Shown: piece after piece, positions 1-64,000 of the stretch
Position numbering within the stretch: position 1 is the stretch's first letter
Layout of the letters: every line of letters begins with the position of its first letter
Source of the DNA: Jaapia argillacea MUCL 33604
Taxonomy: Eukaryota > Basidiomycota > Agaricomycetes > Jaapiales > Jaapiaceae
NCBI GenBank assembly: GCA_000697665.1
Contig: KL197724.1
Span: 452,009 to 516,008, forward strand
Direction of reading: 5' to 3'
DNA length: 64,000 bases
Translations under genes and position numbers: made by a program
The notes under the pieces: model-generated
Seen by the model: only the letters and a program-made list of their open reading frames with translations
Database searches by the model: none
Told to the model about the DNA's origin: nothing

Positions 1-289
1 TTGTGCAACTCACAATAGATTCGTTTGTGGATCTACTGGAGAAGGTGGCCTCCAAACAAATGACACCCTCACCATAAAAGAGCCAGGGATATGCGACCAA
101 TAATCAATCTCCTTGACGAACGAAACCCCAACCATGCAAAGACTCAATAAAAGTGAGCCACCTTGTGATTTCCAGCGTTACACCCCCTGATAGTTGACAA
201 CCCACTGCCATGTGGTGAAATCAGTCGCAATCACCCCAGAACGCGCAGGATGGCTCTCCCGACCCACCCCTCCCGCCCAGCCTGACGAC
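1..289. other. Left-edge intergenic stretch
   Basis: No coding sequence is supported here. The stretch could hold the promoter and leader of the small gene that starts at 290, but no clear TATA box or repeat was found. Confidence 0.4.
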
Positions 290-687
290 ATGGTCAGCCG
301 AAAACGCCCACTAGAAGGTGGGCACTTATGGATTCGTCTGAACAATCAACGAGTATTCATCGCCTTTGCTGCTTTGAAGCAGACTCTCAAGACACCGGAA
401 TGAACCCGCAAGCCAAACGTGCCAGATACGAGCGTCTATTCGAAGACGTGGTGCGGTTCCTCCGTCTCCATTTTCTCAACCAGGACGGAGTGGAAGTCGG
501 CAGTGCACTGGGTACGAATCTTTCTATTATTATTTTCGCTTCTCCCGAGGTGCTGAAGCTCCTCCTGCTCCCAGTCGGAGAACCTGTCGTTCGGGCGAAT
601 CTGAGAAAGGATACGGCTGACTCGAAGACTTCAATTGAGCCAGAGCCTTATGGCCCATCACGACGGAATACGTCCTTCTCGCAGTAG
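290..687 (+). CDS. Small basic protein, unknown function
   Basis: Not recognised. A three-exon model gives about 90 residues: the start at 290 reads MVSRKRPLEADSQ, with an intron from about 325 (GTGGGC) to the AG at 389-390. The reading then continues through NPQAKRARYERLFEDVVRFL and, after a second intron opening GTACGA near 512, ends GPSRRNTSFSQ. The N-terminus carries two basic clusters (RKRP, KRAR) that resemble nuclear localisation signals, followed by a short amphipathic helix. The gene converges on TSR1 with about 190 bases between stops. The first exon's continuation was chosen because it joins in frame; a spurious model remains possible. Confidence 0.35.
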
Positions 688-880
688 TCAACAAGTCGGG
701 AGCTTCAGAAGTAGAATATGTATACCCCGTCACACCATTATTAATCCTTATTCCCAGCCATAGAAGAAATAGTTTCCGATCGGAATGGTTCGGAGTGACC
801 GAGTTTGCGAACAAAATCAAGATACAACATGAAGACTTCACCCTACAGGAACAACCATCAAGATGAACACCTCGTGGTCA

Positions 881-3779
881 TCATTCCTCCATCGCGTCCG
901 AAACTTGCCCTGTTGACGTTTCTTTCCAAAGCTCACTCCACTTTGGATAGATACGCTTGTACAAAGACATGCAAACTGTGTCCATCTGGCTCATAGGACC
1001 ATCAAAGTGGGCCTTGAAGTACCCATGTGTGCCAAGCGACTCGCGGATATGACCCGATCGGCCGTACTTCGTGTGCAATTGGATTGGAGCAAAGTACTTG
1101 ACATCGTCTGGGGAGGGTCAAGTATCAGTCAAGCATTTCAAAGTAACGGAAAGATCAAGACTCGCCAGGGTTGAAGAACATGTATCGGACGGTAGCAGTT
1201 TTCTTGTGAATTTTGAATGGATGTCCAGTTAAAATGATGCGCTTGGCAACCACACGGGTTGGGTCGGGATTCAGGAAAGAACCCATGGCCACAAGTTCTG
1301 GCGCTAAAAAAAAAAATATATGATTCGTGCGAATCTCGTAGCATGTCGAGCTAACCTTGGGAATTGGACGTCTCTCGTAGCAGCAAGCAGGGCTGCTTCC
1401 CAAAGACCACGGGTCCATAAGTTGTAGCCACGCAGGTGACCCCATGATGTAGGTAACGTTCAAATTTATGAACATTGTTGGAGCCTTTCCCGCCACCTCG
1501 CGTGTGCTGACTGTACACGGGATTTGTACGGAGTCGTCGAGGGCCCACACACAAAATGAGAGGATCCTGTGATATACGATGTGAGTAAGTAGATAGGAAG
1601 GCGGTGAAGAGATCTATACCTTTGAACGCACAGATCCTTCGTACTCGGTGTTTCGTTGGACTGTGAAGTTCAGGACAGTCTTCTTGTGTTCGTGCTGCCA
1701 GAGACCGAACAGGACAACAGGATGCTGGGCATCTTGTTGAGCAGCTTCTTGCGGTACGCCACGGAGATAAATTGTGACTTTTGTTCCAGGCTAAAGTTGA
1801 ACAGGATGAGTATATCTCCAGACGCGATGAATGCACTGAGCGACAACGATATACCTCAACGCTGACTACCTCTTCATCAGCCCTCCGCCTGACACTGCGC
1901 TCCGTCCGCTTGAAATCCTCAAACTGGAAGATCCGAGCATAATCTCTGGGGAGATTCTCATATGGGTCCCACGGACTTGTGCGGAATGACCTGAGACCAC
2001 GATAACGCTGGAATCGTACTCGAGCCGATACGTCCCTTGGGGTATCGATCTCGTCGGGGAACGCTACATCGTCCTCTTCTTCTCGTTTGCGATTTCGCCA
2101 CTTCTCAAGTCTAAAGTTGTGGCGAAGTGAGTTAACACGACGATTGAGTAAGGTAATAAGGGTAGACCGACTCTTTCTCCTCGACCTCCATGTCGAGATC
2201 TTCAAAGGCGACACTTTTCCGACTCTCCATCTCCATCTCGTTATCATCCTCAATGACGGGGACGTCCCTCATCTCTTCCTCCTCCATATCAACTTCACTC
2301 CCCTCTTTATCACCGTCCTCATCCCCTTCCTCATCTTCATCATCATCAAAAATCCAAGCAGCTTGATAATCGCTTGTGCCTTTGGGAACCCGCTTGACAC
2401 GTCTCGGTGTCGTCCCATCCTTTGCATCTGGGACTACATTCTTTTCCGAGGCGGTGAGGGATCCCTTCATTTCTTCTTCGGTAGGCCACGTTTGCTCGTT
2501 AGCCATGTCGTCCGGATCATTACTGGATACCAGGGAATCTGCAGAGGATGAATCGGGTTCTGCTAAAAGGGTGGGTTCGATATCCATCTCGGATTCATCT
2601 GATCTGGCATGACGGGGTAACGGGGCAGACATGATCTAACAAAAATCCGATTGAGCGTCACAACGAACCGCGGAGAGAGATAGTCGCCAACTTTTGATAT
2701 TTGGAAGTCTCCAAAGTTAGGCAGATGCATCAATCGATTCGGCGATAATGCAGCACCCCTCACAACCCCAGTAACACACAAAACACCCTCCTCCCACTCA
2801 GCTTTCTCACTCAGCACCCAAGTCCTTCCCTCTCTCCACTTTACATCCGTAGGCTTCCCTTCGCACAACGCCCGTAACGCGTTCAAGCGATCCGCACTTG
2901 CATGTAAATCGAACACTCTCGGTAAACTCGGCACAAAATATTGCATGAACGATAAAAGCGATTTCAAGATCCCCGCACGTTCTTTTTGTGGGATGTCAGA
3001 GGAAGGGGAGACTACGGATACCACTTCGGGTAGACCTTGAGCTTGTAGGATTCGGAGGAGGGTGTCTCCCCATGTGTTAACCTCGACGGTTGGGGATAAG
3101 ACAAATAGGACGTAATCTGCGGCTTTGCATGCGTCCATGGCTGCATACATTTGTTTGTAAGGAACGTTGATGAACTGTAAGGAAGTCTTAAACCGATCTG
3201 CCCTAACGACACCATTCTCAATTCCGACATTCACGAGGAGGTTGGCGAAATGACGAACCTCATTTTCAGTAAACCATTCTGAGAAGTCTCACCAGGGGGG
3301 AGATCGAGGCTCTCTGCGAGAGCTGCAGTAATACCGAGGGGGTCGATATCCGGCGTGAGGGGGATGACAGCAACGATCCGTGGGGCCCCATCGACTCCGC
3401 TGAAAATGCGAGTGGCATAGACGAGCGATTGTCGTTTTTTGAGTTGAGTCTGCTTTGCGTTGTTCCGCCTGTTTAATCGTGCTTGGGCTGCAGAGGGTGA
3501 ATTTGGGGAGGCTTTGGGGGATTGTCGGACGATGCGACCTGTGAGGGGAGAGATTTGAGGTCAGAAATCCGATCGGGGGGGGGATCACATGAATGATTAC
3601 AGGGATACGAGGCAGGAAGCGAGACTCACCTTTGGCATTTCTCTTCACTTCAGATTTTGTAGAGTGTCTCGATTTGAAGGCTTTGTTTTGCTGGAGTGCT
3701 CTGTTCTCATCTGGTCTCTTTGACATCCGAGCAAACTTACCTGCTTTAGCGTCGGTCGGTGACGATGAGCATCGGGCAT
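881..3779 (-). CDS. TSR1: Ribosome biogenesis protein Tsr1 (BMS1/TSR1 family)
   Basis: Tsr1 is a GTPase-like factor, catalytically inactive in known members, that rides on pre-40S ribosomal particles during cytoplasmic maturation. The start at 3779 gives [13 protein letters not shown]. After an intron come [20 protein letters not shown], the conserved basic N-terminus, then the G-domain-like region ([19 protein letters not shown]), an AARP2CN-like segment and a long acidic stretch ([16 protein letters not shown]). The conserved core carries [20 protein letters not shown] and [19 protein letters not shown]. The C-terminal barrel has [30 protein letters not shown] and the ending [15 protein letters not shown]. 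The gene has at least seven exons and looks full length. It diverges from the F-box gene at 4420 with about 640 bases between starts. Confidence 0.93.
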
Positions 3780-4419
3780 TTTGGATGCGTCTCCTTGGGT
3801 CCTCTGATCAGTTTTGCAAGCTTTTGGTTGTGATCAAGAAATCGTGTCGGTCAAGTTTTTGCAGCCCGTAGTTCTATGTACCAAGCAGCAAGTAGTAGAG
3901 TTTTTTTCGTGCGATTCGAGTGTATCCTCGTGCTTGCAGCCAGTCCGATCTCCTCAGCAACTTGCAAGGAGGGAAAAAATGTGGTTTACCAAATGAGGGA
4001 GTCATCATCGCGCTCATTACAGTTTGCGTGATCACGACGCGTCTGCAGTACCTAAACGAAATCTCAAGCATTGGCTCTGATTTCCATCATTTCTTTTGTT
4101 GGTTTCATTCTTTACAGTCTTACCGACATTCTTTCAGGAATGAACAGGATTTACAGCCCCTCCTTGACTCGGATCCTAGTGAAAGTGAGACGCAAGGTCC
4201 ATGGACCTGCGAGACGGTCTTCCGGCATTGCCGGCAGAGACCTGAGAGGACTTCTGGGGACTTGTTATCCTCGATCGCCTCTGCTCCGTCTATGTAGTCA
4301 TCTGGTTGTCGTTTGCTGTAGTAATGCCGGAACTCAATCATGCAACCCTGCATCTAACGTATCCTGAGTACTCTTAAGACCCGGCCCCTCATGTTTGTCT
4401 CCAAGTCTCGACCGTCATC
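3780..4419. promoter_or_regulatory. Divergent intergenic region, TSR1 / F-box gene
   Basis: This stretch separates two gene starts that point away from each other, so it should contain both promoters. Only short incidental open frames are present. No defined element could be assigned. Confidence 0.4.
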
Positions 4420-5675
4420 ATGCACCAGTTCCCCCTGCTCAACCTCCCCTTTGAACTCGTCGACGAAATCGTTCTATCGATTCCAGCTCGCAAAGAAATT
4501 GTCGCGTTGTCCTTGACATGTCAGTTCTTCAAAGGCCTCCTCGTTCGTGACATCGACTACTGCGAGGTTGGCGCATCTATTGTCGCCGAACATCTTTGGG
4601 ACCACTTCATAGCCAACCCCGCTCTGGCCAAACGGGTCCGATCGCTCTACGTCGGTGATTCACCCTCGCGATCCAAATTCCCATCTTCGTACATTTTGGT
4701 ATCGACAGGCTACTACTGGTCGGGGGAAAAGATGGAGGAGAAGCTCAGTAGTGCCATTCGAGTGATGTCTTCACTCGCCTCTTTTCAGTGGGACCACAGC
4801 TTCGTACCCTATCCTCAGTTATGGCCCGCTTTACACTGTTGTACCAAATTGAGGGAGATCGACATCCTTGACACCCTTCCTTCGCCAAGGGATGATCTCC
4901 ACCGTGAAAACGACGTATCTGATCAGCAGGTACCTCCATGCACAACTCCAGTATGTCTCTCAATACCTATTTGTGCGCCAACGTTCTAACTATGAGTGCT
5001 TGGGTAGGTCTTTAGCTTTCCCAACCTCACTGCCCTCAAACTGCGAACCATCATCTCCCCTTCCATCAAGGCCACACCCTACACGCTTAACACCTCCACA
5101 TTCCTCCCCTGCTCCCGAAACCTCTCCGTCCTCTCCCTAAATTATCACTCTCGTCAAGCCTCGCCTTGCATCACAGATCTCTTCTCCAAAGCCACCTGGC
5201 CAGCTCTCCACACCCTCGAATTATCCTTCATCTCATGCGACCCTATCGTTGTAAATTCATTCCTTGCCCGACACCCTCACATCAGCACTATGCGTATCCG
5301 AGATCGTCCAACAGCCCGTTTCAGCCTCAGTCAAGTCCAACCTTCATCCATACCCAACCTCGCCACTTTCAAAGGACAAGTGCACGCCTTACTCGAGCTC
5401 TCGCACGCACACCCACCATTAGCGACTTACGAACTTCGAGTAGCAGACCTTTTGGTTCAAGGATTTACCGAACAAGCTGCGTTTGCAAAGACGTTGAAGG
5501 GTCTTGAGGTGACTTTGAAGGTAGTCAAGTTGGCGAGGTCGATGGACAAGTGTGATGATGAGGAAGCTGCGGTTTGGTTCTCTGACGTGTTGCCCAATGC
5601 GAGAGTTGAATGTGTAGGTATTGTTTTGTTTTCTTGGCTGAACAATAGTTCTAATCTTGGTCTACGATAGTTTTG
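4420..5675 (+). CDS. F-box protein with LRR-like body
   Basis: The start at 4420 gives MHQFPLLNLPFELVDEIVLS, then ALSLTCQFFKGLLV, an N-terminal F-box (roughly residues 5-45) that would recruit Skp1 of an SCF ubiquitin ligase. An intron follows near 4928. The second exon carries leucine-spaced repeats such as VFSFPNLTALKLRTI, RNLSVLSLNYHS, WPALHTLELSFIS and SLKGLEVTLKVV-type segments, as in Agaricomycete F-box proteins whose substrate domain is a degenerate LRR. The frame ends shortly after an intron near 5613, close to 5675, giving about 390 residues. The substrate is unknown. These genes are numerous and fast-evolving in this group. Confidence 0.75.
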
Positions 5676-6035
5676 AATTATCATGACCAGCGGAGGTCTA
5701 ACCCCGAAGAATCGAACTCTTCCCTGCTCGTTACCCGTTAACCCTTGTACGATTACTACTTTCACCAATTATATTGGGCACTGGACTGTCGAGAACTTTT
5801 ACACGTCGTCCACTGCTGAACCCTGACCAAAGACTGCACCCCCACATCCGAGTAACGGAGAGTACCGGGTACCAAGATGCTTCACAAACTCGACGTTCAT
5901 CAAGTGCATATTCGCTCTCCACGCCTCCGACAATCGCGAGTGGTCTAGCCAGAGAGGAGGGGGACATCGGCCATCGACTGGGATCATTGTTCGAAGGTTA
6001 ATCTCTAACAATTCAAGAATAAAGGCTTACCTTCC
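5676..6035. other. Intergenic, no supported gene
   Basis: Overlapping open frames on the minus strand are short, mutually exclusive and lack a recognisable motif. A T-arm-like hairpin near 5705-5725 (minus strand) has the GTTCGAT loop but no matching acceptor stem. Confidence 0.35.
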
Positions 6036-6780
6036 TCATTCCAAATTTATTCGCCCAACCCGTCATCGTCGCTACAGTTCGACCCGATGTCAGAGAATCA
6101 CTTTCATTAAGTTCCTCAATATTCAGGCGACTCACTCATCATAATCCAAGTCTGGGTGCACAGAGTCGTCTATGAACTGCCCAGGCATAACGCTGCGAGC
6201 CCTCAATTCCTTCAAATCGGTGAGATATTGCCCGACTTCAGGGTTTAGGTCTTGTGTATCTGTCGCTTGGAAAGCGCTGGAGAAGTGACCTTTGATATGC
6301 AGGAGGGCGATGTAGATGACTGATTCCATGAAGGGGGAGGGGTGAGATGTGATACAAGGGATCGAGGACTTGGCCGAATATTTGAAGGGAATGTTGTTTC
6401 AGCGAGATCCCTTCTGAGAACAAGACGGTGGGAGGCAAAGTTTCATCTCCGAGTGATCCTGATCGGATGATCGTTAAGCAAGACAAAAGGCACAGCACGT
6501 CGTCAACAGAGTTGCACACAAGACCCTTACGAAGGAAACACGAAGACTGACATTGATGGGCAACTTGGGTAGAAGGAGAACTGTTCACGCGTCCTTGTCC
6601 GTAATTGTTAGCGGCCTGAGAGGTTGATGGGGTATACAAGCATGGGCGATTTGCGTTTGTGCTTCCCGACTTATGTATGCCGGTGATCTGAATATTGAGT
6701 AACTTGCGGAGACGCAGACAAGAAAATACTGGGGAAATTGAGAATGTCCAAGGCCCAGGGCAAGGAGGATGTTGTGACAT
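6036..6780 (-). CDS. Unidentified protein with acidic C-terminal tail
   Basis: Not recognised. The best-supported part is the 3' half: a coding exon reading MESVIYIALLHIKGHFSSAF and then VGQYLTDLKELRARSVMPG, followed by an intron (GTGAGT to CTGTAG, about 6084-6133). The last exon gives an Asp-rich tail ending DDDGLGE just above 6040. The upstream part is less certain: a start at 6780 (MSQHPPCPGPWTF) opens a long frame, but the join to the conserved exon could not be fixed. The helical stretch plus acidic tail suggests a small soluble nuclear or complex-bound subunit, which is inference only. It diverges from the antiporter gene with about 60 bases between starts. Confidence 0.45.
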
Positions 6781-6838
6781 GATGGTCACGTATATCTGAG
6801 TCGGAGATCATTGCTCCCAGTTCCTTCAAGCTACTTAC

Positions 6839-8434
6839 ATGAGTTCTGAGGCAAGCGATTCCTATGCCTACAACGAACCTCCGCTCTCTCAGTTACTCAG
6901 CTTCTCGTCGTTCCTCCTTCTATTGAACCTTTCTCGTACCCTAGTCGATTTCTTCATCAATGGAGCTGGACTACTCGGCGAGATGTTTGTCGGTATGGTG
7001 TTCGGGCCACCCCTGACTGCCATCCTTGATACCTCTTGGTTGAGTGCTATCAACGTCTTAGGTTACGTAGGACTCTGCGCAATGGTGCTGGAAGGTATGC
7101 CAATCGTCGATTTTTCAAAGAAGCGCGGAGGTTGAGTCTCGGATGACCTTGAAGGCGGGCTGAATACTCCTCTCGGACACGCCCTCCCATCCTTGCCTCT
7201 CTCGATTTGCGTAGCCATCACAGGCATTACATTCCCCATCTGCATCTCCCTCCTCTACTTCAATCTATTCCTTCACCCTTCCTCCACCCTCCTTGACTCC
7301 TTTGCTGCCGGTGCGGCTCTCAGCTCAACAAGTTTGGGTACAACATTCGCTGTGATCGGCGGTTCTGGGTTGGCCAAAGGGAAGTTAGGAGCAGTCTTGA
7401 TGACTGCTGCGATGGCAGATGACGTTGTCGGGCTCGTTCTCCTGAAGGTCGTGGTCGTTCTTGGCCAATCTGACCACTCACACTCCATTGGGTGGATTGT
7501 CGCGAGACCAATCGTAGCTTCTGTCGGGTTAATATTTATTTCGTGGATACTCGCTCGTTGGGTTCTTAAGCCTACGATCGCAAAGATCTCAGGTTGGATG
7601 CCTGAAGATCGGAGACATGAATTTAATTTCATCGTCATCGTCCTCACAACAACAGGATACATAGCAGTGGCAAGTCTAGCGGGGACAAGCGTCCTCCTAG
7701 GCGCATTCATCTCTGGTATCGTTCTCGCATCCATCTCACAATCCTTACCGCCATCCTTGCCATCCTTCCAATCAACCTTCGCACTCCTCATCAGCCCCCT
7801 CCTGTCTACATTCCTCCAACCCGTATTCTTTGCCAGTATTGGGTTTGCTATACCTGTAAGGAGAATGTTCGAAGGGAGATTGGTTTGGAGGGGGTTGGTT
7901 TACGCTCTGCTGATGATGGTGGCCAAGATGGTCACAGGAGTTTGGGTGCCTATCGGGGAAGCTCTGGATAAGTGGTGGATAGTGCGAAAGAAATGGTTGA
8001 AGGACCGCGGGAAGGTTGATGGAAAGAAACCAGACAGTTCAGAGTTGCAGAAACTTGACTCTGCAACCGTCCAAAATGGACACTCAGTGACTGGACCACC
8101 ATCGTCCAGCTCAAACACTCCTGCTGCCATATCTGCCGCTCAACCGTCCCCTCCGCAATCTCCATCTCCCTCCCCACAATCTTCATCTCCCTCCCAAACT
8201 CCCGAACCACCTTCATCACTTCTCATCCCCTCCACCCTCCTCTCCCTCGCCATGGTCGCTCGAGGCGAAATAGGCCTCCTCATCGCTCAACTCTCCCGTT
8301 CCGCATCCCTCCTCGACGAAGACCTCTTCTTGATATCTGTTTGGGCAATCGTGGTTTGCACGATTGTCGGACCCGTTGGTGTTTCATGGGTTTGCCGGAG
8401 GTGGAGAGAGAGGATGCCAGTTAGATGGGGGTGA
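6839..8434 (+). CDS. Cation/H+ antiporter (CPA family, K+ or Na+/H+ exchanger)
   Basis: This is an integral membrane exchanger of the Na_H_exchanger fold that swaps K+ or Na+ for protons at an organelle or plasma membrane. The start at 6839 is followed by helices LLSFSSFLLLLNLSRTLVDF, GEMFVGMVFGPPL and VLGYVGLCAMVLEG. One intron (about 7097-7157) joins VLEG to GLNTPLGHALPS. The following exon holds the core: SSTSLGTTFAVIGG, the ion-site motif MADDVVGLVLLKV with paired Asp residues, GTSVLLGAFISGIVLAS and LQPVFFASIGFAIPV. A Ser/Pro-rich cytosolic loop (about residues 385-445) precedes the last helices and the end near RMPVRWG. At about 490 residues it lacks the long C-terminal cytosolic domain of yeast Kha1-type proteins. 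The transported ion cannot be read from sequence. Confidence 0.85.
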
Positions 8435-8730
8435 AGTTGAGGGAGGACCGAGTGACTCTCCTATCGAAGGTGCCCTCTGGGGTCATCATTTGCAACACGT
8501 TGACCCTCGATCACACGTTGCCAACACTTATCTCTGAACCCGCCTCCGATCGCCCTTGCAGAGCCTTGCTGCGTTGTAGGGGACGAGGGCCTGGTTATAA
8601 GCTACCTTGACCGAGGCAACGAGTTGGAAACCAATTTGTACATCTTCGTGGAGTCGGCAGTGATACTCATGTATTGTACCCCAGACGGACCAAGCAGAAG
8701 CACAACGATGCATGATCAATGCAAACGCGG

Positions 8731-10083
8731 CTATGCCGGCGGTACACTCCCAAGAATGAATTGTACGCGCCGCGCCAAATGGCCCAACCCAAAAAATATC
8801 TTTGGGAGTGGTTTCTCACCCCGCTGAACCACCCGAGAACGCAACTTCGACTCACTGAGAGACTTTCGAGTCTCATCAAAACGTGACATGACTTGATCCA
8901 TTGTTGGTCGTTTCTCGGGATCGGCCTGGATCATATCGTTGATCAAGGGCTTCATGAACTCGAAGCCCTGTTTAGGCTGGGATAAACGCAGGGTAAGGAG
9001 ATATGGTAGGATTCGGTGGGAGTGAGGGTCCTTACTCGGATAAAGTCTTCGAGTATCATGTTTCCGATGTAATAGACATCAGTCGGAAACGGGTTGCACA
9101 GGTTCGACTTCTTCCGTGCGAGAAGCGCTTCTTGGTGCTCTGGTGCGGATTTGTCGCCACCTCTGATAATGGGTTCGAGTGGCGGCATATCCTCGGGTTT
9201 GTAACGTCTCGAGAGTCCGAAATCAATGAAGTAGTACTTGCAGGACCGTTGCGTGCGAGTGAAGTGATCCACATGATGTTTGAAATCCCGCGTTTTGTCG
9301 GTGCATACTGGATGGAAGGAGTTCGGGTATAGTGTGGAAGGATCCAACATTATGTTGCATCCGTTGCAATCTCTGTGATAATCACCAATTCAATGAAGCG
9401 CTGATCATGGAAGCACCGGAGGAATCATACCGGTGTGCGATTAGGTGTTCGTGTAAGAACTGTAAACCCTATAAACATGGTTAGAATCCCTGCGATCAAC
9501 TCAAACAAAAGCGTGTTGTGACCCACTTCGAATACCTGGTGGAAAAACGCGACAACCTCCCCGAAGGTGTCGAAATGAGGGTCGTTGTAGGCTCTGAGGA
9601 AAGGCATGACGATGACATCCAGATCCTCATCGTCATCCGGAACGTGTAGGATTTCATAGACTGGTACAGAGTGATTTCGGGAATCAGATGCAAGAGGCTC
9701 TGACGAGAGTAAACGGGCAATATCGGCTTCGTGAGGATGCTCGGGCTTTGAGACCTTCTTTAGCGCAACTAGGGCTCCATCCGAGATGCGGGTGGCATCT
9801 ATGAATGGAGGAAACTCAACGTGACACTTCATTGTACGTTACAAGTCAAATAATACGTGAATGAACTCACGGGAAACTCCCAACCATCTTCAAAATCGCG
9901 ACAGAACTTTTCCGTCCCTCTCCACGACGGTACCCAGTTAGGATGGTATCTCGGACGAAGTTGGTACCCATGACTTTCAAGCCAATGGAAGTGCTCCTTC
10001 CAGAACTTCTCGTACGAGAGCAACCTTTCGGCGGCTAGATTATGTGTCTGTCGACGAGTGGTTCGATCGACATCTCCCGACAT
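8731..10083 (-). CDS. Agaricomycete protein kinase-like family, copy 1
   Basis: First of five paralogues in the window. The N-terminal signature LLSYEKFWKEHFHWLESHGY plus LRPRYHPNWVPSW precedes a divergent kinase fold. Motifs are the Lys in GALVALKKVSK, a hinge-like VIVMPFLRAYNDPHFDTFGE, HEHLIAHRDCNGCNIMLD (catalytic loop, RD type), YYFIDFGLSRRYKPEDMPP (DFG), SAPEHQ at the APE position and PTDVYYIGNM in helix F. The end is KLRSRVVQRGEK, then GSVPPA. Introns follow the same pattern as in the other copies. All catalytic residues are present, so it is probably active. Substrates are unknown. It is convergent with the antiporter and diverges from the BTB gene cluster. Confidence 0.82.
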
Positions 10084-10806
10084 CCCTGAGATTGCAGACT
10101 AAAAGGACGTGGCACGAATCCAAGGAAAGATGAAATACGAGGAGAATCTAAACTTGCTGCAAGGCTGGAGCGGACCGGCGGAAGATATGGTCGCGGGTGG
10201 ACTGAGGTGGACTGTCTGCAGGACCAAATCACGGTCCCGACTTCGCTTGGGAGAGTCGTGGCAACACTCGAATTTTTCGTTATTCCTCGTCGATCGTGTT
10301 TTGTTGCAGTGATCTTGGTCAATCTCGACAACCTTATCTCGCTGGCTGTCGGTGACGGCCCCGCCATTGGCTCGGACGACGTTCAAACGTGTTTTGTCAA
10401 AATTTCAGCAAGAAAGTCGTCATGGCGAAGGGAGGCTGGCCTTGAACATATCGGTGGGAACTCTGAGGAGATACCGAAGACATGGCATCAAGCATGGCAT
10501 ATGCTGTTATCCTCCGGACGAGAGTAGGCCCCGCGCCCATGGAAAATACCCTGGATGGACTTGGACGCGACCCACGGCGAAGTCGCATCCACTTGATAAA
10601 TTGCTTATGCGAATATGACTCTCAACGTCCAACCTTGGTTCGCTGACTTATCGCAGAAGCATGCACAGGCCATACTCTCAAGGTGAGAACACAAGGCTAA
10701 TCAGCCGTGAAAATTGTGCCACGACGTCCGGTTAGGAAATCCATATTTTATGGCTTGATACTCTGTTGTCATCTCCATCCCATTTTCCCTCCTTCCACCT
10801 ATTTTG
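10084..10806. other. Intergenic between kinase copy 1 and BTB gene
   Basis: Several overlapping open frames of up to 106 codons occur on the plus strand, but none shows a domain or a credible exon chain. The region should contain the promoters of the divergent kinase and BTB genes. Confidence 0.35.
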
Positions 10807-11596
10807 ATGCAAGCCATGGCTGCCCCCGCCCCTCCGCAGAGAACTAGACATGAGCGGTTCTACTTTCCCGACGGGAACCTGATACTGGTGGTACGTGTTC
10901 TTTTCAACCATCCTTGTCGATAAGGACTCACCCCTGTATCTGCAGGTCGAGAACACACTCTATAACATCTATCGATACATCCTCCAGCGAGAGTCGGAGT
11001 ACTTCGCTGCTACCCTATCCCTACCGCAGGATCCTTTATGTTGCGAGGGGGTCTCCGATGAGAAGGCGCTGCCCTTGCCTGCCGTACGTCGCAAAGATTT
11101 CGACGCGTTTTTGACTGTTCTGTTTCCACCGTAAGCCCCTTTCCTCGCGCGTCTGAGTCTCGCTTGCTAAACCTTGGTTGTTACCAGTGACTTCCGACGT
11201 ATTGGCGAACTCACGGTCAACGAATGGGCGTCTGTTCTTCAACTATCCTCGGGGCTCTGGGAATGTGCCGCCATCCGTGATCTCGCCGTGGAGAAGCTAT
11301 CCAAGCTAGCTTCATCAGTCGACCGCATAGTTCTCGCTCGCAAATATGGTATCCATCAATGGTTATTCCCGGCGTACAAAGACCTTTGCACACGGCGGAG
11401 ATGTCTAACGAAGGAGGAAGGATCTCAACTGGGTATGGACGACGTCATCACCATTTCGCAAATTCGCCAATGGAAGACCGCACATCCCACACATCTGGTG
11501 GATTGTCGAGTTCGGAGACGATTACTGCAACAGGAGCTGAGTGACACCGAAAATAGTGGCTCTGACTCGGATCCCGTCGATGCTTTCATGATATGA
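10807..11596 (+). CDS. BTB/POZ domain protein 1
   Basis: A short N-terminus leads into HERFYFPDGNLILV. After an intron (about 10891-10946) come VENTLYNIYRYILQRESEYF and LPLPAVRRKDFDAFLTVLFP, the BTB fold that mediates dimerisation or cullin-3 adaptor contacts. After a second intron near 11132-11187, a helical C-terminal half follows (GELTVNEWASVLQLSSGLW, AIRDLAVEKLSKLASSVDRI, LARKYGIHQWLFPAYKDLC). The end is an acidic Ser/Asp tail (SDTENSGSDSDPVDAFMI). Total is about 220 residues, usual for the Agaricomycete BTB family. It lies in tandem with the BTB gene at 12049, with the same intron positions, indicating local duplication. Confidence 0.8.
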
Positions 11597-12048
11597 TATG
11601 ACCCTTTGACTGGTTCTGTGCTTTCCTCTTCATGCTTTCATCGTTTGATCAGACTAAAGACACCATAGACGATATCGTATCTCCCAGATAATAGCCCTTA
11701 GATGCCGACCCTCACTGTATATGTATCATTCTCGCATAGTCCTCACTCCCCCCACCTCCTTCACATCTTCATGACTTGTTTCCCTCTCTTTTACCACGTT
11801 ACTGTTCCATGGAACAATTCCTCCAACGACTTTACATCAACGTTTCCGCTGCCGTGTTCCACCGCTTAGCTTCTGTTCCTCCGAGTCAAAGAACAAGAGC
11901 ACTCTTGAGAAGCTTACAGCCTGTCGTTATGTTATTTGGCCTGGCCTTGTGCCCGATCGAAAGCGTATAGCCTCGTTGCACTCAATATAAAGTTCTCAAA
12001 TATGAGCCTCGCTATACCCAACCCCTACCTCCAGTTCACCTGCTCTCC
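11597..12048. other. Intergenic between tandem BTB genes
   Basis: This stretch holds the 3' end of the first BTB gene and the promoter of the second, with a pyrimidine-rich tract around 11745-11800. No other gene is supported. Confidence 0.4.
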
Positions 12049-12814
12049 ATGAGTCTGTCCGATGTCTCCACCAATGTCCCGGTAGGACCTGCGAGAGTGA
12101 GGCACGAGAAGTTCTACTTTCCGGATGGCAATCTCGTTCTCCTGGTACGTTTGTCGGCTCTGCCTTTCTGTCTCGTGCAGATACTGACTAATTGTTGGGC
12201 TTGAAGGTGGAAAACAAGTTGTATAACATCTATCGGTACATCCTCCAACGCGAATCGGTTTGCTTCGCGTCGACACTGGGACTCCCTCAAGATCCATCGC
12301 TTTCGGAGGGAGGTTCGGATGATCAACCACTACCTCTGCCAGACATCCTTTGCGAAGAGTTCGATGCATTTTTATCCGTCTTGTATCCACCGTACGTCCT
12401 CATCTTCAAAATCTCAATGATCACACCCCTGACCCTAGACCGGTTTTCAGGGACATTAGCAAACTCGGCGAACTTACGGTCACCGAATGGACTGCAGTCC
12501 TAAAACTAGCTTCCTCGCACTGGGAATGCGTATCCGTACGCAAACTCGCTATCAAGAAACTAGGCGAAGTGGCCACATCCATCGACAAACTGGTCATCGG
12601 ACGCGCTCATGGAGTAGATGCATGGCTCTTCCCAGCTCTTCAAGATATTTGCAAGAGAAACGATCCTTTGACTTTGGAGGAAGCTGGGAGGTTGGAGTTG
12701 AAGGATGTTGTGGAGATTGCTGCGACGAGGGAGTCGTATTGTCGGGATAAGTCCTTGGGGAGGCATTTGGCTGTGGATGCGAAGATTAGGAAACTTTTGG
12801 ATATCAGGGTTTGA
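12049..12814 (+). CDS. BTB/POZ domain protein 2
   Basis: Tandem paralogue of the gene at 10807. The start at 12049 gives MSLSDVSTNVPVGPARV, then HEKFYFPDGNLVLL. After an intron (about 12145-12206) the BTB core VENKLYNIYRYILQRESVCF and LPDILCEEFDAFLSVLYPP follows. After a second intron come GELTVTEWTAVLKLASSHW, LAIKKLGEVATSIDKLVIG and AHGVDAWLFPALQDICK. The protein ends KIRKLLDIRV without the acidic tail seen in its neighbour. The likely role is dimerisation or recruitment in ubiquitin ligase or chromatin complexes, inferred from the fold only. Regions around both introns align closely with the upstream copy. Confidence 0.82.
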
Positions 12815-13153
12815 GGTGGGGCTTGATGATGGAATAGGAGGCTGGTATCGTTTCAAGGGTGTATATTATCTTGTATAGTAGACAATGTATCGACTAGTTC
12901 ATTTGTATCCAGGTTTCTTTTACGACAATTGTAAGCTGGCGAGGTGTTGGATTCTCATCGCGCTGGACTCTTTCAGGAGCCCAATGGTTCGAACTGGCCA
13001 ATTAAAAGCAGATGTCGATTCTGAGAACATAATACATATTCATCTGGTGTAATGGCTCAGCACCTTCGACCGTGAAGAAACACACGGAAAACATCTAACT
13101 CACATACAAGGAACCATCTCGTGAACTCTGACAACCCTCATCCTCTGCTACTC
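12815..13153. other. Convergent 3' region of BTB 2 and prefoldin 4
   Basis: About 340 bases between two convergent stops, expected to hold both 3' UTRs. No gene or repeat was seen. Confidence 0.45.
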
Positions 13154-13785
13154 TCATTCATCCAGATTGATTGCTTTCCCAAACTTCGCGTAGAGGATGA
13201 CTTTCAATTCCTTCATTGTCGTCTCACATTGGTGAGCTTGCGTTGAAGTCGCCTCAATTTGGGATTCGACAGATTCCAAATCCGATTGGAGGCGATTCAT
13301 GGCACGAGAGTGACGGAGGGAGAAGAAGGATTCTCCAACCTTATATCTACAGGAAGATAGCATCTTTTCAAAAAGCAATCAGGCACAATGGTGTAATTTT
13401 GGACGAACAAGACGGGATCATCTTCATCCGCAAGCTCCAATTCTGTCGACAGATCATCCAATGCCTCTTTCTCTTGCTGTGGACACATCAGATCCAAATG
13501 CCGCGCCGAGATTAAAAGGGAGACGAACCTTGAGCCGTTCTAGCTTCTCCTCGATGGTGCGCAGGCGAGAGTTGAGTTTTGAGAACGTATTGATTCGATT
13601 TTGATCCTCTGTTCCGGGGGTAGATGAGGCCAAAGGTTAATCGATACTCGATCCAAGACCAGACGATCATAAATATCGCACCCCAAGTCACCTCAACATC
13701 GTCAGTCTCCTCTTCCTGTGCTAACTGGGCAGACAAATGTCAGATAAAGCAGGTTAATGTGTGTTCAGACACTTGCCATACGCAT
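13154..13785 (-). CDS. PFD4: Prefoldin subunit 4
   Basis: Prefoldin is the hexameric cytosolic co-chaperone that delivers unfolded actin and tubulin to the CCT chaperonin; subunit 4 is a beta-type subunit. The spliced protein begins MRMLAQEEETDDVEVTWEDQ and continues NRINTFSKLNSRLRTIEEKL, KEALDDLSTELELADEDDP, YKVGESFFSLRHSRAMNRL and METTMKELKV-like helix to the conserved end KVILYAKFGKAINLDE. This is a coiled coil, beta hairpin, coiled coil layout of about 130 residues, the usual size. The first coding exon is only nine bases (Met-Arg-Met) and is joined by a GC-AG intron (13725-13776, donor GCAAGT). That start was chosen because MRML followed by an acidic run is conserved in prefoldin 4. Further introns lie near 13621-13680 and 13336-13394. 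Confidence 0.93.
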
Positions 13786-14193
13786 TGTGAAATAGCCACG
13801 ATCAGTTTGCGGTCGGTTCAAGATTTGCTGTATCGAGCTGTTTGGGAGGCAGAGGCCAAGCACAAATGTCGAGATGATGAGTTGTGGATGTTGTGATTGG
13901 ATGCCGAGGGCCGACTTACCCGTAACTCAGAAATAATGCCACCACATTGCAGCCGCCCTCCTATCTCCCTTCTCTGCTTACTGCGCTCAGCCAGGGTCTG
14001 GGGCTTCGTTTCTGTCGTTCCCGGCCTCAACTGTCCTTGGTGTTCTTGCGCAGCACACCACTTTGAAGTCTGTGATTCGTACCCGCCCAGATCAAGGAAC
14101 TTTGTACCGACGTTGACCACGATCATCCGTTTTCTACTCTGCACGACACCTGGCAAACGATAGAGCTTACCTGGGCAGTTGATATCAGTCGCT
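13786..14193. promoter_or_regulatory. Divergent intergenic region, PFD4 / S1P lyase
   Basis: About 400 bases between two divergent starts. A minus-strand open frame spans it but overlaps the lyase start and has no recognisable motif. Presumed to contain both promoters. Confidence 0.4.
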
Positions 14194-16596
14194 ATGTCTG
14201 CTGTATATGTGGCACGGTTTGCCGTGTTCAGAAGACAGGTGGCAAATCGAACCGGAGCACGTTTACTTTCTCTTGACACAGCAAAGAGTCTGCTATTTTT
14301 CTATGTTCTGCTCAAGAGTACCCTCAGAATATATCGTCATGTTCGCGCCCGCGGGATGGTGTCGTCTTTCCAGGATACCTACAACTTAGTCGCCAAGGTG
14401 AGTCCACGTCACCAGTCCTTTCCCTCAACTTCTCTGACCCCTGACGTTGGTCTTTTAGCGATTCATCCTTCTCGCTCTCCGTCTTCCCCATCTTAAACAA
14501 CGCGTAGACTCCCAGATGCTCCAAGCACGTGTGGATATCGAGAAGAAACTCGTACCTTCCGGCCCTCGAGTGACTCGCCATCTTACTCTTCCAGCATCAG
14601 GACAAACACCAGAATGGATAGAAGCTGAGATGGAGAAGATGGACACTGAAATGGGAGAGGATGCTAACTGGAGGCATGGGAAGCTTAGTGGAGCAGTATA
14701 CCGTAAGTAACACATCCTTCTCTTATCCGTCGAAAACCCCTGTTCACATGGCTCCCTTGGTGGATAGATGGAGGAGAAGACCTAGAGAAACTCATTGTAA
14801 CTGCGTTCCAACGGTACTGCGTTTCAAACCCCCTCCACCCAGATGTGTTCCCGGCGATCCGGAAGATGGAAGCTGAAGTTGTCGCTATGTGTCTGAGGAT
14901 GTACAACAACCCAAATGGCGCTGGTACGACCACGTCTGGAGGCACTGAGAGTATCATCATGGCTGTGAAAACGCATCGAGAATGGGCCAAGGCAGAGAAA
15001 GGGATCACAGCGCCTGAAATGTGAGTGCTCTCTTGAATCTTTCGAAAGGTGATATTTGGTAATTGATGATGTATACTCGATAGGATTGTTCCTATATCAG
15101 CTCATGCAGCATTTGATAAAGCTGCGGATTATTTGGGGATCAAGGTCCACACCATTCCTGTTCATCCCATCACCCGTCAAGTGGACCTCAAGCACGTTAA
15201 ACGAGCAATGTCGGTTTCTTCTCCAATATCCTCTTCTCACCTCTCATACTCACCCCAATCACAGAAACTCCAACACAATACTGGTGCCACCATCTCTCCC
15301 GCCTCCGTTTCCATTCACACTAACTTCTCTCACAGCTCGTAGGCTCAGCAGTAAACTTTCCCGATGGCAACATGGACGACATACCCGCCCTCGGCGCACT
15401 TGCAAAAGCCCATAACGTAGGCCTTCACGTCGATTGTTGCCTCGGTTCCTTCATCGTGCCGTTCCTCGATGAAGCCGGTTTCGGCGAGTTTCCTGAGTGG
15501 AATGAGGGGGCTACGAAGGGGAGGGTGCCCTTGTTTGATTTTAGGGTGGAGGGCGTGACTAGTATCAGCTGTGATACGCACAAGGTGAGTGGAACGAGAT
15601 CTGGGGTTAGGGTTATGGGCTGACTGGCGTGTTGGGGGAACGTAGTACGGGTTTGCACCCAAAGTGAGTGGATTGTGTGGAACGGTATGGCTTATATGTC
15701 GCCGCTCACCGATGGGATGATAGGGTTCTTCGGTCGTTATGTACCGGTCGTCGGAGTTGCGGGAACATCAGTATTATCTGAACCCTGAGTGGCCTGGTGC
15801 GTATTTTCCTGTTCCCTTCAATTTTCTTTGCTCAGTTTGAGTACCAAAAAGGTGGCATATATGCTAGTCCTACCATGTCCGGATCTCGGTGAGCTCCCTC
15901 ATTCTTCAACTGATCATTAGACACTGACGCCTCACATTAGCCCGGGAGCACTAATAGCCGGTGCATGGGCTGTAATGCAACACATGGGTCACGAGTATGC
16001 CTTAGCCCCCTACTCCCTCGCCTTGCTACGTTTAACATAATGCTTCCTTCCAGTGGATACCTAGAATCCTGTCGCTCCATCGTCGCCACAGCCCGCAGGA
16101 TCGGTGAGGCTATCACAACCTCAATTCCAGAACTCTACGTTCTCGGTAACCCGCCTTCATCCGTCGTTGCTTTTGCTTCAAAGTCAAAAGATGTCAATGT
16201 GCTGGAAGTGGGCGATTTGATGGCGAAGAAAGGATGGCATTTGAATGGACTTAGCAAACCTGCTGCTGTGCATATCGCTTGTACTGTGAGTTCGGGTCGA
16301 CTTTCGACTCCCAAAGTTACCCCCTGATCTTCGTTCTTTGATCACAGCGCCTGACGATCCCACTTGTGGATACATTCATTGAAGATCTGAAGGATGCAGT
16401 CAGGGAGGCGAAGTTGAATCCCGCTGGAAAGGGCACTATGGTCGCTCTCTATGGTTTGTTATCCTTACATCAGATTTCCCAACTATATGCTAAACGGTCG
16501 TCTGATTTTTCAGGTTTGGGTAACTCGAGCCCTGTTGGACCGGCCATGGTTGGTAAGATTTGCACTGCATTTTTGGATGCGATGTACAAGGCTTGA
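14194..16596 (+). CDS. DPL1: Sphingosine-1-phosphate lyase
   Basis: This PLP-dependent ER-membrane enzyme cleaves long-chain base phosphates to a fatty aldehyde and phosphoethanolamine, the exit step of sphingolipid breakdown. The start at 14194 gives a short lumenal end and a membrane segment ([19 protein letters not shown]). Then come [49 protein letters not shown], the cofactor loop [38 protein letters not shown], the strand [16 protein letters not shown] and [15 protein letters not shown], whose Lys binds PLP. The end is [15 protein letters not shown]. At least eight introns are present and no break was seen; length is near the usual 550 residues. It is convergent with BTB 3. The exact 5' end is the least certain part. 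Confidence 0.93.
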
Positions 16597-16733
16597 ACCC
16601 GTTTGTGTATCGATTCTCCTATGGTTACATGATTGTTGTTACTTCTGGTCCTAAAATTCATTTACTGAGTTTTCGTTCGCCCGAGTTGCCTCCACCAGCA
16701 GAATCGCTCCGATACAGGTGCATGCATCTTGCC

Positions 16734-17762
16734 TCAGTCTTCACCTTCACCTTCACCTTCACCTTCTTCCTCCCCCTCTTCGTCTCCGTCATCCTTGTCA
16801 GAATCATCACTCAACCTGGCTCTCTTTTGGAGGCGACCTGCCTTGGACGACCGACGATCACACAACTTCTGCTTGATGGCTCGGTCCAGGTTGTCCTCGC
16901 GATATATCGATCGGCGTTGTCGGAGGTACGTTTCTCGAATACCGCCGATGATAATGACCTCCTTCAATCCCAAACACTCTCCTTCCTCCTCTGTCAACGG
17001 CTCCGATTGAGTGCACAAGATTTTGTACGAATCGAATTCCCATCCGGGGATGTCGTATTTGCGACTATACCAGACTTTTTGGAGGGGTGAAGTGAGGATG
17101 GTGAGTTCGGTGATGGCGAGGTCGCGGATGGCATTGAAGGACCAATCCGAGGCTATGGTGAAGACCGAGAACCAATCGGTGGTACCGAGATCGGCAAAGG
17201 TTCGCACGTCGCTATATGCGTGGTTAACGGTTAGTGGGTGTATGCGGATGAAGTAACCCAACACACGGAGGATAGAGGATGGAGAGGAGAAGGTCAAAAT
17301 CCTTGCAGGTGACGCTGTCCCAGCGTAAAGGTTTATGATCGGCAAACCTCTTGTCGCACTGAATGCCTTCACGAGGAGACAGGAGCTTCGAGAATAGCTC
17401 CGACTCGCGCATCAAGACGTGCCTATAGACGTTGTACAGCGTCGCCTCGACCTGGGCTCAATGTGTCAAGCTAGGGCATATGGTTGTTGAGACGACTTAA
17501 GGCGCACCAATATGACCAGATTTCCATCTGGGAAATAGAACGATGCATGTTTGACTCCTTTAGGTTTATGTATGACTTTCTGGGGTTTGTGCTCGACTCT
17601 CCTAGGTTTCTGAACCTGAACAACTCTCTTGGGCTCCTTCTTGACTCTGTTGGGTTCGTGGCTGGTTCTTTTGTACCCGTGATAGCGGTCGAAGTCAAGC
17701 TGGAGGTCGAGGTCAAACCGAATGTCGAGGCCGAGGTCGAGGTCGAGGTTGCGGCCTACCAT
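16734..17762 (-). CDS. BTB/POZ domain protein 3 with low-complexity ends
   Basis: Third BTB paralogue. The core reads ASFYFPDGNLVILV, then VEATLYNVYRHVLMRESELF and KDFDLLLSILYP. The helical part has TTDWFSVFTIASDWSFNAI, LAITELTILTSPLQKVWY and KYDIPGWEFDSYKILC, aligning with the genes at 10807 and 12049. It differs by an N-terminal extension of alternating acidic and hydrophobic residues (NLDLDLGLDIRFDLDLQLDF), then a basic repeat with a PK/KP-V-type period (EPKRVVQVQKPRRVEHKPQ), and by a C-terminal Glu-Gly repeat tail. Both ends are encoded by short tandem DNA repeats. The nuclear-localisation-like basic segment hints at a chromatin role. The start at 17762 is tentative. Confidence 0.72.
16740..16775. 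repeat. TTCACC hexamer microsatellite in coding DNA
   Basis: The plus strand shows successive TTCACC units followed by CT-rich DNA. On the minus strand it encodes the Glu-Gly repeat tail of BTB protein 3. Such a tract can expand or contract in frame by two residues per unit. Confidence 0.8.
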
Positions 17763-18090
17763 AGCTGCTTTCCCCTGCAGTTGCCAGTATGGATATCAGC
17801 CGACCTGGTGTGGTATGAGGTGGTGGTTGAGGCCTGAGGTCAGCCTCAAGGTCGGATGGGATGGATTAACACCTCGATAGCTTACACAGAACGTAGTTTT
17901 GGGAACAGCCAAGGAGTTGGAAGACCGAGATAAGATTACATTATTTAGACTTTGATAACCAAGATAAGATAAGCGCCACTCCGATCGACATGATCGAGAT
18001 CCATCCCATGATGCAATTACAGTTTACACTCCTTTCTTCAAACCACCATATCGATAACTTCACCCTACCCTTATCCTCGCGAAATAACCC
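17763..18090. promoter_or_regulatory. Divergent intergenic region, BTB 3 / acylphosphatase
   Basis: About 330 bases between divergent starts. An AT-rich patch (about 17925-17970) contains two similar GATAAGAT words. No gene is supported. Confidence 0.4.
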
Positions 18091-18510
18091 ATGAAACGCA
18101 TAGAGTATAGAGTGTGTAATCAGATACTCTTTATTTTAGTTCCAACTCAACAAATCCCAGGTACAGGGACTCGTCCAAGGAGTCAACTTCCGCGCATGGA
18201 CAGCCAGGCAGGCTCAAAACCTCAGGCTGGCAGGCTTCGTCCGAAACTCTGAGGACGGGAGTGTAACAGGAGAAGCTTGTGGTTCCAACAGCAATATTGA
18301 AAAATTGTACGTGCGACCCACATTCTTTCACAGGGATATTGGCTTCGCTGAATGCTGACTTTTGTCCTCCGGGATGTAAATAGTAAGCAACTTTTGGGAA
18401 AAGGACCAGTCCACGCCGAAGTCGAAAGTGTCGAGGTTCTGACAGAAGAAACGTTGCCTCAGGAGAAGGAAGGGGGCTGGGGGATCAGGGGTTTCGAAGT
18501 TAGAAATTGA
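18091..18510 (+). CDS. Acylphosphatase
   Basis: This small cytosolic enzyme hydrolyses carboxyl-phosphate bonds such as acetyl phosphate or 1,3-bisphosphoglycerate. Three exons join to MKRIEYR / VQGLVQGVNFRAWTARQAQN and onward, with introns 18112-18160 (GTGTGT to CCCAG) and about 18317-18381 (GTACGT to AATAG). The signature VQGVNFR contains the phosphate-binding Arg, and GFVRNSEDGSV contains the catalytic Asn. The C-terminal half has the expected KQLLGKGPVHAEVESVEV and GIRGFEVRN. At about 90 residues it matches the family. No exon is long enough to stand out as an open frame, so it is easily missed. It converges on the GMC gene that ends at 18742. Confidence 0.9.
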
Positions 18511-18741
18511 GGATTTGAAGACCTGCTGTCGAACTTGCTTTGCGACGATTCGGACCTGTTCCGCTTGTTCCCATCGAGTAACGGAGAGGCGCTCACGTCC
18601 CCAATACACTCAATCGCATTGCGAATATTTACGATTCCCCAATGCAATCGTACAACCCATAACAAATTTCAGAACAGCAGGTGCCCTTGTACTCCATTTA
18701 CCTGTCTCGCAGCACAAACCTCCTACATCAATTTAATTGGG

Positions 18742-21973
<3,232 letters not shown>

Positions 21974-22495
21974 ACTTGCACGTATCTGAGTGTGCGCGAT
22001 GGCTAGTAGCGAAGGTCGCTCCGAGTCGGCTTATGAACTTAACGGTCACCCAAGCCATTTACCTGATCATCAGTAGGATTCGACGTGGGAGTAGATGGAA
22101 GCGCTTCTCCAAAGCAACTCAGAGTCCATAAGGAGCCAGAGACGTTCGGGTTGATAATCAGACTAGGGACTCCGAAGGCCAAGCGTGGTCACATGCAGAT
22201 GACTCCTTCGAGATTGATAGGCAACATTTCGGCAGGAGAACTGCCAAGTCGGCCTTTCGGTCAGGAGAATGAAAGGAGAAACTGGGTTGATTGGAGGAAT
22301 CGAACTTGAAGCGTGACTGCACACGTAGACGGTGTGTACTCACCGCCGATGCCAGTGGTTCAATACTTAATATCAATAGTAGCCGACACGATGTTCCGAG
22401 GTGTCTGATCTCAGTACATTCCAACGATATTGAACTAATAAAACAATGATAGCAGGTGCAACGACAACTAAACAAACGACGGCAGAGAGGAGTGA
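21974..22495. other. Intergenic upstream of GMC gene
   Basis: About 520 bases between the GMC start and the stop of kinase copy 2. It should hold the GMC promoter. Open frames here are short and unremarkable. Confidence 0.4.
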
Positions 22496-23827
22496 CTAAG
22501 ACTTTGGTGTAGGTATTGCAGGAACCCGCCTGACGATATAACTAACACGTCGCGCCCAATGAGTGACTGTCCGATACGCCCCCAATATGGCGTTATCTTT
22601 CCGGCCTACTACCCGAGATCGGAGCTTCCAACTGCTGAGAGAGCTGACAATGGTTGCAAAGCGAGCAACGACCTCATCCATGGTAGGACGTTTGGTAGGG
22701 TCGTCTTGCACCATGTCAACAACTAGAGGCTCCATGAACTGAAAGCCAAGTTTGGCCTGGGGAGAATCAGATACGGCAAATAGATACGAGGGGGAGAAGG
22801 AAGGCACCTGGATAAAATCTTCTCGGATCAAGTTGCCCAGGTAGTAGACATCAGTTGGAAAGGGATCCATCTTCTCGTCAGATTTCTGAAACTCCGGAAC
22901 CGTCTTATCTCCTCCCCAGATGGGGTACTCTAGTGGAGGGCCATCTTCTGGGTTGTATCGACGCGAAATTCCGAAGTCGATCAAGTAGTACTTCGTGGGG
23001 CGCTGTGTCCGCGTGTAAGCTTTAGGCCTCCCGCTGAGGTCAGGTTTCTTATTGATATCGACTGGGTGATATCCCGAGGGGAGAAGCTCAGTGGGATCGA
23101 GCATTATGTTGCAATCGTCGCAATCACTGGAAAACTCAGCTTTGGAGAAATATGGGACTATAGAGTGTCACATACCGGTGTGCGACATGATGATGATGCA
23201 TAAATTGCAGACCCTGTATCGAAAATGTGAACATCGAAAGCGTCTAGGGGCGTGTATGAGAGGACCTCAAAAATTTGGCGAACAAATTCCACCACTTCCC
23301 CGAATGTATCGAACCGGGGTGAGTTGTATGGGCGAAGGAGTGGCATGACAATGATGATTTCGTCCCCTTCATCGGGTACCTGGAGTATTTCATAAACTGG
23401 AATGCAACGATTCGATGGGTCCGTCTTGAGGTCGCCAGAAGAAAGGAATTGCCCAATTTCAGCTTCGAAAGGATGTTCTAGTTTTGATATCCTCTTCAAG
23501 GCTACGCGTTTATTATCGGAAATCCTAATGGCATCCATAATGCGGCCTACCTGGACAAAATATCTGAAAACGTAGATCAAATAAGATGATGACGGTACGT
23601 ACTCGGATTTGGACCCCATCTTCGCAGTGATAGAACGTCTTGCTAGTACCCTCCCAGGAAGGGACCCAGTCTGGAGCATAGCGAGGTCGTAGGCGATACC
23701 CACATTCCTGAAGCCATGACCAGTGATCCCGCCAGAAAAACTCGCTCTCACCCAATGTACCGGGTTTTGGCTCATCGGCAGTCTGAGCAGTATCTTGTGC
23801 TGGAGGGACATCTGACTGCTCCGCCAT
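22496..23827 (-). CDS. Agaricomycete protein kinase-like family, copy 2
   Basis: Paralogue of the gene at 8731. The start at 23827 (MAEQSDVPPAQDTAQ) precedes ESEFFWRDHWSWLQECGYRL and RPRYAPDWVPSW. The kinase part shows RVALKRISKLEHPF, IIIVMPLLRPYNSPRFDTFG, MHHHHVAHRDCDDCNIMLD, KYYLIDFGISRRYNPEDGPP, TVPEFQ and FPTDVYYLGNLIREDF. The end is KLRSRVVGRKDNA, then RRVPAIPTPKS. Introns fall after the N-terminal signature, before the GLQFMH helix, inside HR/D and before the C-terminal helix, as in copies 1, 3 and 5. All catalytic residues are retained. The short stretch between Lys and the hinge is rich in His in the catalytic-loop approach, peculiar to this copy. Confidence 0.83.
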
Positions 23828-24339
23828 GGTAGGAAACGGGCTAGGGGGGTCAAGAGGTGGACAACATTCCACCAACAATGAGTTCGTTGTTTGACGTCTG
23901 CCTCACTTTTCGGGCAACGCCGAATTTCCACGGATGAAACTCCGATCCCACTCCGCGGTGGTCTGGACTAGTGCAACACAAAAGCATGGCGTACTTACTT
24001 GTCTCTCCCCTTGACGACAAATACAATACCCACGGACATCATGCCAATCTACGTGGGACTTACGTGAGTATCCAAAGACCATCACGCTACGCATTGTACC
24101 CAAATGCATGGCAGCCCAAACCGTCGCTACCTAATAGAGTTCGACTCGCGATGCGTGAGGCATTCCACAGATTTGGGCTGTAACCCCCCCTTTTGCCATA
24201 TCCATTACTGTACCAGAATGTTTATTGATCCTTGATCTTGCCAGGTGTTCTATATCCAGGATTTCTTCACACGCGGTAGGGTTCACCTTTATAAGAATCC
24301 TGGTGAGCTGGGACGACACTCTCGTCTCTACAACACTCC
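23828..24339. promoter_or_regulatory. Divergent intergenic region, kinase copy 2 / hypothetical gene
   Basis: About 510 bases between two divergent starts. Nothing beyond short chance frames was seen. Presumed to carry both promoters. Confidence 0.35.
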
Positions 24340-25255
24340 ATGACGGGGCAAGCGGGGATTGCTCTCCAGGCGCTGGTCGCCCCAGCAAATTATGTGTACC
24401 ACGAAGATGCGTTTACCGTCACAACCCGCGTCCTGAAGAGAGCCGATCGGTACGAACAAGACGGAGTCGATGAACTCTTGCAGGTTGTGAACCACTTGGG
24501 TCAGAGGGAGATCATCGATCTCAGCACTGCCCGTCGCGAGTGCGTTTCTATTTTTTTTTATCGCCTGCACAGTACTAGCACGTCTGATGTACAATCCAGT
24601 TTACGCAATCGTCGCCAGGATCTCGACATGAAGACTTCAACACGGTGGGGTTCGATGAAGGAACTGCTCAGCGCCACGGAGTACCAGGCATTGGCGAAGG
24701 GATTCAGAAAGACTGCTCGGGTTCATCTTTCCCCATCCTAACTTTTGTACTCCCTCTGACCATCTGAATCCGTTTCACAGAAATCGTCAGATAAGGCTAG
24801 AAGGTCTCATCGGACAAGTGAGGCTATGGCGCTCGCTGAGACGCTAGCTGACGATGATGTACAAGATGACGGTACGTCGTTGTTTGTTGACGATATTGCC
24901 CTGCTGGATTTTTTTTTTTTCAGATTTCCTCCCGCCAAGCAATAGTAATAGTGAAGAAGCTTCACAAGGGTATTTCCCAGCTTCTTACGATCAGGGTAGC
25001 ATCTCCCGCCCACGACCAACAGACATGACCTCGGAACCCTCTGAGGACGATCCTGTCACTGCGATCGACCCTCCGCCAGGCTTGAACAACCCCAAGATGG
25101 AGGCCGAAGGTCCCGGTCCCAGGACGCCCCCCGGGGCCTATAAGTTTGATAGTGCAATGATGATGTCGAATCTGTCGGCCGTTTCACTGTCAAGTTCAAT
25201 CCATTCACTGTCAAGCTCAGTCCTTGCGCGGCCAACCTGTTACCCAAGTTCGTGA
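24340..25255 (+). CDS. Hypothetical protein with Ser/Pro-rich C-terminus
   Basis: Not recognised. A four-exon model joins in frame: MTGQAGIALQALVAPANYVY and ELLQVVNHLGQREIIDLSTA, intron near 24539-24571, a second exon with SSLRNRRQDLDMKTS and LLSATEYQALAKGFRKTAR, intron near 24720-24780, KSSDKARRSHRTSEAMALAE, and intron near 24872-24923. The final exon is acidic and Ser/Pro-rich, ending SSSVLARPTCYPSS. About 250 residues. The middle exon is basic and helical, the rest looks disordered. A nuclear or regulatory role would be guesswork. The clean splice consensus at all three introns is the main support. Confidence 0.5.
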
Positions 25256-27098
25256 GTGCTCCAAGCTTCTCTTTTAGCCGAAGCGATATTTATTCCGCTG
25301 CAGAGAATGCCTGGTTCCATCTCCTCTACGAGGGGAGATCACAGATTAGCCCCGACTCCCCAAAGATCCCGCATTCCCGCTGGCCTTCGCAGGAATGGTG
25401 GAGACGAAGTGGCCAATCGCTAGCTCATCTGGATGAACACGGCGCCCACCTAATATCTCTTAGAATAATTATAATATACATTAACGTATACCCCTCCCTC
25501 ACTCCTTCAATATCCAATCCTTGACTCTCATATCTTGCACCCAACTCATGGCCAACCAACCCTCTGCCACGATTTGACCACGATGCATCCAAGCTCTGAG
25601 ATGATAGATCGGCTGGAATTTGGCTTTGTCGATCCCATGCTTCTTCCATCAACCCACCCTATTAGGCAGGTGTAGTGGTTGGTGGGTCCACTGTGAGAAT
25701 TGGCAATAATTGTTCCATCTCCAGTCCCAGACCTTAGGCCTTCTGCTCTTTGTGTAACTCCGCGCTGATGCAGTTTGAAACTTTCCCACTCAGCGAGAGC
25801 GTGCCAACGATGGAATTGATTATCCCTGTGAAAACCTGCCAGTCCTTACAGTATTGTTCTCAATGGCCTCACCGACAATATGCTCCTACTCTCGGCGGCC
25901 GTGGTCAATAGCCCTGGACGGGTGTGGAACCCGCGACGATGCTGATCTGGTTCCCCGCCCTTGTCCGGAGGGACTATGAGGTACAAGTTAGTCCTCTGAG
26001 GAGCCCCCACGCTATTCCTCTGTCACATCGTGCCCGGTGTCTCCGTCAAGTTGAATTCGTTTCCGTCCAAGGTTAGTGTCGCCCGATGTCCAACATCAAC
26101 TCGTGAGTTTTATATCGCTTGTACTTGGCTGGGACAGCGAACCATCCTTCCCTCCGAGTCTGAGTTCGTTTGTGCCTGATCTCAGTAGGACCAATCGAAC
26201 GACCCCTCATTTGTGACATGCCTCGTCTGCCACCGAATAATCCGTCCCCTTCGCACGTTTCTCTGCGAGAATTTCTTGTGCATTGTTCTACGGTTTTAGT
26301 CCCGCGGTGGCCGGTTCACACTTGGCGAGAGTACACGAGGCTTCATCTGACGTATCTCGTTGACTGGGACCATGAAGCTTATCAGTCGTTATTGTTCTCC
26401 TTCATGCCAGTGCCTCAGCGTCTCCTCCTTGACGACAGGAACGTGTTGGCAGTTTGTCTTGACTTTGGCGGGGCGGATAATTTGGGATAAGGGGTCCCCT
26501 GTCAAGAGCTGTCGGGTCTGGATACAGTTCTAGGTTGCCCGTATGATCACATTGTTTTCAAAGTTTCAATCGATGCTGCCTTGGTTGAAGGAGTTACTCC
26601 AATGTCCAGATGTCTACTCCCTTCCGTCTCCTTTGAGTCGTTGTGCTCTGGGGCTTGTGCGCTTCGTTCTGACATGGCACACGGCTCGAATCTGTTTCAG
26701 GTTGGCTATGCCAGAGTGGTTCAAACCCTACCTATGGCAGGGATTCATCGTGTAGATCCGACCAAAGCATAGAGTCGTAACTATCGGAAGACTGAAGATT
26801 TCCCTCTGAACCATAATATGCGCTGAAAGCCAGATAACCAGAGTTGCCATCGAGTCGAGAATAAATACTACATACTAGGTATACTATAGAAACAGTCCAA
26901 ACCAAACACCCAACCAGTAAAACTTATCACTACCTCCTTCTATGATAATGTAAGCCGACATCCGGGAGCGAAGATTAAAAGGGGTTCGAAACCCCCAACC
27001 TTGTGCGCCCCCACCTGAAACGAATGAGGCCATTTTCTGAAAGTGGCCGCGATGGAAACTCACCTTTGAACGTGACAGTGAACGAGCGCTTCTGGGCG
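25256..27098. other. 1.8-kb stretch without a supported gene
   Basis: Open frames are short and have no recognisable motif; the longest is 106 codons at 26170-26490 on the plus strand. An AT-rich patch lies at about 25465-25490. A 23-base block at 27061-27083 recurs with one mismatch at 54953-54975. Confidence 0.35.
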
Positions 27099-27965
27099 TC
27101 AGGGAGAAGCGACGACATCAGGGGGCGATCCCTGACCCTTTCCAGTGGAGGAAGTCCCACAAACTCCCGGTTGCAGGATATAAACATGTGCATCCTCACA
27201 ATCTTCCTCGCTGAGATCCAACGATGATGAGGAAATTAAGATTGGACCACATTTGTCGTCTTTGTCGAGGGAAAGGGCTTCGAGGTCGCCCTGGTGTATT
27301 AGGAAGGAACCTTCTGGAATGGATACAACGCCGAAGTCTTCAGAGCTCTGATTCGGCAGGCAGGAGATGCCTATTGAAGTAGGGATCGCGCCTAAAGTCC
27401 AAGTCACCAGATCTGAAATATATGGTCGAGTAATGGCGATGCTCAGTTCGACCTCACGTAGAGAAGTGTGATGGACTGCAACGTACTAGGTGGATCGGGA
27501 GAGTCCTTTTCAGATTGATCCAGGGTACGATTCGGCGGCCTAAGGGCGACATGGTTTCTCCCGGCTTCAGTCGAGGTCCTCTAGCAGAAACCGACTGTGT
27601 CAGAGCTGGCGCACTGAGTGTCAATAAAGGGCATGTTGGTACCTCGGCAGTTTTGAAGAAAATTCTACAAAATCTAAGGTGAACTGGGAGCAGACCCACG
27701 AGCAGCAGTCGGCCCTTGATAGTGTTGAAATCCTCGTCGTATTTCTCGTGGAACCTTAGCAATCTAAGGGAAGAGATGCTTATTAGCGGGGTCAGAGATC
27801 AAGGTGCGAAAGTCATTACTGATCATAGTTGTCGTGCAAGTATTGCTTATCTCGATGAGTTAGAACGCGGTCGTACCTCACCAGGAGGTCCATACCCTTG
27901 CTCAGATACGACCTAGCTTTGTCGAGGTCCCGCTTGTTTCCGAAGAGGACGAGCACAGGGAGCAT
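27099..27965 (-). CDS. Small helical-domain protein family, member 1
   Basis: Not recognised as a named family. The start at 27965 gives MLPVLVLFGNKRDLDKARSY, then LSKGMDLLVRYDRVLTHRDK. After an intron (about 27774-27824) follows LLRFHEKYDEDFNTIKGRLL, a predicted helical bundle. Later exons are Ser/Asp-rich: SIPEGSFLIHQGDLEALSL and SSSSLDLSEEDCEDAHVYI. Its first 60 residues align by eye with the gene starting at 55907 (both begin Met, a Pro within three residues, then a V/I-LF pair; both have LS-x-G-[MI]-D and HEK). It diverges from kinase copy 3 with about 420 bases between starts. Exon joins in the middle are uncertain, and decay cannot be excluded. Confidence 0.4.
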
Positions 27966-28383
27966 GAAGAAGAGAGTGACTCAGTGCCGGTGTGGTGTAG
28001 TTGTTGGTAAATGAATGTATGGGAGGTGTCGGAATGAATAAACAACTAGAGGTGACTCTGATATTTGGGAGGCTATCGAAGACTGAAAGAGAAAGCCAGA
28101 GATCGCCATGTCTTAGCAACGGGATTGACACGAACTTGATGTAGCTTTTGTTCCCTGCCGAGATGCACAGAGGTGTTTCCCAGTTGTTCTCCCTTCCGTG
28201 TGGGTCCATATTTGTGCAGCGAAACGCCGATCAAATATCTTCCTTCCCATCAAAATCTGCCACGCGCGGAGTTGAATGTTGTACGCAATTGTGCTCCCAA
28301 ACCGTCACAAGGGTTGACCTGCACCATTGTCTTTGAGATCGACTTGCGGTAGAGTCCTCGCCTAACGGCAGACCACCGAGCCC
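27966..28383. promoter_or_regulatory. Divergent intergenic region, helical gene 1 / kinase copy 3
   Basis: About 420 bases shared by two divergent starts. Minus-strand frames cross it (to about 28209) and could be an additional 5' exon of the helical gene, but no convincing splice chain was found. Confidence 0.35.
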
Positions 28384-29704
28384 ATGGCTACGGAGCGACC
28401 CCGCTCGACAACCCCCACCGAGCAACTCATCTCGTACGAGACGTACTGGCGTGATCACCAGAAATGGCTCGCTGATCAAGGCTACCTCCTTCGACCTCGT
28501 TATATGCCAGACTGGGTGCCATCTTGGCGAACCAGCAAGAAACATCGGTACTTTTGTGAAGATTTTTACCACTTCCAGGTGAGCATCCCCACCCTGAGCA
28601 CCCTTCGTACTCAACAAGGTCTCCCAGTTTCGACAGTTCATTGACGCGACACGTTCGTCGGATGGCGCTCTGGTTGCTCTGAAGAGAGTGAGCAAGTCTA
28701 TACACCCCTTTGAGGTGGACATTGCCAAATATCTTTCTTCCGACCCACTATCCTCCGACCCTCACAACCATTGCGTCCCTGTAATTGAGGTTCTGCAAGT
28801 GCCAGATGACGAGGATACGCTTCTTCTCGTGATGCCGTTTCTGAGGCCATTCGATGACCCGCGCTTTGATACCGTCGGAGAAGCAGTTGCATTCTTTCAG
28901 CAGGTCTTTCAGGTGAGCAGCTGAGGTGTCATTTTGGTCTTGTAATCACCACTGAACGCGCTGGTTCCAGGGCTTGCAATTTCTGCATAGTCACTTCGTC
29001 GCTCACCGGTATGTCCCGACAATCTGGTTGAATACTTTTCGCTGAATTCTTCGCAGCGATAACAATGAGATGAATATCATGCTGGACCCGACGAATCTCT
29101 ATCCCGACTCATTCCACCCGGTTCGACAGGAGAGGAAGCGTAATTACAAGCGTGGCGCCAAGTACTATACTCGCACACAACGTCCTCCGAAATACTATTT
29201 TATCGACTTTGGGATATCTCGACGTTACAAACCTGAAGACATGCCACCGAATGAGGAGATTATCGTTGGCGGGGACTCCTCTGCGCCCGAGTTCCAAGAG
29301 GCCAATATGGACAGGACAAATGACATGTGCAACCCTTTCCCCACGGATATCTACTACCTCGGCAACATGATCAGGCAGAATTTCATCCAGGTGCGTACGA
29401 AGTACAATAATCGTTCAAACTGTCTCGGGGCTCATACAAAACTTAGAACCGATATGGGTTTGAATTCATGGAACCACTTGTCGCAGACATGGTCCAAGAC
29501 GACCCGTCAAAGCGACCAACCATTGATGAAGCAATGACGCGTTTCACTGAAATTCGGAATTCGCTGAGCAGTTGGAAGCTACGATCTCGGGTCGTTGAAA
29601 AGGAAGATGTCGCATTTTATGGGTTCTTTCGTGCAATTGCACATTGGCGAAGACGAATATGGTTCATCCTTCGAAGAGTTCCTGCAGTACCCCTTCCCCC
29701 ATGA
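28384..29704 (+). CDS. Agaricomycete protein kinase-like family, copy 3
   Basis: The start at 28384 gives MATERPRSTTPTEQLISYET and YWRDHQKWLADQGYLLRPRY, MPDWVPSW. Kinase motifs are DGALVALKRVSKSIHPFEVD, LLLVMPFLRPFDDPRFDTVG, LHSHFVAHRDNNEMNIMLD, KYYFIDFGISRRYKPEDMPP, SAPEFQ, FPTDIYYLGNMIRQNF and PLVADMVQDDPSKRPTIDEA. The C-terminal signature is WKLRSRVVEKEDV, then RRVPAVPLPP. Splice sites match those of copies 1, 2 and 5, for example HR/D split after AG with the intron near 29009-29056. The frame is intact. It is the closest relative of copy 5 at 56389 by eye, and both lie beside a gene of the small helical family. Confidence 0.85.
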
Positions 29705-30307
29705 TCTCTTCGTGCTCTCGTTGCTATTAGCCATCTAGTGTGTCACGCATTGTATCATCTTGCTTTTGTCCAGTGGAATAGAGTGAACAATTATGGAACA
29801 CTTGTGCACTACGAAGTAGTACGAACTCGTTTCAGGCTGTCATGAGGATGGTTTATGTAAAACGGTTCACAACGCCCCAAGCAGCGTCGTTCGTGTACTT
29901 ACTACTGTTTCAAAGATGGTGTAGAGACTTTCCTGCTGTTACTAGCCATTCGCCCGAGGCAGCGACGCTGGCACTAACGGACCCAATCTGATCAGGTGTG
30001 ACTTGTGTTTTAAATTCTTCATCAGCATTGTGGCGTCCGGGCATCTTGCTTCTCGTTCACGGAGATTGGGAGATACTCAGGTGCGCCACAAAGCCCCTGG
30101 GGACTGGGGACTACTTACTGGGGGCACATAATGCTTGCGAGGGTTAAGCGAAAAGAGGTCATGACGCGACAGGAAATACAGTTCCCCCCGATCGGAGAAG
30201 GTGTTCATCACCACCAAGAACGACAACCACCGTCCTCTAGAGTCCATATCCAACTCGAATCACTGTGGCAAGTCTGACCCCAAACCAAAAACTCGGAACC
30301 TTCCATT
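29705..30307. other. Intergenic downstream of kinase copy 3
   Basis: About 600 bases with only short frames and stop-rich sequence. No gene, RNA or repeat could be supported. Confidence 0.4.
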
Positions 30308-30600
30308 CTAATGCAGTTGAGCAAGAACTTCGGGATCGAGAGGCAAAGTTGGACGATCAACTATCTGATCGTCAGAATTGACGAGGGTGTTTTGTCCTGT
30401 TCGGAACCGACAAAGAGATTAGATTGATTGATGACGGAGGGAAGGAGGAAGGGTTAAGATAAAAATGCGACGAACCTTCGGCCAATTCGCGGACTTGACG
30501 GCGATGGAGCTTTAGTTGGATGCACCGATGGCAAAAGTGCGAAGGAGGATCATTCGACGGAAGCTGTTCAGCAGTGATGCATACGATTCAATACACCCGC
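30308..30600 (-). CDS. 3' end of an unidentified gene
   Basis: Two exons splice cleanly. The upstream one reads SHFCHRCIQLKLHRRQVREL and its phase-1 donor GTTCGT begins at 30475. The last exon (30308-30396) reads QNTLVNSDDQIVDRPTLPLD and ends EVLAQLH. The Cys-x-x-Cys and basic helix suggest a small structured protein, but no family is recognised. Upstream exons between 30600 and 32530 could not be assembled with confidence; candidate frames there contain no motif. It could be a complete small gene or the tail of a larger one. Confidence 0.35.
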
Positions 30601-32842
30601 CGGGTACAAAGGCCTCCGAACGAAGCAACATGGTTAAATGTAAATCAGCATTGTCAGAAGCTGAAGCGTTCCGGGATTTCTCGATGCTTACCGACGGCAG
30701 GCTTGAGGTCCAAAATAGCTGGGAGACCAAAGGAAAAGAAGTTGGTTTATTCTGGTTACATCACCGTCGAATTCTTTTGTAGAGTGCTTCTTTGAAGATA
30801 TGGTGCGCACTGGACCATGGAGACGTACACGATCTGGGAGGTCGCTTTCTCACTACGCTGCGCAAAGAATCTGCTTTGAATTTAGTCGAGCACAGGGAGC
30901 AATCGACCGAGCTCGGCATTAAGTGTGGTGCTCGGAGCACGTTATTATTGAACGACGGTCCAGAATCGAGGAGCGATGACAGAGTAACGGAGCGCCCCGT
31001 TATGCAGGGGTCGTCCCTTGTTCTATACATCCGTGTGCCCTGTTCCTGGTTATGCGAATAGGTAGCGGCCACCGAGATAGGGGAATGCCAAGCGCGATTA
31101 GGACGCATATCTCGATAACTTGTATCGGGAGCGAGTGATATCTATATCGAGAACTCCATCCCCGACGTTTTGGAGGTCGTGCGGGTGTAGAGGGGAAGGC
31201 GATGAGAAGGCATCAACCGAGGTATCTCCTGCAAGGTCGAAGATCGATGGGCCGTCGTACGGCGAATCGAGAGCCGAGAGTTGGACAGCGTGTTGGGAGA
31301 CGACGGCGCACAGCCTTGGGGGGAATTGCCAAGGCGATGTGCCATGGCCTTCCTTATCATCGTCGATATATGATGTTCGAGGGAGATCTGCCAGAGAACC
31401 ATGGCGGAGACACTTATATTAGACTCGGGTTCAAATTCACAGCATTTGATAGCCGCCTGCAATCGATATTCACACCAACTTGGATTCGGATCCTGTATAG
31501 TTCGAGAGCTACAGAAACGTGAGGACTCCGGCGTCTAAGATAAAGGCTGTGTATGCCGACGTACCCTTAATTATTGCAAAGTGCAAACGTTCATGTCAAT
31601 CATTCGACATGAACTTCATTTGGTATTTGACTTGCTAGAATGTATATCCGACAATTGCCCGCTTAATGAAAGGGTGCCGACGCAGGAGAGTGGTAAAGAC
31701 GAGCAGGGTCAACGCGAGGCCCAGCAACAACGTTTTTCACGAGCCGCAGAGGCGACGTGAGACGTGGGAAGCCAAGCGGCAGGCGGGATGAAGGCGGAAC
31801 ATTCGAAGTCGGCGCACGGAGGGGGGAAACAGGACGGAAGGAATCCTCGAACGTAAGTTACCGGTGGACAAGGAATGCCATCACCAACGGTGTCTATGTG
31901 GGTATACGTAGCAGGGTGTTCGCTGTGTGCGTGTGAAGTATCAGACCATCCGCGAGCATCGAGACAGATGAGGGGCGAGAAAACCCCCACACCTCTACCT
32001 ACTAAACAGGAGGCAGACAGGCTAGACTTGATGAAACGGGGTCACCTGCGATCCCTGAGATGTGGGGCGTGGGTACGCTAGGGATGGCTGCGACCTCGAT
32101 ACTGAGGAAGGGCAGTCGCCATTGTTTCATCGAGGAGCTCATGAATGGAGCGCTGAAGTCATAACTCAACGGGCGGTCGTTTCTTAGGTACATTTGAATC
32201 AGATATGGTGCCTCGACCCACCTCTGATTCGGGTGAATTTTAGGGTACGGTATTTGCTTATCGCAATGGAGCTGTACTCTCTGTCATCCAAATATAACAG
32301 GTCTAGCAAATTGCGGCGCAAAAACTTCCACCGATGTGCCGTACGAGCGGGTCGAAAAAAGCGAGCAGGGTGTAGGAAGCGAAGCGAAAAAATCAGCGGA
32401 ATATCTTTTAGATATGTGCCGCAAGAGTTTCCAGAGAGATGAGCAGGTATCGGCAGGCGAGCACAAGGTGCCGGAGCCATGGAGATGAGGCAGGATGCAG
32501 CGCGGCAACCAAAAGAGGCAGCAGACGGCAATGGCCGCTAACGTTACTGAACGTCATTGGATGCCTTGCGGTCCGGCGAAACGGATCGGTGGTCGGTGCA
32601 ACCTACACCCATGCTTTCACTCACCGAGGGAACCAGTCATGGCTTACTCTAGATTTTAGCTATGAACAAAGTTCCCTTGTCCTCATCTACTTGTTTGGTT
32701 ATCGATTCTTCACCCTCCTTCTCTCTTCCTTCCATTCCCCATCTTTCCTCATATACTTCAGCCCCTTCTCCCATTTAACGCAGCTGACTCTATCCCCGAG
32801 GCGAACCACCGAACTTCACTCAATTGGTGACGTCTGAACACA
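30601..32842. other. Gene-poor 2.2-kb stretch upstream of arrestin gene
   Basis: Minus-strand frames of up to 115 codons recur here and may be exons of the gene that ends at 30308, but splicing could not be resolved. The last 150 bases before 32843 are strongly CT-rich on the plus strand (32710-32790). Such pyrimidine tracts commonly lie just upstream of transcription starts in fungi, so this is probably the arrestin promoter. Confidence 0.4.
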
Positions 32843-35262
32843 ATGGCGTTCATCCTGACAAGACCGCCGTCCCCGTCCCCGAGGGACCGCGAGAGTCACC
32901 CTCATACAGCTGCAGACGTCGATCAGCTCAGTAGCGCACTTCATGCTGCTCTGTCTGGGACCTCGTCTACGGGTTATCCAGAGTACGAGATGCCCAAGGA
33001 GAAGGAGAAGGCCCACTCGACGTTGGAGATCGTCGTCAATTCTGACACCCTCTATCTCAAAGGCATTGGTCTTGATGTCGAGCCCACGCTACTCGCTGGG
33101 AATGTAGTGCTGCACCTGACGGAGCCCATGTCCATCAAGGAGATAAACCTTGCCTTTCGAGGGAAGGCCCGTTTGCCATCTCCTTCCAACGATCCGTGCG
33201 TATATCCTCCAAATACCCCATTGTCCATCCCCTAATTCCGCTTTTCAGGATCTCGTTGAACAATTCTTCTGCAAATTATGTCGTGTGCAGTCACGAATGG
33301 TCGTTTTTGGAGGGGGAGAAGAAGCACAGCCATACTCTGAAAGCTGGTCGCCACCTTTTCCCCTTTCAGCTGCAGATCGGCGGCTCGCTCCCATCCAGCA
33401 TCTTCACCAACGTATTGGGTGGCGCATCCGTACATTACAAGTTACGAGCGACAGCTGTCCGCCCAGGATTCGCACATAACCTCCAAGCCGTCATCCCGAT
33501 AACGATTATGCGGACATTCCAAACGGAGGCACTGGAATACCAACAAACGCTGGAGATCGAGAATACATGGCCGGAGAAACTCATGTATTCCATCATGATT
33601 CCTCACAAAGCTTGGGCCGCAGGAGACTCCCTGACTGCCGTCGTCAAATTTTCTCCTCTCACAAAGGGGACTCGCGTGCTAAACGTTCATACGACCTTGA
33701 ATGAGACGACGAAGCTACACGTACGTTCTGGGGTACAGGAGAATACTCGGATCATTTCCACGACGCGACATGACATTATCGAGGGGAAGGCCTTCTGTAC
33801 CGAAGAGTATCATCACCGTTTCCGACTACACGCTCATGGCCATCAGAACGGCCACTCGACTCCTCGCATTTCACAATCCGGGTCAGTTACTCCTTTCTCG
33901 AACCAACAATCTTCGAGTTCCCTTAATGGTTCGAGTGCGGGCTATTTTACCCCTCCCCATTCGCACTCAGACGAGATACCCACTAGCGCCCTGACGCATG
34001 CAGAAAGCAGCTCTGGTCCTTCCAGTAGTTCAGCTTCAGTCATTGGGCAGCGAAGTTTCATCGACCCCGACATTCCAGACGATATCGAGCTGTCGCAGGA
34101 CGACGTAATCACGACATTACAAATTCCCATCCCCAGTTCCGCTACACCTACCCATTCCCTCGATCCCATCGTCGTTTCATATCGGATACGATGGTCAATC
34201 CTCATCGGTAACAAGGACGGACACACGTCTGAACTTCGCTGTTCGCTACCTGTTCATATTCTTGATCCGCATCTACTAGATGAAGCGAGATCTGCGACGG
34301 CTGCTACTAGGCGGTTGGTACTCGGCGGTTCCGACACACCAGAGGAGGAGGAAGAAGAATCTGAGCTCCCCAGCTATCCAGCGCACGTGAGGGATAGAGT
34401 GGCCAATATGTATATGCCGGAGGGATCGTTGACGGTGGCCAATCCTTGGGTTGTGCAGGGCGTCAGCCCGATCCTGGCGCACCCAGCCGGTTCGAGAACT
34501 CCTTTTACGACAATATCATCAGGAATCGCATCTCCTTCCAACGGTCATGAGCCGGTGGCGTCATCTGGTTCTAGTACCACTTCTCCACCTGGTAACCCGA
34601 CTGCACATTCCGCATCTGGGGCCTCCATCCCCCTGGATTGGGTCAATTCGGAACTCCTCCTCTCTCTACAAGGTTCAGAGAACGGAACCAACGGCTTGAC
34701 CGAGTCCCCCACAGGATCAAACCCCACTACACGATCATCAAGTCGACCGGAAAGCCGGAGACAAAGTCGAAGAGGGAGTCGAGCTCCATCGCCAGAGCGT
34801 GGACATGCGAACGAGACATTCGTCCACAGCAGTTCAGCAAGCCGTGGTCAACATGGCTTATTCCACATCTCCATGAAACCCTTCACTTCCCTTTCCCAGA
34901 CTTTCAATATTGGGAATCGCGGGCACACACATTCACCAGTCCATACGCCAAATGTCACTCAACATATGTCTATGGATCAACATCGGCATCATCAGGCTCA
35001 TGCGGTGATGGGAACTCCGCAAGATCCAAACTCTGGTCCTTTGCTTTTGCATCGAGCTTTTACGGAGGTGCCGAATTATGAGATTGCGTCTCGTGGTTTC
35101 TTGGGTGGGGGTGTGCCTCCTTTGGAGAGCTGGAGAGGGTTGCCGTCGTATGAGGAAACGGAGAGGGGGAACTTGCCTTCGGTTTCGAGTGATAGTGATC
35201 TTTCGAGTCGGTTCTCTCAGGCATCTAGGGCTCCGAGTCTTGCGAGCGTGATTGGGTTATAG
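32843..35262 (+). CDS. Alpha-arrestin (arrestin-related trafficking adaptor)
   Basis: Such adaptors recruit a Nedd4/Rsp5-type ubiquitin ligase to membrane transporters and trigger endocytosis. The start at 32843 leads to the arrestin N domain: STLEIVVNSDTLYLKGIGL, GNVVLHLTEPMSIKEINLAF. After one intron (about 33199-33249) come SANYVVCSHEWSFLEGEKK and AGRHLFPFQLQIGGSLPSSI. The arrestin C domain follows (LMYSIMIPHKAWAAGDSLTA, RVLNVHTTLNETTKLHV, SYRIRWSILIGNKDGHTSEL). The C-terminal third is Ser/Pro-rich and disordered. Two LPSY motifs, ELPSYPAHVRD near the end of the C domain and GLPSYEETE near the C-terminus, are variants of the PY motif that binds the ligase WW domains. About 790 residues, intact. 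Confidence 0.88.
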
Positions 35263-35716
35263 TCTCTTCGCCTCCACCTTTGGTTTATTCTATTTTTCGT
35301 CGTTGTCATGTGGGAGGTTGTCGCCCACGATTCCCGTCCTACCACTTTGCCTGCTCAGTGTTCGCCTCTTTATTATTGGCCTGTTTCATCACCCCCACCG
35401 TAGACATCATTGTTTCTTTATTGTGTTGATTGTTTGGCGTGTCATTATCATCGCTCGACCCTTGCATCTCTTTGGCAGTAATTAAGCACATTGTATGTAC
35501 CACCAGCATCTCTTTGGCAGTATTCACTGCACCATCCCACCTTCGCACAGACCGATACCCAACCAAGGAGACGGCAACATAAGAATCACACCAACGAAGA
35601 AGGCTTGTTGAACGCTTAGATAAGTAGATCGAACAAAGATACACATCACTTCTAAGTTTACCAAACCCCAATAAAAGAACAAGCAGGGAAGGTCGACGAG
35701 AGAGCGCTCATGGTGT
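35263..35716. other. Convergent 3' region, arrestin / CCP1
   Basis: About 450 bases between two convergent stops, presumably both 3' UTRs. The octamer-like word CATCTCTTTGGCAGTA occurs twice (about 35465 and 35506). No gene is supported. Confidence 0.45.
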
Positions 35717-37459
35717 CTATTTCTCTTCTTGTTCCTCCTTCGTCTTTAAGATCCAAGGCTCGGAAGAGACGAATTGTTGAGTGGGGACGCCAAGTTCGAA
35801 GAGGGTGGAGACGGCTTTGGAGAAGCTAATAAGGAGGCGGAGGATGGTCAGTATGTATTTAGTGTGGAAAGGGAATGAAGGGAGTAAGGGTAAGAGAGTG
35901 GACGTACTCCTTGAACCAGAGGTCTTGGTCATCTGCGTAGGCCTTGGCAAATTTCTTGAAGCTCTTGTCCTGGGTGAGTACGTAGTCGGTACTAGAGTGC
36001 AACGACGATGCATTTCGAGTTAACAACGCAGCACAGGTAGGAGAATACGAAAAGCGTGACGCACGGCAACATCATCAAAGTACCAGTCTTCTTATCCACA
36101 AGTTGTTTAGGGCCGCTCCATTTCTTCCAGATCCACCTGCACACCGAAACCATCAACACCTAGAGCGCGCAGCGTACTATGACAAGACTAAAACAAGGTA
36201 CCTCTCGTCGAAAAGGAGTTTGAAGTAATCGTTAGTCACGGTGGTAGGCGAGAAAGTCCAGGGTCCATCAAATCCAGATCTTAAAAGGTAGGGATCATCA
36301 GTCTTTGACGGGGATCGCGAAGATAGATGATGCCCACCTGTCAGTGTGGCAACGTCCGAGAGCGTGAGCGCCTGAGAGAGCGACGATTTCTTGGTCGTTG
36401 AAGCTAGGTGTTCTTTCTTAGTACCATTATTCGTTGACGAAATACGGGGAGAACGAACCCCATGCGGTAGAAGATCTGAAGGAAAGGGGGTGTTGAGTTG
36501 GTATTAGGGGAATATGAGGTGAATTGCTTACACTCCTGAGATGGTCAGCGCCTTGGGAAGCGTCGGGAAGACGACCATCGGGGGTAGCTTCAGTAGCGAA
36601 ACCGTCAATTCGTCCAGGTCTCCAAGGGATCTTAGGTCCTGACATTTCCTACGAAAAGATACATCAGAACTAGATGATACGAGATAGTTGGGGACAGAAG
36701 TCACCTGAATAGCGCAAACACCGCCGAGAGTCCAAAGGTCACCATAGCTAATCCAAGGGAATTCCTTCTTGACGCCTTCCATGATGTCGCGAGCGATGTT
36801 CAAGCCGTTGTTAGCACCATGTTTAGCTTCGGGTTCGAAACGCATAGTTGCGTAGTTGCTACAAGAGGCAAGCGATAAGATAGTGTAACATGTTAGGAGC
36901 AGAGATTATGAGGCATACCTTCCACCAGTGCCAGTTTCCTTGTCGTAAGTACCAGAGGCGTGCCAGGCCAAGCGGACGAGCACGGGACCATAAGAGCCGT
37001 CTAGTGTCTTTGTTAGTTGTCTTCCGGAGGGTAAAATGCACTCGACGTACCATCGTAATCGCCAGCGTCCTCAACAAGCTGAACGATCTTGTTATACACC
37101 TGGAAGTTTTATCAGCTCGTGTCGCCAGGCATATCGGACAAAGTCGTCCGAACCTTCTGGTAGTCCTCTTGAGCGGGAGTGAATTTCGTAGCCACTTTCG
37201 CAGCCTGAACACTCGACTTGGCAGCAGTACCCGCCTCCTTGAACAAGTCGGGATTGGTGGAGTAAAGATAATACCCAACACCACCAAAGGCCAATAACCC
37301 CCCTCCAATCAACCAAGACTTGCCCCCAGATTTCACGGGCTCGGAGGAAGCAGGTCCAGTCGCAAATCTACGGAACTGGTTGCGCAGAGCGAACTGAGAG
37401 ACGCTGGGCGTAGAAAAAGCGGCCTTGCAAACAGGAGCTCGGAGCATGGAGAACGACAT
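35717..37459 (-). CDS. CCP1: Mitochondrial cytochrome c peroxidase
   Basis: A class I heme peroxidase of the mitochondrial intermembrane space that reduces H2O2 using cytochrome c. The start at 37459 gives [20 protein letters not shown], an Arg-rich presequence ([10 protein letters not shown]) and a membrane or sorting segment ([20 protein letters not shown]). Catalytic features are [14 protein letters not shown] (distal Arg, Trp and His), [27 protein letters not shown] (proximal His) and [10 protein letters not shown], whose Trp is the radical-forming residue typical of CCP rather than ascorbate peroxidase. The end is [28 protein letters not shown] and [16 protein letters not shown]. Around eight introns. 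Complete and of normal length (about 375 residues). Confidence 0.94.
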
Positions 37460-38843
37460 GGTTGTTGGTCTCCAAGCGATTTTTGGGAGGAAAACTTGGG
37501 ATGAAACCTGGATAAACGAGTCGGACTGACCCTTGATAACCACTCAGCAAGGCGTCCAGCCGAGTGTTACCAGCCAATCGGATTGGCGTTTGGCTAGAAG
37601 CCGGATTACCAATTGCAAACTGCCTCGGAAATGCAGTGGCGTCTGCTGTCGAGGTCGTTTGCCATGTTGTTCTCCGTGTCCTCGTCGTCGTTCAGCTCAA
37701 CGAAATCGAACAGTAGCAGGGGGAGGAAGGCGGTTGAGTTATTACTGGCCCCGGGAAGTGATCCCAAGACAGGTTACATAACTTAGCCTTTCTCCTGCGT
37801 TGCGTACATTCTTGGTTCTCACTCCCAGGCAGTGCCCATCTGACCTCCCACCCATTCAATCCGTCTCTTTGCTGTGCAGGTACGTGCCTTTCCACGCGAC
37901 TTCTACTATGATGCTGACTTTCGCAGGCCTTCACCTCTTGTCAGCCTTCCACCACTCACCATGATGATCCTACCATGGCTGTGGATGCGTGTCCAGTTTC
38001 CACCAAATATTCTGGCTCCAGTTGGCTCCGGTTCTATGGCATACCTCCCGCTACCCTGCCGTGTGCACTATCGTGGAACCTAGATTGTCCGATCAATGTC
38101 AGGCATCTGTGGCCCCCTGTCGATCCAAATCCACCTTGTACAGCTACGTTCTCGTCCTTCACGGCCAGGGTATTGCTGGGTCTAATCGTTCTCAATCTCT
38201 CCTCGGAGGTGAAATATTCATGGCGCAATCCGTGTACATTGTGGAATAATCATATCTCCGACTCTCTTTCTGGTTATGCAGGGTACAGATAATCCCAACT
38301 GCGTGGCTATCTCAATTCCTCAACCAGTGCGCCAGACTTGGCTTCTATCTCGAAGACCACCACATCTCGGAATCCCATTGCCTCACCTCCGCGTAACGCC
38401 CAGGAGACACTCCTCATATTCCCCTAGCATCCTTTATCCCCCTCGCCGCAGCACCACCTTAACCAGCGCTCCGAACGCTCCGAACACAGCTCTCGGACCC
38501 TTCGCATGGAGCAAGTCTCGACTCTCACCCACATAGACTTTGACAACCCATTCTGGCAATTAGGCGCTCGTTATGATGGCTATGTGACCTTACACCATGA
38601 CGCCATAAACGTTCTCTCAGGCCGCTGCCTCGTAGTCCCCGACTCCGCCCAGGAAGACACACAGGCCAACAACACAGCTTCCAGAATTTTGACACAGGTC
38701 TGATCTTATCGTGGAGGCAGTTCGCCAAATCCGGTAATTCGCGACCTTCTGGCGGACTGTATAAATATTTGATCTCCTCTCTCTTTCGTCTGCCCATAAC
38801 TACCCACACTCACCACACACTACATTCTCACTCAAACAACATT
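37460..38843. other. 1.4-kb region with possible gene remnants
   Basis: Plus-strand frames at 37874-38703 show some coding character, for example VQIIPTAWLSQFLNQCARLG at about 38283 and FDNPFWQLGARYDGYVTLHH at about 38541. They lie in different frames separated by stops that no consensus introns remove. They may be a decayed gene or unresolved exons. No family is recognised. Confidence 0.35.
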
Positions 38844-39594
38844 ATGGATCCTTATTATCAATGGCAACAACCTTGGTACCCTTCCCCTCCTGGTGCTCAA
38901 ACTTATCTCCCTAATCCGTATCCATCCGTCCCCCCTGGTTACTGGACACAACCACCCAATGGAGCGTGGAACCAACCAGCTCCCAATCCCACAGGTACAT
39001 TCCCTTCACTTTCCTTCTCTCCAAACAATTCATCTGACTATTTTTGGCTCGTTGTCAGCCAACGCACCGCGATCTCGCAAATACCCATCTCTCAACCCAA
39101 TCCTCGCATCTGATACCACCCTCATCCGCTATGACATCCGCAAAGAACCCTCCTCCTCCATCCTTGCATCCACTTTCACTCAATACCGTAACGAACGAGC
39201 AATTTCAAACCCTACAAACCACCTCCGTCTCGTCTGTAAAGACTTCCCTTGGGTGATCGAAATCAAATTACCAACGGGCGGTCTATTGACGTGCGAACAC
39301 GTCTGGCAAGCTATCTATAACGCACTTCAAGTTGATATCGTTGATTCGGAGTGGGGGATCCTCGTTGTTTGTGGTGGGAATAACCAAGAGGATAGGAGGA
39401 AAGGGATGTTGAAAGCTGCAAAGAAGAGAGGGGATAATTCGGGAGGACCGGTGAAGATGAAGAGGATTGATTGGTTGGGAGATAAGACGATGTTTAAAGG
39501 GTTGGATAGGGATGATGGTTTTGCGGAGAAGATGATCATGCCTGGGACGGATAGGTGTGATGAGACTTGGGTTATCAAGTTGGGAGATCGGTGA
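38844..39594 (+). CDS. Basidiomycete protein with Pro/Tyr-rich head (DUF6699-like)
   Basis: The start at 38844 gives MDPYYQWQQPWYPSPPGAQT, a Pro/Tyr/Trp-rich disordered head of about 50 residues. One intron (about 38995-39058) leads to PSLNPILASDTTLIRYDIRK, LRLVCKDFPWVIEIKLPTGG, LTCEHVWQAIYNALQVDIVD and a C-terminal DETWVIKLGDR. A hydrophobic opening with N-P-x-L, then W-x-I-x-[VI] and a V-x-x-A-I-Y helix resembles the small basidiomycete domain annotated as DUF6699; this assignment is from memory of the pattern and is moderate at best. Function is unknown. About 230 residues. A CT-rich tract just upstream fits a promoter. Confidence 0.65.
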
Positions 39595-39884
39595 GGATTT
39601 ATCAACTTGTTGAGGTGTTTGTGAGAACTTTGGTCTGGGGTGTTGTTTTATATTGTGATCTCGCGATCGGTCGCTTGTTTTCGATGCGGGGAGTGTATCT
39701 TTGTTGGACACATTGGTGTATCTTAGCTGTGGTATCGTAGCACTTTGTCGTTAATCTGTAACCTTACGATCTCTCCCTCGGACCCGGGGGACGATAGTCA
39801 GTCCCACATCGCCGGAAGTGTGTATTGCAGTGAAACTAGAGTACGACAACAGGGCCTCGCGAGCAATACGGGGGAATCAATAGT

Positions 39885-41637
39885 TCAGCTTGTGACCCGC
39901 CCATCTGAATTTTGAGATGTGGGATCATTCGCGAAAATCGCGTTCGTAGCACCACCTTGCGCCTCCAGATCCGCCTTCAACGTCTGCAGCTTGCTTTCCA
40001 AAGCTCGTCGTTCCTCAACCATCCTAATAAAATGAGGCAAAACATCCTGTACATCCTTCCACCTCTTCAAACGAATCGCCGTTTCCGTCGCGGACCTTCT
40101 CCCTATCAGCTGCAATTCGGATGAGGATTCTCCACCGACAGTGATGATACATTCTGGTGGAAACAGTTGGCTCAGGAAAGCTGCGACGGAACCGATCTTG
40201 ATTATATCTGATTGGCCCACGTGGAATTTCTCTAGGTGACGGAAGGGGTGCAATGGGGTGTCGAGAGTGAGGATAGGTATCGAGGGTGGAGAGAGGAGTA
40301 AGGAGATGGTGCGGATTTTTGGGCAATTGCGGTGTAGGGATAAAAGGGAGGCTAACGTTATCTGTGATGGCGTGTCGATAACCGACAAATCAGGATCGGG
40401 ATTGAGAGATATGGTCTCCAAGTTGGGCCAGTGGGCTGTGAAGAACTCAACGTCTTGATCCGATATATCGAGGGGTTTTGGGTGGTGGATTTCTAGAGTT
40501 CGGAGGTTTTTTAAAGGGAGGAGTGGGTAGAGGGCGTCGGAGGTGATGGGTGTATGAAGTCCTGCGTATGAGACGGCTGCAACGAAGAGCCATTCCATTG
40601 GGATTCGAAGGGATAGGGTTAGGTCGGTGAGGAGGGGGCAATGTTTGACCAGGGCCCCGAGGAAAGAGAAGACACTCTCGTCGTCTGCGCCCATGACTTC
40701 TTGGACGTAGATGTTGGTTAAGAGACATGGCTGGGAGAATCCTTGTTCGAATACTTGTTTTAGGTGGGATAGGTGGATGGAGAGGGATAGGGAGGTGAGT
40801 TTGGGGAAGTCGGATTCGGTGAGGGAGGGAACGGGTGTGAGATCGAAGTGTTCGTCCCAACTCGCTGGTTCCTTGTCGATTTCCAATGATTCCAAGTGGT
40901 TTAGATGGGACAATTCTTCAATGACGGCGCTTGTGGTGAATAGGGTGGGGAGAGTGACTGAGACTAATTGTGGGAGCCCCTTTATAAGACTGCATAAGGG
41001 TTCATGGAAAGAACCAATTCGCATGTTCGACCGGAGTCGTAGATGTGTTAAGAATGGCATCCGTTCGACGATATTTTGGAAAAGTGATGGAGGATGATAG
41101 GTTGGCGATAATAGTAAGTCAAATTGGCGGATAGTTTCATGCATGAACATAATGTGTGCGACCCTATTATCCGGTTCGGTAGAAAGGAACGTGAACGAGC
41201 GAAGATTTGGGAGGAGGATGGAGACGACGCTGGTCATGGCGACTAGATCAAAACAGTCCAAGTCCATCTTGCGCGTCTCTGGGCGCGTCTCGTCGTACAC
41301 TAAAGTGCGAACGCGTGGAGCGTAAAAGGAAAGTCTTCGCCATGTAGCTAAAGTTGGCCAGGATCGAAAATCCTTGTGGGCAATTGCATCAGAGTCATGC
41401 TGAGTCCAAGTGATAAGAGACTGAGGTATAACTTACGTGTCTGCTATCCACAGGTTGTTGAAGGATCTCTCCAAGTAGGGAGAACAGACCGTACAGACCG
41501 TCGAGGTCGCGCCAGAGGACGTTGAGAGCAACGCCCGACCAAAGTTTACAAACGCGGGCACATATGGCGGATTCGCGCTTATCCCCTGAGCGAAATATAA
41601 TTTCGAGTAGTTCTGGGGTAACGAACAGCTGGTGCAT
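39885..41637 (-). CDS. F-box/LRR protein
   Basis: The start at 41637 gives MHQLFVTPELLEIIFRSGDK and ARVCKLWSGVALNVLWRDL, an F-box for Skp1 binding. One intron (about 41373-41437) precedes a long second exon. It has irregular leucine-rich repeats: PNLRSFTFLST, MPFLTHLRLRSNM, LPQLVSVTLPTLF, HLNHLESLEID, FPKLTSLSLSIHL, CPLLTDLTLSLRI, LKNLRTLEIHH and WPNLETISLNP. It ends with a helical segment (HFIRMVEERRALESKLQTLK) and a short polar tail. About 530 residues, the typical size for this Agaricomycete family. Substrate unknown. It diverges from ATG3 with about 190 bases between starts. Confidence 0.82.
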
Positions 41638-41830
41638 GGCTTTGCACTGGAAGTCAATTGCAGGGTGAACAAAGATTGAAAGGAGGAAGGAAATGATTGC
41701 CACAGCACGTGGAATTGATTGTAACGCGTTCTCCACGTGTTCCGACCAAATCGATCCGTTCTCCTATAAGAAGCCCCGCCACCCAAACCCTCTATCCTCC
41801 ACATTCTCCTTCAATCTCACCTAGCTTCAA

Positions 41831-43339
41831 ATGCACGCGTTACAAGTAGGCTGACACACCCTAACCATCCAACTATTATTCTAACCCATTTGTGGACAGC
41901 AACAATACTGGGCAGTCCGTGAATACTTGAGTCCCGTGCGTCGTCTTGTGCTTAGGGTATGAGGGTACGAGGATAACGTAACTGATTATCGTTGGTTGTA
42001 GGTGCTGAGGGAGAGTAAATTCAAGGAACATGGAAGGATCACTCCTGGTTCGTTTGTTGTCTTGTGCTTTAGGTTCGCGAGTTCCACTGATCAGTATGCT
42101 TCGATGGGGTTGATTAGAGGAATTTGTCGCGGCGGGCGATTTCTTGACATACAAGTTCCCCGTTTGGTCGTGGTGAGTCCTCCCCCTACTATCTTGACTT
42201 ATGCTTGACTCACCAAACCCACCCGATCATCCTTGTCTTTGACAATCAGGGAGAAGGGTGATACGTCCAAGGCTCGCGACTACCTCCCATCGGACAAGCA
42301 ATACTTAGTCACCCGAGGAGTTCCTTGCCTCCGTCGCGCGACCTCTCTAGTCTACACGGATGCCGATGAAGAGGCCGAACGGCTTCTCTCCTTCGGTGGT
42401 TCAGGCGGGCCTAACGACGGGGAGGACGAATGGGTGGAAACTCATGCTGGGCGAGCGGCTGGAGGTGATGGAGCTGCTAACCCTGGTGAGATACATGATA
42501 TTCCGGATGATGAGGATGGTGGGTTGAGTGGTGGGATGCAAAGTTTGAGTGTTGGTTCGGGTTTGGGCGGGAAGAAGGCTGGAGGGGCGGAGGAGATCCC
42601 ACCTGATTTGGATGAGATCCCGGATATGGAGGAGGAGGACTTAGAGGATGGAGATGAAGCGACTGCTGCTCCCCGATCAACACCCGTTGCCACTCCTGGT
42701 TCACGCGTTATCGATTCCAGGTATATCCCTTCTACCTCACTTGGATAATCTAACTTTCATAACTGAACACCTTTGCACCATAGCGAAGTAGAGGTAGCGA
42801 AAGGCAACCTCCTTCAAGTCCGCACTTACGACGTTATGATCACTTACGACAAATACTACCAAACTCCCCGAATCTGGCTGTTGGGTTATGACGAGAACCG
42901 TACGCCTCTCACCCCATCCCAAATATTCCAAGACGTTTCAGCCGATCACGCGTTCAAAACCGTTACGATCGAACCCTTCCCACATTCTGCGAGTTTGCAA
43001 GCGGCCAGCGTGCATCCTTGTAAGCATGCGAATGTGATGAAGAAGGTTATTGAGAGGATGAATTCGAGTGTTGTGGCTGATCAGCTGGCGAAGAGTGGGG
43101 CTCCGAGTGGGGGGAAGGAGGGAGGAAAGGATAAGGATAAGGAGGGGAAGAAGAAGGGATGGTTTGGGAGGAAGAGCACTGGGAGTAGTGGGACTGCTAC
43201 ACCCACTGGGAAGGATACGCCCCAGCAAGAAGAGGAAGAGGTGGAGGGAATGAGAGTTGACTTTTATTTGGTGGTGTTCCTCAAGTTTATCGCGTCGATC
43301 GTACCCACCATCGAAGTTGATTCGACGACGGCCATGTAG
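41831..43339 (+). CDS. ATG3: Autophagy E2-like conjugating enzyme Atg3
   Basis: Atg3 transfers Atg8 to phosphatidylethanolamine during autophagosome formation. The first exons are very short: MHALQ, intron, [12 protein letters not shown], intron, [16 protein letters not shown] further intron (42049-42118, ending TTAG) leads to [17 protein letters not shown]. Then come [20 protein letters not shown], an acidic flexible region with [10 protein letters not shown] and [16 protein letters not shown], and the E2 core: [19 protein letters not shown] and [20 protein letters not shown]. The active site lies in [13 protein letters not shown], where the Cys carries Atg8. It ends [21 protein letters not shown] Lys/Gly-rich insert sits between the active site and the C-terminal helix. 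Complete. Confidence 0.95.
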
Positions 43340-44120
43340 GATGGCTCTAATGTTTACCATGACTTACGACCACACGTGCCCGACGCCTTTCCACACCACC
43401 TTCTTCTCCACTCGTTTCGCTACTTGTCCATAGACGGATTCGATGCACTTTTGCCAGAAGGCGAATACCCTCTCTTGCTTTCTTCTCTCCTATCTCTTCC
43501 CTTACTACCTGTTTAGCTCTTTTTTTTTTTGAAAGTTGTTTTCTATACTTGCACACATGTACCAGATTGAGATTGGAGAAGGACAAGGCAATGAATGTAT
43601 GTATTACTCTTGAAAAGTTGACCCCGCACATTGTGCCCACTTGCCGTTGATTCCGGTTCGGTGAACTGGTGAACGAGCTTTAGGTATCATTGACACTTTT
43701 GTTTGGAGCGAAGCCACTGGGAGTACTCCCGGCAAGTCTTCAATCTCAGCTACATTCCGCCCAATGTACACCCTCGTACATCTCCATCCTAAAAAGCCGA
43801 AGATGTGATTGGTCTGGCCGGCGGACTCGACTCCCAAGGACCCCACTCTGTGGTAACGACCATTAGGACAGACTAGGACTGGAATAGTCCCGGTGCAGTG
43901 TATTTCTGATTGTCAGAGCGCATCAGCAACCTATGGTACTGTTTACGGGAACCCCAAGCGCCAAAACATAGCATGGTCGTCCGCCGCCCTTGAAGTGCCC
44001 ACTACACAGCTTCCGGGATTATATATCTTGGTATGGAAGACTCAGAGTCAGCTACTTCCCAGATAACCCACCCATCACTGCACCCTTCCTGTCACGACCA
44101 GGAGGTAATCCTGATCCTCG
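43340..44120. other. Intergenic downstream of ATG3
   Basis: About 780 bases with no supported gene. It includes an oligo-T run at about 43520-43530, probably in the ATG3 3' UTR. The plus-strand frame at 44028 (MEDSESATSQITHPS) may be an upstream exon of the next gene. Confidence 0.4.
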
Positions 44121-45628
44121 ATGGATAGGTTCACCCTTACTGGCAGCATCCCGGCCTTTGAACCTCGCTATCAAGCCAGTAGTCATCGAACGTCTACACA
44201 GACCACGCCGTACTACGAATCCCCTTCATCCCGACTTGCACCCCCGACGCGCCTACCTGTATCGTCCCCTCCCAGTCGTCCTGAGAGACGACCAGATACG
44301 GGTCTCGTGGACCCAGGATCAGCAGCTGTCTCAGTCACCTGTCCTCTGGACCTCGCAGCGACTCAGAACTCTGAGCATCCACATCAATATTCAAACCACA
44401 CTTTAGAAGAAAGCGCAGAAGCAGTGCTTGCGAACAGTCCCACTGAGCGTTCATTATCTTTTCGACAAGATATAGAGTATACCATACGGCGGAGTGGCTT
44501 CTTTAGTAGGCTGGATAGGTTGGTGTTTATATTATGCCAGTCGTCTTCGTTCAAAGCCTGACACGCTCTTTAGATTCTTGGAGCGTGGGACAGTGGTCAA
44601 GAAGCGGAGCAGCGGGAGAGTATATGCTCCTGTGTACGAGATATATGCCTACCAAGGAACGCAATGGAACCCTTTGATGGTCAGTGTTTCTCCCATCCTA
44701 CAGACGATATCTGCGACCCATTGATATCACGTTTACCCAGCCTCATCCTCAAGTACACCCCCCTGTCGGTGCTTCCGACCCCGCAGAGTGGACACGCCAA
44801 TTCGCATGTCACAGCCAAACGTCTTACGAAACCGCCCCATCTTCAATTCATTCGAAACTCACCTGCTTTACTGGTGATCTACGCTTAGACCTGTCACCGA
44901 GCCATGCAGACGGCGTGGTGGAGGATGAAACCGAGGCTAGAATCATCCAAGCACCTTGGGGCACACAAGCAATTGTGGCTGGAGGCAATTGTTTTGTGAA
45001 TGGACCCTCTGTTCAGCCTGACGTTCAAGCATTGGAGATCGTGGTCATTCGGTCTACGGGAGTCGTCAGGGTGGTGTTGAGGGCCTCCGCGAGGCATCAG
45101 TCCGTCCTCCACACTAAATCTCACACTCCTCCTTCCTCAAATTCCCTTCCCGCGTCGACCATAACATATTCCCCTACAAACATCGACGACGAACACGACA
45201 ACGGCTCCACGATTAGCCACGACGACATCCTATCTGTTGGTAGTCAAGACCCTGACGATAGCAGCTTCGACCATTGTGAAGTCCACTCCGACTTCGAATT
45301 CGTTTCATCGCATCCACATCGTCCCGAATCCATTAGCACCTTCCCGGAACTAGAAATCCAAAGTCAAGTTTCAAACGACGTCACGTCTCTCCATTTCAGC
45401 TCCAATTCGATATCGGGGCAGCCTCACGAGAGTCAATGGGTCTTGGTTGCCAAGGTCTTGGTCACCTCCTGGGGCGACGAAGTGGAGGTATGGGGTGGTT
45501 CGTGTACCATCAAGGAGATCCCCTGCTCCGATTCTCAAACTTCAAGCTCTGCGCTGTATGCGGTTCATATTGTGGAATTGGGCCGAGACACGCCGATTAT
45601 GGAGATCGTGCCCAAGGCTCAAGACTGA
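44121..45628 (+). CDS. Hypothetical protein, Ser/Thr-rich
   Basis: Not recognised. Three exons join in phase: MDRFTLTGSIPAFEPRYQAS onward (Ser/Pro-rich), intron about 44519-44573, FLERGTVVKKRSSGRVYAPV and YEIYAYQGTQWNPLM. Then comes an intron about 44680-44740 (GTCAGT to CCCAG), whose placement restores the frame for HPQVHPPVGASDPAEWTRQF. The last exon has a likely beta-rich region (QAIVAGGNCFVNGPS, LEIVVIRSTGVVRVVLRASA), an acidic Ser stretch and a C-terminal beta segment (ESQWVLVAKVLVTSWGDEVE) ending IVPKAQD. About 460 residues. The start could be upstream at 44028. Function unknown. Confidence 0.6.
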
Positions 45629-46149
45629 GTCGTAGCGAGACACCTTAACGCCGGTGTGCTGCAGATAGCGCCAGTGGCTACGAACCGTTTGTCCCTACGG
45701 CCAATAACCGAGAAGCCGAATAACTCTACCGGATACCCTTACGATTACGCGAGGAAGTTTGCTGATGATGTCGTCTGCATACTCCTCTTGGATGTTGGTG
45801 TTTCTACCTTTCCCTTTACTTTCTCCGTTTCTCTCAGCTTGGCTATCGCCATGATATCGTCCTCGTCGAGCCCGCTTCCTCTTGTGCATTACTTTTTGCC
45901 TCTGTACTTCTCTGCACTCTCTTCTGGTCGCCGGAAACTTGGGAATGCCAGTCTTCCCATCATCCTTCCAACAACATTCCTGCGTTGATCGCTTAATACA
46001 CTCTCTATACCTTTACAGCGCATCTCGCAAGCACAGCCTATTAATGAGTCATTGCAGCAGCCTGGGTTTCGTGCGCTATCGGATAGATTTCATTTGGGAT
46101 TATTCATGAAAAAATGGCTCGACTAATTCATCGAGGTAGGCCTCCTCAG
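45629..46149. other. Convergent 3' region
   Basis: About 520 bases between the hypothetical gene's stop and the stop of the minus-strand fusion kinase. CT-rich stretches occur, but no gene is supported. Confidence 0.4.
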
Positions 46150-49118
46150 TCAACGATCATTCCCTTTTGAATCAACTTTGAATGCTCTCAGTTTTCTCAG
46201 CACCTTTTGAGCCTGGGGTCGCCTCAGGGGATCCTGATTCCAACAATCCTGGACAAGAGCCCACAGATCGTCCGTCATCTCGATGTCGGTCCTGGGAGCT
46301 GGACGATCTAGTCTATGACCGCCACAGACGTGTGCATTGACCTCCGACTCAGGTCTACCCCTGAATGGGTCCGTACCGCTATACAGCTAGTCAAGTGTGA
46401 ATGTCATTCGGGTTTGCAAGAGTATGAGCATAGATGACGAACCTCCCAGCAAATGATAGCAAAGGCGTAGATATCGGAAGCATGAGTGGCCCTAGAAATG
46501 CCACCAGTGTTGATCAGCTCAAGCATCTCTGGAGCCGTGTAAGGCAGTGTGTATCCGACGAGCTTCTCGACTGGTACAGTCATGGTGGGCTTCAAACTTT
46601 CGGCGATGGTAGCTAATCCAAAGTCGCATAGCTTGGCGTGGCCGTCCGGTGTAACAAGAATGTTATTCTGTTGTCATAGAGAGTCAGGCGTAACTTCGTG
46701 GAGAAGCCATCGAGGTTTCACTAACCGAGCTGATGTCACCATGGACTGCCCCAAGGGTGTTGAGGTACTTCAGACCAGCGGCGATATCCAGCAACTTATG
46801 GCGGTCGTCAATTACGAGGAAATGGACATCAAACTGCGCACCGACCAGTCTATCAATGTGGTAGTTGGATATTGTCCGACTCGTGTAAGTCCGCATATCT
46901 GTTCCAACCCATTCCAAGATCATTCTGGGAATTTGAACGGTTATGTCTTTCTTCACTTCGACCACACAATCCCAGACCCCATAGAAGCGCACGATAGAGG
47001 GATGGTTCAATTGCGACCAAAGCACACACTCCTGTCGTAACAACTGGACAATTGGGGGGTCAGCGATTCGGATAGACGTAGGGTCACTGTCCTGACCTTG
47101 CGGGCCCAATCGAGGACATCAGCCCTCTTTTCGCTCGTCAACGCGGCCAATGTCTTCACGGCAACTTCATCCTCGATGTATCGCTTAACCGTAACATTCC
47201 CTTCACCAGCTCCTTCTCGACACTCTGCAACACTCCCCTCAACCGCTCTCAACCACGTACCTCTAGCGACTGTCGCGAAGCCGCCAGAGCCAGCCGCTGA
47301 GCCTTCATCACACTTGATCTCACCATCAAACTTTATAGACGGAGGAAACTCATACGAGCTTTTCGATAAACTCAGAAGGATATCGAACGTTTGTTGTCGG
47401 ACACTCTGAACACTCTGAACCTCTCGGAATACACTGTTGGCGAACTGCGGATCTTGCATCCATCTGTGAGCCTGAACTCGAGACGTCAGCACTGGTGCAA
47501 TGGGACAAAGAACTTGTAAAAAACCTCAGAAAGGGCGCCTAAGTAACTAGCTGCGGCTTTCCCTCGCAATTGCGATATGAAACGACAGGCATCCGCAGAT
47601 TTTAACATGTCTTCCAGCCATCGTAAAAGGAGTTCCAGGGTATGGTGAGGAGTTGGTCTAAACTCGTCCTCGATTGGATCACGAATCTTGAAATTGACGA
47701 GCGTTTTCAGTCGAAAATATGTGGTGGTAGACTCCTTGAGCAACGCTCCCTTGGGTTGGGTTAAGAATCGAGAATCTGTCTGCCATTGAAAGATGCTCTT
47801 TTCAAAGCCCTGTTCAAACTGTTCGAGCTCATCGGGAACAGCAAACTTGCAGCAATTCCGGACTATGTCGAAAAGCGAATAGGGTGTGTACTCTGGGAGA
47901 AGGATCTACAAGGGCACTGTCAGATTGGGATGCCCACGCTGCTGAAGTGCCTCACAATTTTCCCACTAGAATTCTTGAATTCCTTCTTTAGCGAACGGAG
48001 GACTACTGTATAAGGTCGCAAGCTGATATTCAAATGCTCTTTCAGGTGTGTTCTTGTCAGAGAGTCGGCCTCGAAATCGGTAAAAAGAATCGTTCGCTCC
48101 AGCGAGACGTAAAGGTACGACCGGAACATCGAATTTGCGTGGAGGTATAGGACGAATGCTGGAATTTCTCAACGAGTAGTTTTGGAATAATCAATTGTAT
48201 AAGCGTACCAGTAACGAACGGGGACAATATCAGAGTGGCAAAACCATCATTGTCTTTGATCCAGTCTCTCAGCTTTGTTAATCGGGATTGTGGATCTGTT
48301 GAATATCAGGACCATGGAAGGTAGAGCTCAGTGAAGACCCACCGGTGACATCAGATGGGAACACTGTGTTGTGGTTGGGATCGCTCGGTGTCTCCTGTTG
48401 CATGGAGTCGATTGGATTCACTAAGTTCGTCACAGTTACGATGGGAATCTTTGATTCCTTCACGAACTTGTCATTCCATTTCGATACCTGAGTATGAGTG
48501 AATAGGCGGCCGTCCAACCCAACGACCACTCTCTTGATTTCAGCGGGTCGTTTCTGAGGATCGTTGAGTTAATTGGGAAACATGGCTGAGAGTTGGAAGA
48601 ACTTACATTAATCCAATTACTAAGCGATGTCATCCAATAGTCCGATTCCCTTGACTTGTTCATGAACGGCAGCCATAAATTGCTGGGGCCAGGGAATCGG
48701 CGAGCGGCGTGACTGAACTCGTCGAGGTCCACATATAGGTGGGCGAAGTGCATTGTGACGACAGCGGTCGCTGATCTTCCGGCGGGAAAGCTATGGATCT
48801 CGTGAGTACCTTGCACCAACGTTGAAAAGTTGGGAGACTTGCCCACATAGCCACTCGATACGCCGCTCTCTTGTCGAAAGGGGAGAGGCGTGCCCATTCT
48901 GATTCGGAATGACACTGAGGCGGAGCATTGTCAATTTGGCATGAAACAGCTGCCAGGAAGTGAGACTCACTAAACATCTATACAATTCGCTGCCATCAGC
49001 ATCCTAAGCTTCTTGAGCTTATCCGCTATTGACATCTTTCGGAAGGGAAGATTATCCAGTCAAGCTCTGTCCTATAGGGAAGGAAACGTACCTTCGCCTT
49101 CTCGCCTCCTTCTACCAT
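46150..49118 (-). CDS. Aminopeptidase P-like N-terminal domains fused to TKL protein kinase, copy A
   Basis: Start 49118, stop 46150, about ten introns, roughly 790 residues. Residues about 10-190 match creatinase-like domain I of Xaa-Pro aminopeptidase P: IADKLKKLRMLMAANCIDVY, VIPNQNGH, RRIEWLCGFPAGRSATAVVT, MHFAHLYVDLDEFSHAA, then KRVVVGLDGRLFTHTQVSKW and TVTNLVNPID. Domain II follows: RLTKLRDWIKDNDGFATLIL, MFRSYLYVSLERTILFTDF, LKEHLNISLRPYTVV. A linker (LEQFEQGFEKSIFQW) leads to a kinase domain: AAGSGGFATVARG, DEVAVKTL, CVLWSQLNHPSIVRFYGVW, GAVHGDISSNNILV, AKLCDFGLA, YTAPEML, ASDIYAFAIICWE and CWNQDPLRRP. No peptidase M24 metal-binding region was found. HGD replaces HRD (non-RD). One intron (48791-48842) uses a GC donor. 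The peptidase resemblance is by pattern, not by database search. Confidence 0.8.
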
Positions 49119-49238
49119 AGTGTAGATTTAGTTTGAGGGTGCTTGAGAGGAGGATAGCAGGCAGATTGAGGGTGTTCTTGATTCACCTCCAAAGCCAACC
49201 GAAGGGTCATAAAAAGGCTGGAATCCAGTCAGTTTGGA

Positions 49239-49519
49239 TTAACAATGAATAACATGCTGACGCTCAAGCGCGTTTACAGTGCTTGTCCCAAGGAGGAATT
49301 GAACAACTCCGTCGTAATCGGTGTTGACATTTGGAACCACGGCAGTGCCCCCCAAGATAGAGATACGCAAATTGGGAACTTCGACGTTGATGAACACTGT
49401 GGAAAGACAAGACCGCGAACATGAATCCGATTGATGCCATGGGTACGAGCATAATTGTTGGATGATTTGTCAGTCAGTGTGGGAGTTGGGATACGCTGAG
49501 GTCTGCTCAGCATCAGAGC
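49239..49519 (-). CDS. Possible small gene between the fusion kinases (minus)
   Basis: Unrecognised. Two exons join at an intron of about 55 bases (GTACCC to CCACAG, about 49399-49450) to give MLSRPQRIPTPTLTDKSSNN and then INVEVPNLRISILGGTAVVP, ending near TSTVNALERQHVIHC. About 73 residues. The second exon alternates hydrophobic residues like a beta protein. Coding status is uncertain. It might instead be a 5' extension or remnant of another gene. Confidence 0.3.
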
Positions 49520-49775
49520 CGTAGGGTTGACAGAAGGTCTGAATACAATTGCTTCAGGACACGGAGCTTGTTGTCATTGGGATCGCGGATATTCCACGTG
49601 GCCCCCTCCGTTGTTCCCAGCTCAACCTACCGTGTACACTGTACAAGCACGACCTTTTGCACGGCCTTTATCAGAAATCCTCGCAAAATCATCGGTCTCG
49701 TTCGTTCAATTCAGGGCACAAAATGAACTTACTTTTGGATGACGCTCGCAAAATGAGCTGTAATGCGTTGCTACC

Positions 49776-50020
49776 ATGTCCTCGTCAATCGTCAAGCTTC
49801 AGGTGATTGTATTCCCCTATTGTTCCGAAAATAGTGAGATCTCACCGTCAGCAGGCAGCATGAAGTCTCCAGGAATGAGTTACACAAGGCTGTGCACGAC
49901 GATCAGAGATCCTGCTCGATCTTGCTCGCGGACAACGAGAACAAGGTCGCGGACGTGAATATTGAGTTCCGCCATCAAGTCTCATCAACAGTGTCTTTGT
50001 TTCCTTTGCAAAGAGAATGA
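49776..50020 (+). CDS. Possible small gene between the fusion kinases (plus)
   Basis: Unrecognised. MSSSIVKLQ joins in phase 0, through an intron ending GGCAG near 49858, to HEVSRNELHKAVHDDQRSCS and ADNENKVADVNIEFRHQVSS, ending FPLQRE. About 60 residues. It is supported only by splice consensus and phase. A longer gene or non-coding leader is possible. Confidence 0.28.
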
Positions 50021-50236
50021 TAGTTTCGAAGGACTGCCAATACCTTTTGCAGAAACGCTTGTCTCAACCAACCAGATTCTCATGGTGCAGAGAGTGAGAG
50101 CTGAGTCGAGCGTCTAGGGCCATCTCATTGTCTGGCATGTTTATATCACCTCCGATCTTCGACTCAACTGCAACCACAAACTTCGACCCTCCATACAGAA
50201 GCGAAATAATCAAGCCCGTTGTCACCTAGCGCCAAA

Positions 50237-53140
50237 ATGGTATGTATTTTGCCCTGAACGTGTTTTTTCTCGCGTGCTGAAACTCCTTCAACTAGACGAG
50301 CTTGTCAGATCTCAGACAGCACATGTCCAGAAACGGCATCGACATCTAGTAAGCTGTATGATTTCCCGAAATTTGCCCTCACTCAACCCCCGTGCGTGTA
50401 AAGCGTTATTCCAAACCGAAATGGACATGGTACACCACTCAGTAGCTCCGAAAAACGGATTCGGCAGTTGTCGGGGTAGGTTTCAGACCCTTCTCTTGGA
50501 GCAAGGTCTGACGGAGAATGTGTAGGTTTCTTGGCACGTCTGTGACGGCTGCCGTTTCCCAATCAAGTGTAGAAGTCTTCGTGCACCTTGAAGAGTATCA
50601 GCACGCTATCGAATTCTTCCAAGCGCAAGGCCACTCAGATACTTGGGTGATTCGTCGAAACCCCTCCAACGATAGGGACTTTTGGATGTCTGTCCTGAGC
50701 ACACAGATGCTTGCCAGTGTAAGCTCGTCCACCACTACATAGCTCTTCAGCCTCCTGAAAGTTTCCATAGGGGGAGAGGCCGCGGGTCGGACTAGATGAC
50801 AATCTCTTCACTCACAGACAGGTGGAAACCTGGATAAATATGTCATCCGTTGTACCTGTTTCAATCGACCTGCTACCATCACAGGACTGTCCGAGATCCC
50901 ACCCGTCAACCGTTTATCCTGTTGGGGCTACACGTATGCCTATTTCTTCTTTGATCCTGACCAGTTCTAATTTGCTACAGAGCCCGCATTGCCTACGGAG
51001 AGACTGCAAGAGCTCCGAAATTGGGTCAATCATCACCATGGGTTTGCCACGATTGTCTCCGCCTCTTTTTCCATCGGTGGGTTCTAGGTCTTTTCTCACC
51101 TCGGTTCGACCACTGATAATGTTCGGGTGTAGCATATGTACTCTGCCTCAAAGCGGAACCGATGATTCGATCGTACCTCTACGTCGCTGTGGACAGATAT
51201 ATTCTTTTCGCCGATTCAGCGTTTGACTCCGGAACAAAGTTGTATCTCGAGAACACATTGGGGGTCGAGTTGAAGCCATACAACGACATCTTCACCTTCG
51301 TGTATCCTGGACCAAAGGATCGAAAGGTACGCCCCGATGTCACTTCGCTCCTTTATTTTCTAATTCAATTTGAGATAGATTCTTCTACCTTTGGAATCCC
51401 CTCACTCCCTTGTTAGATGGTTGGATAGGCAAACCGACCCGCCCTACTACGAGTATCCAGCGCCGCCGTTCCCAGCCGGGATGGAACAGTACCAGGTTGG
51501 ATTTGAAAATAGTATAAGGCAATGGCCATCGGCTTCGAAACTTCTTCACCAACCACCCGAAAACCGTATCGAGCTTCAGTTGTCCACAGCAAAATACTTC
51601 ACAAAAGGCACTGTTGCTGACTTCTCCCTGCCTGCTTCAGATGGGGACACAGTCACCTTGGATAACGGCCCCGCTTGCGATATGATCTTCACCTGGTTGT
51701 TGAACATGTTGAAGTCAAGTGAGGCATCTCGGTTCCTCCAGCAATTACGAGGAACGGAAGCGAGGGAATATCTGGATGCCTTTCAAATCAATGTACTTTC
51801 AGCTCGCTTTCTCACTGTTCATCTTACTCAATACTGTGGTTTTAGATTCTAGACTGGCTGCGCCGAACGGGAAATAGAAGCAGGCTCTCAATTCCATCAG
51901 CAGAGGTGCTATCCATACCTCGCCGTGTCATACGTCTCCTCTTGAATATCGCGAAGGATGCTGACGAGATACCGGATTCGATGATAATCCACGAGGGTGT
52001 AACGTGGCAGCCTGGCGCAATGGATATTCTCCTCTACGGCGGCTTCAGCACCATCAAGCAAGGTACATACCAAGTTACATATCAGGGGCGCGTCTTCAAT
52101 TCCCTAGTCGCGGTGAAGTCTTTGAACGGATTGCTAGCGGCTAGTCCCGCCCAGAGAGCGAAAGCCCGTAGAGTAAGAGTGTCCCCAAGCCAATCTACCT
52201 TGCTGCGACGACTAATATTTGTGTCACTTTGTAAAGATATTATGTAACGAAAGCCTCCCATGGCGACAACTAGCTCACTCATCTATCGTCCGATTCTTCG
52301 GCCTCTGGGAATCAGAGGGTGTGCTCCGAATGATTATGGAATGGGCGGGAGAGAATAACCAATCAGTTGTTCCATTACGACAATTCAATCAGTGGCCCAG
52401 TGCCAGCCAGAGTACTAAAAGTTTCAATCAACTGGTGCGCCCTCTGAAACCACGCGGATTTTACTTACCCACATCATTTCAGCTGGCTGATATTGCCGCT
52501 GGCCTTACCTACCTTGAACATGTTGGTCTCGCACATGGTGACATTTCTGGAGTCAGTCGGATCCCTGCCTTATTTCTGGTCCCTTTCTGACAATTGCGAC
52601 ATTTCCGATAGAACAATATCCTTGTTAAGAGTGAAACTGTTGAAGGAGGACGAACCATCTACCGCGCTAAAATCTGTGACTTTGGGCTTGCGAGCCTTCT
52701 GGTTACTCTGACCACAATTCTGTCCTTGGAGCCAAGTCAGCCGTCCGGGCTCTGCAACAAACGGTACGCGGCTCCTGAGCTGCTTCGGAATTCCGGTACC
52801 ATGAAGCCCACTCACGCTACCGATATTTACGCATTTGCCATCGTTTGCTGGGAGGTTCGTGGCCATGCCAGAAACTTCTCCGAATAGTCTGACGAATTTT
52901 ATTTCAATGTAGCTATATAGCGGTAGGGACGCGTTCGCCGGGATGGAAGAAGCGCAATTCATCCACGAAGTCTGCACCGAAAACCGTCGGCCTCGACATG
53001 AAGCAACCCAGCGACCTCGCCGAGTGATGACGGATCAATTGTGGGCTCTCCTGGAGGTGTGCTGGCATCGGGATCCTGCTCGCCGGCCTAACGCTGGGTC
53101 TGCGTTAATGGCGTTGATGGCGTCGGCAAGTACACACTAA
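50237..53140 (+). CDS. Aminopeptidase P-like N-terminal domains fused to TKL protein kinase, copy B
   Basis: Head-to-head paralogue of the gene ending at 46150. The first coding exon is only the ATG (50237-50239). Domain I: TSLSDLRQHMSRNGIDIY, VIPNRNGHGTPLSSSEKRI, RQLSGFLGTSVTAAVS, VFVHLEEYQHAIEFF, FWMSVLSTQ, RVGLDDNLFTHRQVETWIN. Domain II: RLQELRNWVNHHHGFATIV, MIRSYLYVAVDRYILFADSA, LENTLGVELKPYNDIFTFV. Linker: MEQYQVGFENSIRQWPSASK. Kinase: LLYGGFSTIKQG (glycine loop eroded against copy A), SLVAVKSLNG, LAHSSIVRFFGLW, GLAHGDISGNNILV, AKICDFGLAS, YAAPELL, ATDIYAFAIVCWE, CWHRDPARRPNAG. Several introns fall at the same codons as in copy A. Catalytic Lys, Asp and DFG are retained; HGD makes it non-RD. 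No M24 peptidase domain was found. Confidence 0.8.
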
Positions 53141-53698
53141 TGACAAGTAGTGAACGATGGATAGATTTGTTCTCGTATTTTTTCTCGTGTATTCTCTAGA
53201 ATCGAAGCGTGTTTTGGGATACTATTTGTGAGCAACTAACGGCAACCTCCAATTAGAAACTGTTGGAATTCGGGATTAAGATTCCCGTACAAGCTCGAAT
53301 GAGCAACGTTTGATAGAGTTCGCACGTTTACCATTCCGTTGGGTTTCCGCTTCCTTTCCGTTACTCCGGTTCCTTCCTTTCCATATTCGGTATATAAGCA
53401 CCTTAGATACAAGATTGTACGCTATCGCGTTTGCAAGAGATTTGTGTCTATCTCAGCCAAACGCGCCCCGACTTCTGTTATTTCTACAGAAACTCGAAGT
53501 TTGAAAGTGACAAACAGCACCCGTCGCGACATCTCATGTAGACCCAACATCCCCTGCTTCCAAGTCCCGAGCTGGTCAGATGGACCAAGCCAGCTACTAC
53601 AACCGATTTAGAAAACCTTGTCCACGTGTCCTGAAATCTAAAAATCCCAAAAAAAAGACTTAAATCCCCCGCAAGTTCTACTCCTCAGAATCTCTATT
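53141..53698. other. Intergenic between copy B and kinase remnant
   Basis: About 560 bases. Short frames occur but show neither kinase N-terminal signature nor other motif, so the 5' part of the adjacent pseudogene is absent or unrecognisable. Confidence 0.4.
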
Positions 53699-54625
53699 AT
53701 CAGATCCAACAAACCGCTGTGTCCCTGTTCTGGAACTCCAAGACCCCCAACTCAAGGACATGGACATCCTTGTAATGCCCTTGCTTCGATACTGTCGGCG
53801 AAGTCATTGCTTTTATCCCACAAATTTTTGAGGTCAATTTGGGGCTTGGTTCCCAGAATCCCGATGCGCTGACGGCGTTCCTACTCATCGGTGGGTAAGT
53901 ATATTCCGCGTAATCTGACTGTGTTTTATGCAATATTTGCCAGGGACGTAAAAGGCACAAATATCACGCTCGATCCATCACCACTTCATCCGAATTCCTT
54001 CCATCTCGTGCACATGAACCGACAGCGAAGTTATCAGAGGGGAGCGAAGTACTCATTCATCGACTTTGGAATCTCCCGTCGATACCAATTTGGAGATGAT
54101 CCTTCCCAGAAGAAATCATAATGGGAGGTGACCAAAACACGACCAGGCTGTTGCGGAACGATTTTGGGCCAACCCGCTCCAAACCGTTGGTAATCTGTTG
54201 CGAACAAGGTTCATCCAGGTTTATCATCATTTGCTGTGGAATAACATCGCTGAACTTTGCAACCCACGTTTCGAATTCTTGAGTCCCTTGGTGGACGACA
54301 TGGTTCAGGAAGATCCTACGAAGCGGCCGAGGTCATTGATCGCTTTGCAGTTATCCGCAAGTCACTCAGCACCTCGAAGCTTCGCTCTCGCGTGGCAAAG
54401 CATTCGGACACCCTAGTAGTGGCCTTGTACTTCGCCATTGGACACTGCCAGATAAAACTGTGGTATATGTTATGGCGGCTTCCGGCGATTCCTGGTCTGC
54501 CCACCCCTCAACCAACGTCACCCCCGGCGGGATACCTGGATTTATGGCATGTATCAGAGGTCCCTTTCCTGATTCATCCTGAAGAAATACCAATGATACT
54601 GAGCGGATGGGATCTTCCTAAGTGA
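53699..54625 (+). pseudogene. Decayed kinase-like family copy 4
   Basis: Remnant of the family seen at 8731, 22496, 28384 and 56389. Recognisable pieces are TNRCVPVLELQD and ILVMPLLR at the hinge, KGTNITLDPSPLHPNSFHL, KYSFIDFGISRRYQFGDDPS (DFG intact), PLVDDMVQEDPTKR, and the tail KLRSRVAKHSD with RLPAIPG. The N-terminal WVPSW signature and the catalytic Lys exon are missing. The frame changes just after the hinge, a stop follows the DFG segment (near 54119), and a shift occurs at about 54320 between PTKR and the next helix. The last frame runs on about 40 residues past the normal family end. Not functional as a kinase. Confidence 0.8.
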
Positions 54626-55002
54626 TTTCATTGGAGTACATGTAGGTCCTGCTTTGTATTTTGCTTTCGACTTGCTCTTGTGGCCGATATATCGCAATAT
54701 TCGGCCCTACGCGCAAACCTCTGTAAGGATGGCATCCAAAGTTCAGATATTTGAAAGGTTACTTGAAACATGCATCGCATTCGGTACATCCGCCTGGTAT
54801 TAGCGAACATCTGTAGTAAAGACAACAAAACAATTACAAGAACTGAACGAGTGGACGGGTGGTCTATTCCCTCACGGAGGGTCTTGAGCATGCCCTGAAT
54901 CCCGGACGAGTGCAAACGACTGGAGAAGGAGCGGACGCGGCTGCATCGGCACCACCTTTGAACGTGATAGTGAACGCTAACGGCTGGGAAGCCGTCGAGG
55001 TG

Positions 55003-55907
55003 TTAGTCCACCGAGGCAAAGGTGGAACGTGTTGCTATACGAGTGAGCTGTGAAATTATGGTTACCGTCTCTTGCTCTTCCCTAAGAGATTCAGAGCTAT
55101 CAACAGAGACGACAAAACGAAACGGACAACGACGATGACTTACGGAACATGTGACGACGAAGGCGGCATTATACTGGCTGTCTGGAGATCCACTCGAAAT
55201 CCGTGTTCCTGAAGGATGTCAACAAGAGTCTGCATATCCGCAGACTGAATGGGGAAGGTAATCCCTTCGTCCGTCCTCCAGCCTCGGATGGCACTATTTG
55301 CTGCAGAGCTGCCGAGGCTAGAATAGCTTTCGTTATTGGCAACATTTAGAGGCGGAGGTTGAGCGGCAACGGTTCTCTGTGCTCCAGGGTTTTCTATAGG
55401 AGCCCGAACGGCAGCGACTGGCGGAAGTGAAATTAAGATGTGGTCGTGAGCGACGATGAACAACCTCACCGGCGCTATCAGTCTGACTTGGCTTGTCTCC
55501 GGCCGGATATTCCTTCATGGCAGCCGCTTTGGCGATCCCACTGACCATCTGAGCTATGGTCAGCTGACTGCATCCTTGCGCGGTAAGAAAAGCGAACTCA
55601 CATCTGCGAGCGATTCGAACTCGTAACATTGGTTGACGTGAAATGGAACTCGATAAAAGGCTGTCAAGACGCCCGGAAAGGATTTCGCAGACTCTTTGAT
55701 TGACAAGTGGGCGGCGCATAGCCTACGGGCCAGTGAGTTGGAGTTAGGCAGAAATCAGCGGCAGAGGTACTTCTCGTGCAACAGGATGGTATCCTGGACG
55801 TCCTTTTGGTGGATGAGGTCCTTGTTGGCTTCGATAATATCAATGCCACTCGAGAGATGTCGCTCCGCTCGCTTGAGACTCGATTTGAAGAGGATAAAAT
55901 TTGGCAT
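55003..55907 (-). CDS. Small helical-domain protein family, member 2
   Basis: The start at 55907 gives MPNFILFKSSLKRAERHLSS, then GIDIIEANKDLIHQKDVQDT and ILLHEK. After an intron (about 55733-55778) follow LCAAHLSIKESAKSFPGVLT and AFYRVPFHVNQCYEFESLAD. Later exons read MVSGIAKAAAMKEYPAGDKP, PPPLNVANNESYSSLGSSAA, DMQTLVDILQEHGFRVDLQT and LREEQETVTIISQLTRIATR, ending near 55003. About 280 residues; all joins have good consensus. The helical N-terminus aligns with the gene starting at 27965. An alternative last exon would extend to 54864. It diverges from kinase copy 5 with about 480 bases between starts, mirroring the pair at 27.1-29.7 kb. Function unknown. Confidence 0.5.
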
Positions 55908-56388
55908 GAGAATTAAATTCTGTGAGTATTGGGATGACCGGCAGTTGATTCAAAGAGTGGAATGTGGAAGAACTTCTGACTTAGACGAGTACCAGCCTCG
56001 GAAGGTAAGATATCGTAGGCAAGCAGCCTTTTATGAGAGGTCGGATGACCATAGGCGGTGTCTGGCTACGAGTGGTAAGACCCATTGTTCCATGTTGGAT
56101 TCTTGCTCTAATGGATGGAAAAGCTCCGTTTTTTGTGTTGCTGTCAACGAGGGTGAAAGATTGAAAGTGAACGACTCGGTATGGGCTGGTATAGATCGAT
56201 GTTTACAACATCGCCGTGATGCCATCACGGGTTTTGATCGGCAGCGATCGTCACGGACAACGAAACAACGAACGCGGAGTCCAACCTTTGTTCTCCGTCA
56301 AGCTTCATACTCAGCGACTAGTTGGCAGCGTGTATATCACGAAGACCTTGGGCAGGTACTCGCAGCCCACACTTGCTATCACTATCCC
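55908..56388. other. Divergent intergenic region, helical gene 2 / kinase copy 5
   Basis: About 480 bases. A plus-strand frame runs through it into the kinase start but shows no motif. Presumed to hold both promoters. Confidence 0.35.
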
Positions 56389-57725
56389 ATGGCTCTGGAA
56401 TCCACTGCCGAAGCACCAGCCGTTGACCTTGGAACGCGTTTGCTCTCCTACGAAAAGTTTTGGAGAGATCACTACACATGGCTACAGACTTGCGGATACA
56501 CTCTTCGTCCGCGATACCATCCTGAATGGGTGCCATCTTGGAAGGGGACGAAGAAGAATTGGGTTTTTTGTGAAGACGCGCAGGACTTTCCAGTGGGTCT
56601 TGCTCTTAGCTTGTCACAACACTCCCTAACCCAGCAATCATGAAGCTTCGGCAGATTATTGACGCTACCCGCGCCTTGAACGGCGAGCTTGTCGCGTTGA
56701 AGAAGCTCTCGAAGACCGACCATCCATATGAAGTGGAGATATGCCAGTTCTTCTCTTCCGCACCTATGGCGAACGACCCCCAGAACCATTGCATCCCCAT
56801 CTACGAGGTCCTGCAAGTGCCCGATGACGAAGACCTAGTCCTTCTCGTCATGCCATTCACAAGGCCCTTTTGGAATCCACGCTTTGATACCTTTGGCGAA
56901 GTTATTGCTTTCTTCCAGCAAATCTTTGAGGTGAGCGACCGTCATTACGTTATTTACGTTATGGTTTGGGCAAGTGTTGATTTATGCTCAGGGCTTACAT
57001 TTCATGCATAAGAATTTGGTCGCTCACAGGTGCGTGGTTTTGTATCCTCGTTATCCCAGGTCTCACTCTTTGCAGGGACTGCAACTCTGTGAACATCATG
57101 CTAGATCCGAGACCTCTCTATCCAAATTCATTCCATCCCGTCGATAAAGGCAGGTCTCGCGACTATAAGGGCATCGCGAAACATTTCACGCGAACCCAGC
57201 GACCGTCCAAGTACTATCTCATCGATTTTGGGATATCTCGACGATATGGGCCGGACGATGATCCCTCCGACGAGGACATTATAGTCGGGGGTGACAAATC
57301 CCCACCAGAATTCGATAGTGGTAAAATGGAACGAACGAACTACAAGTGTAATCCGTTCCACACGGACATATATTATCTCGGGAACATGATTCGAAATAAC
57401 TTCATCCAGGTGTGATCATTCTGTCTAACCATACCCTTGCCCGAGACTGATCGAAGGTTCCATTGGTTAGTCAAGCAAAGGCTTTGATTTCATGGAGCCT
57501 CTTGTAGCCGACATGAGACAGGAAGATCCTACCAAGCGTCCGACGATAGACGAGGTACTGGGGCGGTTCGCCGAGATTCGTCGATCGCTCAGTGGTTGGA
57601 AGCTGCGTTCTCGAGTCGTCAAGAATGATGATAGTTCTTTTGTGGGATTCTTCCGGACTCTTGCTCATTGGCGGCGACGGCTATGGTTCATTCTGCGGAG
57701 GGTACCAGCGGTTCCGCTCCCTTAG
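56389..57725 (+). CDS. Agaricomycete protein kinase-like family, copy 5
   Basis: The start at 56389 gives MALESTAEAPAVDLGTRLLS, then YEKFWRDHYTWLQTCGYTLR and PRYHPEWVPSW. Kinase motifs are GELVALKKLSKTDHPYEVE, LLVMPFTRPFWNPRFDTFGE, the catalytic loop LVAHRDCNSVNIMLD (split by an intron at HR/D, about 57030-57075), KYYLIDFGISRRYGPDDDPS, SPPEFD at the APE position and FHTDIYYLGNMIRNNF. The end is WKLRSRVVKNDDS, then RRVPAVPLP. All catalytic residues are present. It is very similar throughout to copy 3. It follows helical family member 2, which reads in the opposite direction. Confidence 0.85.
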
Positions 57726-57881
57726 TGGGTTCTGACTTGGATGATAATGGATGGACTGTGTCTTGCTTTGTATTTGCTTTCGCCTTGCTCTCGAGATCTA
57801 CTTGTACGACTTCTGTCTGTGTTAATTTCAATGTCAGATATATGTATTAAGGGTTATTCGCGGTATTCCTGTCGGTCGAGA

Positions 57882-58364
57882 TCTCAATCATCTGTACGTT
57901 GGCGGGTGACTGAATGACAGCAAACATGGAAAAGGAGGGACTGACATTCCTCCCCCTCAGAGTGTCCTGAGCGTCGAAGACAGGGGTTGGTGACTGGTGA
58001 GCGGGTCGATGTAATGACATCAACACCACCTCTGAACTTGATACTAAACGACGACGACTGAACACCTTTGAAGGTCGATTTCGCCAAGGTATCGATATTC
58101 GAAGACGTTACAGCTCGAGGAAAACTGTGGTGCCTCAATGAATAGTTGATTATCCTCATCGCTGGAGTTGCTGTCAGGTACTGGATTGTCAAGAGAAAGC
58201 GTATGTGGTTCGACACCGGACCCCGGATGGTCAATGGATACATTACATATGAAGCCTGAATCACTTTTGTTCAGTCGACTCGGGCGATGATCAAGGAGCA
58301 TTTCACCACGAGTAAGGCCGTTTGATAAGCATTTGAGCATCGATAGAGGTGCATATCTCAAGTC
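57882..58364 (-). other. Fragment resembling helical-family 3' exons (possible member 3)
   Basis: A minus-strand frame reads FICNVSIDHPGSGVEPHTLS, then DNPVPDSNSSDEDNQLFIEA and FSSSCNVFEYRYLGEIDLQR. It shares the Ser/Asp-rich style and an S-L-D position with the gene at 27099. A 23-base block (58027-58049) resembles blocks next to members 1 and 2. No N-terminal helical exon was found. It may be a relic or a chance frame. Confidence 0.3.
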
Positions 58365-58693
58365 GTAGAAGATGTCTGAAAGAGACAGAGACAGAGAGAG
58401 AGTAGGAGAGAGTGGGGCATTCCGCAGGGTAGATGTTTCCTCCGAGTCCGGGCCAGTCGCCGAACTGGGTGTTCGACTAATCTTGGCTCAGAAGATTCTC
58501 AATTCATGAGAAGGGGAAATCGGCGTGAGGACCAGTCGGGTGGTGGATTGGATTGCGAGGTGAAGGGTGGAAGGAGAGCGAAAGCAGTGGCTCGTTTCTG
58601 TATCCGCACGGCAACAATCGCGACGTGTGACGCGACGAGCCACGTTACCGTGACACTGCCAACCGCGCTTGCTTGAAGCGCTCAGGCTGATGC
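58365..58693. other. Upstream region of Kin1-like gene with purine microsatellite
   Basis: About 330 bases. A GAGA/CAGA-rich tract lies at about 58378-58412. No gene is supported; presumed promoter of the kinase that starts at 58694. Confidence 0.4.
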
Positions 58694-60872
58694 ATGCCTC
58701 CTTCACCAGGCATCATGGACCCTACACATACTACTTCATCTTTTGATGCATCAGGACAGGCGAGAAAATTTAGGAGTTTAAACGGACTACCGGGGGATTA
58801 TATCCTCGGTAAGACTCTTGGAGCTGGGAGTATTGGTAGAGTGAAACTTGCTCATGATAGCATTACTGGAGAAAAGGTGAATTTGCTCTCTCACATGTCT
58901 TTCGCACGTAATAACTCTACATGTGTTGGTCTGTAGTTCGCTGTCAAGATCCTACCTCGCGTGTACCCCGGCGCTACACCCTCCTCCGCCCACGATACTT
59001 CCACCAACCCTGAGGTCCAAACCAAACAAGCCAATAAAGACACCTCAAAAGAAATCCGACAAGAAATCCGCACTATCCGCGAAGCAGCTCTCTTAATGCT
59101 CCTCCACCACCCATACATTTATGGTATGCGAGAAATGATAACCCATCGACATCATTATTACATGGTCCTCGAGTACGTCAACGGAAGTCAGATGTTGGAT
59201 TATATTGTTAGACATGGGAGGTTGAGAGAACGAGTCACGAGGAACTTTGCTCGGCAAATTGGAAGTGCGTTGGAGTACTGTCATCGGAATAATGTCATTC
59301 ATCGAGGTTTGGGCGCCTTTACCTCCCATCTCGAATACGCGGAGCCTACCCTCGCCTTTAGATCTCAAATTGGAGAGCATTCTCATCTACCAAACTGGCA
59401 ACATCAAAATCATCGGTTTCGGGCTTTCCAATATATTTGACCCCGTATACCATCTCAGCACCTTCTGCGGTTCCCTCTATTTCGTTGCACCGGAAATTTT
59501 GAGCGCAAAACTCTACACTGGACCAGAAGTGGACGTTTGGAGTTTTGGTGTAGTGCTTTATGCACTTGTTTGTGGCAAAGTCCCGTTCGATGATGAGAGT
59601 TTGCCGGCATTGCATGCGAAGATCAAACGAGGGTTGGTGGAGTATCCGGTTTGGCTAAGCGCCGGCGAGTGGACTTCGTTAGTTTTCAGATACTATTTAT
59701 TGATCGATGATTGGTTATGTCAGAATGCAAGCACCTTCTCTCTCTCATGCTTGTGACCAACCCATCCGTCCGCGCCCCGCTAGCAAAGGTCCTCTCACAT
59801 CCATGGATGGTCCGATCATTCTCTGGTCCTCCAGACTCTCATCTCGTCCGTCGAGAACCACTCCGATCGCCAGAAGACCTCGATCTCCAAGTCATCAAGA
59901 ACATGAATGGACTCGGATTCGGATCAGACGAAGAAGTCGAAAGACGCCTTATAGACATTCTGGAATCCGAGTCTTACAAACGGGCTGTCCAATATTGGGA
60001 GAGGAAAGGGGATAATCCGAATAATCCTCTTGGAGCACCTACCGAAGAGCAATTGAAACGATTCGCTGTTTTCGGTGGTTATCAAAATCCGCAGAGGGAA
60101 CCTGCGGACCCGATGGGCAATAAGCTGGACAAGAAAAGGGAGAAAAAACCTGCGGGCCCTGCCGGAGGGTTCCATCCACTCCTTTCGGTGTATTTCCTCG
60201 CACGTGAAAAGTTGGAGAGGGAGAGCGTTTATGGGCCGGGTCATTTCGTTTCTGCTACCATTACGTCGAAATCACTTTCGCCACTGGCGGCCACGACGAC
60301 TAGCAAGGAGGAATCTGTTGCAGATAAACCGTATCATTCGAAGCCTTTGCCTATGCTTCCTGCCCCTACTGCTTCACGCATTTCAGGAATGTCGTATGAT
60401 GCTACTCACCCTCAAACTACGGCCTCACCACCAACTGCAACGATAGAAGATACAATACCCTCCAAGTCCGAAGAGAACTTTTCCGAAAGTCGAACTCCAG
60501 CACTTCGACTGCTCGATTCGCCACCCCTCGAAACGACAACGCCATCAGAAGCCGGTTCTCTAACCATGCTCAAAAAGAGTGACACGCTCCAGCGTTCAGC
60601 GACGAGCGTTGGAGATCACTCCGCAACCCCTTTACCACAGAGTTATATGGTTCGTCTAGGTGTCTACAATTCATCCGGCTCTGTGATTAAGTTTCTTCCC
60701 GGGTCAGCGCTTAGCCACCCTGGCTCTGCGGGTGGATCCCGCTTCGAAACTCGGTAAGTCATATACCTAGCTCATTGCACTTGAGCCTCCAGTGGATGAT
60801 CCCTTCCCATCAAATTCCAGACGATCTGCATTCTTTTCTTTGTCAACACGCCAAGAGCCCCCGGATAGCTGA
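58694..60872 (+). CDS. Kin1/MARK-type Ser/Thr kinase paralogue with altered DFG motif
   Basis: Kin1-type kinases act at the cell cortex in polarity and secretion. Spliced motifs: [20 protein letters not shown] (glycine loop), [12 protein letters not shown] (Lys, after an intron about 58876-58936), [15 protein letters not shown] (intron 59307-59367 splits HR/D), then [14 protein letters not shown]. The last has Gly where the metal-binding Asp of DFG should be, and the Asn of the catalytic loop is Ser. [34 protein letters not shown] and LSHPWM follow. A GC-AG intron (59665-59723) joins WLSA to [10 protein letters not shown]. The family region after the kinase ([20 protein letters not shown]) is present. 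The end near 60872 gives about 640 residues, lacking the C-terminal KA1 domain of full-length Kin1. Probably a pseudokinase or decaying paralogue. Confidence 0.82.
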
Positions 60873-60981
60873 CCGAATTCTGTCTATGCATGACTTGCGT
60901 ACACAACTTCTAACAGTAAGTCTGACTATGGGTTGCTTCAGACCTTGACCACGTTGTCGAGGCCAGAATCTTCACGGTCGA

Positions 60982-62541
60982 TTGATGCCACCGGGAGTCC
61001 TCGAAAGGGCCCTGGAAGAAGGGGACTCCGAATCCTTGAAACTGCTTGAAAGGATGTTGAATTCACCTCGCATCAGTGACGATGTTCTTTTATCTAAGCG
61101 GGCACAGCCAAACTGCCTGGTGGATTTCTTACAGCTTGTAAGTTCCCCATTGGCTTCCAATATATTCACAAGAAAAACAACCGAGTTCTAGATCATGGAC
61201 AGCTCGTCGCCCGTACTGTCGAGTCCCTCGACCTTCGCGGCGCCTTATTATCAATTTGCTCAAAGACTTGATCCTGATCTTCGACGACGAATCGGAAGAT
61301 TTCCCGTTCGGCTTTCCGAGGCTTGGGACCTTCTGCCTTTGGCATTGCATGTCGACGGAGTTCAGTTACTATCGCGAGACCCCGTTGCTGGCGGAGGATT
61401 TGCTGATATCTTTCGTGGGACTCGTCACGACATGGCCGTTGCTGTCAAGCGCTTACGGTTCCACACCTTCTCAGAGGGTAAGCGTCGCGATGTTCAAAAG
61501 GTACGATTGTTTGTCCCGCTGCCTCGCCAGACTCAATTTATGGGTGATACAGCGACTCTACCGAGAGGCTCTTGTGTGGAGGCAACAAAGTCACCGACAC
61601 ATCCTACCTTTCCTCGGGATTGACAATAATAACAACTTCTCCCTCGTCTCCCCCTGGATGCAGCATGGCAGCGTCATCCAATACTTGGAAACATCTGGCA
61701 GAGAAAGCATCGAAGTGGTCCCAATCGTGGGTACAACTTCATTTCCTACAGATACTCAGGAGCTAATCCCGCCTCATCAACAGTTGTCTCAAGTTGCCAC
61801 AGGTTTAGAGTGGCTTCATGAAGAGAACATTGTTCATGGCGACCTTCGAGGAGTGAGTGGATTCTCCACTATCCAACATTTCTTCTTTTCTCGCTTTCTC
61901 ATTATCTGCAGGCCAACATTCTGATAGACGAAATGGGACAAGCCCGCCTTGCGGATTTTGGGTTGTCAATTTTTGCGGATTCGACTCGTGGTGCCTTCAC
62001 GACTTCATCTGGAGCCGGATCGACTCGGTGGATGGCTCCGGAGCTTATGCAACCGCAACAGTTTGGATTTGATCGTGCTCGTCGATCTCGTCCAAGCGAT
62101 GTCTACGCGTTTGGGCATGTGTGTTTGGAGGTGAGGGGTTCCCTCATATTGAACTGCATTCCATCCGCGTGTACATTGCATCCCTAGATCTATACCGGCC
62201 ACCCACCCTTCTTTGAGGATAACTCAGAACCGACCGTCATCACGAAGGTTCTTGCCGGGGAACGACCAACGCGCCCAACTGAAGACGATTGTCACGGACA
62301 TTGTATGTCTGATGAGTTATGGAGGTTGATGAAGCTGTGCTGGACCCACGACCCTGCCGGACGACCTTCGGCTTCCAAACTGATTTATGGCATGGTTAGG
62401 GTGGAGCAGTCAGGTAAGATATCCTCAAGGTTGGTCGAAGATAATCCGAACAGGGAAGAGCAAGATCTTCGGAATTCCCTTACATCGTGGAAAGCATTCA
62501 TTTCTGATCTTGAGGATATTGGAGGAGAAGATTCTGAATGA
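60982..62541 (+). CDS. TKL-type protein kinase
   Basis: The start at 60982 gives MPPGVLERALEEGDSESLKL and LERMLNSPRISDDVL, a short helical N-terminus, then an intron near 61140-61193. The kinase domain has LLSRDPVAGGGFADIFRGTR, MAVAVKRLRF, EALVWRQQSHRHILPFLGI, NIVHGDLRGANILI, ARLADFGLSIFAD, TRWMAPELMQP, SDVYAFGHVCLEIYTGHPPF and LMKLCWTHDPAGRPSASKL. It ends WKAFISDLEDIGGEDSE. Catalytic Lys, Asp and DFG are present, and HGD in place of HRD makes it non-RD. Introns split HGDLRG/ANIL and CLE/IYTG. A near-identical paralogue lies tail-to-tail at 63136. Substrate unknown; no transmembrane segment. Confidence 0.85.
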
Positions 62542-63135
62542 TCATCCTGTGGATCGCTTGCTCCAGTCCTAGTAATAGGCAGCCCCTCGTCTGAGAGACA
62601 GGATGTGCTGTGGAAGTAGGATCTCTTAGTCTTCTCCTTCTCCCCCCTTTCTGACATGACCTCGGTATTTGCATCGTCCTTGACCCGGAGTTGAGCTATT
62701 ATCGCTTATTGGTGTCAATTGCTATAGCTTATTTTACGGAGGCTACCAGTAGTCTCACTTATTTAGCGTATTCTGACTAGGGTGTTTATGTATGGACTGT
62801 GTACCAGTTCTACCTTGCTCTTAACATGATCTCAAACTTGTACGACTTTGGTCGGTAGTGACCTCGATGCTTGGATATGGGCGATATACTGAGGGATGCC
62901 AATGGTACCTGTCATAGCCTGACCTTGCTTATATGGTAGACTTGAAGTTGACTTACTAGTCTCTTTTTCTGAGAGATCTGGAGGGTTGGTCTTCGGGAAA
63001 TGTCCCTGCAACCTTAGCGCCATATTCAAATACACAGGGCACGATTCACCTTCAAAGTCTGATAACTTTAGCCTTACCGATATGCGGTATAAATGGAAGG
63101 AAGTGGTCTACAATAGAAAAGAGGTTGAAATAATT
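62542..63135. other. Spacer between inverted TKL paralogues
   Basis: About 590 bases between the two convergent stops. No gene is supported. It should contain both 3' UTRs. Confidence 0.45.
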
Positions 63136-64000
63136 TCATTCAGAATCTTCGCCGCCGATGTCCTCGAGATCAGAAACGAAGGCTTTCCACGAGGCTATGG
63201 AGTTCCGCAGGGCTCGCGCTTCCTTCTTTGGACTATCCTCAACCAGTTGTGAGGACACCCTATCTGACTGCTCCACCCTAACCATCCCATAGATTAACTT
63301 GAAAGCCGAAGGTCGTCCAGAAGGTTCGTGAGCCCAACACAATTTCATCAACTTCCATAGTCCATCAGGCATGGAACGTCCATGACAGTCATCCCTCGTG
63401 GGTCGCGTCGGTCGTTCACCAGCAAGAACCTTTGTGATGACGGTCGGCTCTGATTTATGCTCAACGAAGGGAGGGCGGCCAGTATAGATCTGAGACGTGA
63501 TTGACATGGGGGTGGAAGGCATTTCAACGAAAGGAATCTCACCTCTAAACATACGTGCCCAAACGCGTAAACATCGCTTGGACGAGATCGTCTAGCATGA
63601 TCATATCCAAACTGTTCTGGCTGAATGAGTTCCGGAGCCATCCACCGAGTCGATCCCGCACCGGACGAAGTCGTGAAGGCACCTCGAGTGGAATCCGCGA
63701 AAATTGACAGACCAAAATCCGCAAGGCGAGCTTGGCCCATTTCGTCTATCAGAATATTGGCCTGGTGGATAAGAATAATGTAAAAATCAAAAATGTCGAC
63801 CAGTGGAATCCACTCACTCCTCGAAGGTCTCCGTGGACAATATTCTCTTCATGAAGGTACTCTAAACCCACGGCAACTTGAGACAACTGTTAATGAGCGG
63901 GGTTAGCTCCAGAGTACCGCGGAACACAAAGTTACACCTACGATTGGGACCAATTCGACGGTCTCTCGGCCAAGAGTTTCTAAGTATTGGATGACACTCC
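63136..64000 (-). CDS. TKL-type protein kinase, cut by window end
   Basis: Only the 3' part is in the window. From the edge it reads SVIQYLETLGRETVELVPIV, then NIVHGDLRG, ANILIDEMGQARLADFGLSI, STRWMAPELIQPEQFGYDHA, SDVYAFGHVCLE, IYTGRPPFVEHKSEPTVITK, LMKLCWAHEPSGRPSAFKLI and the end WKAFVSDLEDIGGEDSE. It aligns with the gene ending at 62541 at nearly every residue, with the same introns, so the two form an inverted duplication. The glycine loop and catalytic Lys lie beyond the window. DFG and the non-RD HGD are present. Confidence 0.85.

Follow-up and report, generated by a model that had tools for sequence, protein, structure and literature searches.

The window analysed here, a 64,000-nucleotide stretch of the Jaapia argillacea MUCL 33604 genome (contig KL197724.1), contains two divergent genes, A and B, each consisting of domains I and II of aminopeptidase P (APP), a linker and a predicted TKL-type kinase (Table 1). 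The preliminary description had proposed two head-to-head genes, and both were recovered where it placed them, with 5' ends about 1.1 kb apart.

Table 1. Coordinates of genes A and B and their parts within the window
Feature	Position	Strand	Details
Gene A	50237-53140	+	13 exons, 750 aa
Gene A exons 1-7	50237-50239, 50296-50348, 50404-50475, 50526-50718, 50771-50933, 50981-51076, 51133-51326	+	
Gene A exons 8-13	51379-51792, 51846-52172, 52237-52434, 52483-52551, 52612-52854, 52913-53140	+	
Gene A domain I, Creatinase_N-like, residues 5-128	50305..50833 (introns included)	+	E 1.1e-3, below cut-off
Gene A domain II, Creatinase_N_2, residues 167-261	50995..51387 (introns included)	+	E 4.5e-7, above cut-off
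Gene A domain II end, junction and linker	51388..52034	+	
Gene A protein kinase, PK_Tyr_Ser-Thr	52035..53107	+	E 4.2e-33; VAVK / HGDISGNN / DFG / APE intact
Divergent upstream region common to genes A and B	49119..50236	.	1.1 kb
Gene B	49118-46150	-	13 exons, 777 aa
Gene B exons 1-7	49118-49092, 49035-48971, 48914-48843, 48790-48607, 48553-48343, 48295-48209, 48158-47956	-	
Gene B exons 8-13	47905-47525, 47471-47097, 47043-46846, 46794-46726, 46667-46443, 46386-46150	-	
Gene B domain I, Creatinase_N, residues 16-161	48419..49017 (introns included)	-	E 2.8e-10, above cut-off
Gene B domain II, Creatinase_N_2, residues 189-303	47846..48290 (introns included)	-	E 2.3e-8, above cut-off
Gene B junction and linker	47292..47845	-	
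Gene B protein kinase, PK_Tyr_Ser-Thr	46189..47291	-	E 5.5e-35; VAVK / HGDISSNN / DFG / APE intact

Both genes were spliced by hand, guided by each other and by known motifs of APP and of kinases, at a stage when no paralog had yet been seen. Their introns measure 47-64 nt and have GT-AG borders, the exception being intron 3 of gene B (GC-AG). The two proteins are 35.4% identical over 790 columns (BLASTP, E 5e-135). The phases of introns 2-12 are identical between the genes, nine of these introns occupy identical alignment columns, and the remaining two differ by 3 and 6 columns next to gaps. As a check, a spliced aligner was run with gene B as query for A and gene A as query for B. It reproduced 10 of the 12 introns exactly in each gene, with one misplaced, one beyond the alignment and two extra introns added. 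Since the hand splicing preceded the paralogs and the crossed queries regained most introns, we reject a gene-modelling artefact; the imperfect performance of the aligner nevertheless leaves the edges of the paralog models uncertain. The weakest part of the two models is the 5' end of gene A, where exon 1 would be the ATG alone.

All APP motifs named in the preliminary description are present, most clearly in gene B (DKLKKLR, VIPN, RRIEWLCGF, SATAVVT, YVDLDEF, VGLDGRLF, RSYLYVSLERTILFTD, LRPY). The two Pfam matches it predicted were obtained in part: Creatinase_N_2 is found in both genes, and Creatinase_N in gene B, whereas gene A stays just short of the Creatinase_N cut-off of 22 bits (19.9 bits, or 21.4 bits when the scan is restricted to the first 444 aa). 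The N-terminus of gene B matches worm APP-1 (2.5e-6) and human XPNPEP1 (3.6e-3) in the PDB, and that of gene A alone gives no significant match there (best 5jqk, 0.36). BLASTP against the genome's own APP yields E values of 4e-23 for gene A and 7e-19 for gene B. A profile of ten family N-termini recovers worm APP-1 (5.6e-32), human XPNPEP1 (3.5e-27) and Plasmodium APP (1.9e-14) from the PDB, which bears out the proposed kinship of the N-terminal 300 or so residues with aminopeptidase P. An Spt16-like origin is not supported, as Spt16 is missing among the eight PDB matches of this profile (E <= 10).

The claim that a kinase replaces the metallopeptidase domain agrees with the Pfam scan, in which both genes have a kinase match downstream and no Peptidase_M24 is listed at E <= 10 (few matches above about 0.1 pass the HMMER filters). 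Lacking the M24 catalytic domain with its metal ligands, genes A and B are not aminopeptidases. By BLASTP, four fusions resemble the genome's APP as far as APP residues 313-318, and the M24 match begins at 320. In gene A the kinase-side module begins near residue 300 with the motif S-[IV]-x-x-W, of which S and W are invariant in ten fusions; the W occupies at least 90% of 23 aligned rows, kinase-only paralogs among them. A linker profile has no significant match in the PDB (best 0.45, an unrelated protein). As APP similarity also stops before M24, an M24 remnant in the linker is not supported. Judged from sequence, the combination of peptidase domains and kinase in genes A and B is beyond chance.

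Genes A and B are members of a family with 14 or more full-length fusion genes. The paralog search yielded 25 loci, comprising 12 further full-length fusions (11 of them on two contigs), three incomplete fusions, six loci with linker and kinase, three fragments (C39_241, C39_282, C39_290) and C39_238, which was left uncounted as its model has two frameshifts. The pieces of C39_238 match Creatinase_N (3.5e-7, above cut-off) and a kinase (4.4e-28), with HxD and DFG missing by eye; it may be a decayed or a separate relative. The 14 fusion models contain no stop and no frameshift. Ten exceed both Creatinase cut-offs, gene A exceeds one, and C62_75, C62_86 and C39_273 exceed neither; Peptidase_M24 is listed at E <= 1 in none of the 14 (Pfam). 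In the latter three, which are the most diverged fusions, column matches are uncertain. Six paralogs carry all 11 of introns 2-12, and five of these six add an intron at column 674. An odd additional intron was seen in C39_219 at column 26.

Five of the linker-kinase loci have no recognisable APP domain in the 2.6 kb upstream of them, and the sixth, C39_259, forms a second linker-kinase unit behind a fusion. The upstream scan behind this result covered ten linker-kinase loci and fragments and revealed no APP domains, the best scores being 38-49 (8 queries) against 34-44 on reversed sequence (3 queries), with a largest excess of 10 at C39_246. These loci suggest that the kinase module can exist without APP domains. 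A search of the genome with PF01321 found nothing, presumably because introns break the exons, and no relative appeared in the first genome-contig scan or in the viral-contig scan (query A3). The idea that the ends of contigs C39 and C62 are halves of one gene was rejected (best match 78.8% over 580 bases).

The kinase half has intact catalytic motifs in 13 of 14 members. Genes A and B have a eukaryotic kinase domain with the catalytic Lys, Asp and Asn and the DFG; VxxK and HxDxxxxN occur in all 14 fusions and DFG in 13. In C39_257 the alignment has GFE where DFG is expected, and the DFG found by regular expression lies elsewhere in the protein. The solved kinases nearest to paralog C39_219 are an EGFR entry, a Src/Abl ancestor, B-Raf and RIPK1. 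For A and B, the assignment of the kinase to the TKL type is putative. The family also includes an open frame with two kinases, the first of which lacks DFG.

The APP half, by contrast, has lost residues that are invariant in the peptidases. As reference we used the best 80 of 586 bacterial APP matches, mostly Proteobacteria, reduced to 78 after dropping two frames of less than 560 aa. All 78 have the Glu of SEY, the Arg of DxRY and the Arg of RGxD, which are also kept in the genome's APP; among the fusions they remain in 0, 1 and 0 of 14, respectively, and every fusion has a deletion of the five residues that follow RG. The DxRY Arg is replaced by Glu in gene A and by Asp in gene B, and the SEY Glu is missing in both. 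Most members retain the fold-core motifs YxIPN, SGF, VGxD and SYLYV. We interpret domains I-II of the fusions as predicted pseudo-peptidase domains, carried by kinases whose catalytic motifs are intact in 13 of 14 cases. The retained core motifs would suit a sensor whose domains I-II have kept the ability to bind Xaa-Pro peptides and signal the amount of these peptides to the kinase. However, the catalytic domain is missing, the RGxD loop is shortened throughout, and 13 of 14 fusions have lost the domain I Arg (Arg77 in human, Arg78 in worm) that is reported to form a hydrogen bond with the inhibitor bound to the active site of the worm enzyme (PMC4404410). This loss of substrate-contacting residues speaks against a simple Xaa-Pro peptide sensor, which we consider very improbable.

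The genome's ordinary APP lies on the same contig as the window (C16:282976-280305, minus strand) and carries Creatinase_N, Creatinase_N_2, M24 (1.6e-48) and M24_C. Its six introns in domains I-II (columns 32, 58, 128, 207, 255 and 344; phases 2, 2, 0, 1, 1 and 0) have counterparts of the same phases in gene B (columns 32, 58, 128, 209, 255 and 344) and gene A (32, 58, 134, 206, 255 and 344), which indicates that the N-terminal domain descends from a peptidase gene. The fusion C62_71 is 43.9% identical to this APP over 321 aa. In a tree of 11 of the 14 fusions, rooted with 22 of the 78 bacterial APPs, the fusions form one clade (100/99) beside the genome's APP, which falls outside all of them; C39_294, C62_71 and C62_99 form a group (97/96). 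In the unrooted tree, the APP lies within an open fork with these three, which do not form one group there. The long branches C39_273, C62_75 and C62_86 were omitted from the rooted tree and group together in the unrooted one. The single clade beside APP and the matching introns suggest that a duplicate of an APP gene was truncated at the boundary of M24, became linked to a kinase module and then multiplied, and the clade fits a single fusion followed by duplication.

Trees of domains I-II and of linker plus kinase have several groups in common: A+B (94/97 and 93/94 in the two trees), C62_117+132, C39_219+(257,263) and C39_273+(C62_75,86). Together with the conserved exon structure and the 12 full-length paralogs, these concordant half-trees support the view that the APP part and the kinase are encoded by one gene. 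Membership in a family of at least 14 genes and origin from an APP gene go beyond the preliminary description.

Several known systems resemble parts of this architecture. Cytosolic Xaa-Pro aminopeptidases (APP-1, XPNPEP1; PDB 4s2r, 3ctz) share domains I and II in the same order and over their whole length; the fusions differ in lacking M24 and hence the metal site, in the loss of peptidase-invariant residues in domains I-II, and in the attached kinase. PID-5 of C. elegans, a pseudo-APP with eTudor, is likewise a predicted-dead APP relative reused in a regulatory protein, but is described as keeping the entire APP including a degenerate catalytic domain, whereas the fungal fusions retain I-II alone (PMC10377022); the word "kinase" does not occur in the main text of that paper. 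Expansions of TKL or TK-like kinases are also described for mushroom fungi (Laccaria bicolor, PMC2838846; FslK, PMC3937382), and the present family is likewise an expansion of putative TKL-type kinases within a fungal genome; "peptidase" is absent from the main texts of both papers and "creatinase" from that of PMC2838846. The plant kinase fusion proteins Sr43 and Lr9 are similar in their fusion of a kinase to another domain and in their tandem kinases, and differ in being plant proteins with a reported resistance role. The available sections of PMC7558539 name a creatinase aminopeptidase in shiitake and make no mention of a fusion. Among the open papers searched, we found no published fusion of APP I-II to a kinase, and to that extent the earlier statement that no example has been described holds.

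We consider it most probable, at roughly 60%, that the 14 or more fusion kinases use an APP-derived pseudo-peptidase module to control or place an active kinase via a protein partner. The APP-derived part would have kept its fold and act as a protein-binding input module. As long as its partner stays unchanged, it would act through this partner to keep the kinase inactive or tethered to one location, and the linker would relay this to the kinase. Candidate partners are the genome's own APP or another family member. Such a family would clearly illustrate how a housekeeping peptidase gene can be converted into a signalling input domain: the contig still carries a close relative of the parent gene, the origin is recorded in the matching introns, and peptidase-specific residues were lost while fold-core motifs were kept. 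It would offer a handle on the inputs of the expanded and functionally obscure TKL-type kinases of some fungi, because the fold of the input domain is known and its candidate partners are few. APP domains I-II would, moreover, be seen to function independently of the catalytic domain.

A special form of this reading, with odds that overlap, is that domains I-II associate with one another, with other members of the family or with the genome's APP, so that kinase domains are brought close enough for trans-activation. TKL kinases, e.g., Raf, are activated by dimerisation. The dimer interface of C. elegans APP-1 is reported to span the whole molecule, including a salt bridge Lys136-Glu301 whose partners fall in domains I and II by the limits given there (1-163 and 164-318; PMC4404410), and the pseudo-APP PID-5 reportedly co-precipitates with APP-1 (PMC10377022). 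However, Trp477, reported as vital for human APP dimers, sits in the lost catalytic domain (PMC10377022), and we regard dimerisation as a tentative possibility.

Apart from the preferred reading of a partner-controlled kinase, the pseudo-aminopeptidase might, by analogy with plant kinase fusions, be an integrated bait for foreign molecules acting on APP, with the kinase raising the alarm, and the fusions a new family of fungal receptor-like cytosolic kinases. The module would then watch the fungus' own aminopeptidase P, or foreign molecules seeking it, and the clusters, including the degenerate-plus-active double kinase, would constitute a repertoire for recognition similar to that of plant kinase fusion proteins. 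The clustering, expansion and uneven divergence of the family and its double-kinase frame are consistent with this, yet clustered gene families are common. Wheat resistance genes do include kinase fusion proteins (PMC10260397, PMC10260399). In five paralog pairs, A and B not among them, dN/dS averaged over each pair is 0.11-0.47 in domains I-II and 0.15-0.42 in the kinase; values below 0.5 in all five pairs argue against a decoy, which we consider unlikely.

The same values, together with the conserved introns and the 14 copies without stop or frameshift in their models, speak against the view that the APP part is a passive leftover carried along without function. The loci with linker and kinase but no APP part, and a weaker constraint in one pair, are compatible with such a leftover, which nonetheless appears quite improbable. 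That pair, C62_75/86, is the closest of those compared, with a dN/dS of 0.47 in domains I-II versus 0.21 in the kinase; the faster evolution of domains I-II suggests a weaker constraint on the input part there.

In two genes of the window, A and B, the predicted models show an APP-derived pseudo-peptidase fragment (aminopeptidase P, APP) preceding a kinase that looks active, within one open gene model. Genes A and B form the divergent, head-to-head pair that the preliminary description had proposed (see table). Their introns measure 47-64 nt with the frame kept across all exon boundaries, and the short introns and the kinases are consistent with a fungus. The two proteins are 35.4% identical across 790 alignment columns, and introns 2-12 have equal phases in A and B, nine of them at identical columns and two offset by 3 and 6 columns next to gaps. 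Intron 3 of gene B (window 48791-48842, minus strand) is of the GC-AG type and opens with GCAAGT; the corresponding introns of gene A and of the ordinary APP gene of the same genome (host APP) are GT-AG.

Genes and loci of the APP-kinase family and its surroundings (window positions unless a contig is named; locus names give contig number_position)
Feature	Position or locus	Strand	Remarks
Gene B	46150-49118	minus	13 exons, 777 aa
Gene A	50237-53140	plus	13 exons, 750 aa
Host APP	C16:282976-280305	minus	ordinary cytosolic APP model, about 215 kb from the A/B pair
12 more full-length fusions	C2_1760; C39_219, 257, 263, 273, 294; C62_71, 75, 86, 99, 117, 132
Three incomplete fusions	C39_279, C39_288, C39_302		C39_302 at contig end
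Six linker+kinase-only loci	C14_185, C39_246, C39_259, C39_267, C62_93, C62_95
Remaining of 25 loci	three fragments; C39_238		C39_238, broken model
Tsr1-type ribosome biogenesis protein	1354-3288	minus	Pfam
Na/H exchanger	7136-8431	plus	Pfam
Arrestin-like protein	33076-35259	plus	Pfam
DUF6699	38800-39591	plus	Pfam
Autophagy_act_C	42767-43336	plus	Pfam

As anticipated, the Pfam scan lists a protein kinase domain in A (4.2e-33) and B (5.5e-35) and no Peptidase_M24, the catalytic domain of APP (M24), in either. Both expected creatinase profiles are above the cut-off in B; A has Creatinase_N_2 above it, but Creatinase_N slightly below. The expected match of the N-termini to solved APP structures was likewise obtained for B (worm APP-1 2.5e-6, human XPNPEP1 3.6e-3) and for a profile from ten family N-termini (APP-1 5.6e-32, XPNPEP1 3.5e-27, Plasmodium APP 1.9e-14), but the N-terminus of A alone has no significant match in the PDB. 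BLASTP relates both proteins to host APP (A 4e-23, B 7e-19).

The first 460 residues of B match 13 other places on C62, C39, C2 and C14 (E up to 1) in the own genome (G000; 43.7 Mb, 95 contigs), in which the window occupies C16:452009-516008. Spliced alignment of the regions fetched around genome matches yielded 25 loci. As scoring was confined to the top search candidates and the alignment to the regions around them, all family counts are minimum figures; the paralog models are computed, with uncertain exon edges. The Pfam scan covered A, B and the 12 other full-length fusions: ten pass both Creatinase cut-offs, A passes one, C62_75, C62_86 and C39_273 pass none, and M24 was found in 0/14 at E <= 1. 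All eleven of introns 2-12 are common to A, B and six paralogs. Dense clusters of linker+kinase genes, with or without the APP part, occupy C39 215001-304580 and C62 70001-137272 and reach the ends of both contigs. Locus C39_238 (C39:238752-241294) has a Creatinase_N stretch (3.5e-7), followed further downstream in the same orientation by a kinase match (4.4e-28) in which neither HxD nor DFG is seen by eye; as its model is frameshifted twice and differs in its middle part, we interpret it as a decayed or separate relative.

M24 matches occur at ten places in the genome. Of the six examined, one, on C16, carries HGTGHG and is similar to the fusions; additional APP genes may lie among the other four. 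Host APP carries Creatinase_N, Creatinase_N_2, M24 (1.6e-48) and M24_C in Pfam. Its first six introns (phases 2, 2, 0, 1, 1, 0) lie at alignment columns 32, 58, 128, 207, 255 and 344, and introns of the same phases are found at columns 32, 58, 128, 209, 255 and 344 in gene B and 32, 58, 134, 206, 255 and 344 in gene A. Among the paralogs, C2_1760 is without the second of these introns and C62_117 and C62_132 without the fourth, close to whose position C39_273 has a phase-0 intron; the third is seven columns off in C62_75 and C62_86. BLASTP similarity to host APP stops at its residues 313-318 (C62_71, C39_219, C39_294, C2_1760), its M24 match begins at residue 320, and a junction motif S-[IV]-x-x-W, whose W also occurs in linker+kinase paralogs, starts where the similarity stops. 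The break thus lies at the domain border, within the APP exon starting at residue 280. In a tree rooted with 22 bacterial APPs, 11 fusions form one clade (support 100/99) adjoining host APP. The groups A+B, C62_117+132, C39_219+(257,263) and C39_273+(C62_75,86) appear in both the domain I-II tree and the linker+kinase tree, and we take the APP and kinase halves to have travelled together.

The Asp of SEDAHGSEY, the SEY Glu, the Asp, Arg and Tyr of DxRY, the RGxD Arg and the Pro after the loop are present in 78/78 bacterial long-form APPs, and host APP retains all residues invariant in these. Among the 14 fusions, the Asp of the SEDAHGSEY stretch occurs in one (C39_294), the DxRY Arg in one (C39_273, poorly aligned there), and the SEY Glu and RGxD Arg in none; all 14 also lack five residues following RG. 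The DxRY Arg, by counting in the alignments of the B N-terminus with the PDB, corresponds to human Arg77 and worm APP-1 Arg78; in the active site of the worm enzyme, this residue hydrogen-bonds the inhibitor (PMC4404410). Despite these losses, domains I-II are on average under purifying selection. Five paralog pairs, none including A or B, have dN/dS of 0.47, 0.36, 0.38, 0.16 and 0.11 in domains I-II and 0.21, 0.22, 0.42, 0.15 and 0.19 in the kinase, the values for the two pairs with dS > 1.4 being rough. In the very similar fusions C62:75368-78149 and C62:86763-89540, domains I-II changed faster than the kinases (0.47 vs 0.21).

The catalytic Lys and HxDxxxxN are found in 14/14 fusions and DFG in 13, C39_257 having GFE; the solved kinases nearest to paralog C39_219 are of the TK and TKL kind. 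Across C39:257018-261531 the reading frame of C39_257 continues uninterrupted through a second linker and a DFG-bearing kinase (C39_259), so that a single gene may encode a degenerate kinase followed by an intact one (tandem pseudokinase-kinase).

We rank first the reading that the APP fragment is a partner-bound input module, which would bind a protein partner and thereby control the kinase. PID-5, a pseudo-APP of C. elegans, sets a precedent: it reportedly co-precipitates with APP-1, and a heterodimer of the two has been proposed (PMC10377022). Dimerisation, one form of such a module, comes second. A PID-5-like mechanism is favoured by the dimer interface of worm APP, which spans the full molecule and includes a salt bridge that joins residues 136 and 301 (PMC4404410); against it, the tryptophan described as essential for dimerisation of human APP (PMC10377022) falls in the domain lost here. 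Below both we place the readings of the fragment as a decoy, a leftover or a peptide sensor.

Expansions of TKL or TK-like kinases are reported for fungal kinomes (PMC2838846, PMC3937382), and the word "peptidase" is absent from the main text of both papers. The statement that no example had been described holds for the open-access literature, where the matches listed by full-text search included no fungal creatinase/aminopeptidase P-kinase fusion; uncharacterised database entries with this architecture may well have been deposited already.

The neighbouring genes were identified by a Pfam scan of 18 of the 121 listed frames of at least 110 aa and two shorter ones. Just 3' of gene A, open frames at window 53873-54416 (plus strand) resemble, by eye, fragments of a further protein kinase (FIDFGISRR and, further on, DPTKRP), for which Pfam returned nothing at E <= 0.01. 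Outside the fusion pair, an open frame at window 61142-61921 (plus strand) carries a partial TKL-type kinase domain (PK_Tyr_Ser-Thr 1.1e-9).
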